A DNA stretch of 64,000 bases from Henckelia pumila. Lineage: Eukaryota > Streptophyta > Magnoliopsida > Lamiales > Gesneriaceae. The notes under the pieces are model-generated. The model was not told the DNA's origin. It did no database searches and was given only the letters and a program-made list of their open reading frames with translations. The stretch lies in the NCBI RefSeq assembly GCF_033568475.1, contig NC_133122.1, positions 142,917,402-142,981,401 of the forward strand. The letters are read 5' to 3'. Shown here piece after piece: positions 1 to 64,000 of the stretch. How positions within the stretch are numbered: position 1 is the stretch's first letter; each line of letters opens with the position of its first letter. The translations under genes and the position numbers were made by a program.

Positions 1-549
1 TTTTTTAAATAAATATCCACCAAATAGTAAATTTAAAAAAAAAACATTAATGTGACACTTTTGAAATTAAATATGATGGCTAATGTCATTTGATTTCTCA
101 TGCAAGTCTGCCACACAAAATTTGTGCAGCGAGGGTTTGCAGGTTTGAGGTTACTACATTAATTTAGAAATATCGAAGGTACATCGAAAAATAATAACGG
201 CGTGTTATATCATAGTTAGAAGAAAGAACAATAACCATTTGATGCAACATTAATTAGATTAGCTCCCTAAAAAGTTTTAAAAGTTTTTATCCTCCCGCTC
301 CCTTGATTTTATTCCAACCTTTTAACTGACATTTGATTTGCTTATTATTTTTATTCCAAGATTATATACAGAGAAATCTAAATATATATATATAATAACT
401 ATTTATAGAAATTAGTTTTAAAACTTGTTATCCTCCATTCAGGCTCCCTTGAAAACCTCCGGTTGTTCACTAAACCTCACCTAATTAAATTATAAACCTC
501 TAGTAAATCACCCTTTAACGAACACCCTTATCCTGCAACTCTGTCATTC

Positions 550-556
550 TATATAT
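550..556 (+). promoter_or_regulatory. TATA box of the GH17/X8 gene
   Basis: A TATATAT run lies about 85 bp before the first in-frame ATG at 641, a plausible core promoter spacing. The frame is open upstream of 641 but contains no earlier ATG, so the start is placed at 641. Bases 1-549 are AT-rich non-coding DNA and presumably hold the promoter. No other element is recognised there. Confidence 0.5.
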
Positions 557-640
557 GTTTTGATTCCCTTCATAAATCCAGAATATGAATACATATTGAG
601 CAGAGGAGATACACATACACATACAAATACACATACAATT

Positions 641-2257
641 ATGATGAAGAAGCCAAACTTTAGTTTTATACTTGGTCTTTGCATGATATCATGGTCATAC
701 AATTATTCGTGCGCTGATGCATTTATTGGCATCAACTGGGGAAGATTGAGCTCCCAAAGATTGATCCCTTCAATGGTTGTCGATTTGCTGTTACAGAACG
801 AGATCGATAATGTCCGGATTTTTCAGCAAGTAGATAATGTTTTGGAGGCTTTTTACAACAGTGGGATTAATGTCACCGTCGGCCTCTCTAATAACGCATT
901 GAACAATTATTTAAACGAAACAGCAGCAAAAGAGTGGATAGAGGATAAGATCATTCGTTACATAAATGTACTAAAATTCCGGTATGTCGTCGTGATCTCC
1001 ATATATTATATATGCATGTTTAATTTGCTAATACGTTCATGGTATTGTGTAAAAATTGGGCTGGATTTTGAATAATGTTTTTTCAGGTATGTTACCGTTG
1101 GAAATAATCCCTTTTCTCAGACATTCTACAACAAAATCTACGACAACGCAGTAGATGTCTATAAGATCATGCAAGAACAGCTGAACAAACATGACATGAA
1201 GGATATCAAAGCAACAATCCCACATTACACAGATATCTTCAATCTGACGAGTACTTCGAGGCCATCAGATGCAGATTTCCGTGCAGATATCAAAGAGAGA
1301 ATGGTGGAATACGTGACAGCCCTCAAAGAAAGCGATGCCCCTTTCTTCTTGAGCTTGTTCCCCATTCACTACGCGAACAACAACAGCTTGGATCTTGAAT
1401 TTGCGTTTTTGGACAACAGGTCCAGTTTCAAGGTAGAAGACGTGAACACCACCTACACAAATGCATTCGAATTGTTATACGATTCTTGCCACTGGGCTCT
1501 GGCTAAAGCCAATGCTTCCAGCGTTAAAATAGTGGTCGCAGCCATCGGTTGGCCTACGGACAGCTGCCCGGGAGCAAGCGTGGCAAATGCGGAGCGTTTT
1601 TACAAAAAGTTTCTCCCTTTTATCGCCAGTGGAAAAGGGACTCCCATGAGACCCAACAAGACGATCGACGTGTTCTTGAATAACCTGTCCGACGAGAACC
1701 GTTTGTTTCTGGAACTGGGTTCGTTCCAGCGTCACTGGGGGATATATAAATTCAACGGGGAGCCCAAATACGAGATCGATTTCTCTGGACAGGGGAGGAA
1801 TGTCCTTCCCAGCAAGGCTAAAGGAGTGATATTCATGCCGAAAAGGTGGTGTATATTCAATGGGAACTTCGACGATCGCCAGAAAGTTGACAACATGACG
1901 AGAATGGCGTGCAACGAATCAGACTGCTCGAGTTTGGACCAAGGAGGAACGTGCTACAATTTATCCGAACGGGATAGGGTCTCGTATGCGTTCAACAGGT
2001 ACTTCCAGTCGAAGGGGCAGGCATCTCAGTCGTCTGATGATAAATGCGACATGGGTGGGTTGGGGATGGTGGTGCCGGATGATCCATCCATCGGGTCGTG
2101 CATATTTCCGGTGGAGATCTTGTCGGCTGAAAAAGCCGTTAAAGGAGCAACGTTTGGCTCGGACAGCAGTGGCGGGGATCCGGAGAGAGCACGTGGTCGG
2201 ATGTCTGCCTCAGCTGGGCTTTTAGCGTCGTGGACGGTGCTTTGGATGATCTTATAG
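641..2257 (+). CDS. GPI-anchored GH17 beta-1,3-glucanase-like protein with X8 (CBM43) domain, probably catalytically dead
   Basis: Two exons, 641..981 and 1087..2257, are joined by a GT-AG intron (982-1086) and encode 503 aa. Residues 1-27 look like a signal peptide. A GH17 barrel domain follows (about 28-365), then an X8 callose-binding module (about 368-455) with six Cys at 369, 389, 394, 403, 434 and 452. A hydrophobic C-terminal tail (485-503) fits GPI anchoring, so the protein should sit on the outer plasma membrane or at plasmodesmata. In active GH17 enzymes the acid/base Glu lies in VGNE; here the motif is VGNN (Asn121, codon 1106-1108). The nucleophile Glu of the SE(T/I)GWP motif is Ala266 (AAIGWP, codon 1541-1543). 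Both catalytic residues are therefore lost although the frame is intact. Arabidopsis ZERZAUST is a known atypical member of this family; whether this is its orthologue is not shown. A non-enzymatic wall or callose-binding role is inferred. Confidence 0.9.
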
Positions 2258-3392
2258 TGCTTGCAACGAACTGGGGAGAAATGTTGTTGACATCCATGTT
2301 GCCGAGCATCATATGACCTGCCATGGCTAGTGCTCATGAGAAGGATTTTTCTTCAAAGTCTTGATTTTATTGTTTGTAGATCGATGGTGAAAGAGTTGTG
2401 CACTGATGAATCCGACTGGATTTTATTTTGGCTTTAGTTTGGGCGGCTCACTTGTCTTTGAAATTTTTGTGTATAGAAGATTGGATTTCAGAAAATAGTT
2501 ACCCTTCAGTTATTTGAGTTAAGACCAAAAATAAGTGTTGAATATTAGCATTCAGTAGGATATTGGCACGAGTTATGGTACATGTACTTTGCATCTGAAA
2601 TCTAAATGCATCAATGAAAAGATCTTTTAATTGACATAATTTCAAAGATAGTGTATGACCATATACCAACTAAATATTCATGGCAGAATAGCTACTTTTG
2701 AAATGGTTCTGGATTTTAGTTACCTTTTTCTCAACTAAAATATCACTACAGTTTTTTTTTTTTTTTGCCCAAACAAAATAATACAATTCTTTTGCAACTC
2801 CTTTACTGCAATTAACTTCTTTTTTTTTATGTTTCATACTTGATGCTAGTGAATGCTACTTTTTTTCAATTTTTTATCGTTGTGGTTTAAAAAAACACAC
2901 TATTCATCGAATATAAATGAACTTTCATCTACTTTAGAGAAATTTCGAGAAGCTTTGTCTTTTTCTCATCGTACACCCTTGGAAGCACAAAAAAAAATGT
3001 CAAACTCCAGCTAGCACCACTTAAGAATCAATATTCAGAAAATGAGAGCAATATTATTCCGAAATTCTCCACAGAAAACAGACACATCGCCTTCACAAGA
3101 ACTGCTCTAAATTCAGTTCTCTTATTTAGTACATTTTATCAAGACATTACATATATGATGATAATTTATACGCATAAACTCGGTCCAAAAACATTAACAA
3201 CCAGTCCTGTAATGGTAGACCACGGAAGCCTAGGCCAAGAAAATTCTCACAATTGTGAATTTTATAAACGGAGAAAATAAATATCAACACACGAGATATT
3301 ATTTTGAATTATAGAATATATCTTCCGCTAAACAGAACAAGGGGCAGAGCAAAGCCACAAAGAGAGATCGGGCGGATTAAACTAACCTTTAA
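2258..3392. other. 3' UTRs and convergent intergenic region
   Basis: Non-coding AT-rich sequence between two convergent genes, the GH17 gene on + and the V-ATPase D gene on -. It must contain both 3' UTRs and polyadenylation sites. Poly-T runs occur near 2750-2770 and 2820-2830. No ORF or repeat of note was seen. Confidence 0.6.
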
Positions 3393-4178
3393 TCAAAAGA
3401 TTATGTCCTCATCTTTCTGCATAGCTTGGGACAACATGTTGTGTGCCGCATTAATCGAAACGCCCTTCTTTAAAGAGATTTCCTCCGCAATCTTCTCGTC
3501 TGCATATGCCTTGGCAGCTTCACGTTGTCTCTCGAGCTCTCTCCTCTTGTAACCTTGTATCTTTTTCAGTCTAAAGAAATCCTCTCTTTCCAATTCATCC
3601 AACTCTCCCTTTATGTAACTTATTGTATTCTCTAGTCGTGGCTTTACAACATTCTCCAGGGCATTGACTCTACGATTTGTGGTCTTGATCGCCTCATCAA
3701 GGGTCAAGAATGAAGTTTGAAGGGTGGCAAGCTCAACAAGAAGCTCAATTGATTTTATATATGCTGCGCGACAAGCTTGAACCTGTTGTCCTCCTCTTGC
3801 CAATCCAGTCAAGGCATTTTTAGTCTCTCCATCAATGTAGTGTTCGAATTTAGGAAGTTTAACTCCAGCAATATTTTCCTGACGCGAACGCACCTTAAGT
3901 GACGCGCTTTGGACATTTTCACGAACAATGTGCTTGATATTCTCACCAGCTACATATTTAGCTTCCGTGAGAGCAAAAGAAGAAGTTTTCATGATATCTC
4001 CCATCGACTCTTTTGTTGAGACGATCTTCTTCAGAATTTGTCGAAATTGCACAGTCAAAGCATCACTCTTCTTCTTGAGCAACGCATGGCCTCTTGTAGC
4101 CCCAATAAGTCGAGCTTTCATAGCTCCAAGCATTGTCACAGTTGGAACAACATTCAAGCGCTGGCTCTGTCCAGACAT
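3393..4178 (-). CDS. VHA-D: V-type proton ATPase subunit D
   Basis: A single uninterrupted 261-aa frame. The family's conserved blocks are all present: the N-terminal RLNVVPTVTMLG, the ATRGHALLKKKSDAL helix, ENIAGVKLPKF, the GLARGGQQV loop, and the C-terminal TTNRRVNALENVVKP and LDELEREDFFRLKKIQGYK coiled-coil helix. Subunit D is the central rotor shaft of the V1 sector. It couples ATP hydrolysis in the A3B3 head to rotation of the proteolipid ring in the vacuolar and trans-Golgi V-ATPase. The ATG at 4178 gives MSGQ, the usual start; the frame upstream has only a TTG. Length is normal for plants. The leader appears to contain a large intron (separate entry). It is convergent with the GH17 gene. 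No defect was seen. Confidence 0.97.
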   Translation of the reverse strand: MSGQSQRLNVVPTVTMLGAMKARLIGATRGHALLKKKSDALTVQFRQILKKIVSTKESMGDIMKTSSFALTEAKYVAGENIKHIVRENVQSASLKVRSRQENIAGVKLPKFEHYIDGETKNALTGLARGGQQVQACRAAYIKSIELLVELATLQTSFLTLDEAIKTTNRRVNALENVVKPRLENTISYIKGELDELEREDFFRLKKIQGYKRRELERQREAAKAYADEKIAEEISLKKGVSINAAHNMLSQAMQKDEDIIF

Positions 4179-6240
4179 TTCTTTCAATTTTATGGCTGAG
4201 AAGGGAAAAAGGAAAAGTGATGAAAGGGTTAATAGTTAAAGCAGACAGATTCTTTTTCTACTATCAGATGGATTTGTTTCAATTTTGTTATTTTTTTAGG
4301 CTGAGAAGAGTTAGGTGGCAACTACATGAGATATGTCTATATGAGTGTATCGTGTTTTGGTGGAGTAAAAAATAAAGTTAATATACATTTTATACAAATA
4401 AAAAATGATAAGTATTTTCTAAATAATATCTCAGATAGAGCACTTAAATAATCAAGAATAAGAAACAAAATTACCAGACAAATCTCTTTCTCAACTAAAT
4501 GCTTATTTTTCTTATGCACCTGAAAAAAGCAAACCACAAAAATATTACAGTTTTTAGAGCATAGTGTTACACAAACCTTCATCGAATGCATAAACTTGTA
4601 TAAAAATGGACCAATTTCTAATTATTGAACCTCCTCGGGAAAGACAAAAAAATAAGAAGGGGACTAAATTAAACGATGAAAATTTATAATAATAAGATAG
4701 TTCCATTCTCATTAAAGATTTTTTTCATTTTGTCCAATTAATTTATATTCAACCAAAGAAATTCGAATTTATAATTACCACACAATTCAAGTTAATAAAA
4801 CTTTTACTTTCTTCCCTTGAAAGAAATCTGACCAGACTCCATTACTTCTTGTCGTTCATATAATAGTTTAACCCTTCTGAACTAATACAGATCGAATCCC
4901 TAAATTCCATCAACTTCGAAGTCAAGCAAGACGAATTTAAACACGCTGAAACTACCCTAATCATCACTCAGTTTCTCTGCTAGCATCCATAACCAAGCAT
5001 AGCATGCAGGCAACTGATCATTAAATGCGAACAAAAAAAGGTGGGGAACCTTGAATTTAGCTTGCTTGAGATTAAAGCATCAGCTGTTGCTCTCGGATGA
5101 ACTACAACTGTATCAAAATCAAGATGAACCAACAACATCAAATACCAAAAGGGGAAAAAAAAAAAAAAAAAAAAAGAACCGCGACTAACATCGTAAACCA
5201 CCATTATGGGATTGTTAACAAATTAGCTGAAGAAATTGAACAATTATTGAAGCTATAGATAAAAAGAAAAGACAGAAAACTCCATCAATTCGAAGAAACT
5301 AACCTAAATGGGTCTCCGAAGTACATGAAATAAGAATTCACTTAATTTGCAAGCATGGGTTTCTTGAAACCTTTTATCACAATCTTAACTCAAAAAAAGA
5401 ACAGGATCTGGATTTGGGGATCTTGAGGAGAGGCACAAAGGGGCCGAGGATTTGGGATTGGGGGATCACGAAGATGAAGACTTACAAGAGAGCGAAAGAA
5501 GAAAGATATTGCTCCAGTAATTTTGTTCCTGCTCATGAATACCTAAGTGCTCTAACAACGCATAGTAAGAACATAAATCATAGAAAAACAATCTAAATTT
5601 CCCCACATTATCTTTTTACCCACAGATTAGCTAACGTAAAGTTACTAAGATTCACTCTTGAGTGATTCAGAGATCATGGACAGTCTAATTGATTTCAAAT
5701 AACGGAAAATGAAGGAGAGACGTATCCCTTCAGTGTAATGAGATCAATGGCTAAAACAGTTCCTATGATGGAAGCAATTGTAATTAACTGCTATGAATCT
5801 CTAAAGAACAAATCGAGCAACTTTTCACTGCTTCTATACCCCATCCCATCATAACAGATATAATACATAATATAGCAATTAATACTCTCCATTTTATTTT
5901 AATCCAACCAAAAAAAAATACACAAATCCAACGACGTAAGAACCCCAAATCTCTGACAACAAAAAGATCGGAAGCGCATCATCATCGAGTAAAACAATTA
6001 AAAAACAACAAATAATAATAATAATAATAATCCAAATCGCAAAAACGAAATGAAAAGATACGTATGAATATCAGTTTTACCTCAAGCGGAGTTGAAATCG
6101 AAGGAGCTGGGAAGCTGATCTGGGAATGAATTCCATTCGGGTATGGTGAGTGGTTTTGCGCTGTGAGTAGGGGTAGTTTTGGTATTTCAACAGTTCTCAT
6201 CCATCCAGTTGGATTCTCGTGTCGCTCTCATATGATTCAC
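4179..6240 (-). other. 5' leader of VHA-D with a predicted ~1.9-kb 5'-UTR intron
   Basis: On the minus strand, a pyrimidine-rich tract ending in CTCAG lies 18 nt before the ATG (intron end 4196). A consensus donor, CTTGAG then GTAAAA, is found at 6081/6080, giving a predicted intron of 6080..4196. The presumed first exon (6081 to about 6240) is less AT-rich than its surroundings. A second GC-richer patch at 5400-5520 contains a TTGTAAGT donor-like site on the same strand and could be an alternative leader exon. A poly-A run at 5156-5175 and an AAT repeat at 6010-6030 lie in this stretch. Splice sites are predicted by eye only. Confidence 0.55.
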
Positions 6241-8455
6241 TCATGCAAAAAGGGGACTTGGATAAAAACAGGTAAATAGTTTAGCATAAATTACTACAAA
6301 TAATTAATATTTGTGTGTTCTTAAAATCATAATAAATAATATTCTGTCAAAAAAAATCATAATAAATAATATCAGTTATAAATTCTAATATGATTTGAAT
6401 ATTAAAACGCATTATATTTCGTAAGTTTGATTCCAAGTCCTTTTATGTAACACGATAATTTTTTTAAAAAAACCAAACAAATCAAGCCTTCATTAATTCA
6501 ATTATTCAAAGAAGATCAATCATGAAACAGAGTATATGAAATAATAGCAGGAACATCATAAAAGACACACGGAGTAACATAAGAATTGGCTGATATAACA
6601 AATGTATGAACAACTACATTCGATTGTCGTCCAACAAAATATAAACTTTGTAATTAAGTTCTTATATGAGAAGGGAGCAACATTCCACGATGATTGTTCA
6701 AAATTGGCCGCGATCTTTCATATTTGAATAGATATTTGGAATCCATCAAGAATATGACACGTTGCAAATCCATTGGCTCAGCTCAAGTTAGCACATAAAA
6801 CATTGTCTTCGTCACTTCACCTCAACTTCTCGAACATCTAATAACACTTAACAGTTGTTAATGCGTAATTATCCCGCATCAATTGATAAAAATTCTTGAA
6901 TTTCATATATGGATTTGAACAATCCTCCTCCTTGAGTTATCTTTTAGAGTTGAATTAGATCCAAGTATTATTTAACATGGTATCTAAGCCAGTTTCCGTG
7001 TTTATATATATATATATATATGCTTCTCAATATATTTATTTAAATTATAATAAAATTTTTGAATGAGGTGTTTCATTAATTAAAACCAAGGATTAGATTG
7101 AGCTCGGAGTAAGGCCCTTGTTTTAAGTCAACTGTGTGATTTATTTGATAGCCGGTCCATTATGGCTGAAAAGCCCAACACTATACATTTCTTAATTAAT
7201 AATCCAATAAAGGGCGAGGGATCCCAATATCCCATTTATTTAAAGGAAGAGCCTATCGGGTTGAGTTGAAATTGAAATAATAATAGTCGATTAATGTGCC
7301 AATATTTTGATAAGTTAGTTTGCTAGTTTATAATTTTAGGGAAATTATTGATTGGGCGCTTTTTTTTTTTTTACAACAGCATGTAAAAAGGTGAATATAT
7401 ATGATTTGCAAGTTTGCAACAGCACGTAAAAAGTTAAATATATAGAGAGAGTAATTGCATACACTATCAATGTAAAATATCGAGATTACTAAAAAATTCA
7501 TATGAAAAAAGAATGATATATTAACACTCTGGGTTTTTTAATCTCGAGCACATATATTCTTATATTTTCAAATTTTGACCACACAACCTCTTGCCCGTAC
7601 TTATTTTCAAAGATATTTATGCTCAAAATTTCAAAACACATGGGGTTAATAGTAATATGGGATTTTCAGTAATCTCATTATTTCACAAGGTGATATATGC
7701 AATTTATCCTTTTACATATATGATTCATATGATTTTCAAGATTTTTTTGTTAGTTTTTTTTTAACATAAATACATCTTATTTGCAATGATGTATAGCAAT
7801 TCAAGGTTGTTTTATTCCTCGAGATGTTTTATACTTTATAGTTTATCTGATATCAGTTTTTTAAATTTGGAATGAGATTTTAGGTCAGTGACTCAGTTAT
7901 AACAAAAATATCACTCGCGGGTATGTGTAACCGAACAGAGCTAGTTCAATAGTTTTTCAAGCCAGCTCAAAAAATGTCTTATTTGTATTCTAATTTATCG
8001 AATTCAAATCGAACTCGAACATGTTCGAATATTTTTTTGCCAACTTGAGCACAAATTATTATTTTTTTGATAGTTCACCGTCCTTATATTTTATTAATAT
8101 AAAATAAATGGATTTGAACGTTTTCTAGTATTTACTTTTGAGCAATAGATCGTGAAAATGTTCGAATTTTTCGTGTAGAACTCAAATCTGAACCTGATTT
8201 GATTCAAAAGCGACCAAAGAGTTTAATTATTTTGAATCAAGCTTGAACTCAAATACATATTTCTAGCTGAATCCGAGCCTTTATGTTTTTTATTTTTATC
8301 ATATTTGATTCGATTTACTTCGTTTACACCTCTTTCCTTACCTGTTTGAGAAAAAATACAGGATTGTTTTTATTAATTTCCAAAAATATTAAGTAACGTT
8401 GATTGAATATCTTTTAAACTTCTAGATTATCAAGCCAAAAAAAAGGTTATTAACG
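6241..8455. other. AT-rich intergenic DNA, promoter side of VHA-D
   Basis: No coding frame of note. The proximal part presumably holds the VHA-D promoter. There is a short TA microsatellite near 7003-7021. No recognisable element is seen otherwise. Confidence 0.5.
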
Positions 8456-8650
8456 ATGCTTATATATAGTGTAGCTGAAGCTATCCGTCTCCTCACTCCC
8501 AACTCTTTTGGAGTGTCTGACTTGCATTGTCGACGAAGTGCGAACGGAGTTGCTCATGAACTAGCATTTGTCTTATTAGTGGCTGTAATGTTAAATATGA
8601 TGATGCTATTCGACATGTTGTATCAAAAGATTTGCCATAGTAATATATAG
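8456..8650 (+). pseudogene. Remnant of a retroelement-type RNase H domain
   Basis: A 64-codon open stretch whose middle reads CRRSANGVAHELA. This matches the C-terminal motif (R-x-A-N-x-x-A-H-x-L-A) of the RNase H-like domain found in plant non-LTR retroelement proteins and their degraded copies. Nothing upstream or downstream extends the domain, so this is a short relic and not a functional gene. Function is inferred from the motif alone. Confidence 0.4.
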
Positions 8651-8851
8651 ATGATCGATTCTAAAAAAAAAAAAATTGAAAACGTGATATGCTCACAAAA
8701 TCATTTTTTATAAATATTTTTGTTAAAAAAAGTTTTAAAAATCCATGGACAAAAAAAGATATTACTTTCAGAGCTTTAACTTCAACTTCCACAGGTCAAA
8801 TAAAAGAACATTTTATCAAATAATAATAATTCTTTAAAAATATTTTATGCC

Positions 8852-9487
8852 TAAGGGCAACTCTATACTCCAACCCTCTTCCATTATGGAGTAAGGTTTG
8901 CTCTCCAATTCATGCTCCAAAATTGCTTTCTGGTCCTTTTATAGTTTTTTTTTGGTCCATTTCATTTTTCTAAATTTTTTAAATTAATTTTAGTGTTCAG
9001 TTTTTTTAAAATTTTATAAATTTATTTGAAGTGTTTTATTTTGTTCATTAATTAATTAATTGTGTTTTAATATTTAAGTATGTTGTTCTTTAAACCTTAT
9101 GTGTCGTTTATGTTTATTTTGATTTATATTTCATGTTTATATGATTAATGTTGTGTGTTTTTGCAATTTAATGACCAAATAAATGTATTATTTAAAAAAT
9201 TAAGTCGAGTAATTTTAATTGTTTTATGTTTAATAATATAATACATACTTATTAATATATTTATACGATTTATTTGAAATTTATCGAATTAATTCAGTTA
9301 AACGATATATTATGTAATTATTTAATTATATATATGTGTGTTTGTAAAAGAAAAAAGTAGAAAATAAAGTATTTGGTAATATTTAAAATATATGAGTTGG
9401 AGAAGCTTTTGAAAATAAATTACGAATTAATCTATATTTTAGAAGATAGATTATGTAAACAGAAATATAAGTTGAAGATGATCTTAA
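8852..9487. repeat. Possible degenerate DNA element (MITE-like)
   Basis: The left edge (TAAGGGCAACTCTATACTCC) and the right edge (AAGTTGAAGATGATCTTAA) are roughly inverted relative to one another. They resemble the 'gttggagatgctcttag' type termini of many small plant DNA elements. The interior is AT-rich and non-coding. No target-site duplication could be established. Confidence 0.25.
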
Positions 9488-12130
9488 CCGTCTTTTCTGG
9501 TAACTATCGGGTATGACAACCTTTAGAATAGGACACAAATTGAAATGACGGGCACATATTACTTATATTGTATTATTAAATTTGAATTTTTTTTTAAATA
9601 TAATATTACGTCGTTTTATTAAATTTCAATTTTTTTGAGTAGTATTAAGTTTCAATTTTTTACCTTGGTCAGATTTAACATATATTATTCGAGAGAAATC
9701 TATAATAAAAAATTTCATAATTTTACCTCGATTTAACATTTATTATTTAAGAAAAATCTATAATAAAAAACTTATCACCACAGTAGTGTTGCAAAAAAAC
9801 CTAAATTATATCAAAATGATTTATATAATTTTTTATGTTAACTAATTTTGAAATTTTTTACACATTTTTTTTTGTTTATACATGTAACATGCATGTGTTG
9901 CGTTGCGTACATAAGATAATAATATTCAGCTATATCCCTTCGATATTCTAGTAATAAATACAAACTACAATTAGGTAATTAAGTAAACCTATGTAATTTT
10001 CTAAGTGTGTAAATAATTGACCTGTAAGGCTGTAACTTTTATTTTTGTTTCTTGAAAGCAAAGAGTGTAGATATTTACCCGAATATTCGAAGATATTTAT
10101 ATATTTATACTATTAATTAATAAATCAAACACCCGAATAATAAAATTTTTATATGCCGATGAAGTTTTTTTTAATCAATGTAAAAGATAATTTGTACTCA
10201 TCTAAATTTTCTACGTTCATTACACACATCACATGGCAAAACAACGACATGACAAGTCCATCAATAAATCATTGTTTTCAGGTAATATTATGAAACGAAA
10301 CCTCATAAGATAAATAAGGGCATAAAACTTTTTTTCTAAAAAAAAAAAATATAGGGAAGAAAAGTTTTATTCTGAAGGACAGCTTGCTTCCAATGAGTGT
10401 CCGATAGAGAAAGAGGCGGTGATTAAATTAATCATTTTTAATTAAAAACAGATATTCTCTCAAATGATTATTATTTATTTATTTTATCAAAAACGAATAT
10501 TTGTTTATTTCTTTTTTTAAAATAAAAAGTCAGAGTTTACATTACAAATTTCGAATTAGGTCTGAATAACGCGGTTTGAACTTTCTCCAAAAAGGGATAG
10601 AATTTCCAGCACAAAGCTCTTCCAAACAACGTGAAAACGACAAATCTCTTTACTTTTGCTCCAATTTGGTCCCTTTTTTCACAATTATTTGAGTTTCAGT
10701 GGGATTTTCAGATTCTTTTTTAAAAAAAAAACAAAACAAAAATTTAAGTAAATGTCCCTAAAATTTTGGACCTGGGTTCGAGATAAAAACGAATTGTTTT
10801 ATTTAATTTCCTTAATGAATTCATTTTAATACACTAAAAATTGTTTTTTTTTTTAACTGTACACTAAAAAATTGCTGAGTATTGAAATAATTTGAAACAG
10901 TTTAGAGTGTAAATTTTTTAGTTATATATCGTTTTGCCTTTATAATGATTATAAAAATAACGTCATGATCGCATCTTAATCATTAAGGCAGTGTCTTACA
11001 TTATATGTGTTCAATTCAATGCACACACAAACACAACTACCAAAAATAATGATAAAATTTCGCTTTACTCTAGCATTCGAATTATTGGAATATGTAAGTA
11101 TTTGGTCAATTGTTATTTATCCGGTTCTTCTTACTATCATATTCTTGAACGAGTCTAATTACACATAATATGTCCAGTATAATTTATCTGATTGCGGTAA
11201 TTTGAATGGTAATACATTAGCTCAACATTTATCTGATATCATTAAAAAAATAGCAGGTGTGGTCCCGTCTTCATAAAACGTAAGATAATAAAAGTGAAAT
11301 TTCGGTTAGTTTTGGAGCTTTAATTAAATAAATAAATCTGAGTATAATTATGTTGTGGGAAATCTGATATCAAGCCAAACAGCTCACATGCAGTTTACAT
11401 CCATCTTGCATTCTTACTTTATACTTTTTCTTGACATAAATTCTTTCCAACAATTTAATCATTTTTTAAGCGTGAAGTACTGCATAATCAATTAAGTGAT
11501 TAACTCGACATATATGATTATTATAATTTTTAGATTTTAATCTACAAAATTTTAAATTATAAAAAAAATAAATATTGTCTTTGTCACATGCATTAAAATG
11601 GCTTAAGACAACGAAACAAACGTGTTAGAAAAAAAAATAAAAATTGGTTTCTAACCATCTCTCGACGTTCAAGTCAAAAATTGAGAACCCAAGATGGATA
11701 TATGTAACTAAGTTGCGATTGTTATTATGCACCATCTAATTTCTTAATTTCATGACTAACGTAATCAACTTCTTATTTAAAATTTTTAGTAGATACAATT
11801 TTCAAATATTTTTTATATAATTTAATACTATATAAAATTGGAAATAAATCAATCCCTCTCGTGAGATGGTGTAACAGTTTAATTTTGTGAGAACAATTTT
11901 CTATTCAACTCGAATCATACAAAAATATATTATTATTTTTATGTCAAAAATATTACTTTTCACTTTATATAAACTGGATCAACTTATATCATTAATATTT
12001 ATGTCCGATTATAAATGGAGGTGACATAAATGTAGATTTTGAATGAAAAATGTGAGAACATAAATTAAAAGAATTTCAGTACTTTTGTTTTGTGCCATAT
12101 AATTGATAGTTTCAGATGATTTATATATAG
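9488..12130. other. AT-rich intergenic DNA
   Basis: No coding frame. One imperfect tandem duplication of about 60 bp is visible at 9655-9778, where the phrase 'aaatctataataaaaaa' recurs. The rest is poly-A/T-rich sequence in which nothing further is recognised. Confidence 0.5.
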
Positions 12131-12255
12131 GGTAAATTGCTTATAAATCCCTAAACCTATAATCAACTTATTTATAAATCTCTACCTAATTAAAATTTAG
12201 TTTTCACTCCCTGGAGATAGAAACTTTTTCTACAAATCCCCAATATACCCTTATT
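12131..12255. repeat. Degenerate ~28-30-bp tandem array at the left edge of the pararetrovirus
   Basis: About four diverged copies of a phrase of the type 'ttataaatccctaaacctat', ending in ATACCCTTA. A similar array in the opposite orientation lies beyond the viral insertion at 19750-19862. The repeats are diverged and the unit was called by eye. Confidence 0.35.
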
Positions 12256-12369
12256 TTTTAAAAAAAATAAATAAAAAATGAGAGAATGGATAATAAAAAC
12301 AAAACTAATCCAAATAGTATATATATATAAATTCAAATTAAAATCAAAGAACATAAACCATATCATATA

Positions 12370-14324
12370 CATGCTTATGTTGATACATGAGCAAGAATGT
12401 GTTTAGGAAGCAAACATATACTTTCAAATCATTATTGAAAGAAATATGATAAAGGATTAAAAGTTCGAATAGGAGATGGATCAATAATCATGCTTGATAC
12501 AGTAGCAGAAAAATTTAAAATAGAAATTGAGGAAACAAAATTTATAATACCCATTATATACCAAATAGAATCAGGAATGAACATTATAATAGGAAATAAC
12601 TTTTTAAGAGAATATCTTTCTTTTACACAATTTGAAAATCACATAACTTTAAACAAAGGATCATCAATGATTTACATTCCTAAAATACGAACAACATTTC
12701 GTGTATGAAATGAAGGATTTACAAAGAATTTTCATAAAAGAAATACAAATCCAATAGAACTAAAAATAGAAAATATTTTAATAATTAATCCTAAAAAAGA
12801 AATCATGAAAAAATTTCATGGTATTTGTTCTGAAAATCCTCAGGACAAAATTAAGAAAAGAAAACAATTCATTGCTTCAATAAAACTCAAAGACCATAAT
12901 ATCACAATTCGTGAAGCACCAAGAAGATGCAACATCGATGATGTAAAAATATTCGAAAAAGAAGTTCAAGAATTATTAAAACTTAAGATAATCATCCCTA
13001 GTAAGAGTCCACACTCTTCACCAGCCTTTTATGTCAGTAAGAAAGATACTAATAAGAAAAGAATGGTAATTGATTATCGAAAAATGAATAAAGCAACAAT
13101 TATGGACGGATATTATATCCCAAATAAGAATGATTTACTATCTTATATAGGAGAAATGAAATATTTTTCTAGTCTAGATTGTAAATCAGGATTCTGGAAA
13201 ATTCAGCTAGAACCACAAACATAATTACTTACAGCACTCAGTTGTCCAAAAGGACAGTATCAATGGACTGTATTACCTTTCGGACTCAAACAAGCACCAG
13301 GTATCTTTCAAAGATATATGGATGAATCTTTTAAATCATATGTAGATTTTTGTTGTGTTTACATAGATGACATATTAATTTACTCAAAAATACTAGATCA
13401 ACATTATAAAGACCTCATGACTGTATTAGATATTTGTCATAAAGATCGAATTATACTTTCTGAAAGGAAAGTACAATTGTTTAAAATAAAAATAAATTAT
13501 TTAGGACTACAAATAGAAGACGAAAAACATTGTTTACAACAGCATATACTTAAGAAAATTCACGATTTTTCTAGTGAAATCAAGGATAAATATCAATTAA
13601 AAAGATTCTTAGGATTATTAACTTATTCTGTAAATTACATTAAGAAACTTGCAGAAATCAAAAAATATCTTCAGGCAAAACTTAAACAGGACTATAAGTG
13701 GAAATGGTCTAAAGACTAATTATATAGACACTATTAAAAAAAATAATTAGTAATCTTCCTGAGTTATATTTTCCTTCCAATAAAGACATAATAATAATTG
13801 AAACAGACGCTTCAGATGAATACTGGGGAGTATGTTTAAAAGATTATACAGGAGAAAGAAATTTAGAAGAGCTAACCAAAACAGCTACCAGGAATAATGA
13901 AGAATTATGTAATTATACATCAGGAAGTTTTCAAGGCGCACAACTAAATTATCACTCGAATGAAAAGAAATTATTAGCCTTAATATTTACAATTAGGACT
14001 TATAAAATTTATCTTATCTCTAAACCATTTTTAGTAAGAACAGATAATATGAATTTAACATATTTCAAGACAAGGAAAATATCGAGAAATGTAGGGAGAA
14101 ATGCAGCAAGACTAATTAGATGGCAATTGAAACTAAACCATTATCAGTTCGAGATCCAATATGTCAAAGGAACGGATAATTCATTACCCGATGCATTAAC
14201 CAGAGAACTTCATCCAAATTATACTATCCGTAGTAACGGGATAACAAAGGAGATCCTAAGTGATCCAAAAAATGACTACGAGTCATCCGAACATGCCTCA
14301 GAAAGCATGGGGAATATAAATTGA
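12370..14324 (+). pseudogene. Pararetroviral pol: aspartic protease, reverse transcriptase, RNase H (broken)
   Basis: The left edge enters directly in the protease active-site region at about 12380, so the N-terminus is missing. The frame is interrupted by stops at 12388 (inside the DTG motif, Gly codon position), 12436, 12706, 13222 and 13717. A frameshift lies between about 13720 and 13760. The reverse transcriptase shows the YIDD catalytic box near 13360-13375 and VIDYRKMNKAT near 13070. The RNase H domain has ETDASD near 13800 and ends with a LIRWQ-type motif near 14115-14130. The domain order and the absence of integrase fit Caulimoviridae rather than an LTR element. Confidence 0.85.
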
Positions 14325-14455
14325 TGAAATGAGATTTATATTCAGAAACATGAATTATTTTATGGCTTCAAGTCATCCGAGCATGCCTCAGAAAGCATGG
14401 GGAATATAAATTGATGAAATGAAATTTATATTCAGAAACATGAATTACTCTATGA
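14281..14455 (+). repeat. 90-bp tandem duplication at the end of pararetroviral pol
   Basis: The segment beginning AGTCATCCGA at 14281 recurs at 14371 with only a few transitions over about 75 bp. The first copy includes the pol stop codon (14322-14324). The second lies in the pol/transactivator intergenic gap. Confidence 0.8.
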
Positions 14456-14614
14456 GTAAAATAATCAATCTCATAAAGATTGGTTTAATTCTTGCAAAAG
14501 AATTCATAAATGCAATGATACGCATAATAAAAATATCCGAATTACTCATGATAAAGAGTTAAATTTCTAACAATTATATATATATATATATATATATATG
14601 TTTTCTCGTGCAGG

Positions 14615-15788
14615 ATGGACAAACTAAATCAATTAGAGGAAATATTGATCGACATACAGGAAGAAATTCAAATTCTTCAACAAAAAGAAAAGAATATAAT
14701 CGAAAAAATTCAGAGGATAAAAGAGAAGATGACAACCTCTTCATCATCATACTCACCAAGAACACCAAAAAAGATAGCCACTCCATTTGATAAAATAATG
14801 GAGATGAATGAGAAACAGTCAGTGGTCACAGTCAACACTGACAACAAAGAAAAAGAAAAGAAAAAAGAATTGGTGGTCACAGCCAACACCGAGAAAAATG
14901 AAAAAGAAGAAAGAACGTTTAAAAGCGCCCTTGAAACAAGAGAAAGAAAGATGGTCAATTTGCGACCACAGAAACCAATTTTTTAAAAAATAAATTTTCC
15001 AGAAAAACTCAAGACTGAATTCTTTGAAACACTAAAATATTTGATAATAGCCAAACCATCTACAGGATCTTGGCTACAAACTTGTGACACACAAAGCATA
15101 TCAAGAGCAAGAACACTGCAGGGTGCTCCAGCGCATGAAGTTGCAAGATTCTTTTCAAATGGATTATTAAGCGGATTGGAAGTCAGTCCCAACAATCTAG
15201 AGATAGAACTATTTCCATATCAACTGAGAAATAGTATTATCCAGTTCAAGAAAGCAGTCTTCAAAGACGATCCAGTGTTAACATTAAGTATTCATTCAAC
15301 CCTTCCAGATTGGGAAAATGACACATTCTATCAACCGATGATATACATCCAATGTCGAAGAAATAAAGACAAGTTCTTATTTGAAGGATCAAATGAAGAG
15401 AAACTAGTAATGGATATCTCAACACTTCATGAGATAAGAATAAAGACATTGATTGACATGATCTCAAAGACATGAAAGATTGATGGAAACTCAAAGGTTA
15501 AAATAAATTTTGCAACCAGTAAAATTTTATTAACCACTGGACACAAGGAGACAATCCAAAATAAAGAACAAGCCATGTTAGCTCAATTCGAAGCTCCAAT
15601 CTATGAAGCAAGAATTGACATGACCCGAGAAACCCAACAAATGTTATGTCAAAGACTAAGAACAATGATATCCACTCAAATATGGACATTGCCAAATAAT
15701 TCAGACAGAAGAAGCAGCTGTCAAAGAAGACAAACCAATAAAAAAATGGTCTGAATGTGCCAGTGAGTCAGATAGTGACACAATGTAA
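14615..15788 (+). pseudogene. Transactivator/inclusion-body-like protein of the pararetrovirus (broken)
   Basis: The frame starts at ATG 14615 with a Gln/Glu/Lys-rich, coiled-coil-like N-terminus and a Thr/Ser/Lys-rich linker. After a stop at 14984-14986 it continues as a globular domain (15041-15475) of the type seen in caulimovirus gene VI proteins, then has another stop at about 15473. A frame change near 15690-15710 is needed to reach the apparent terminus at 15786-15788. In exogenous relatives this protein supports polycistronic translation. The assignment rests on position (between pol and the promoter region) and general character, so it is less sure than pol. Confidence 0.55.
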
Positions 15789-15789
15789 A

Positions 15790-15956
15790 AACAAAAAAAA
15801 TCGTGGACCACACCACATGTGAAAGGCATCCACTCAGATGTAAAATAAGCTGTTTTCCATTATGTAATGTCGGGTGGTCCCCCTCTTTTCCTTTATTTTA
15901 ATTTTATATGCGTTTCTTCACGCCTATAAAAGGAGATGTTTGTGTTGTAAATAAAG
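15790..15956 (+). promoter_or_regulatory. Pararetroviral large intergenic promoter with TATA box and poly(A) signal
   Basis: Between the transactivator stop and the leader lies GC-richer sequence with a TATAAA box at 15925-15930. An AATAAA follows at 15950-15955, only 20 bp downstream. A poly(A) signal placed just after the transcription start is typical of caulimovirids, which use a terminally redundant RNA. Whether the promoter is active now is unknown. Confidence 0.6.
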
Positions 15957-16564
15957 AAGTGAAGTTTGAGTATCTCTCTCTCTTCTTAAGTTTCTTACAA
16001 TGTGGTTCATACAAGACGTATGAAAACTATCAGAAACTAAGAAACATAAAATCAGAAACAAAATTAAGCCTTATGGCTAATAACTAAACAAGCAGGGCGT
16101 AAGAAAGATAAGGTTGGAAGCCAACCATTGAAGATTCATGGTTAGAGTAAACCTGAAAATCCATAGAGTAAGTACCAGTTGATCAAGCGATCGTTAAGGG
16201 AAAGCAAGGATTTGGCCTCTGCTCAAAACCAAGGCTCATTCAATCAAGGTAACCTTCCCAAATCTCCTGCAGCCTTTAATTTAAAGAAATAGTCAAAATA
16301 CATTAATCATGTCATCATCCTTTATAAGAAATGGAAGATTAATAATAAAAAAACTGGTTTGAAATAGAAGATGATCATGAATATGATACATTTCATGAAT
16401 ATCGTTTAAATATTTCTGATTTAACCATATTTGAATCAATTTATCAACTAAAATTTGTAATAATAACCTATGAATGGAACCAAATTAATCTGAAAATATG
16501 TATCTGTTATAAATGAATCAGATCTGTAAAACATGAATGAGAAATTCATAAGAATTCCGCAACC

Positions 16565-16576
16565 TGGTATCAGAGC
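16565..16576 (+). other. Pararetroviral primer-binding site (tRNA-iMet type)
   Basis: TGGTATCAGAGC is the standard sequence complementary to the 3' end of plant initiator tRNA-Met. It lies about 640 bp downstream of the TATA box and just before the first viral frame, where caulimovirids start minus-strand synthesis. Confidence 0.8.
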
Positions 16577-16594
16577 GGTTAAAGTAGATTATTA

Positions 16595-16753
16595 ATGCCT
16601 GGATTAACTTTAGATATTGAGATTAAAAATTTATTTGATAAAATAATCTTATTAAAAGATTCAAGCCAAATAAATAAATATTGGAATAGAATAAAAGATC
16701 TACAAACCCTATATTTCAAAAATTATAAAAAGGAACATTTTTCAAGCACTTGA
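16595..16753 (+). CDS. Small ORF after the viral primer-binding site
   Basis: A 52-aa open frame starts at the first ATG downstream of the primer-binding site. Its position resembles the short gene VII of caulimoviruses. The product is Lys/Ile-rich with no recognisable domain. It may be a chance frame. Confidence 0.3.
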   Translation: MPGLTLDIEIKNLFDKIILLKDSSQINKYWNRIKDLQTLYFKNYKKEHFSST

Positions 16754-17101
16754 AAAATGATAATACAAATTTTTGAAAATAAAGAAATTGAAGAAATAAC
16801 AATCTATTATGAATAAGAATAAACTTTGTTATCGAAACCCGATCAACAAAAACAAAATAATAAAAGTAACAATTTTTACTAAATGAAAAATATATGAAAA
16901 TACAAAAGCAAATATCTTTAATTTATATTCTCAAAATATAAATTTTGATATAGAAATTGTGAAAACAATTTGAAACATCTCAAGAATTGTCAATCTTCAA
17001 TTGATAATTTCGAAGATTTCAGAATCTATTAGAACAAATAGATTCAACAAAAAGACTTCTAATAGCTTTAAGAAAATTAAGAAGTTCTATCATCTATTAA
17101 A

Positions 17102-18051
17102 ATGACAGAAGTAACAATTTCAAATCAAAACAGTCAGATTGATGAATCTGAAGAAAACCAAGAGTATAATTTGAATATTATATTTAATCAAAGTAAGTTT
17201 GCTGAAATACAGAAAACATGATTTTCTAATTCAAAACTAATCTAATAGATCAACCAGGAATATTAAGCAAGATTTCAAATTTTATTAATCCCAGAAAAAA
17301 TTTAATTTATTATTCGATTCGTACAAAAGAACGATCATGCAAAATAAATAACGAATTAAGGTCTAATACTCTGAAGTTGTTAACAGCTCAAAATATTGAT
17401 ACCATCATGGCAAAAGCCAGTGAAAAAGAACGATCTGAACTGAAATATGTTCATATCAGAGGAATTGAAATAATAGTATCAGCTCACTACCGAGAAGGAA
17501 TAGATACACCAATTGAAATCACTGTTCGTGACAAAAGGATACGTAATTTTGAGGATTCTATCCTTGAAAAAATTGAAGGAAACTTATGTTACAAAAAGAT
17601 GAAATTTTGTATTTATCCGCAATACAATATATCTCTTTTTGATAAAAATATAAATGACGTTTTAACACTAGATTATTACTTTTATAGAAATAATCTTATG
17701 TTAACAGAAAATCATCCAATCAATATAAACCAAGTTGTCGGCGTAGCAATGATTAATAATTCTCAAACAGGAATAATTTCAACAAAGCCAACTATTTCTG
17801 TTGAAAGAATGTTCGAAAATATTACAAGAATTGAACACCCTCGAAAAGCATTTATTGAAGAAATAAATCCCTATAAAAGATGGAGTTCAGATGACCTCCA
17901 AATCACAAAACAGTCCGTACCAAGAAGATCATTATCATTCGCTAGAAATGATGAAGATATTCTTGAAAATATTGGAACCATGAATCAAAATATTCTTAAA
18001 ATTAAACAAGCTATTGTTAATGAGTCAACCTCATCTCAATGGCGTCCTTAA
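17102..18051 (+). pseudogene. Pararetroviral movement protein (30K-type), broken N-terminus
   Basis: The last 224 codons (17380-18051) are open and show the beta-rich core expected of a 30K-superfamily movement protein. The first gene after the primer-binding site and leader is the usual place for it. Upstream, the frame beginning at ATG 17102 ends at a stop near 17220, and a frame change is needed to reach the long segment, which has no ATG of its own at its start. In living viruses such proteins form tubules through plasmodesmata. Identification is by position and general character. Confidence 0.5.
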
Positions 18052-18260
18052 TAAAATTAGAAAAAGATATAGGAGATTTAGAAAATAATATTAATAAGAT
18101 CAATCTATCAATATAAGAATTAGAGAAAAATTTCAAAGAATATATTGATTTAGCAACGACTATATTAATAATTGAACAAAAAAGACATAGTAATGAAATA
18201 TTAAACTATCTTAAGGAAGTTCTTCCAATAGATAACGGAAAAAGGAAAATGGAAGAATAA
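18039..18260 (+). pseudogene. Small coiled-coil virion-associated-type protein of the pararetrovirus (one internal stop)
   Basis: A 74-codon frame overlaps the end of the movement-protein frame by 13 bp and has a TAA near 18115. The heptad-like Leu/Ile spacing predicts a coiled coil, and the Lys-rich C-terminus could bind DNA. Position between movement and coat genes and this size match the caulimovirus gene III product, which decorates the virion. No aphid-transmission-factor gene is seen between the movement protein and this frame. Confidence 0.45.
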
Positions 18261-18273
18261 CCACCATTCAAAA

Positions 18274-19711
18274 TTGAATCATGGTATAGAAATCCCCTTA
18301 GTTATGGCAAACATAAGTATGGAGATGTTTAGTGAAACAGACCAATCTGATTTTGAACAAATAGGAGTAAATACAGAAGAATTATATCATTCACATCAGG
18401 AATCAGAACAATACAAAGATATTGATATTTCAAAATCAGAATCTGAAGATGATACTAGACCACGATTAAATCTACGAACGAATGTAGAAGGTAGTGGTGG
18501 AAGAGATGATGAAGAATTTAAATATAACAGAGACCAATACTCTGGATCTTATAAAGATGTTAGAGATATTCTTAGAGAATCAAAAACATCAGGATTTGTG
18601 AAACAGAATATCTTAGATTTAGGTTGTTCAACAGCTAAAGAAAGAAAATCAAAAATAGATCATTGGGCAAATGAACTATCAGTACAAATTCAATTAACAC
18701 CATTATTAGACAAAATGATAATATTCAAGTTTTAACTCATGGGATGATAAAAATGACACTGGTAGGAGCAGTAAGAACTTGGGCTGAAAACCTAGTAATT
18801 ACTAATCCACCACAAGGAATGGCAGGACATCGATATTTCGAACTATTTGTTGATGCCTTGTACCAAGAATTTTTAGGAGTTTCTAATAATGACGATAATT
18901 TAGTAGCCAAAAATATAGAACAAAATAGAGCAATCTTTATTCTGGATAATATAAAATTATGTAATTTATGTTATCTAGAAGAATTTATATGTGATTATGA
19001 AACAAACTATTATCAGTTAATAGATGCTGATAAAAAAGAACATTATAAATTAAGTATTTTTAATAAAATACCTAATATACCAATAAATAGTAAAGATGAA
19101 TTCTTAATTAGCGCTTATGCCAAAACACTAGGAGGAGCTATTAAATTTATTAAAGATGTTATAAAAAATAAATGTCATGAAGTAACATTAAATAAAAGAA
19201 TATCCAGATCTTACAAACAAAACAATAAACTTTGTTGTGACAAAATGGAATTCACAGTAAAAGAATACGGTTGCAAAACAAACATGTCACACAAACATTT
19301 AAAACGACAAAAACAAAATAAATTTAATAAACTTTATAAATCTTTTAATAGGAAATTTAATATTCCCTATAAGAAAAAGAAATTTAGAAGGATTTTTTTC
19401 AGAAAACCTTATAAAAGAAAATTTTATAAAAAATTTGATAATAAAAAACCACCTTGCCCAAAAGGTAAAGGAAATAACTGCACATGTTGGTTGTGCAATG
19501 AAGAAGGTCATTATGCAAATGAATGTCCAAAACGAAATGAAAAGAAAAACAAAGTTAAACTTTTAGAAGAATTATACAATCTTGGATTTTATCCAGTAGA
19601 AACAATTGAATGTTTATCAGAAGATAAAAATATTTATTATCTTGATGAATCAAGTAAATCAGATTTCGAATCCGATTCCATATTTGATAATTCAGAAAAT
19701 AATAATGATTA
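18274..19711 (+). pseudogene. Pararetroviral coat protein with CCHC zinc knuckle (split frame)
   Basis: Two consecutive open stretches, 18274-18735 and 18744-19711, make up the coat region. They are in different frames and the break is at about 18730. The N-terminal part is acidic. The C-terminal part has a long Lys/Arg-rich tract followed by one CCHC knuckle (C-x2-C-x4-H-x4-C, reading CWLCNEEGHYANEC) and an acidic tail. This acidic-core-basic-knuckle order is characteristic of caulimovirid capsid proteins. The viral block ends just after its stop codon. Confidence 0.75.
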
Positions 19712-19749
19712 AATTAAGATAATAATTAAATTAAGAACAAGGGCATTTT

Positions 19750-19862
19750 TAAAACAATTTAAACAATAGGGAGTTGAAACAAAGTTTAAACAACTAGAGA
19801 GTAAACACAAAGTTAAGTTTGACTTTGGAGAGTGAGTTGTACGTTGCCCATATATATACCTT
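19750..19862. repeat. Degenerate ~28-bp tandem array at the right edge of the pararetrovirus
   Basis: Read on the minus strand, phrases such as 'tttactctctagttgtttaa' repeat about every 28 bp and end in ATGCCCTT. The order and terminal phrase mirror the left array (12131-12255), so the viral block lies between two inverted, diverged arrays. Confidence 0.35.
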
Positions 19863-20013
19863 TCCAGGTTTTATTTATATATTATAATATATTAGGAATA
19901 ATAATTGCACAATCAAACTCCAGCTTCTTGGATAAAATTATATAAGTTATATATATATATAGAGTTTTTTTCAAGTGCCCACCTATCATGTTCATTACCA
20001 TGCCTACCAATGA

Positions 20014-20069
20014 TGTGTCACTATTCTATTGGACTTGATAAATTATAGGTCCAATAGAATAGTGACACA
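20014..20069. repeat. Perfect 21-bp inverted repeat with 14-nt loop
   Basis: Arms 20014-20034 and 20049-20069 are exact reverse complements (core CACTATTCTATTGGAC), with a 14-nt loop. Flanking sequence does not extend the pairing far. It is probably the relic of a small foldback element. Confidence 0.85.
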
Positions 20070-20265
20070 CATAAAAATTTTTGTGAGACAGTCTCATGAG
20101 CAAATTTTAAGCAACATATCTCTTAATTAAGTTACGTACGTACCCATGATAATGAATTACTTTTTTTATGTCAAAAATATAACTCTTTATTGTAAATTAA
20201 TGTGAGTGAGTTTGACTCGTCTCATGAATAAAGATCCGTGAAAGTTGAAACTATCTCACAAGATA

Positions 20266-20625
20266 TCAACTCATATATGACGTGGTTATTCTAGTTGATG
20301 ATAAATAGACCTTCTAACTATCAGTTCAAATATGTTATACATTGTTATGAGTGTTTGATAAGCTGAAGAGTGACTTGAATGTTTGTATACATACATGTAA
20401 ATTCAATCACAATGGTAATTAAAAGACTTGTTCTTTAAAAATGAAAATATTCAACTCATATACGACGTGGTTATTCTAGTAGATGATAAATAGTCCTTCT
20501 AACTAATCGGTTCGAATATGTAATATGTCATACATTGTTCCGAGCATTCGATAAGCTGAGGAGTGACAATCGTACATACCATACTATTATAACACTTGTT
20601 CTTTAAAAATTAAAATATTCGATTT
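20266..20625 (+). repeat. Imperfect direct duplication of about 180 bp
   Basis: The segment starting TCAACTCATATATGACGTGG at 20266 recurs at 20451 with substitutions and small indels. Both copies end in a similar CTTGTTCTTTAAAAAT phrase. It is non-coding. Confidence 0.75.
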
Positions 20626-21482
20626 ATCTCATTTTTTTTAGTAGATACATTTTTTGCCGATTTTTATTTCACCCATGTACATACCATACTATTATTCGAA
20701 AACGGTGATAATCGTTACAATGGTCGCTTATTACATGTTATATATATATATATATACACATTATTTAGGCTAAAAGAATTTTATGAGATCATGAAATTCC
20801 TAAGTTCATCTTGAGAGGAAGCGCGTCCATAAGAATTGCATTGAACGATACCATTACGAAGTTTAATTTTGTTTCTTTTATACTTTTAATTTTCTTCAAT
20901 ATGCTAATTTATTAACACTCACATTAATACTCTAGAAACATAATAACATAACTATAATATTTTTCAATTTAGCTGTTTCCAACATAAGTTAATGATTAGG
21001 AATATCAATGATTGGTCTATCAATTTACAAACCAGCAAGTTTAAAAATACAGAATAAATGCGTGTCAATGCGACACGGTGACCTAAAAAAAAATGAATAC
21101 GGTAAAATTATTATTAAATAGTTTATGTGTATGAATTAAATTCTTTAACCCAAAAATAAAATAAAATAAACACGAAATTCAAAGAAAGTTGTCGAGGGCA
21201 TTTTGGGAATCTTAGAGTCAATGCTAGACGTGATATAATCAACTCATTCTACCAAATCAGTTTAAATTAAACAAATATGAATATTAATGAGATCTATCAA
21301 ATCTTAGTTTGAGAGAGTGTACCTTAGACTAATTATTTTAAAAAGACCGTTAAATTTCAATTTAAGTTACATTAAATAAGCCACGACAACAAACATATAT
21401 ATATATATATACACACATACGTTTGTGTACATCGGTATTATACAAAAGACAATATCATAAATCTGTATTCGTAATATGTTAG

Positions 21483-21574
21483 GTTCTATGCTACACCGGG
21501 TGCTCTTCACCCGATGGATCTTGGTCCTTTATTGGGTATGTGCCCCACACAAAGCACCCGGTGAAACATAGAAC
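21483..21574. repeat. 22-bp inverted repeat (ACCGGGTGCT-type foldback)
   Basis: Arms 21483-21504 and 21553-21574 pair with only a few mismatches. The outer part reads GTTCTATG and the inner part CACCGGGTGCT. A 48-nt spacer itself repeats parts of the phrase (CACCCGATGG). A related phrase, GTGTTATGCCCGGTG, occurs at about 22250, so this may be a small dispersed element. Confidence 0.7.
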
Positions 21575-21711
21575 ATCCCGTAATATATGTCGATCTTGTT
21601 TACGTTTACATTGAAAATAATACTTTCGATAATTTTTCCATACGCCAGATTGAATTGGAGATCATTTCGCAAAAATGATTCGGCTCTTATTCATGCGACT
21701 TTGTGTGTGTA

Positions 21712-21748
<37 letters not shown>

Positions 21749-23534
21749 GAAGTTTGTGTTTGTCAAACATTATTTATTGACCTAATAATGAACTTCCAGA
21801 CACGTCTCTTTTATCTAACCTGTTCAATTCGTTCTACGTTATTGTTCTTTTAATTTATTCAGCTCCATCAACGTGCAACGTGCTGCCATGTCATAAAAAA
21901 ATGTTAATGTCTCTCTCTATTCTCTTAAAAAATTACAAAAACACCAACTTCCAATTTCAAATTTTAGTTTTAAAAAAAATTCAAAATGTAGTTCTTTCTG
22001 GATTTTTTTTATTCATTCACTAAATTATGTATTTATTTACGCATATGTATGTATATCCACAATTTCAGGGTCATAAAAAATAGGTGCCACAATTATTATT
22101 TTGTCTAATTCTTGCCCCGACTGACACAGCCTGACATAGAGAGACTATCTTTTTCAATTGATCACAAACTTATAAAAATGAATAAAAAAAATTAAATAAA
22201 ACAATAAAATACTGGCAAATGCTTAACTTGAGATAAATGGTAAATTCTGTGTTATGCCCGGTGAATTTCACACCGTTCATATCATTTGCCAATATCGATA
22301 TCTCAGGTTAGGAGATAAGATTGTTGAAATTATGGTGAGAGCCCGAGAATAAAACCACTTGTACACATTTGGATGTTTAACCTATTTATCATTTAATTTT
22401 TATTTGGCTGTGATACGAATATGTGACGTTTGTGTTATCTTTTAGATATTTTACTGTTGCATATATCGTGCACATGAGAATTTATTTGACATAAAATTTT
22501 CTGTTAAATGACGTGCTTTTTATGTTAATGTCAATTCTCAAATTAATTTCCTTCCATTTTAAAAATTTATTCGAGAGACTCGACAACAATTAAGATCACA
22601 ATTTTGGGACGAGATCGCGGATCGAAATAGCGCAACAATTCCTTCCTCAACACAAAAAAAAATTTATTTGGAAAAAAATATTATAGAATATTCCAATTAT
22701 ATTATTTTTTTGCAATTATTTATCTATCAGCCACTTACTCATAAATATTATTAATTCATTTAATTGTAATAATACAAATATATATTGATGACAAATTTAA
22801 AAATTAATTTAAAATTTTATATTTCGTGGAAAATTTATAGATATTCAATTAATAAACACATATAAATAAATATTTACCGAAACTATGAATAAGTATTCTT
22901 TTTTTAAAAAAAATATTATATATATATGTATATATTCCTATGTTGATAAAGAATGGAAACATTATTAATGCAACCATAATACATTAATGTTCAAAATATG
23001 ATTACAGCGCATGCCGTGGCTATGACTTTGTCCTACTGCTATGTTTTATTGTCTTCCACACCAATTTAATTTCTTTTTCCACTATTCATACACAATCTCA
23101 TAAAAAATTTAAAACATTCAAAATAACAAATTAATTTTTTTTAAACCTGATTTCAGCATAAGAGGAAATGAAATTATATACTACTTACTCTAATATTTCA
23201 ATCCAACCTAACATCCCATTTATTATATTTTTAAAACACCACATATATGATTAATATAATTAAATAATCTCATTTTGCAAGATAAAAAAAAATAATAGAA
23301 CCAATAATGGAGTAAATAATTTTTGTGCTTTTTTTTTGAAAAAAATAATAATGGAGTAAATAAAATTTATTATTAAAAAAAAGGCGTTGGGGGAATAAAT
23401 TGAAGCAACTAGCCTTAGCTGACTAAGAAGGGACGCGCATTATTTTTGCAAGCTGGAGCTTCTCTGTTCTCCCTATATGTCTTCAATTCACCTCTTTCTT
23501 TACTCGTGAAAATTTGTTTGTCCGCTTCCCTCTC
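21575..23534 (+). other. Intergenic DNA and promoter side of the LRR-extensin gene
   Basis: AT-rich non-coding DNA with a TA microsatellite at about 21713-21742. The last 100 bp become less AT-rich and presumably form the 5' leader of the LRR-extensin gene. No TATA box could be assigned with confidence. Confidence 0.4.
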
Positions 23535-25922
23535 ATGAATCTTCCCTCCGCCATTACTCCCACCGCAATGCCGCCGTACTCGCGGCGGCTCTGTCCCTCT
23601 ATGTTGTTCCTCTCAGCCCTCCTTCTCTCCCTTCTAGCCTCCCAGTTCCACAATGCCTCCGCCGGAGTGAACGACATTGTCAGGGATGCCAACGCGCTTA
23701 GCTTCGAGAACGCCGGTCTCCGGCAAGCCTACATTGCCCTGCAAGCATGGAAAAGAGCCATTTACTCAGATCCATTCAACTTCACTGCCAACTGGAGGGG
23801 CCCACGAGTTTGTTCATACCAGGGAGTGTTCTGCGCGCCTTCTCTCAACGATTCCTCTATCAGAGTGGTGGCGGGGATCGACCTCAACCACGCTGACATC
23901 GCCGGTTACTTGCCTGAGGAGCTTGGTTTGCTGACTGATCTTGCTCTGTTCCACATTAACTCGAACAGGTTCTGTGGTGTGGTTCCCAAGAGCTTCAAGA
24001 GATTGAAGCTTCTTTTCGAGCTGGATTTGAGCAACAATAGATTCGTCGGGGGTTTTCCTAACGTGGTACTCTCGTTGCCTACTTTGAAATTCTTGGATCT
24101 TAGGTTTAATGAATTTGAGGGGCCTGTTCCGACCCAGATTTTTGACAAGGATTTGGATGCCATTTTCTTGAATGATAACCGGTTCCGGTTGGGCATTCCC
24201 AAGAACCTGGGGAATTCGCCGGTTTCTGTTCTTGTTCTGGCGAATAATAATCTTGGCGGATGCATTCCCAGTAGCATTGGGAAGATGGCCAAGACTTTGA
24301 ACGAGCTGATTTTGATGAATGATAATTTGACGGGATGTTTGCCGGCGGAGATCGGGTTGTTGAAGGAGCTGACGGTGTTTGACGTTAGCTTCAATAGTTT
24401 ACAAGGGTCGCTGCCATCGGAGATCAGCCGTATGAAGAGCCTGGAGCAGCTGAATGTGGCGCATAATCGCCTCACGGGGGAGGTGCCCAGTGGCATTTGC
24501 CAGCTGCCGCGGCTGGAGAACTTCACTTACTCGTATAATTATTTCACCAAGGAGGCGCCGCAATGCAGTAGGTTCGGTGGGCGGGAGAATTGTATTTCTG
24601 GGAAGAGCGATCAGAGGTCTGCTAAGGAGTGTGCTTCGGAAGCAGCCAAGCCGTTTGATTGTAGCAAATTTAGGTGTGGAGGGTCTCCTTCGGTGCCCGG
24701 CAAGAGGCGGCCACCGGTTGGCCAAAAGCCGCCGTCTCCGAAGCCGTCGCATGGACCCAGACCACGTTTTAAATTTCCTCCTCCGCCTACGTCCAAATCT
24801 TCGCCGTCTACTAGGTCACACCCTCCACCTCCGACTGCTCATCAAGTCTCCACTCCACCTCCGCCTACCCATGAAATCTCTCCGGTGACTCGGCTTCCTC
24901 CACCACCACCACAGCATGAGCCACCGCCGCCACCTTATGTATATCCATCACCACCGCCTCCTCCACCTTCACCATCTCCTCCGCCGCCGCCACCACCCTC
25001 ACCGCCTCCGCCGCCGCCACCTTACATTTATCCATCACCACCTCCACCTTCTCCATCCCCACCACCACCACCACCACCGTACGTGTATTCCTCACCGCCA
25101 CCACCTCCCCCGTCTCCTCCACCACCACCACCTTCCCCGCCCCCACCATACGTGTATTCATCCCCACCACCACCCCCACCACCTTCTCCTCCACCACCAT
25201 ACGTATATTCATCACCACCTCCACCGCCGCATTCTCCACCACCACCATACGTGTATTCATCACCACCGCCCCCACCGCCTTCTCCTCCACCACCTTCCCC
25301 ACCACCACCATACGTATATTCATCCCCACCTCCACCGCCGCCTTCTCCCCCACCTCCGTATGTGTATCCATCCCCGCCACCGCCTCCTTATGTATATTCA
25401 TCCCCTCCGCCACCCTCTCCCTCCCCGCCACCACCATACGTCTACACATCACCACCACCACCTTCACCGTCCCCACCTCCACCTTATGTATACCAATCCC
25501 CACCACCACCTTCGCCCTCCCCACCACCTCCATATGTATACTCATCGCCGCCGCCGCCACCTTACCTCTACTCCTCCCCACCTCCACCTCCACATGTACA
25601 TTCACCACCGCCGCCACCCCCATCAGTTGGTTGTGAACTACCACCTCCCTCGCCATCACCTCCACCTCCGTATAAATATTCGTCTCCGCCCCCTCCCACA
25701 CACTCGCCTCCCCCACCTAATTATAAGTACTCCTCTCCCCCACCTCCCTCTCCATCGCCCCCACCTCCTTATAAATATTCGTCTCCGCCCCCTCCCACAC
25801 ACTCGCCTCCTCCACCTTACAAGTACTCATCTCCACCACCTCCCCAAGAAAACATACCACTTCCTCCCATAAGAGGAGTTTCCTACGCATCTCCGCCACC
25901 CCCTCCCATCCCATACTACTAA
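23535..25922 (+). CDS. Leucine-rich repeat extensin-like protein (LRX family)
   Basis: An intact intronless frame of 795 aa from ATG 23535; an alternative ATG is at 23568. A hydrophobic stretch around residues 23-37 is a signal peptide. An LRR N-cap (about 70-105) with the Cys pair around CSYQGVFC leads into about ten LRRs (about 110-335). A Cys-rich hinge (about 342-382) joins a Pro-rich extensin tail (about 384-795). The tail has many Ser-Pro3-6 blocks and 17 Tyr-x-Tyr motifs (mostly YVY, later YKY), the sites of Tyr cross-linking in walls. LRX proteins bind RALF peptides through the LRR domain, are anchored in the wall by the tail, and monitor wall integrity with FERONIA-type kinases. Length and order match vegetative LRX3/4/5-type members; the exact orthologue is undetermined. 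The frame is uninterrupted despite the repeats. Confidence 0.95.
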   Translation: MNLPSAITPTAMPPYSRRLCPSMLFLSALLLSLLASQFHNASAGVNDIVRDANALSFENAGLRQAYIALQAWKRAIYSDPFNFTANWRGPRVCSYQGVFCAPSLNDSSIRVVAGIDLNHADIAGYLPEELGLLTDLALFHINSNRFCGVVPKSFKRLKLLFELDLSNNRFVGGFPNVVLSLPTLKFLDLRFNEFEGPVPTQIFDKDLDAIFLNDNRFRLGIPKNLGNSPVSVLVLANNNLGGCIPSSIGKMAKTLNELILMNDNLTGCLPAEIGLLKELTVFDVSFNSLQGSLPSEISRMKSLEQLNVAHNRLTGEVPSGICQLPRLENFTYSYNYFTKEAPQCSRFGGRENCISGKSDQRSAKECASEAAKPFDCSKFRCGGSPSVPGKRRPPVGQKPPSPKPSHGPRPRFKFPPPPTSKSSPSTRSHPPPPTAHQVSTPPPPTHEISPVTRLPPPPPQHEPPPPPYVYPSPPPPPPSPSPPPPPPPSPPPPPPPYIYPSPPPPSPSPPPPPPPYVYSSPPPPPPSPPPPPPSPPPPYVYSSPPPPPPPSPPPPYVYSSPPPPPHSPPPPYVYSSPPPPPPSPPPPSPPPPYVYSSPPPPPPSPPPPYVYPSPPPPPYVYSSPPPPSPSPPPPYVYTSPPPPSPSPPPPYVYQSPPPPSPSPPPPYVYSSPPPPPYLYSSPPPPPHVHSPPPPPPSVGCELPPPSPSPPPPYKYSSPPPPTHSPPPPNYKYSSPPPPSPSPPPPYKYSSPPPPTHSPPPPYKYSSPPPPQENIPLPPIRGVSYASPPPPPIPYY

Positions 25923-27342
25923 TCTTTCTCAACTCGAGTTACCATCTTACTTCCACGGCTGTGAAAATCTACAATAGGGATTGAGAAGGAAACAGAGGCA
26001 ATTCTTTACCTCCTGTAAAGTTGGCGTAATTCTTCTGATAAGCCATGATTTCATTTCCAGGCGCCGCTTCTTTACGTTCAGCATAGTTAGTTTCTTTTTC
26101 CGAAACATCTTGGGGTTTTTTTTCTTTATTCTTTCCCTATATAATATTGCATCATTTGTTAATTTTTGTGTCATTGTATTGTGTATAATTTCAAATTTAT
26201 ATACTTCAGTCATCCATTTGACATATTTGCAAGCATTGTCTTCCCTTTAAACAGAATCATCTTTTCGTGTGTGTATGTTTCAATCCAACTCGATTCTTCT
26301 ACTTGTTCCTACAGAGTCTTTACCATTTGATGATAATCTACTTGTCCTGATTCATTAAAGAATTGCTGATGAATCTATCCCATAATCATTGTCTTCAATT
26401 TGGAGGTTTCAAGATTACATTTTTACATCTCGATCCGGCCATGATAAGAACAGAAGAGAGCTACTTTTCTTAGTAGCTAGCTAGCTCACAGTTGTGGGAC
26501 AAATCACATGTTCTTTTGTAACAACATGGTACGACCACTTTAACAGAATGGACCATCTAAAAACAGGTCATCTGTTGTTGTCTATGCCATAACTTGTATC
26601 TACATAATGGATGCATGTTTTTCTAGGTAGGGCTAATGCATATGTTTGTATGTGCATCATGTGACACCCCTACCAATTATTCTCAACCCGAACCGGGAAA
26701 TCCCAAAATTTTGGTTTGAATCGGTTTACCTCGTCTTTATCCCGAATTTTCAATTTAGTTCAAACCGGTTCGCCTCGTCCCACTTTTTAGAATCCTTCTC
26801 CTCGTCCGGGTTCAAATCAAGTCGATTTTCACAAAAGCTAAAATTACTAAATTTTCGAATACATGCGGTACTTAAATATGAAAAAAAAATGTGGATAAAG
26901 AACATGCTTGAAATATCAGCACCAACCCCTAATTCCAAGAATTCAACTCGACAGGTAACTCGAATCCGCATATTATAACAAATTTCTACATATATACGTT
27001 AAACATACCGCAAATCCTCCTCACAATCAGGCATAAACATGCCATTATTCTCATCTTCAGTTAAAAAATCCCTGCACACAAGTGTTCTCTTCTAGCCCAA
27101 AAACGACAAACTTCAAACCATCTACTTCCAATAAATATTGGATCCAAAAAAAAAAAAAAAATCGGTCCTAACCATCTTCATTACCGTTTTAAACAATAGC
27201 ATTACACATCTTTCTACATCTAATAAATCCAAGAGATATACAGAAGAGGTATGTGCAAAGCGAGACATGTTCATGAATACAGGATATATACGTCACTTTT
27301 CCTCTTTTTCATCTGTTGTGTTCGCGTCTGGTTTTCGGGGGA
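25923..27342. other. Convergent 3' flank between LRX and PP2C genes
   Basis: Holds the 3' UTRs of the LRX gene (+) and the PP2C gene (-). A GC-richer patch at about 26660-26830 has repeated 'ggttcgcctcgtc / ggtttacctcgtc' wording that reads like a diverged short tandem phrase. No coding frame is supported. Confidence 0.5.
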
Positions 27343-30300
27343 TCATCCAAAACGTATTACGACGCAAGATATGTCATCTTTGCTTTTTCTTGCCAATGCT
27401 TGGGAAGTTAAATGCTTAGCAGCTGCTTGAGGATCCTTGATGTGCTTTATCATGTCCACTGCTTCTTGATTGCTGATCACCTGTCCAATGAAATTGACTC
27501 AAAGAATGGTATACATCACACATACTTATTGGCACATTTCAATCCATCATTTGCTACTCTAGATGCAATGATAATTATGATGGAGTTGAGATGATTCTTT
27601 CCAAATCAAATCTTCTCACCCAAGCACAACCTAAGTGTTTCCAGACACACATAAGAAATAGCTAGGATGCTAATAACGGATATTCATTCTATATTCAACC
27701 ACCCAATCCAGTCAAAATAAAAGTGAGAAACTAAAATAACTCAAAAACCATGTTTTAAAAAACACAAGGATAACTAACTGAGATAGCTCAATTTGAATTG
27801 AGGCCAGATGGGTTTAGGTATGGACTTGGAGACCTAATTTCCTTCCAATTTCTTTTAGATACGAATCTTCGAAGAAAAGGAAATCCATGGGATGCATACC
27901 TATTATTGGGTATAAAAAATTTTCACTCAATTCTCAAGAACCACCCATTTAATATTTTCAAATCAAATACCATTAACACCATTATAAACATCAACATCTA
28001 TCTAGACAAGCCTTCGCATTTTATGCATTCAATTGATCTAACTTAAATACCAGTAAACTCAGTTATGATATACAACCAAGTTACCATGCCACTAACTTAC
28101 TTTACATCGTTATAGAAAGGAAAACGGGAAGGAACTCGTACCCCCATTGAAGCTTCAGCTGTAAGATTCTACACTGACAATTTACAAAAGAGTAAAATTC
28201 GCCATGGCAACAGTATAAAACTGACCTTCCACAAACCATCACTTGCCAGTATAACAAACTGTGTGCTTGTGTCAATCCGTACTGGGCGTATATCAGGCTC
28301 TGAACTCAAATGGGCTTTAAGGTTTTCATCTCCAAAAGCACGTGCCACTGCAAGTTGGCCATTAACTCGAGCCACATCTCCTGAAATCAGGAGTCAAAAT
28401 TTCATGCAATGGCATCAACTCCCAAATCCACATCATAATACTCATAAATCTACCATTCATTAAAGCATATAAAAAGTTATTGAAAAGTACCCAATACGAA
28501 CCTCTATATCAAATAGTTGATGAAAACTCGTTGTTACACATTTTTATAAATTGAATATAACAACCCAAGGGTCCTGTTGCGATCACCGTGCCGTGCCATT
28601 CAGTGAGATCCACTCGATGGCAGAAATAACTGTTGATTGCAACAATAAAATAATTACCTGGAAGATTTGTCACAAAGCCACCTTGCTTCTCAATCCTTCT
28701 CCTCTCACTATGCGGCTCATGGTCTACGGTCAGTTGATCAGCAATTCCATTCTTGCACAGGACAGCTCTCGAATCACCAATATTTGCCACCCATAAATCT
28801 TTTCCATCAATAACAATTGCAGTTACTGCTGTAGAGCCACCGGGACCAAATTCCATTGAGTTCTCTAGTATAACTTTATCAGTCGAGAGATAAGCATTTT
28901 TAATGGCCGTATGAGGGTCTTCCCAAAAATTGGGCTGCACAAGTAAACTAGTAATATTTCATCGAAAACTTGAAAGATGATATAAATGAGGTGTGTAAGA
29001 AGAATTTTCCATGATAAAATAGAACTTCCTGATCCACAAAGTGCTATAAAAGGATAGTCTAAAAATTAAAAAGCCAACGACTAAATAAAGTAGCAAAGTT
29101 ATCAGGGTTTTATTATTTAGACAGAACATCTCCTTCACACAGTGAGATGGAAATTACGAGCAAGTGCCTCACAATCCATGAAAGATATCTGTACTCCAAA
29201 AAATCAAACAGCTTGAAATGTATAGTGCAACACACCACTTAAGCAGTAAACAAGCCCATCCCCATAAAACCATGATTAGCACCTCAAACATTTTTTTAGA
29301 TTCTTGTTTATATAAGTATTTTATGCCACTCGTCTAGATGATAATGTAGATTTGACTGGCAAATATAGTGATGAGTATTCCTCCAAGGATGCAAAGGAAG
29401 CAAACCATTATTTACGTGGATCAATCATAAGCCTCTGTATATGTAATGAGACATACTATACTTAAACACACACTACTTTCTCTAGGAAAATTACATTAAA
29501 ATATACAATACTACATCAGCTACAACCATGCTAATCGAACTTGTAAACGTGCCTAGCCTCTAACTTCTACTTTGTTAAAGACACAAATTTCTGTGACCAT
29601 TTGAATTCTCCAACAATTTTGACACCTTTAAAGGTGCATTGGATTGCTTGGCCATTTTTAAAAGATCCTAAAATAAAGGGTGATTATCTAACCATCAATA
29701 TCCTATTATCGAGTGTTTTACCATTCCTCGCAACCCATATCCAACAGCCATAAATCCAAGAACTTTACAACATTAATATGCCCTCAACTCCAGTTAACCT
29801 CATTCCCACATATTATACCCACAAGCAACATTGATCACCGAATCGAATCTTTTACATCATTGATCATCCTGAAAGAATATCAAATTCCATGTATTGTTAA
29901 TACCAGATTGAAAACATACCTCTTCAAGAATGTTGTTGAAGAGCTTATCCTTCAGATAGCTGGGGACACGATCTCCAAGATGTCCGTCAAAAATTGCAAA
30001 CAAACCGAGCACATGCCCTTTCTTTTTCTGATACTCGGCCACATGGTAGTCCTCCATGTTATGACCAGATTGCCCTTCCACCAAGTGAAATCCATGTGAC
30101 ACCTTATTAATACACAATGATGACTTAAATTTGCTCTTTCCTTTCCCGGTGTCGGGTGAAGATCCATCTAAACAAGCAACTTTCTACAAAAAAAACATTA
30201 CTAATTAAATTAGACTTTAAACAAGGGATTCCATCAAGAAATGTTCGTGCAGCATAACCTTGTTATTGCTGCCATAAGAAAAGGGAAACAAAACCAGAGT

Positions 30301-30783
30301 CTTTAAAACTATATTAAGGTACCACAGTTTTTTTTAAAAACAATTTGTTACTCTTTAGAAATGAACTAAAGTAAAAACCGCATTTTCTGGCTTCTTATTT
30401 GTGGCTCCACATTTCAACTTCTTTTAAGCGCTTTCCAAAGTTAAAAAACACCTATCCAAACATCAATATTAAATCTACTATCCTTATTTTTTAAAAAGAA
30501 AGAAAATTTACTCCTCTGATGATACTTTACCCTCGTATCTCATACTTGATGCATAGAACCTAGGCTTATATTGAAATAAAAATAAAATCAAAACCCCACA
30601 TCCCATGAAATGAAAAGGACGAAAACAAATGAAGTAAAATTAACCATTCCAAATGATTTGCACCTGTTCGCTCAGTATCAGTGTATATTTCACTAAATTT
30701 CACGTAAAACAACTGAAATCAAGAAAAAATACCTTGATCGTGCCCAGAAGACTGAAGCCTCCAGAAGGGCCACTTTTCCCCAT
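27343..30783 (-). CDS. Protein phosphatase 2C (PPM family), five exons
   Basis: Exons on the minus strand are 30783..30733, 30183..29920, 28934..28658, 28380..28226 and 27480..27343. All have GT-AG borders and together encode 294 aa. The PP2C motifs run in order: MEDYH (about 60-64), FDGH with metal-binding Asp83-Gly84, GGSTA (137-141), GDSRAVL (158-164), HEP, NGQLAVARAFGD (205-216), ASDGLWK with Asp246, and KDDISCVV with Asp285. This is the compact catalytic form with only a short N-terminal extension. It removes phosphate from Ser/Thr using Mn/Mg and probably acts in the cytosol or nucleus. The sequence resembles the small plant PP2C group that includes Arabidopsis PIA1 and WIN2, involved in stress and defence signalling. 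All catalytic residues are present. Its specific substrate cannot be read from the sequence. Confidence 0.93.
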
Positions 30784-31584
30784 CCTCCAAATTGCGAAGC
30801 AATAAATATTAAATATATACAAGCATACCAATGAAACCCAGAGAAACAGGCAGGTTCTTTGATTAAAAAACGAAGGTAAATTTTAAAAGAAGGCTGCTAA
30901 TTTCCTGAGAGAGATTTGCAAACAAAAAAAAAAGAGCCTTCTCCGTGTGGTACGTATGAAAGGCGAGTGGTTTCGTCCAGGGCCGGTTGTATTTCAAGAA
31001 AATTCTCTGATATTTCTTGGTCCCATGTAATTTGTTCATTGGCAGCACAAATTTTTCCTTTCCTAATTGTAATAATAATAATGATAATATATTAATATTA
31101 TTATTTATAGTAATTGTGGGAGGTGCGTTGACTTCTTCAAGTCAAACCTGAAAACGCTTGGGTTTCGAATATGACCTCAAGCTTTTTAGAAATTTATTTT
31201 CAGTCCCTATAGTTTTGAAAAGTTTCCGATTAGGTTACAGCTGCTGAAATTAATTTGTTGAGAGAAGCATAATATGTTATGGTTAGACTAGCATCTTCCA
31301 CCCAATGCATGCATTTACATAAATTTTTTATGTGATTAATTTTCATGTTATTTTTAAAAGTCACATTATAAATTGGATAATCAAAAGTTTAAGATTTATA
31401 ACTATCTAATCGAAACCTTAAAAAAATATCTAATTTAAAAATTTAAAAATACAAACAAAAATAACGAATGTCATTTTGGTAAATAAGACCGTTCTAAAAA
31501 AAAGACCATATAAAATGACTGATTTATCTAATAATAAAAAGAAGATAACTTTTCTTTTCTTTTTTTTTTTTTTGTAAAATAATA
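30784..31584 (-). other. 5' leader and promoter region of the PP2C gene
   Basis: On the minus strand, upstream of ATG 30783, sequence to about 31060 is less AT-rich and likely includes the 5' UTR. Beyond this the DNA is AT-rich with an ATT-type run at 31066-31106. No confident TATA assignment was made. Confidence 0.4.
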
Positions 31585-32439
31585 ACTGCACACTCTCAGT
31601 TGTTCGTATCCATTCAGTTGAAGAGTTCAATCTCATATTGAAGGTTATATCAAGAGCTAGAGAACACTCAAGAATATCACTTCCAAGGATCATTCGGTCT
31701 AAGGGCTAAGTTGTAATACTAGGGCTTGTATTTATTTATCCATAGTTGACGAGTCTCAATTATACGCAATAGGGTAAGTGAGCTGAGGTACACTCTTTAG
31801 TCAAAGTCTTCCAGTAATATCTTCTGAAAAAAAAATAAGTCGTAGTTGAGGTACAATGTTTAGTCAAAATCTTCTATTAATACCTTTTAGAAAGAGAATA
31901 AGTGTTGACGTGTGAGCAATTAATTCTCCGAACATCCAAAAAAAATTATTATGTTAATTACTTTCTATTAAACAGACACACACACACACAATCAGTACAA
32001 CCATTTTATAAGTATTCAACCTTGTTAGTTGACCTATTTCCGCGCAAGTGCTTGTTGGTCAATTTTTATTTTTATTTTTTTGATAAATATTGTTGATTTA
32101 TTAACATATTTACTCGAGAAAAAACTGGAGTCCATCAACTACAATCATCACTAAAAATAGCAGCAGACTACTGATCCAGAAGATTAAAATCAGTAACAGT
32201 AGCCATCTCCGTCAAACAGCTGAAATTCAATCCTGACAAGGAGAATGAGAGAATGTCAGTAGAGCATACTGAAAATTTAAGAAGATTGATGGACAAAAGA
32301 AGAAGATGAAGGTAAAGGTAAAGGTAAAGATAAAGGAGAAACATAAAAGAAAACAGATTGATGATAAACTAAAAAAGTTGAAGCCAAAAAAAAGAGGTTA
32401 GTTAGTTCTACTTTGATTCAATATATAAGAATTATGTTT

Positions 32440-33545
32440 TGATGATAATATGATAACGGCCTTTTTTTAATTTAATTTTCGTATTAATTTTTTTGTAAAA
32501 AGTATTATTTTTGCAAAAAGTATTATGTTTTCTGTTTAAAATATTATTTCTAAAATATGTTAATTTGACATAAAAGTCATTATCTTTAATTTCATGTGAA
32601 AATTTTACGTTTTTAGTAAATTTTTTTTTTTTACTATTTTAGTCACGTATTACTTTATACAACAAAAGTGAGTATGCTAATTTGACATTAGAAAAATATT
32701 ATTTTTTTAACAAAAATAATAGTTTTTATATTAAAGTTATTACATATAATGTATGTTAATTGTACATATAAAAAAAATGTTATTTTTTATTTGAAAAATA
32801 TTAGTTTTTCTATGAAAATATTAATTTTTATGAAAAAAATATTAGTTTTTATGTCAAAAGTATTAATTATAATCGATGTAGTATGTTTTACATAAAAAAG
32901 TATTATTTCGTTGTTCAATTTCATTTTAAATTTATTAAATTCATTGTTTGCTAATTTGACATAAAGAAATTTTCTATTTTTAAATCAAAATTTTATTTTT
33001 TGTTGAAAATTATTAGGTTTTTTTGATAAAATTATTATTTTTAATTCATGCTAATGTGACATAAAAAATATTACTTTTCCTGTGAAAAATTATTATTATT
33101 TATGTTAAATGTATTGATTTTTATGTGAAATATATTACTTCTAATTAATGCAAATTTAAATATTTTTTACATCAACAACATTAATTTTTATGTGACAAGT
33201 ATTAGTTTTTATGAGATCAGGGTTAACTTTTTTGTCAAAGTAATAATTCTATCATTTGCTATTTTGACATCGAGAAATTTACTTTTTTTTGATAAAAAGT
33301 ATTACTTTTTCATTGAAAATATTAGTTTTTATGTGAAAAATAATACCTCTAACATATAAAAATTTGACAAAAAAAATAGTTTTTTTATTAATAGTATTAC
33401 TTTTAAGGTCAAAAGTTTCAATATTTTTGGAAAAAATATTATCTCTAATATATACTTAATTTGACATAAAAATTACTACTTTTCCTATCAAAAGTATTAG
33501 TTTTCTGTTAAAAGTGCTAATTTAACATAAAATATTGTTTAGTCA
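32440..33545. repeat. Degenerate AT-rich tandem array with recurring 'tttgacataaaa' phrase
   Basis: Short phrases recur irregularly for 1.1 kb: 'gctaatttgacataaaa', 'tattagtttttatgtgaaaa' and 'aagtattacttctaa'. This indicates an old tandem array with a unit around 100-150 bp. The same array is in copy B (58860-59910). No coding capacity. Confidence 0.6.
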
Positions 33546-33590
33546 CAATTTTTTTTTTTTTGTGTTAGTTATGTTATTAGATTTATTTAT

Positions 33591-33635
<45 letters not shown>

Positions 33636-34507
33636 TTTAGTGAAGTTAGAGGGTTTGTTACACGATACATTTCACAAGGTTTGTGCAAGATTGTGGAAGA
33701 TTTGTATTAACAGCAAAATTAGGCAGTTAAAACATTGGTTTTGATGGTTTACTTCATCTTTATGTTATATTTTTACATACTGCAACGTTAAATTGGTAAA
33801 AGATTTTAATAAAACTAGTCAAATGTTAAAAATTGACAACAACCAAAACTTTGTCATAACTGCAATCGATGTTAATGATGTGTTTACATTGGGAATAAAC
33901 GATGGATATGATTTGAAGTAATTGGTAAGTGTTGAAACAACTATTTGTTTCTTGGAACATGATGAACATTGGGTGATTGTTTGAGATTTGATATTTATTT
34001 TTGTCTGTGAGACTGGAGAATTGATGTATACGTTTGAATATCATGATGTTGTAACCAAGACGTGTGTAATTTAATTTTTTTAGCGTGATTTAATTATAGT
34101 TGTATTATATATTAATAAGATGACAATTAATATTAATGCTATTTTATCATTGTCTAATACGATCATTATATTATTTTAACTTCATTCATGATTTTAGAAG
34201 AATGGATAATTTCCTAATTCATTCTTCCTTTTTAATTAAAAAAATGAAATAAAAGTCTTTGTTTATAGTTATTGTGTGTCAACATATTTGCGTGGACAAA
34301 AATTTAAATTTTGCACAAACGCACACTAAATATTTAATATGCTGAATAGGTTTCTGCATCTAAAAAATTATTATAAAATTTTTAACACAAATATTTATAA
34401 AACAAGTCCATAATAGATATGCTGCAAGTTTGGAGAAACTGAGGTACAGTAGGAAATTGATTCATTTCATATTCTCCCTCAATAAATTTATTTGAATTTG
34501 TTCGGAG

Positions 34508-34727
34508 TTTTTTTTTTTTTTTTTTTTTGTGACGTGGAAACCCGCAGCCGCTACCTTCAGTGCGCACTGGGTAAACCCCCGGACTAACGCAATAGCCTGC
34601 AAATTACGCTAGTCAGGTAAACCACACTAGGCAAGCCCTGTGTGACAGGCTAGTCCAAGAAGGTGTTGGTAGAGAAAATCGAACTCCTGACCTCTGGCCA
34701 AAAATTCACCTACTCCACCAATTTTTA
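34508..34727 (-). mobile_element. tRNA-derived SINE
   Basis: Read on the minus strand, the element begins near 34727 with TTGGTGGAGTAGGTG (A-box-like). A B-box-like CAGGAGTTCGATTTTC follows about 35 bp later. It then continues through a GC-rich body and ends in a long poly-A (plus-strand poly-T at about 34509-34528). This layout is that of plant tRNA-derived SINEs. It lies in the part of copy A that is missing from copy B. Target-site duplications are not clear. Confidence 0.7.
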
Positions 34728-37722
34728 TGCAACCACAATTTTACAAGAAATTGAAAGCATATATGTCTTAAAATTGAAAAAGCTAACTTCCTATTTTATC
34801 CTGAAAATATAAAGTTGTAAATTAAACTTTTTTCTTAAATCATGTTTCAATAGATAATAATTGAACTTTTTTCTTAAATCATGTTTCAATAGATATATCA
34901 TATATTAGGGCAAATCGCAAGCCGACCACATATGATTATCAAAAGGGATATGAACTCCATTGTGAAACAAAATAGAAAGAAAGGGCATGCGCTTCCAGAA
35001 ATGTAATTCAAAGCTCCCAACACATTGCCTTCATTAGCATCTTGCACATCTAAAAAAATCTTTCGCTTACTACTTTCAATCAATTTGGTGACATTGATGA
35101 AATTACATATTGTCTCGATTTTTCTTTCCGTCTTTGTAAATTATTGTTTTCTCATTTCGAAAATTTTGATATAAAAAAATTATTGTTCATTTAATTTTGT
35201 GGATATTGCTTTTCCTTTGTAATTATATATATGGCGTCTCTGTAGAAAGTTAAGTCCACTTATCAACATTGACTACTTCACAAGCTACAAAACATTCGGA
35301 CTTGAAAATATTTCACCACCGTATCAATTCACGATTTGCATTAGAGATTAAAAACAAAATGTTCTCCATTATAAAAACATTATATTTGTATCACTGTTTA
35401 TGAACTCGTATTTTTCTTTTCAAGTTTTTGAATCCTTTAAAATAACAAGAGAAAAATATATCATAATTATCTTTCTCACGCATTAAGTTTTAAGTTTTCC
35501 TTTAAAGTTCAAATTCAAATGTAAATAAAGGAATACAAAAATGGGGAAATTGAAGATAAATATGAAATCTCCAATAATAAACTCACTTTTTTTGACGAGA
35601 ATAATAAACTCATTTTTAAGTTCAGTCCTCATATCATACAATGTTATTCTGCAACCCCTATTACATCGAAAACTTATTTTTTATTCTAAAATAAAAAATA
35701 AAAATGTGAAGAATTGACAACAACCAAAGCTTTGTCATAACTGCAGTTGATGTTAATGACTTACATTGGCAATAAATGATGGGTATGATTTGAAGTTGGC
35801 AAGTGTTGAAACAACTATTTGTTTCTTGGAAGATGGTGAACATTGGGTGATTGTTTGGGATTTGATATTTATATTTGTATGTGAGACCGAAGAATTAATG
35901 TATTTTGAATATCATGATTGTAACAAAGACTTGTGTAATTTAATTTTCTTAGCGTGTGTGTTATTAATAAGATGACAATTAATATTAATGATATTTTATC
36001 ATTGTCTAATACGACCAATAATTTTAGTGCTCAAATTTCTTGTCAAATTTGAAATCCAACTTTGGTTTCTCTCATCCAGATCGGTAGATGATATGTGCAG
36101 CCTAGATTAGTTCCAAAGACTCAACTTTGTCAGAATAAAACCACAGAAATTTTATACTTAATACACTCAATACAAATACAATTATCTTTCACCCATGAGA
36201 GTGAGCAAAATTTCGACTAATCCGATATAATCGATAAAAAAATCGATTAATTCAACTGGATTATTTTAAAAGATCGGTTGAACCAAAATAACCGATTTTA
36301 TTTTAAAATATAATTTAATTCTTGTTATGGGGACAAAAGTATGTTTTTGAAAGTTGGTCTTTGAGACATTTAGCAAACATATTCAAGTCCGTGAGTGAGA
36401 AATGAAAAGCACATGAACCATCTCTATTACTTCTTTATCATTTAAAAGACCGTCGGCCATAGCTGGGAAAATACCTAGTGGAGCCTTATCTTATCTGGCT
36501 GAGGGACTTCACAAAGGCACCACTATAGATTTTGTTGATTGCGTTCCTTTATGACTCAGATCTTTGTAAAAAATGTTATGATGTGTTATCGGGGGTATTT
36601 ATCATACAAAAAAAGCCAAGTAAAAATATTTAAAAACTAAAGGAGGTTTTGTAAATAAGATGGTAGAGAACCACAGTTTAATAGTAAATTTAAATCATAA
36701 GCATATGCCAACTTTAGATCAAAATACAAGTTGCTTCGTACGAAACTTTTATGTATATATAATAAACATTACGATAATCTTTCATGCAGTTTCCCAATAC
36801 CTGGAGTTTCCTTCCCTGAAAGATAATAAACAAAACAAGATCATATCGAGATGGGAGTAGAAAGAATCACGCATCCTAGCTTTATTACACATCTCTATCA
36901 ATGTAAATTATTATTATTTTTAGGTACGAATCAGCATTTTCATACTAAACAAGTCCTTGATCAATTTAAAATGTAATTCTAAAGTACTATGAACACCGTT
37001 TCAAGAACTCCGATTGACACGCCATTTGCGTACCAAGTAAAACATGAACTTACAAAATCGTCCATTCTTCGATTAACAAAATCAAATGAAACCACGATCA
37101 GAATTGCGTAAATGGTTAATAATTGCTAACAAGGACAAATTCAATTCAGGGTAAATTTCAAGGCAAAACATATAATTCAATCATGTCCAAAAACAGGAGA
37201 ATGCATAAATTCACTGAAAGTACTAGAAAGATTTAGACAGGTACGTTACTCAATACTCAGGGTTCTAATTATAGGACAACTACGCAATGGTATAAAACAA
37301 GGGGGAGAACGAAGGTGGTGATGATAATAACTCGTGTTACTGACACGACAAATACAAGACAATAAAAACGGAGGAAAAAAAAAATAGTGAAACACCAAAA
37401 AGATATCCTTGTGGACACCTAACGTCTACAATACAGCGGCGATCGAGAAACTTAACGGTAACAGAAGAAAAATTATATGACTTTTGTGGCTCACCTTTAG
37501 CAAACAGAGCCTACCCAACAGAAAATGAAATATTTGGTACATATCTAGACTGTCTAACATAGAGATACTAAAGTAACATCGATCATCCTTCTGCGTTTGG
37601 GAAAGTAGGAGAAAATTATAGATAACAAAGGCTAAAATTAACTCACACCCCAATCCCCGAGCCAACCAAAATGTCAAATAAGAAATACTTGTACAGTTTA
37701 CAGACTTTTTAAAATGCTATTT

Positions 37723-38644
37723 TCAGTTCAAGGTGCTAATGAAGTAATAAAAATATGGACATTCAGTTAATGGAGCCTGATACATGAATCAATGCCTATA
37801 ATTAAATTTCAAAGCAACTATAATACATTTCAGAGGCAACATACGAGACTCATAAAAAGACTAATTACAAGCTCAAAACAGAGCATAATATAAATAACAA
37901 AATCCGAGAAGCAATATAATATGAGAAATAGAAAAGGACGAATGAAAAAAAAAACAACTTTTGCAAAAAAGTGAACTAAAATCTCAATTCAATTAAAGAA
38001 ATCAATTTCATATCGTACCTCTTCAGCTTCTCGAACTTCGGACCATACTTCCTAAAGGGACCCCAAAGAAAAAAATGCAGAAATTATCAGGATACATCTT
38101 TAAGTAGGGGTATTCAGTTCATGAATTCATGACTGTGATTAATTTCAAAACAACTATAATATATTTAAGAGGTAACAGACCAAACACAAAGCAGGAGGAG
38201 CAAAATATAAATAAAAAAATCCTAGGAAGCACATGATGATAATGATGATGATAGAAAAGAAAGAACAAAATCCTAGGAAGCAACTTTTGCAAAAGTAAAT
38301 TAAGATATCAATTCAATCAAAAAAATCAATTTCATATTGTACCTCCTCAGCCTCTCCTCCATCTCTGAATCGTTCAATTCCCTGAAGAAAGCACAAAGAA
38401 ATTAATCTCGGGATACATCTTTAATGTAGGAGATAGACCAAACTCATAAAGACAAATTAAACAGGAGCATAATATATCCTTTTACTGATTATACAAATAT
38501 TGGAAGATTAAATCATGCCATCGATATAAAATTAACAAATAAGATTGCATTTGCATACCTCCTCTCTCTAGGCCTGCAAAGATCGTACATCATATAAATC
38601 ACCACACCCCCGAAGAGCGTCGTAAAATAGGATTTCCAGAACAT
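37723..38644 (-). CDS. Candidate small membrane-protein gene, copy A (four short exons)
   Basis: Predicted exons are 38644..38559, 38381..38343, 38051..38019 and 37735..37723, all with GT-AG borders and the codon split after two bases. They encode 56 aa: a hydrophobic, probably membrane-spanning N-terminus beginning MFWKSYF, then a highly charged Arg/Glu/Lys helix. The family is not recognised. Support comes from copy B, where the same four exons keep length, phase and splice sites and stay free of stops although many amino acids differ. The last exon (13 nt) is the least certain. This was found by eye and transcription is unproven. Confidence 0.45.
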
Positions 38645-38805
38645 CGAACCTTCTCTACCAACATATAAATAATAAATAGAAGAAATATTAATAGAATAAT
38701 AACACATATTGTCGGAAAAATAGAATAATAACACATACTCGGCAAAACAAAGGGCCAGTTAATTGATGTATAATTGATTAATTCAGTTAGGATTTTATAA
38801 ACCAA

Positions 38806-39304
38806 ATTGCTCGATATAAGCCACCGGGCCAGCCAAACAGATTGAGTGGATTTGGGCTGTGGATTTTAAATGTAAATCAGCCCAAATCCACCCAGCCAAC
38901 ATAGCCTTAGTTTTTATAACCCAATTGCTCGACAAGCCCAACACCATCCGTGCCATACATCAATCGGTTCACTTTTACTATACATCCATCCATCTGCTAT
39001 CTTTTCTTTTTCTTTTTTATTTTTTGGTTAATTCTTAGATAAAAGAGAATTGTTTTATTTTCAATATTGTTCGATTTTAATGAATTTGGATTTCGCATTA
39101 TACAACTAAGGGAAGAATAAATAATTAACAAACTATATCCTAGTCAATTAAAAACTAAAATCAGTAGAGTAACAAAGAGTCTCAGTTTTTTGCAATAAGA
39201 TAAGTCGTGGCTGAGGTGCACTGCTTAGTCAAAATATTTTAGTTACAAAGAGAAGCGTTCAGCTCACAAAAAAACTCACAACCACTCACAACTTACAGAA
39301 AAAA
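38806..39304. other. Intergenic DNA between the two segmental copies
   Basis: Non-coding. A phrase containing 'gggctgtggattttaaatgt' and 'cagcccaaatccac' lies at 38850-38900 and is weakly self-complementary. Nothing else is recognised. Confidence 0.4.
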
Positions 39305-39518
39305 TAACTGAACACTCTAAGTTGTTCGTTTTCATGCAGTTGAAGAGTTCAATCTTACATTGAAGATAATATCAAGAGCTAAAGAACATAAGCACACGCC
39401 TCAAGAATATCACATCAATAAAGATCATTCAGTCTAAGAGTTAAGTTGTAATACAAGGGATTGTATTTATTTATCAGTTGACGAGTCTCAATTATAGGCA
39501 ATAGGATAAGTCGTAGCT
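39305..39518. repeat. Segmental repeat unit, copy B, left fragment
   Basis: Matches 31585-31790 of copy A. It ends exactly at the 5' edge of the Athila-like element, and the match resumes at 58190 on the far side. Copy B was therefore one piece before the retrotransposon entered. Confidence 0.8.
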
Positions 39519-41300
39519 GATGAAACTTAAAATTTGTAATTATTTATATGTTAAAAAGTATGTTTTAAAATTAAAGTTTAATTAAAATTATGAAGTTGTA
39601 TTATTTTAGTGTTATGTGTTTATATTTAAATATTTTACTAAAATGTTGTATTTTACGGTTTGCGCAGGTTTGGTAAAAATAAAATTACTCAAGCTACAGA
39701 GGTCATAATGGAGTAATCTCAAATTCAGTAGAATCACAAAAGAGGCATCTTCAACTTTGTAGAAGACAAAAAATTCCAAAAACTTCATTAAGATGATCAA
39801 AATAATCAAACATCAAAATGAAGACAGATTTACTTTTACTATGACCAGCTTGGAGTAAAAATATCATAAGTATTTCATATTTTATCCAAAAGGGGTGAAT
39901 GAGTTGTCAAAACACATCTACAGACAAAGAGCTACGTGTTATATGTTTTGTACAGAAGCAAAATCGGAAGTCTAAGGCATCAAACATGTCAATTAAAGTT
40001 GGGTCAATGTATTGACATTCAAGGAGACAAACACCCACCAACTTTACTATTTCACATTTAATGAGTCTTGGACCCTTGCTCTCATTTGGACTATAAATAG
40101 ATGTGTTGTATAAGATTTGTAGTGTGCAAGAGTGTAGAGAATTCCTCATTTGTAAAATAAATATTGTGTGTGTGAGAATAAAAGTTTGAGTGTGCAAGTT
40201 TCTCAAGTTCAAGTATGAAATTTCTTTTATCCTTATTCTTGAGTTTCATGTTCATGGAAAGCTAAATCTTTTTATGTCAAGGTGAAAAGGTTTCATTGTT
40301 GGTCAAGTAAGATTGTTTATATTTTGTATATTCTTTCCTTTTTTATTTTTATTTTTACTAATTGATCTTTATTTGTAGGTATAATTTTGGATGATTTGTT
40401 GTTATCTATTTAAATCAAATGCTTGGTACCTTGAATGTGGTTACCTTGATTTGTTGTCAAATATGATACAATAAATACTACAATAATTATATACTATAAA
40501 TATATGTATCTATTTATAATAAAGTCATATATATTATTTAGACGATAGCGTGACTCTGTCGGTTGTTCTAAATAATATATTGTGATTTGAACTAACTTTT
40601 ACTTTCCGCAACTAACTTTTACTTTCCGTAACTAACATTTACCTTTCCGCAACTAACATTTACTTTCTCGCATCTAACATTTACTTTTCCGCATCTAACA
40701 TAAAAAAAGCCATATATTTTATTTAGACAATAGCGTGGTTCTGCCGGTTGTTCTAAATGAAATATTGTGATTTGATCTAACATTTAATTTTATGTCAATT
40801 TATATTTATGCATTTATATATATATATTATGGGTACCATGTATTAAATATCGGTTAATCTGATATTATTATAGTGGAAACTATATTATATGATATACTTG
40901 ATTAAATATTTAATTGTTCTTTTATGTTTATATTTATGCATCTATATATATATTATGGGTACCATGTATTAAATATCGATTAATCTGATAATAATATAGT
41001 TGGAACTATATTATATGATATATTTGTATAAATATTTAATTATTCTCTTATGTTTATTTTTATTTTAGTTTTTTTTATTTATTTTTGTTAAACAATCTTA
41101 AATAAACCAACAATGAACCTTTGAAGCCTTGAAAATTTTATAATTTGTGTATTTGAAGTTTTATAATAATATTTTCATCTATAATATATCATTGCTAAAA
41201 TTAAACTTACAACATCCTCTCCGTGGATCGATCTTGTACTCACGAGTATGTTACTTGCAGACAACCTACACTTGGGTGAATTACAATTTAAGTTGTAGCA
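39519..41300 (+). repeat. 5' LTR of the Athila-like element
   Basis: 1782 bp, TG...CA. A TATAAATA box at 40092-40099 and an AATAAA-type signal near 40155 place the U3/R border around 40125. U5 contains a minisatellite (40590-40701). It also holds a doubled block around 'gataGCGTG...CGGTTGTTCTAAAT' (about 40540 and 40730) and a doubled 'TATTATGGGTACCATG' block (about 40825 and 40960). Confidence 0.93.
40590..40701 (+). repeat. 20-21-bp minisatellite in U5 of the LTR
   Basis: About five and a half units of the type AACTAACATTTACTTTCCGC in tandem, of 20, 20, 21, 21 and 21 bp plus a partial unit. The 3' LTR has the same array at about 57482-57593. Confidence 0.85.
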
Positions 41301-41306
41301 AGTTTT

Positions 41307-41324
41307 TGGCGCCGTTGCCGGGGA
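41307..41324 (+). other. Primer-binding site matching tRNA-Asp
   Basis: TGGCGCCGTTGCCGGGGA starts 6 bp after the LTR. It is complementary to the CCA-tailed 3' end of plant tRNA-Asp, the primer usual in Athila elements. Confidence 0.85.
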
Positions 41325-41389
41325 GGTATAAATTAAGTTTAATTTTGTTATTTATGTTATTATGTAAATAGTATGTTGTTTTTAATTTT

Positions 41390-43051
<1,662 letters not shown>

Positions 43052-43052
43052 A

Positions 43053-43699
43053 AAATAAATATTTCATTATTAGATGCTATTAAACAAGTGCCTTCTTATG
43101 CAAAGTTTTTAAAAGATTTATGTACTGTGAAAAGACAATTGCATGTAAAGAAGAAAGCATTCTTAACGGAGCAAGTAAGCTCTATTATTCAAAATAATTC
43201 TACCTTGAAATATAAAGATCCCGGTTGTCCAACAATTTCATGTATTATTGGAAAAAATAAAATTAAAAAAGCTTTGTTAGATTTGGGAGCAAGTGTGAAT
43301 TTAATTCCTTATTCAATTTATGAAAAACTTAAGTTGGGAGATTTAAAACCTACATCTGTTACTCTTTTACTAGCCGATAGGTCAATCAAAATACCTAGAG
43401 GTATTGTAGAAGATGTATTAGTTCAAGTCGATAAATTCATATATCCCGTGGATTTTATTGTCTTGGATACACAACCAATAGAAGTACATAACGAAATTTC
43501 AGTAATTTTGGGACGTCCATTTCTAGCAACTTCAAATGCTTTAATTAATTGTCGAAATGGAATAATGAAATTGTCTTTTGGAAATATGACTTTAGAACTT
43601 AATGTATTCAATTTATATAAACAACCAAGTATTAATGAAGATGAAGATGATAATGCAATAGAAACAATCGTGAAGAAAATATACACCAAGAAAACTTAA
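43053..43699 (+). pseudogene. Athila-like aspartic protease
   Basis: Open from 43088 and in the same frame as the conserved SLLDAIKQVPSYAKFLKDL lead-in just upstream. The catalytic box is DLGAS (near 43277-43291), and the flap and C-terminal ILGRPFL motif (near 43505-43525) are intact. DLGAS instead of DTG/DSG is typical of this lineage. It would cleave the Gag-Pol polyprotein. The stop at 43697-43699 separates it from RT. Confidence 0.85.
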
Positions 43700-43759
43700 A
43701 TCAACAATATGAAGTTTGTTTAGTGGAAATTTTTGATTCAAAAAATGTTGTAAATCAAA

Positions 43760-45360
43760 GTTATTTGAAGAAATTAATGAACTTGAAGAAGTAAAAGAAA
43801 ATGATCATCCAAAACTTGAATTAAAACCCTTACCAATAGAACTAAAATATGCTTTTCTTGGTGAAAATCAAACATATCCTATTGTAATATCTTCTACCCT
43901 CTTACCAAAACAAGAAGAATATTTAATAACACTACTTAAAAAACACAAAAATGCAATTGGATGGACTTTGCAAGATATAAAAGATATAAATCCTTTAATC
44001 TGCACACATAGAATTCACTTGGAAGAAAATGCTAAAACATATCAACAACCACAAAGAAGATTAAATCCACACATGAAAGAAGTTGTTAAAAATGAAGTTT
44101 TAAAACTATTAGATGCCGGAATTATTTATCCAATTTCGGATAGTAAATGGGTAAGTTCAACACAAGTAGTACCAAAAAAATCAGGCATCACTGTTATAAA
44201 AAATGAAAAGGGGGAATTATTACAAGCTAGGATTTCATCTAGTTGGCGTATGCGCATTGATTATAGAAAATTAAATGATGCAACTAGAAAAGATCACTTT
44301 TCGTTACCATTTTTAGATCAAATTTTAGAGAAAATGGCAGGTAATCCTTATTATTGTTTTCTTGATGGGTATTCGGGATATTATCAAATACCAATATCAT
44401 TAGAAGATCAAGAAAAAACTACTTTCACTTGTCCGTTCGGAACTTTTTCTTTTAAAAGAATGTCATTTGGTTTATGTAATGCCCCGGATACTTTTCAAAG
44501 ATGCATGCTAAGTATTTTTAGTGACATGATTGAAGAATTTGTGAAAGTTTTTATGGATGATATAATTGTTTTTGGAAACTCATTTGAAAACTGTCTTAAA
44601 AATTTGGAAGAAGTTTTAAAAAGATGTGAAGAAAAAAATCTTGTTTTAAATTGGGAAAAATGTCAATACATGGTTACATCCGGAATTGTGTTAGGGCATG
44701 TCATATCTGAAAAAAGAATTGAAGTTGATAAAGCTAAGGTTGATGTTATTGCTAATTTACCATCACCAAACACGATCAAAGAAATTCGATCATTTTTGGG
44801 TCATGCGGGATTTATAGAAGATTTATAAATATTTTTAGCATAATATCGAAACCAATTTCAAATCTTTTAACAAAAGATGCACAATTTGAATGGACTCAAG
44901 AATGTGAAACTGCTTCTAAAAAGATAATTAATCTTTTAACTACATCACCTATTTTACAACCTCCTGATTGGTTTTTACCATTTGAATTAATGTGTGATGC
45001 AAGTGATTATGCTGTAGGAGCCGTGCTAGGACAAAGAAAAGAAGGTAAACCCTATGTGATCTATTATGCAAGTAGAACCTTAAATAGTGCTCAAATCAAT
45101 TATTCAACAACTGAAAAAGAATTACTTTCAGTAGTGTTTGCATTAGATAAATTTCGATCCTATTTAATTGGTTCTACTACTATTGTTTATACTGATCATT
45201 CTGCCATAAAATATTTATCAAATAAACAAGATGCTAAGCCGAGATTAATAAGATGGATTTTATTGTTACAAGAATTTGATCTTGTAATAAAAGATAAAAA
45301 AGGAAAAGAAAATGTAGTAGTCGATCATTTATCAAGAATAATTTCTGAATCATCTCAAAA
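43760..45360 (+). pseudogene. Athila-like reverse transcriptase and RNase H (broken)
   Basis: RT runs from about 43968 with WRMRIDYRKLNDATRKD (near 44245-44295), the FTCPFGTF and FGLCNAPDTFQRC blocks, and the FMDD catalytic box (near 44549-44562). A frameshift near 44808-44828, just after the FLGHAGF motif, breaks the frame. RNase H continues in another frame from about 44870, with [13 protein letters not shown] (near 44990-45030) and TDHSAIKYL (near 45192-45220). All catalytic motifs are recognisable. The domain order and wording are those of Athila/Tat elements. Confidence 0.88.
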
Positions 45361-45574
45361 TGAAATACCAATAAATGAAAATTTTTCGGATGATCAACTA
45401 TTTTATGCTACTACTATGCCTTGGTTTGCTAATATTGTAAATTTTCTTGTGACAAATAAAATGCCTTCTCATTGGAGTTCACAAGATAAAAATATATTCT
45501 TGAAAGAGGTCAAAAAATTTTATTGGGATGATCCTTATTTGTTTAAGTATTGTCCTGATCAAATTTTTTGACGA

Positions 45575-46704
45575 TGCATACCTAACAATGAGGTAAGTAG
45601 TGTCATTAAATTTTTTCATTCTGAGGCATGTGGAGGTCATTTTTCGTCAAAACAAATAGCTGCAAAAATCTTTCAATGTGGATTTTATTGGCCTTCTTTA
45701 TTCAAAGATACACATTCATTTTGCAAATCTTGTGAAAATTGTGAGAAAATGGGTTCAATTTCAAAGCGAAACATGATTCCTTTAAATCCAATCATGATTA
45801 TTGAAATATTTGACAGTTGGGGAATAGATTTTATGGGTCCATTTCCATTATCTTTTGGATTCATTTATATTTTAGTGGCTGTCGATTATGTTTCAAAATG
45901 GATTGAAGCAATTGCATGTAGAACTAATGATCATAAAGTTGTGATAAAATTTTTGAAAGAAAATATTTTTAGTCGATTTGGAATACCTAGAGCTATAATC
46001 AGTGATGGGGAAGTCATTTTATAAATAAATCATTTTCTTCGTTGTTAAGAAAATATGGTATTACACATAAAGTTTCTACTCCATATCACCCTCAAACGAA
46101 TGGTCAGGTTGAACTTGCAAATAAAGAAATAAAACAAATTTTGGAAAAAACAGTCAATCCAAATCGAAAAGATTGGTCTTTAAGATTAAGTGATGCATTA
46201 TGGGCATATAGAACTGCATTTAAAACATTATTTGGGAAGTCACCATATAGATTAGTTTTTGAAAAGCATTGTCATCTACCTTTTGAAATTGAACATAAAG
46301 CTTATTGGGCAATTAAAGCGTTTAATACTAATTTAGATGATGCATCTAAATTAAGAAAATTGCAATTAAATGAACTAGAAGAATTAAGAAATGATGCATA
46401 TGAAAATGTAAAGATTTATAAAGATAAAACAAAAGCATTTCATGATAAAAATATTATGAGAAAATCTTTTGAAATCAGATAAAAAGTTTTACTTTATAAT
46501 TCTCGCTTGCATTTGTTTTCAGGAAAACTTAGATCACGATGGTTTGGACCATTTATTGTTAAATTTGTCTATCCTCATGGTGCTATTGATGTTGAAAATC
46601 CTAAAAATAATAATGTATTTAAATTTAATGGGCAAAGACTTAAACCGTTTATAAAAAATGAAGTTCTTAATGAAGAGTTTATGCCTTTATATGATCCAAC
46701 TTAA
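45575..46704 (+). pseudogene. Athila-like integrase (broken), no chromodomain
   Basis: The HHCC zinc domain (about 45620-45755) follows a stop at 45569. The DDE core has WGIDFMGP (near 45820-45840), a second Asp near 46000 just before a stop at 46022, and [10 protein letters not shown] (near 46085-46115) carrying the catalytic Glu. A further stop lies at about 46480, and the C-terminal part resumes to 46704. There is no chromodomain, unlike the nested chromovirus fragments. Integrase would join element DNA to the host; this copy cannot encode an intact enzyme. Confidence 0.85.
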
Positions 46705-46721
46705 TTGTTACTTATATTTTC

Positions 46722-46736
46722 ATTTTATTTTTGCAG
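46722..46736 (+). other. Candidate splice acceptor upstream of the extra ORFs
   Basis: A T-rich tract ending TTATTTTTGCAG lies in the gap between integrase and the 183-aa ORF. Genes 3' of pol in env-like-bearing plant elements can be expressed from spliced RNA, so this is a reasonable acceptor. It is unproven. Confidence 0.3.
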
Positions 46737-46819
46737 AATTGAGTTCACTTCCCGGTTAAGTGGCGGATAACGGTACTCCGTGACTACTTTCAGTCGGTTT
46801 TATTTCAATTTCCCAAAAT

Positions 46820-46864
<45 letters not shown>

Positions 46865-46866
<2 letters not shown>

Positions 46867-47416
46867 GGATGAAGCTATCAAAAAACTAGGTAAATATTTT
46901 CCATCTATTTCTAAAAAAGTTCTGAGAATGATTTATGAAGGCAGATGTGAAAGATTGAGAATGCTTATGCAAAAAGGAATCCCGGAGGATATTCGTCTTA
47001 TAATTGAAGCCAAGGTTCGATTAGGTGGTGAAGTTCCAAAATTCTTACTTGTTCGAAATATGTCTAGACTAGGAAAAAACACCTATGCGAAGAAAAAAAT
47101 GGCTAAAAGGTTAGATGTTTGTCATAATAGTGCCAGATGGACTTGTAATAGACAATGCAGATCTTTGGGATATGTTTCCACAAATAGAGAAGATAAAATT
47201 GATTTCATTAAGAATGAGCTGAGTAAAGAGTCATTAGATGATATCTCATTGACTCTTGAGACGCATTCTAATGGAGATGTTCAAGGTCAACTTCTCCATT
47301 TATGGAAACTATTCCAAGCGCAGCGTCATGGTAATGGTCTTGGGAATCTGACTAAAAAAGACCCTATTTGCCAATTTATAAGAAAATTGGATGGTAAGCC
47401 AACCCTCGACTCATAA
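46865..47416 (+). CDS. Extra retrotransposon ORF: basic Cys-containing protein resembling carlavirus nucleic-acid-binding proteins
   Basis: An intact 183-aa frame from ATG 46865, directly after a long TA microsatellite. It has three parts. An N-terminal helix region contains the phrase IPEDIRLIIEAK (39-50). A Lys/Arg-rich stretch, NTYAKKKMAKRLDVC, leads to Cys86, Cys94 and Cys98. Then comes a C-x3-G-x2-S-x-N...FI segment (98-115), and the tail is acidic and less structured. The order resembles the cysteine-rich proteins of carlaviruses, which are zinc-finger nucleic-acid binders reported to suppress RNA silencing or act in the nucleus. That homology is inferred by eye from motif order and could be convergence. 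It is open while gag and pol are broken. It shares the reading frame of the LOG ORF that follows, with only TAA 47414-47416 between them. Confidence 0.6.
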
Positions 47417-47602
47417 ATATTGAAGGAACACTGTGAGCCACAATCACATCACTGTTTATACGCATGCATGTTATTATTATATATTATTGTTTTTTATTAT
47501 TTTCATCATTTTGTTCACATCTGTATTCCTAGTTTTGTCTTATTCCTTGTTTTCCTTATAAAATCACTCAACTCTCTCTATATTTTTGAAAAGAAAAAAA
47601 AA

Positions 47603-48244
47603 ATGACAGGATCTTCTTCACAAAAATTGAAAAATATTTGTGTCTTTTGTGGTTCTAATACTGGAAAGAATGAAATATTTGTTGATGCAGCAATTAATCT
47701 TGGAAAAAAGTTAGCAGAGAGAAAAATTCACTTGGTTTACGGAGGAGGCAATATTGGTTTAATGAGATCTATTTCAACAACAGCTCATGTTGGAGGTAGT
47801 CAGGTTTTGGGTATTATTCCTACAGCTTTAGCTGAAGGAAACATTACAGGTGTTACGGTTGGGGAAGAATTGAAAGTTTCATCAATGTACGAGAGAATAA
47901 CTAAAATGATAGAAAATTATGATGCTTTTATTGCCTTACCTGGTGGTTTTGGTACTTTAGAAGAAATTTTTCATGTTGTTTCTTGGGCACAACTTAATAT
48001 CCATAATAAACCTGTTGGCTTGTTGAATATCAATAACTATTATGATGGTTTGTTGACTTTTCTTGATGTAGCCGTGGAACAAAATTTCATTTCAGAAAAT
48101 TCACGAAGGATGCTCATCTCTGCTTTGAATGAAGACCAATTAATTGATGATCTCCAAGCTTTTGTTCATCAACCAGATTCGGCTATAACAAAGATCAATT
48201 GGTCTCAACCAACTAGTAAGAAAAGTGTAACGCCCAAATTTTAA
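47603..48244 (+). CDS. LOG-type cytokinin riboside 5'-monophosphate phosphoribohydrolase inside the retrotransposon, C-terminus cut
   Basis: The frame gives 213 aa from ATG 47603, with a good A-rich leader before it. The Rossmann fold starts NICVFCGSN (11-19). The nucleotide-binding loop is VYGGGNIGLM (45-54). The LOG signature PGGFGTLEE (113-121) is complete, with Glu121, and Arg98 lies in the MYER motif. LOG enzymes release active cytokinin bases from their riboside monophosphates in one step in the cytosol or nucleus. Differences from common LOGs are GLMR for GLMG and MYERI for MH-x-RK. Plant LOG genes normally have several introns; none is seen here, so this looks like a captured cDNA. 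The last six codons (SVTPKF) derive from the nested chromovirus LTR that starts at 48226. The frame is open upstream to 47417, adding a hydrophobic stretch if used (ATG 47468). Confidence 0.88.
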   Translation: MTGSSSQKLKNICVFCGSNTGKNEIFVDAAINLGKKLAERKIHLVYGGGNIGLMRSISTTAHVGGSQVLGIIPTALAEGNITGVTVGEELKVSSMYERITKMIENYDAFIALPGGFGTLEEIFHVVSWAQLNIHNKPVGLLNINNYYDGLLTFLDVAVEQNFISENSRRMLISALNEDQLIDDLQAFVHQPDSAITKINWSQPTSKKSVTPKF

Positions 48245-50175
48245 CGCCCAGAATTATTTAATTTTAATCCGAGAATATTTAATTTGGGAATATTTGGAGT
48301 TTTGATTTAAATTCTAATATTCTTAAATTATTTAAGATTGAAATTGAATGAAATGAGAAGCTGAGGACCAAATTGCAATTTTTGAATAGTTGAGGGGCTA
48401 AAGTGAAATTATGAGTAAACTTATCATAAATTGAAGGGATTATTCAGCATGCACTTGTGATTCTTTCCAAAGTCATCAGATTTCCAAGCCAAGGAAGAAC
48501 TGAGAGCAACAGAGAATTCTTCCAAGCTTTTCTTCATCTTTCAATCCACGTATCTTGAGCTACGGTTATCCGTTTTCAATTCCGAAAGATGTTCTGGAAT
48601 CCTCGCAACGAAAACTTCGATTTGATGTAAGTTTTATATTTGTTCATCAGGGTTTGGTCATTCGAAAATGACAGATATCAGACTTGTATATGATTTGATG
48701 TTGTTGAGCTTCTATCTTGTGTAATCTTGAAGTTGGGTTGAGGATTGATTGTTATATCATGTTCTTATGAATTCCCAGCTATGATTCCATCCATATACCT
48801 GCTGATATGTTGGTTTTGAAGCTTCAACAGCTGATATACATGTTAGAAATGTTGTAGATATGTTCGGAATCGCCGAGTTATACCGATATGCCATCGAACT
48901 CTTGATTTGAAGCAATTTGCTATTGTTCTTGAACTTAGATGTTGCTGGATTATTAGCTGATGCTTCCTTGGGTTGTATGATATGTTTTCAGTGCATAAAC
49001 AGGGCATGTAAACTCGAGAACGTCGACTCCGAAACCGATAGAAGATAGAACAAGGTTGGTAGAGTTTGCCTTGAAGTCTTGTTGAAGTTTGGATTGATTT
49101 TGAGCAGATTTTGAGATGAGTTTGGTGATTGATCTTGTACAGATTTGGACAAGTGAGAAGACATCCTAAACATCACGTTTGAAAGGTAAAAGTGAAATAC
49201 TATTTGATTGGTATTACAACTCGAGATGGTTTGTATCGAGTTTTCCCTAAATCACATACTTGTTTGCTTAATTGCTCTTATGTGCTTTATTTTGAGTTGT
49301 TGAATAAGTTCTTGATATAATGAATGCTTTGATGATGATATATGTTGCATTCATCTTGAAGACTTATTCCTTGATTTTGAAATGAACGAAAACGTTCGAA
49401 TAGACGATTTGAGGAATTGTATATGTATGGCCTGGGTGGTTGTTTTAGCCTAGCGTCTGATTTGCATATATGATTGCTTCAAAGTCTAGAGAAAAAAGAT
49501 AAGTAACCCCACCTCGATTGGGAGAGTCGGTGGATTAGTTATGATATCTACTTCTTGGGATCCCAACCGACGAATGACGAAATGAACCTTGTTTTGAAAA
49601 CATGCATTGTATTTACTTTTATATCATGATTTTGATATATGTTTGTTATGCATGTTTAGTCGCTTTTACTGGGAAATCTATTTCTCACCGGAGTTATCCG
49701 GCTATTGTTTTGTTGTATGTGTCATTGCAATAGGAGGGAGTGGATCCGGACAAAATCGGAATTGAAGAACAAGGGATGAGAGAATATAGCGTGATGATTC
49801 GAGTTAGATGAGTTGTGTGAGCTGTCGATGTTTGTATTGAGTTCCAAACATGATTATGTTCTAGCTACTTGTTTTATAACTTGTAGATGATCTAGTTGTT
49901 GTCTTGTTGATGTTTATAGGATTTGAGATATGATGTAAATCTTTAAGACAACATGATGTATCTTGATCTTGTTATATAGCAATGTTTCTTGCATATTTTG
50001 GAAAGTCTTGATTATTATGAACGTAAGGCTTGTTATGATCTAATTGTATCCATTGTATAGCATGTTAGAATGCATGTTAGATGTTGCTATGAATTAGATC
50101 ATGAATAAATCCTTGTATGAGTTGATCTTGGATGAAAATGTAGGTATGGACTCGTTTTTGACAGCAACTTTGTCT
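48226..50175 (+). repeat. Chromovirus LTR, plus orientation, truncated at its 3' end
   Basis: Starts TGTAACGCCC. The terminal phrase TAACGCCCA is doubled within the first 25 bp. It is close to the reverse complement of 51436-53367 over about 1.95 kb. The last ~320 bp of the LTR are missing, and the sequence switches to minus-strand gag at about 50176. Confidence 0.85.
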
Positions 50176-50687
50176 TCAATATTCAAGTTTCCCTGCCTCA
50201 GGTTAGCAAATTCGGCACCCTTGTCTTTACGATAAGATACCGGAAAGAAACGTTGATAAAACTCTGTCTTGAAGAAATTCCAGGTCAAAACAGTTCCTCT
50301 ACGCTCCAGAGATTTCTTTGTTGTGAACCACCAGCTTTTAGCAACCTCATGCAACTGATGACCAACAAGTCTGACTCTTCGCTCATCACCGTAGTCCAGT
50401 GAATCAAATAAAATCTCCATGTCATCAAGCAATCCTTCACATTCAACTGCATTCTCTGTACCTTTCAGGGTTGGCGGCTTGTAGGATTGAAAATGTTTCA
50501 ACAATGTTTCCATTGGAGTTGCAGTCATATCATTCATGTCTCGAGATGTACTTCCTTGTTCATTACTCGGGACTGCAGCTGTAGGCACTATCGATGTTAC
50601 CACTGTCGGTGGAGTATAAACTGTCTGTTCTGGTAGAGAAATAGGAACATGGGGTCTCAGAGGAGGTCGTCCTGGTCTTCGAGACAT
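50176..50687 (-). pseudogene. Chromovirus gag N-terminal fragment
   Basis: Starts at ATG 50687 (MSRRPGRPPLRP). A Pro/Thr-rich leader is followed by the start of a retrotransposon gag domain (FQSYKPPTLKGTE, then LVGHQLHEVAKSWW). At about 50175 it runs into LTR sequence, so the open frame's last ~27 codons (to 50094) are LTR-derived. Capsid C-terminus, zinc knuckle and pol are absent here. Confidence 0.8.
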
Positions 50688-51103
50688 ATCTGATTATCAA
50701 AATGGTTAGAATACCAAATCATCAAATTAATCTCAGTCCTCCTCTGATCATCTTACCTCTGATCAGGACTCGGTTCTGATTCAATCTTAAATAAATAATC
50801 ACAATCTTCAAATAAAACATGCTTCCAATCAATTCAGATAATCAGGTAGCATGTCATAGTTCATCAGGATACATGCCTTTATCCATTCAGATATTTCAAT
50901 AAGCATGCATCTTTAATCATCGTAATTATACTTTCAAATAAATAAAATACAACATCTTGTAATAAATACTTGAAAGTAAATCATGCTAGCATTTAAAACA
51001 TGTAATTCAATCATGTAATTAATCGTAGCATAATCACATAAATAAGTAAGGCAGAAGACTCGATCTATCCCACTCACTGTCTATCTAAGTCCAGAATTTT
51101 CTT
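50688..51103 (-). other. Chromovirus 5' untranslated leader
   Basis: Non-coding sequence between the minus-strand primer-binding site and the gag start. It is AT-rich with no further feature seen. Confidence 0.5.
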
Positions 51104-51115
51104 GCTCTGATACCA
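51104..51115 (-). other. Chromovirus primer-binding site (tRNA-iMet)
   Basis: On the minus strand TGGTATCAGAGC follows the LTR end after two bases (GA). It is complementary to initiator tRNA-Met, so the LTR at 51118-53367 acts as a 5' LTR with respect to the gag fragment. Confidence 0.85.
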
Positions 51116-51117
51116 TC

Positions 51118-53367
51118 TGTTGTGATGACCCGAGTTCTAATCTCTCATAATCAATTAATCAACAATAGTAGACAAACATCAATGTCTAAACAAAAGAATT
51201 TTTTTTTTAAAATCGGAGCACCTCGCTCGATCGGTGAAAAACCACCGATCGAGCGAGCTCCTCAGCTCAAACTCTCGGGTGCAGATAATAGTGGTCTCGC
51301 TCGATCTGCAAAACTTTGCAGATCGAGCGCGCCCTCTGAGTTCAACTTTCTGTCCAGCAAAAAGAATGCCTCGCTCGATCGGTCATGTTCTACCGATCGA
51401 GCGAGCACAGAAACAGAAGAAAAACATCAGACAAAGTTGCTGTCAAAAACGAGTCCATACCTACATTTTCATCCAAGATCAACTCATACAAGGATTTATT
51501 CATGATCTAATTCATAGCAACATCTAACATGCATTCTAACATGCTATACAATGGATACAATTAGATCATAACAAGCCTTACGATCATAATAATCAAGACT
51601 TTCCAAAATATGCAAGAAACATTGCTATATAACAAGATCAAGATACATCATGTTGTCTTAAGGATTTACATCATATCTCAAATCCTATAAACATCAACAA
51701 GACAACAACTAGATCATCTACAAGTTATAAAACAAGTAGCTAGAACATAATCATGTTTGAAACTCAATACAAACATCGACAGCTCACACAACTCATCTAA
51801 CTCGGATCATCACGCTATATTCTCTCATCCCTTGTTCTTCAATTCCGATTTTGTCCAGATCCACTCCCTCCTATTGCAATGACACATACAACAAAACAAT
51901 AGCCGGATAACTCCGGTGAAAAATAGATTTCCCAGTAAAAGCGACTAAACATGCATAACAAACATATATCAAAATCATGATATAAAAGTAAATACAATGC
52001 ATGTTTTCAAAACAAGGTTCATTTCGTCATTCGTCGGTTGGGATCCCGAGAAGTAGATATCATAACTAATCCACCGACTCTCCCAATTGAGGTGGGGTTA
52101 CTTATCTTTCTTCTCTAGACTTTGAAGCAATCATATATGCAAATCAGACGCTAGGCTAAAACAACCACCCAGGCCATACATATACAATTCTTCAAATCGT
52201 CTATTCGAACGTTTTCGTTCATTTCAAAATCAAGAAATAAGTTTTCAAGATGAATGCAACATATATCATCATCAAAGCATTCATTATATCAAGAACTTAT
52301 TCAACAACTCTAAATAAAGCACATAAGAGCAATTAAGCAAACAAATATGTGATTTAGGGGAAACTCGATACAAACCATCTCGAGTTGTAATCCCAATCAA
52401 ATAGTAGTCCACTTTTACCTTTCAAACGTGATGTTTAGGATGTCTTCTCACTTGTCCAAATCTGTACAAGATCAATCACCAAACTCATCTCAAAATCTGC
52501 TCAAAATCAATCCAAACTTCAACAAGACTTCAAGGCAAATGCTACCAACCTTGTTCTATCTTCTATCGGTTTCGGAGTCGACGTTCTTGAGTTTACATTC
52601 CCTGTTTATGCGCTGAAAACATAGCATACAACCCAAGGAAGCATCAGCTAATAATCCAGCAACATCTAAGTTCAAGAACAATAGCAAATTGCTTCAAATC
52701 AAGAGTTCGACGGCATATCGGTATAACTCGGCGATTCCGAACATATCTACAACATTTCTAACATGTATATCAGCTGTTGAAGCTTCAAAACCAACATATC
52801 AGCAGGTATATGGATCGAATCATAGCTGGGAATTCATAAGAACATGATATAACAATCAATCCTCAACCCAACTTCAAGATTACACAAGATAGAAGCTCAA
52901 CAACATCAAATCATATACAAGTCTGATATCAGTCATTTTCGAATGACCAAACCCTGATGAACAAATATAAAACTTACATCAAATCGAAGGTTTCATTGCG
53001 AGGATTTCAGAACATCTTTCGGAATTGAAAACGGATAATCGTAGCTCAAGATACGTGGATTGAAAGATGAAGAAAAGCTTGGAAGAATTCTCTGTTGCTC
53101 TCGGTTCTTCCTTGGCTTGGAAATCTGATGACTTTGGAAAGAATCACACATGCATGCTGAATAATCCCTTCAATTTCTGATAAGTTTACTCATAATTGCA
53201 CTTTAGCCCCTCAACTATTCAAAAATTTCAATTTGGTCCTCAGCTTCTCATTTCATTCAATTTTAATCCTAAATAATTTAAGAATATTAGAATTTAAATC
53301 AAAACTCCAAATATTCCCAAATTAAATATTCTCGGATTAAAATTAAATAATTCTGGGCATTACAATT
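51118..53367 (-). repeat. Chromovirus LTR, minus orientation, full length
   Basis: 2.25 kb. On the minus strand it starts TGTAATGCCC at 53367 and ends ACAACA at 51118. On one side it is followed by a primer site and gag; on the other it is preceded by a polypurine tract and the end of pol. It is thus both a 5' and a 3' LTR, the product expected of tandem or recombined elements. Three CG-rich hairpins lie near its 3' end. Confidence 0.88.
51222..51405. repeat. Three consecutive CGATCGAGCG hairpins near the LTR 3' end
   Basis: Stems are 51222-51235 with 51244-51257, 51298-51312 with 51315-51329, and 51370-51383 with 51392-51405. All are perfect, 14-15 bp, with short loops. Stems 1 and 3 are identical (CTCGCTCGATCGGT). 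Stem 2 has the same outer half and a different inner half (CGCTCGATCTGCAAA). They stand out from AT-rich surroundings. Confidence 0.9.
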
Positions 53368-53607
53368 CTCCCCCACTAAGAAACGATTTCGTCCTCGAAA
53401 TCTCAAGTAATATCAACAGATCATATAACAATTATCAGATAACAGAAAACTAAAGGAGACTCACATCAATGAAACATCTCTGGAAATCGTTGCATCATAT
53501 CTGATTCAGTCTTCCAAGTCGCTTCTTCAATACCATGACGACTCCACTGGACTTGGTTTCCTGCCTCCTTAGATATCAAGGGCACAGAGGTACGACCTTA
53601 CTTGAAC
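53368..53607 (-). pseudogene. Chromovirus pol 3' end with chromodomain and polypurine tract
   Basis: On the minus strand the last ~47 codons of pol end at the stop 53466-53468. They read like a chromodomain C-terminus (GNQVQWSRHGIEEATWKTE). A spacer then leads to the polypurine tract AGTGGGGGAGAAT directly before the LTR start at 53367. Everything upstream in pol is missing; at about 53608 the sequence switches to an LTR in plus orientation. Confidence 0.8.
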
Positions 53608-54969
53608 AGATTTAGGATTAAAATTGAATAAATTGAGAATCTGGGGACTGAATTGCAATTATTTAATAGTTGAGGGGCTAAAGTGCAATTATGAGTAAAC
53701 TTATCAGAAATTGAAGGGATTATTCAGCATGCACGTGTGATTCTTTCCAAAGTCATCAGATTTCCAAGACAAGGAAGAACCGAGAGCAACAGAGAATTCT
53801 TCCAAGCTTTTCTTCATCTTTCAATCCACGTATCTTGAGCTACGGTTATCCGTTTTCGATTCCGAAAGATGTTCTGGAATTCTTGCAACGAAACCTTCAA
53901 TTTGATGTAAGTTTTATATTTGTTCATCAGGGTTTGGTCATTCGAAAATGACAGATATCAGACTTGTATATGATTTGATGTTGTTGAGCTTCTATCTTGT
54001 GTAATCTTGAAGTTGGGTTGAGGATTGATTGTTATATCATGTTCTTATGAATTCCCAGCTATGATTCGATCCATATACCTGCTGATATGTTGGTTTTGAA
54101 GTTTCAACAGCTGATATACATGTTAGAAATGTTGTAGATATGTTCGGAATTGCCGAGTTATACCGATATGCCGTCGAACTCTTGATTTGAAGCAATTTGC
54201 TATTGTTCTTGAACTTAGATGTTGCTGGATTATTAGCTGATGCTTCCTTGGGTTGTATGCTATGTTTTCAGCGCATAAACAGGGCATGTAAACTCGAGAA
54301 CGTCGACTCCGAAACCGTTAGAAGATAGAATAAGGTTGGTAGAGTTTTCCTTGAAGTCTTGTTGAAGTTTGGATTGATTTTGAGCAGATTTTGAGATGAG
54401 TTTGGTGATTGATCTTGTACAGATTTGGACAAGTGAGAAGACATCCTAAACATCACGTTTTAAAGGTAAAAGTGGACTACTATTTGATTGGGATTACAAC
54501 TCGAGATGGTTTGAATCGAGTTCCCCTAAATCACATACTTGTTTGCTTAATTGCTCTTATGTGCTTTATTTTGAGTTGTTGAATAAGTTCTTGATATAAT
54601 GAATGCTTTGATGATGATATATGTTGCATTCATCTTGAAGACTTATTCCTTGATTTTGAAATGAACGAAAACGTTCGAATAGACGATTTGAGGAATTGTA
54701 TATGTATGGCTTGGGTGGTTGTTTTAACCTAGCGTCTGATTTTCATATATGATTGCTTCAAAGTCTAGAGAAGAAAGATAAGTAACCCCACCTCGATTGG
54801 GAGAGTCGGTGGATTAGTTATGATATCTACTTCTCGGGATCCCAACCGACGAATGACGAAATGAACCTTGTTTTGAAAACATGCATTGTATTTACTTTTA
54901 TATCATGATTTTGATATATGTTTTTATTAAATATTCTCGGATCAAAATTAAATAATTCTGGGCGTTACA
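53608..54969 (+). repeat. Chromovirus LTR fragment (+) fused to an LTR tip (-)
   Basis: 53608-54923 matches the plus-oriented LTR at about 48330-49640, lacking its first ~100 bp and its 3' third. At about 54924 it joins ~45 bp that are the inverted LTR start, ending GGGCGTTACA. This is the third LTR copy in the block. Confidence 0.8.
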
Positions 54970-56408
54970 ATTAGAAAACTGGATCATTGATTCAACATAT
55001 CACGAAATGGTTTGTGTTTGTTCCTCATCTTCAATAAATTCCAAGTGATATCTCTTTCATCATGTACTCTTTATTTTTCTTTTAAAAAAAATTTCATATT
55101 CAGGTTTGGGGGAGGGTTTATTTAAATTTTTTTTTAAAAATTTTAAAAAAATATTTCTATAATAATATATATTTTTCCTTTTTCAATGGCAGAGTAAGGA
55201 GTCAAAAACTCCTGACACGCATTAGTTTTTATTTATCATATTATCACAATAGATTAGATTTTAATATTCCGTATATATTTAAATTGCAAACTACTAAAAA
55301 AATGAAGTTTTTTTGTATAGATTTTTATTTATTCTTTTTTTTTTATCAATTTAATAGAAAAAATATAATTTGATGGGATATAAGTTATAAATAATATATA
55401 ATTGTGTGTTTTCAAATAACATATTTTCTAAAACTTTTATGAGTATATAATTAAAGTGATATTGATTGAATGAATAATAACATGTATAATTGAGGGAATT
55501 AATTTGTAAAAGTGCAATATTTACTCACATAAATTTTGTGAGTGAGAGGTGAGAATTGAGAAAATAACTTATAAGTTTTTATTGATTATTAAAAAATGGT
55601 TGATTACTAGATTAAACCCATTTAAAAAAAAATATTGTGCATATGAAAATTGGCTGCAAAGATTGTTTGAAGTTTGATTGTAAAGATGTAGAGTATTAAT
55701 ATCTCTACTATAATTATCAATGTAATAGATTTACCTCATAAAAAATAAACAAATAAATAAACTTTGAAAAAAAAAATGTTACATTTTCAAAGTTTATTGG
55801 AGGTATTTGGTTATGTAAAAACAATTTTGCAGCCAAGCAAAAAAGAGAAAAATAGAAAAAAAATAAAATAAAAACAAAAATAAAAACAAAATGGGTTTAT
55901 TTTTTGTAAATTATCTTATCTTATTTTCAATATTAGGTTATTTGATTGTCTGCTTTACATATTAACCATTTTCAATGAGTGTATAATTTTCTTCCAACTC
56001 TATGAGTGAAAACCAGTTATATATAAAAAACAAATATCATAACCCGAGAGAATATGGAGTTAAGACTTTTACATTAAAATTCCTGAAGATATACATGTTA
56101 CGAAAAGGATTTCTATTATCATTTTGATTATATTATTATCAAAGTTTTTAGAAAATATTTATATAAAAAAATTATATATATTTAATATTTTGATATTGTG
56201 TGAAATATATATGTATACCCCATCCAATTATATATTAATATATTAGTTGATATCAAGATTTATAAATAAACATATGATCTTCTTACAAGTATGTTTTAAA
56301 ATTTCAAAGTTTGCAAATTTGAATATATATATTAAGAAATAAAAATCTAACTTTTGATTTTATGAAATTTTATTACTAAGGGACTAGTAATTAGCCGGTT
56401 TGGGGGTG
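54970..56408 (+). other. 3' untranslated region of the Athila-like element with polypurine tract
   Basis: The first ~80 bp could continue the original LOG frame to a stop near 55050, followed by AT-rich non-coding DNA. A G-rich tract (GGTTTGGGGGAGGG) at about 55102-55117 resembles a second polypurine tract. The functional one, TTTGGGGGTG, ends at 56408 against the 3' LTR. Confidence 0.6.
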
Positions 56409-58189
56409 TGATGAAACTTAAAATTTGTAATTATTTATATGTTAAAAAGTGTGTTTTAAAATTAAAGTTTAATTAAAATTATGAAGTTGTATTATTTTAG
56501 TGTTATGTGTTTATATTTAAATGTTTTACTAAAATATTGTATTTTACGGTTTGCGCAGGTTTGGTAAAAATAAAATTACTAAAGTTACAGAGATCATAAT
56601 GGAGTAATCTCAAATCCTGTAGAATTACAAAAGAGGCATCTTCAACTTTGTAGAAGACAAAAAATTCCAAAAACTTCATTAAGATGATCAAAATAATCAA
56701 ACATCAAAATGGAGACAGATTTACTTTTACTATGACCAATTTGGAGTAAAAATATCATAAGTATTTCATATTTTATCCAAAAGGGGTGAATGAGATGTCA
56801 AAACACATCTACAGACAAAGGGCTACGTGTTATATGTTTTGTGCAGAAGCAAAATCGGAAGTCTAAGGCATAAAAAATGCCAATTAATGTTGGGTCAATG
56901 TATTGACATTCAAGGAGACAAGCACCCACCAACTTTACTATTCCAAATTTAATGAGTCTTGGACCCTTGCTCTCATTTGGCCTATAAATAGATGTGTTGT
57001 ATAAGGTTTGTAGTGTGCAAGAGTGTAGAGAATTCCTCATTTGTAAAATAAATATTGTGCGTGTGAGAATAAAAGTTTGAGTGTGCAAGTTTCTCAAGTT
57101 CAAGTATGAAATTTCTTTTATCCTTATTCTTGAGTTTCATGTTCATGGAAAGCTAAATCTTTTTATGTCAAGGTGAAAAGGTTTCATTGTTGGTCAAGTA
57201 AGATTGTTTATATTTTGTATATTCTTTCCTTTTCTATTTTTATTTTTACTAATTGATCTTTATTTGTAGATATAATTTTGGATGATTTGTTGTTATCTAT
57301 TTACATCAAATGCTTGGTACCTTGAATGTGGTTACCTTGATTTGTTGTCAAATATGATAAAATAAATACTACAATAATTATATACTATAAATATATGTAT
57401 CTATTTATAATAAAGTCATATATATTATTTAGACGATAGCGTGACTCTGTCGGTTGTTCTAAATAATATATTGTGATTTGAACTAACTTTTACTTTCCGC
57501 AACTAACTTTTACTTTCCGCAACTAATATTTACCTTTTCGCAACTAACATTTACTTTCTCGCATCTAACATTTACTTTTCCGCATCTAACATAAAAAAGG
57601 TCATATATTTTATTTAGACAATAGCGTGGCTCTGCCGGTTGTTCTAAATGAAATATTGTGATTTGATCTAACATTTAATTTTATGTCAATTTATATTTAT
57701 GCATTTATATATATATTATGGGTACCATGTATTAAATATCGATTAATCTGATATTAATATAGTGGAAACTATATTATATGATATACTTGTTTAAATATTT
57801 AATTGTTCTTTTATGTTTATATTTATGCATCTATATATATATTATGGGTACCATGTTTTAAATATCGGTTAATCTGATAATAATATAGTGAAAACTATAT
57901 TATATGATATATTTGTATAAATATTTAATTATTCTCTTATTTTTATTTTTATTTTAGTTTCTTTTATTTATTTTTGTTAAGCAATCTTAAATAAACCAAC
58001 AATGAACCTTTGAAACCTTGACAATTTTATAATTTGTGTATTTGAAGTTTTATAATAATATTTTCATCTATAATATATCATTGCTAAAATTAAACTTACA
58101 GCATCCTCTCCGTGGATCGATCTCGTACTCACGAGTATATTACTTGCAGACAACCTACACTTGGGTGAATTACAATTTAAGTTGTAGCA
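56409..58189 (+). repeat. 3' LTR of the Athila-like element
   Basis: 1781 bp, TGATG...TAGCA, collinear with the 5' LTR. It includes TATAAATA (56983-56990), the U5 minisatellite and the doubled U5 blocks. About 22 differences from the 5' LTR were counted by eye in the first ~560 bp. Confidence 0.93.
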
Positions 58190-59951
58190 GTAGCTGAGTT
58201 ACACTGTTTAGTCAAAGTCTTCTAGTGATACCTTATGGAAAGAGAATAAGTCGTAATTGAGGTACATTGTTAGGTCAAAATCTTCTTGTGATACCTTCTA
58301 AAAAGAGAATAAGTGGTGACGTGTGAGCAATTCAATCTCCGAACATCAAAAAAAAAATATTGTGTTAATTACTTTCTGCTAAACACACACACACACAATC
58401 AGCAGAGCCATTTTATAAGTATTCAACCTTGCTAGTTGACTTATTTCCGCACAAGTGCTTGTTTGATCAATTAACACAAATACTCGAGAAATAACTAAAG
58501 TCCAGTTGCTAACACAACTACACTCACCATTAAAAATAGCAGCAGACTGATGATCCAAAAGATTAAAATCAGTAACAGTAGCCATTTCTGTCAATCAGCT
58601 GAAATTCGATCCTGGCGAGGAGAATGAGAGAATGCCTAGACCCTGCTGAAAATTTAAGAAGATTGAGGGAGAAAAAAAGAAGTTGAAGGTAAAGGAGGAA
58701 CATAAAGAAAAACAAATTGATGATAAAACTAAAAAAGTTAAAGCAAAAAAAAAAAAAAAAAATGAACGAGGAAATATGGTTAGTTAGTTCTACTTTGATT
58801 CAATACATATGAATTATGTTTTGATGATAATATATGATGACGGCCTTTTCTTTAATCTAATTTTTGTATTAATTTTTCTGTAAAAAATATTACTTTTGCA
58901 ATCAAAATATCATGTTTTCTGTTAAAAATATTACTTCTAAAATGTGATAATTTGACATAAAAGTCATTATCTTTAAATTCGTGTGAAAATTTTACGTTTT
59001 TAGTAAAAAAAAATATTACTTTTTATAACAAAAGTGAGTATGCTAATTTGACATTAGAAAAAAATTAATTTTTTGTCAAAAATTTTAGTTTTTCTATTAA
59101 AGTTATTACATTTAATGTATGCTAATAGGACATATTTTTTTTTTCCTTTGAAAAATATTAATTTTTCTATGAAAATATTAATTTTTATGATAAATATATT
59201 AGTTTTTATGTAAAAAATATTAATTATAACTAATGTAGTATATTTTACATAAAAAGTATTATTTCGTTGTTTAATAGTATTAGATTTCATTTTAAAATTA
59301 TTATATTCATTGTTTGCTAATTTGAAATAAAGAAATTTTCTTTTTTAGTCAAAATTTTATTTTTTGTTGAAAATTATTAGTTTTTTTTGATAAAATTATT
59401 ATTTCTAATTTATTCTAATGTGACATAAAAATATTACTTTTCCTGTGAAAAATTATTATTATTTATTATAAAAGTATTGATTTTTATGTGAAATGTATTA
59501 CTTCTAATTAATGCAAATTCAAATATTTTTTTTATGTTAATAGTATTAATTTTTATGTGACAAGTATTAGTTTTTATGAGACAAGGGTACTTAACTGTTT
59601 TGTTAAAGTATTAATTCCATCATTTGCTATTTTGACATCAAGAAATTTGTTTTTTTTAAATTAGAAAGTATTAATTTTTCATTGAAAATATTAGTTTTTA
59701 TGTGAAAAGTAATACCTCTAACATATAAAAATTTGACCCAAAAAAATAGTTTTTTTTATTAATAGTATTATTTTTAAGGCCAAGAGTTTCAATATTTTTG
59801 AGAAAAATATTATCTCTAATATATGCTAATTGACATAAAAATTATTACTTTTCATATCAAAAGTATTAGTTTTCTGTTAAAGTGCTAATTTGACATAAAA
59901 TAATGTTTAGTCACAAAACTTATTTTTGTGTTAGTTATGTTATTAGATTTA

Positions 59952-60149
59952 GGCCCCGTTTGGTTTCAAAAGCTAGGCCAAAAAATCACTTTTTTAAGTG
60001 TTTTTCATTTAATAAAGTGTTTGGTTGACCAAAAAAGTGCTTAAATAAGCACTTTTTAAAGTCAAAATTAGAGCTTTTTCAAAAGCCAAAAATTATAGCT
60101 TAAAAAAGTGTTTTTTTTTAAAAAATGTCTACCAAATTCAAACGGGGCC
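59952..60149. mobile_element. Tourist-like (PIF/Harbinger) MITE
   Basis: 198 bp with terminal inverted repeats GGCCCCGTTTG and CAAACGGGGCC, flanked by the 3-bp target-site duplication TTA (59949-59951 and 60150-60152). Copy A has the uninterrupted empty site (GATTTATTTATATTG near 33580). TTA duplication and this terminus are typical of PIF/Harbinger MITEs. Confidence 0.9.
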
Positions 60150-60884
60150 TTATTTATGTTGATATTACACACACATATATATGTATAATTTTTTTGTTTA
60201 GTGAAGTTAGAGAGTTTGTTATACAATACATACCACAAGATTTGTGCAAGCTTGTGGAAGATTTGAATTAACAACAAAAGTAGGCAACATTGGTTTGATG
60301 GCTTCCTCCATCTTTATGTTATATCTTTACATACTGCAACGTTAAATTGTAAATTTTTTTAATAAAACTAGTCAAATGTTAAGAATTGACAACAACCAAA
60401 GCTTTGTCATAAATGCAGTCGATGTTAATGATGTGCTTGCCAATACATTGAAAATAAATAATGGATATGATTTGAAGTTGGTAAGAGTTGAAACAACTAT
60501 TTGTTTCTTGGAAGATGATGAACATTGAGTGATTGTTTGAGATTTGATATTTATCTTGATCTGCGAGACTGAAGAATTGATGTATATGTTTGAATATCAT
60601 GATGTTGTAACTAAGACGTGTGTAGTTTAATTTTCTTAGCGTGATATAATTATACTCGTATTATATATTAATAAGATGATAATTAATATTAATGCTATTT
60701 TATCCTTTTCTTATACGATCATTAATTTTAGTGCTCAAATTTCTTGCACAAATTTGGAATCCAACTTTTGTTTCTCTCATCTAGGTCGGTAGATGATATG
60801 TGCAGCCTAGATTAGTTCCAAAGGCTCAAGTTTGTTAGAATAAAACCACATAAATTTTATCTCTTAATACACTCATACAAATAA

Positions 60885-61023
60885 AATTATCTTTCATCCA
60901 TGGGCAGGCGCAGATCCAGAATCTTAATTTTGGGGGGCCATATACTATGTGACGATAATATGCGACAGTGACGTAGCTACAAACTTGTGAGATGAGCATT
61001 AATTTCTAAAAATTTGTATTTGG

Positions 61024-61078
<55 letters not shown>

Positions 61079-61410
61079 GTTTAAAAATTTTCGAAGGTCA
61101 TAGAATTCCGTTACTACTGGCGAAATCAAAGCTTAACTTAATAAAAACCTTAATTTTGTGTCATTTTGCGCTTTACTTTTAAATTTTAATTTAAAATTCA
61201 GAAAATTTATTTATTTTACTAATTTTATAGATCTTTTTGAATACGAAAAGAATGAGTGAAAATAAAATTTAAAAAAATTTAAGTTTAGATTTATGAGAGA
61301 TGCTCATGCATAATATCATAATACATAAAAAGACAAAAGTTTAATCAACTGAAAAATTTGAGTTCAATAATAAGGATTGAAATTTGTCCAATTAAAATAA
61401 AATATTAGAT
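60885..61410 (+). repeat. Arm 1 of a ~480-bp inverted repeat
   Basis: Contains ATCCATGGGCAGGCGCAGAT, then TTTTGGGGGGCCATATACTA, an ATA microsatellite (61026-61077) and AT-rich sequence. It is the reverse complement of 63531-64000 apart from substitutions and microsatellite length. The GGCGCAGATCCAG-like phrase resembles termini of plant hAT-type elements, but the match extends outward into ordinary copy-B sequence. Confidence 0.8.
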
Positions 61411-62587
61411 GAGTTTATTAATATAATTAATATACTAAGCGTAATAAAAACAAAGACTCATTAATAATAGATATTGAAATTTGCATAACTATAGATTTTG
61501 TTGATTGCGTTGCTTTATGACTCAGATCTTTGTTAAAAAATGTTATTATGTGTTTATAGAGGGTGGGTAAAGTAAAAAATTCAAAAACTAAAGGAGGTTT
61601 TGTAAATAAGATGGTAGAGAACCATAAATTTAAATCATAAGCATATGCCAACTTTAGATCAAAATACAAGTTGCTTCGTACGAAACTTTTATGTATATAT
61701 AATAAACATTACGATAATCTTTCATGCAGTTTCCCAATACCTGGAGTTTCCTTCCCTGAAAGATAATAAACAAAACAAGATCATATCGAGATGGGAGTAG
61801 AAAGAATCACGCATCCTAGCTTTATTACACATCTCTATCAATGTAAATTATTATTATTTTTAGGTACGAATCAGCATTTTCATACTAAACAAGTCCTTGA
61901 TCAATTTAAAATGTAATTCTAAAGTACTATGAACACCGTTTCAAGAACTCCGATTGACACGCCATTTGCGTACCAAGTAAAACATGAACTTACAAAATCG
62001 TCCATTCTTCGATTAACAAAATCAAATGAAACCACGATCAGAATTGCGTAAATGGTTAATAATTGCTAACAAGGACAAATTCAATTCAGGGTAAATTTCA
62101 AGGCAAAACATATAATTCAATCATGTCCAAAAACAGGAGAATGCATAAATTCACTGAAAGTACTAGAAAGATTTATTATTGTCTATGAAAGGATACTTCG
62201 AGTTCAGGTTTATTATAGGACAACCACACAATGGTATAAAACAAGGGTGGAGAACGAAGGTGGTGGTGATGATAATAACTCGTGTTACTGACACCGCGAA
62301 TACAAGACTGTAAAAAAGGAGAAAAAAGATGAAATTGTTAAATACCAAAAAGATATCCTTGTGGACACCTAACGTCTACCCAACAGAAAATGAAATATTT
62401 GGTACATATCTAGACTGTCTACATAGAGATACTAAAGTAACATCGATCATCCTTCGGCGTCTGGGAAAGTAGGAGAAAATTATAGATAACAAAGGCCAAA
62501 ATTAACTCCCACCCCAATCCCCGAGACACCCTAAAATGTCAAATAAGAAATACTTGTACAGTTTACGGACTTTTTAAAATGCTCTAT

Positions 62588-63440
62588 TCAGTTCAAGGTG
62601 CTAATGAAGTAATGAAAATGTGAACATTCAGTTAATGGAGCCTGATACATGAATCAATGTCTATAATTAAATTTCAAAGCAACTATAATACATTCCAGAG
62701 GCAACATACGAGACTCATAAAAAGACAAATTACAAGCTCAAAACAGAGCATAATATAAATAACAAAATCCGACAAGCAATATAATATGAGAAATAGAAAA
62801 GGACGAATGAAAAAAAAAAAGAGCAACTTTTGCAAAAGTGAATTAAAATCTCAATTCAATTAAAAGAAATCAATTTCATATCGTACCTCCTCAGCTTCTC
62901 CAACTTCGAAGCATACTCCCTAAAAAAAATTTAGAAATGATCAGGATACATCTTTAAGTATGGGCATTTAGTTCATGGATTCATGAACTGTGATTAAATT
63001 TCAAAACAACTATAATATATTTAAGAGTTAACAGACCAAACACAAAGCAGGAGCAAAATAAGAATGAAAAAAAGAAGCAACTTTTGCAAAAGTAAATTAA
63101 GATATCAATTCAATCAAAAAAATCAATTTCATATTGTACCTCCTCAGCTTCTCCTCCATCTCTGAAGCGTTCATTTCCCTGAAGAAAGCACAAAGAAATT
63201 AATCTCGGGATACATCTTTAATGTAGGAGATAGACAAACTCATAAAGACAAATTAAACAGGAGCATAATATATCCTTTTACTGATTATACAAATATTGGA
63301 AGATTAAATCATGCCATCGATATAAAATTAACAAATAAGATTGCATTTGCATACCTCCTCTCGCTAGTCCTGCAAAGATCGTATATGGAATAAATCCCCG
63401 CATACACGGCGAGCGTCGTAAAATAGGATTTCCAGAACAT
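62588..63440 (-). CDS. Candidate small membrane-protein gene, copy B (four short exons)
   Basis: Predicted exons are 63440..63355, 63178..63140, 62919..62887 and 62600..62588, matching copy A in length, phase and splice borders. They encode 56 aa starting MFWKSYFTTL. The membrane segment and following residues differ at many positions from copy A while adjacent introns and flanks are nearly identical. No stop or frameshift arises. The family is unknown. The last exon is uncertain. Confidence 0.45.
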
Positions 63441-63530
63441 CGAACCTTCTCTACCAACATATAAATAATAAATAGAAGAAAAATTAATAGAATAATAACA
63501 CATATTGTCGGAAAAATAGAATAAATAATT

Positions 63531-63812
63531 TTATTTTAATTGGACAAATTTCAATCCTTTTTATGTATTATGATATTATGCATGAGCATCTCTCATAAAT
63601 CTTTACTTAAATTTTTTTAAATTTTATTTTCACTCCTTCTTTTCGTATTGAAAAAGATCTATAAAATTAGTAAAATAAATAAATTTTCTGGATTTTAAAT
63701 TAAAATTTAAAAGTAAAGCGCAAAATGACACAAAAAATTAAGATTTTTATTAAGTTAAGCTTTGATTTCGCTAGTAGTAACAGATTTCTGTGGCCTTCGA
63801 AAATTTTTAAAC

Positions 63813-63856
<44 letters not shown>

Positions 63857-64000
63857 CCAAATACAAATGTTTAGAAATTAACGCTCATCTCACAAGTTTG
63901 TAGCTATGTCACCGCCGCATATTATCGTCACCTAGTATATGGTCCCCCAAAATTAAGATTCTGGATCCGCCCTTGCCCATGGATGAAAGATAATTGTATT
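63531..64000 (-). repeat. Arm 2 of the inverted repeat, running off the window
   Basis: Reverse complement of 60885-61410, including its ATT/ATA microsatellite (63817-63856) and the CTGGATCCGCCCTTGCCCAT phrase. It starts abruptly at about 63531 next to the exon-1 side of the copy-B small gene and continues past the right edge. A third, inverted segmental copy probably begins here. Confidence 0.8.

Follow-up and report, generated by a model that had tools for sequence, protein, structure and literature searches.

In a stretch of 64,000 nucleotides from Henckelia pumila (contig NC_133122.1, positions 142,917,402 to 142,981,401 of the forward strand), called the window here and numbered from its first letter, we found a broken and interrupted copy of a Ty3/gypsy retrotransposon that carries, between pol and the 3' LTR, a pair of accessory genes, one for a viral nucleic-acid-binding protein-like (NABP-like) protein and one derived from LOG. 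There is little doubt about this anatomy, and if it is taken together with the mechanism that we propose for it, a host-manipulation cassette with a LOG of changed substrate, we consider the chances of the whole to be about even.

The element (39518-58189, plus strand) is a broken copy of the Ty3/gypsy type, possessing the LTRs, TSD, PBS and polypurine tract (PPT) of an LTR retrotransposon as well as the gypsy order protease, reverse transcriptase, RNase H and integrase. Its 5' LTR (39518-41300) and 3' LTR (56409-58189) are flanked by the TSD GTAGC (left copy 39513-39517, right copy 58190-58194); the PBS TGGCGCCGTTGCCGGGGA is located at 41307-41324 and the PPT at 56399-56408 (both plus strand). 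The two LTRs are 97.1% identical over 1781 columns (K2P 0.029), which at the substitution rates for LTR dating of 1.3e-8 to 7e-9 corresponds to an age of roughly 1.1-2.1 My. The coding region (41390-46703) consists of pieces lying in different frames and comprises a broken gag and protease region (41390-43699, with PF13650 at 43088-43699) followed by a broken pol (43968-46703) with reverse transcriptase, RNase H and integrase (PF00078, PF17917 and PF00665) and an in-frame stop at 46480-46482. Just 3' of the pol stop a T-rich run ending in TTTTTGCAG (46707-46736, plus strand) is, by its pattern alone, a possible 3' splice acceptor. A long AAT microsatellite in the gag region (41464-41600) encodes a poly-Asn stretch. 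The outer borders of the element are supported by another copy of the repeat that flanks it (about 31577-33585), which is free of the element and thus represents a paralogous empty site, the left TSD corresponding to a position near 31780. The element is inserted in one copy of a duplication of several kb, the other copy being without it, and the duplicated pieces (31577-33585 with 58192-59951 and 35641-38728 with 60316-63524) are 82-87% identical. Minisatellite-like arrays are located near 32400-33500 and 58800-59950, and a degenerate tandem array with copies 61-66% alike occupies 24777-25844. A reading of the sequence alone that preceded this work (the sequence-only reading) had called the element Athila-like, a tentative label based on the PBS and the layout. 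The PBS may be of the tRNA-Asp type, and the ATHILA gag Pfam domain gave no match in the two scanned pieces of the broken gag.

The LOG gene in the window is real. Its frame has no introns and contains PGGFGTLEE, Arg98 and Glu121, hence the PGGxGTxxE motif and the catalytic Arg and Glu of type Ia LOG, just as the sequence-only reading had stated, and TIGR00730 (3.5e-49; 166.9 bits, above the cut-off of 96.35), PF03641 (1.2e-36) and the fold model all agree with this. The predicted structure (pLDDT 87.5) is a Rossmann fold with a TM of 0.96 to 2a33, normalised by target length, and Arabidopsis At2g37210 is the closest relative with a solved structure. With the NCBIfam equivalog NF058542 the protein reached 115.2 bits, below the cut-off of 300, under which true plant LOGs may also fall. 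The bounds 47417..48244 that had been assigned to the gene had to be corrected at both ends. The open frame holding LOG extends from 47420 to 48244 and the alignment of relatives begins at the ATG at 47603, leaving 47417-47602 as a spacer upstream of it. At the other end a nested insertion of LTR-type sequence (48226-54972, borders accurate to a few bases) splits the last LOG codons, and since the apparent stop at 48242-48244 falls within this insertion it is not the native one. The native part of the LOG-derived ORF therefore comprises 47603-48225 (plus strand; right border accurate to a few bases), and the remaining part of its 3' end, recognised by comparison with the tails of the relatives, lies past the insertion at 54973-54990 (plus strand). 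Upstream of the ATG the sequence TATAAAA (47557-47563, plus strand) followed by a CTCTCTCT stretch has the pattern of a possible internal promoter. The nested insertion itself appears to be compound or rearranged, because LTR-like copies (97-98% alike) occur within it in direct as well as inverted order, together with a minus-strand ORF (50094-50687) that looks gag-like by eye. LOG had also been placed between integrase and the 3' LTR of an element with LTRs, TSD and PBS. All of these are present and LOG does lie 3' of integrase, but it does not adjoin it, as a 183-aa ORF (46865-47416) separates the two, and the 3' LTR begins 8 kb beyond the apparent LOG stop.

This ORF (plus strand) was overlooked in the sequence-only reading and is a second accessory gene beside LOG. 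Judged from homologue profiles (140 homologues at E<=1e-3), it appears to be a member of a family with matches to viral nucleic-acid-binding proteins: PF05515 and PF01623 each match 13 of the 15 aligned relatives (E<=0.01), and a Cx2Cx4Cx3C finger is intact in 98 of 120 relatives (the best 120 of the 140). The family thereby resembles the carlavirus-type cysteine-rich/nucleic-acid-binding proteins, from which it differs in its length of about 182 aa and in being located within an LTR element; moreover, the protein of the window matches neither of the two models and has lost the second Cys of the finger, which is thus not intact. Its predicted structure is poor (pLDDT 47). Viral proteins of the NABP kind have been described as silencing suppressors, one of them being also a transcription factor that causes hyperplasia (PMC12172455). 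A search of viral contigs with the NABP-like alignment gave 0 loci; the LOG alignment gave one (L001, IMGVR_UViG_2784746789_000006, 37 kb) with 45% identity.

To take a closer look at the relatives of the window LOG, we used the best 120 of 7886 matches, from which 4 were dropped by length (116 listed relatives), and, starting from Arabidopsis LOG3, a separate search, from whose best 120 of 7990 matches 6 were dropped by length (114 listed host LOGs, mainly of the LOG1/LOG3 type plus one LOG8). From bacteria, 72 LOGs were readable among 80 loci kept. A first tree with the window LOG, 34 of the 116 listed relatives and 16 of 39 host representatives united the element-type LOGs in a single clade (35 rows, support 99/90). 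The clade was recovered (16 rows, support 100/100) in a second, midpoint-rooted tree of the window LOG, 15 relatives, nine host LOGs plus LOG8 and 25 bacterial rows. A tree against host LOGs had been proposed in the sequence-only reading, and it indeed places the window LOG in one well-supported clade beside the sampled plant LOGs. In the midpoint-rooted tree the plant LOGs including the element clade are separated from the 25 bacterial rows (98/92); this grouping is in line with a plant LOG having been captured long ago, and a bacterial origin is not favoured. Named sources among the matches listed are Xanthoceras, Diplodiscus, Reevesia, Populus, Paulownia, Primulina, Parasponia and Melia, presumably spanning several eudicot orders, and scattered copies are present with 16 rows from Reevesia and nine from Diplodiscus in the best 120 of 7886.

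The occurrence of LOG in further copies and species, also suggested earlier as a check, is supported by gene models from Rhamnella that repeat the gene order of the window. In P0183 the C-terminal part of an integrase (75% over 79 residues compared with the window) is fused to an NABP-like protein (59% over 174), and in P0195 an NABP-like protein (55% over 184) is fused to LOG sequence (51% over 110). The latter LOG is itself shortened and has a damaged PGG motif, and where the pocket is altered in most of the clade (two positions, see below) it has Ile and Gln. The order integrase-NABP and NABP-LOG therefore points to a module of the lineage that is not private to the window copy. Gypsy consensuses from Citrus sinensis and C. 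clementina have moreover been described to contain LOG (YgdH) domains, and a Populus trichocarpa gypsy YgdH domain appears when the copy filter of that study is not applied (PMC9289625); the same paper cites Steinbauerova et al. 2011 for elements with a YgdH domain. Thus, the statement that no case of LOG in a retroelement had been described does not hold. From the idea of a captured plant LOG, what stands is a plant-type coding sequence in a gypsy element, carried by a lineage as seen from the clade, Rhamnella and Citrus/Populus; selection on this particular copy does not follow.

One departure from ordinary LOGs concerns the base and prenyl pocket. In the LOG from C. glutamicum, Met96, His97, Lys100, Glu125 and Trp129 form the proposed prenyl pocket, Met96, Lys100 and Glu121 belong to the adenine site, and replacing any AMP-binding or catalytic residue other than Ser19 by Ala almost abolishes activity (PMC4979012). 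The prenyl-pocket residues correspond to positions 95, 96, 99, 124 and 128 in the numbering of the window, where Met/His/Lys/Glu/Trp reads M/Y/I/H/W, and three of five are changed. In 112 of the 116 listed relatives, position 99 is occupied by L, M or I and position 124 by H, Q or R, the two changes always occurring together, whereas the double change of Lys99 and Glu124 is present in 0/114 listed host LOGs, all 114 of which possess His, Lys and Glu at 96, 99 and 124. In the bacterial LOGs Lys and Glu are each found in 72/72 and all three residues (HKE) in 69/72. The four listed relatives that keep HKE are P0076, P0105, P0106 and P0115, and the two of them that are present in the trees branch outside the remaining clade. 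The catalytic core is retained: Arg98 in 111/116 and Glu121 in 115/116 listed relatives, with 18/116 missing at least one residue of the eight-residue catalytic set. From the pocket, His is kept in 35/116, Met in 100/116 and Trp in 115/116, and prenyl binding may therefore survive. At position 99 the 112 listed relatives show L, M or I alone and no polar residue, a limitation that argues for constraint and against decay, so that the joint change looks like a constrained shift in specificity. With the pocket rewired in 112/116 listed relatives, ordinary cytokinin activation becomes doubtful. The designation cytokinin-activating, which the gene had received at first, is doubtful likewise, with three of five pocket residues changed in the window LOG and two of them in 112/116 listed relatives.

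A second peculiarity is the C-terminal tail. The last 22 residues contain a basic cluster and an LxLxL motif in 95 of the 116 listed relatives, the remainder having the basic cluster only (12/116), LxLxL only (4/116) or neither (5/116). Host LOG tails show both motifs in 0/114 and the basic cluster in 1/114 of those listed. The four nearest listed relatives in the subclade of the window are without LxLxL. By pattern alone, the basic cluster is reminiscent of a nuclear signal and LxLxL of an EAR-type motif.

The mechanism that we favour is a host-manipulation cassette in which the enzyme derived from LOG would use a changed substrate and, in most members, act in the nucleus. LOG would have been acquired long ago from the mRNA of a plant and then reshaped by selection into a gene of the element. 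Both proteins, probably produced from separate or spliced RNAs and encoded where env would be located, between pol and the 3' LTR, would have the host as their target. For the NABP-like protein this would mean dampening RNA silencing or changing transcription. The LOG-derived protein would be nuclear, its nucleotide substrate being different or broader, and its LxLxL tail, where present, might contact corepressors. A bolder reading, to which we give clearly less than even chances, sees the pair in the env position as a cassette of a viral-type NABP and a captured plant LOG that became a nuclear enzyme whose nucleotide specificity is new, maybe for purine signals other than cytokinins (e.g. immune nucleotide signals or products of RNA decay). 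Alternatively, the element LOG could still activate cytokinin and, perhaps together with a growth-promoting NABP-like protein, raise its local level and thereby the division or activity of the meristem cells in which the element transposes. The retained catalytic residues (Arg in 111/116, Glu in 115/116 listed relatives) and the LOG fold of the predicted structure are compatible with this, and the viral NABP-type protein inducing hyperplasia (PMC12172455) lends it some colour. However, Lys99 and Glu124 are replaced in 112/116 listed relatives, the C. glutamicum counterpart Lys100 is part of both the adenine and the proposed prenyl site, and the Ala exchanges at the AMP-binding and catalytic residues other than Ser19 leave that enzyme with hardly any activity (PMC4979012). 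We consider this explanation possible but rather doubtful, and ordinary cytokinin release would be less likely than a changed substrate.

Instead of acting on a new substrate, the protein might also be a pseudo-enzyme. It would then bind nucleotides as a mere scaffold, while corepressors or chromatin factors recruited by its basic and LxLxL tail would change silencing or defence genes. The altered pocket and the presence of both tail motifs in 95/116 listed relatives compared to 0/114 listed host LOGs would fit such a role, which we nevertheless regard as unlikely, as the conservation of Arg (111/116) and Glu (115/116) goes beyond the needs of a pure scaffold and the nearest listed relatives of the window do not have LxLxL.

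Whether selection has acted on the copy in the window is a different question. According to the sequence-only reading, the LOG frame had stayed open during the decay of gag and pol. A hand count gave about 8 breaks in the 5.3 kb of gag-pol, some of which may be native ORF borders, and at that rate the chance of zero breaks is 0.38 for LOG and 0.16 for LOG together with its NABP-like neighbour. The intact frame is thus within chance and was rejected as a sign of selection. Changes unique to the window exceed those of the nearest listed relative in 7/7 relative-rate comparisons, with uncorrected p values of 0.06-0.45 for LOG (four outgroups) and 0.0009-0.26 for the NABP-like protein (three outgroups). 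As only one is below 0.05, the mostly non-significant test was likewise not accepted as proof of decay. The window LOG also has GLM followed by R, common to 7/116 listed relatives. Overall, the window copy is probably dead or non-functional, and the LOG family in its entirety seems to be under constraint at the protein level, as judged from the aligned relatives. One could conclude that LOG and its neighbour are passengers, carried without benefit and slowly lost, in agreement with the odd changes in both window genes (GLM then R and the lost finger Cys), the open frames that do not exceed chance and the excess of window-unique changes in all seven comparisons. This seems very unlikely to us, since the proteins have persisted at full length in several plant families, together with their constrained new residues and tails, and p<0.05 was reached in only one of the seven comparisons. 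That this copy captured a host LOG once and recently, the clade being composed of ordinary divergent host LOG genes, is hardly credible: although the element linkage of most of the 116 listed relatives is deduced from the clade and is direct for the window and Rhamnella, the Rhamnella integrase-NABP and NABP-LOG gene models, the gypsy LOGs reported in Citrus and Populus (PMC9289625), the scattered rows in Reevesia and Diplodiscus and a rewired pocket and tail missing from the 114 listed host LOGs all speak against it.

LOG in LTR elements is already known; what looks new here is its pairing with an NABP-like gene, the joint pocket change and the basic plus LxLxL tail, for none of which we found a report in the open-access literature that we followed up (subscription papers being outside its scope). 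The Citrus and Populus elements share a LOG-family gene in a plant Ty3/gypsy element with the copy described here and would probably belong to one lineage with it, but they are described by the presence of the domain, and a viral-type neighbour, a pocket change or a tail is not part of that description in the section that reports the domain (PMC9289625). Arabidopsis LOG3 and LOG8 (type Ia) have the fold, PGGxGTxxE, the catalytic Arg and Glu and the pocket Met and Trp in common with the window LOG, but possess His/Lys/Glu in the pocket instead of Tyr/Ile/His; the window LOG is intronless and element-borne, and its relatives have an additional C-terminal tail. A similar example of a host-related enzyme gene kept by a gypsy lineage is the AlkB-type RNA demethylase of orchid elements, although that enzyme is a different one and its activity has been shown in vitro, whereas the LOG reported here is known from sequence (PMC9289625).

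The extra genes of plant LTR elements are mostly unexplained. The LOG case offers a hormone-pathway enzyme with a coordinated, conserved change in the active site, paired with a protein resembling a family of silencing suppressors, and if functional it would show plant retrotransposons to be equipped, as viruses are, with genes directed against the host. The element LOG is a protein that can be assayed, and the prediction, a changed substrate, is clear. Some of the genes annotated as LOG in Populus, Xanthoceras, Reevesia and other plants may belong to elements and not produce cytokinin, a point of importance for surveys of the LOG gene family. The Xanthoceras gene models P0002, P0003 and P0015 contain doubled or fused LOG segments and are possibly element copies that were merged by gene prediction.
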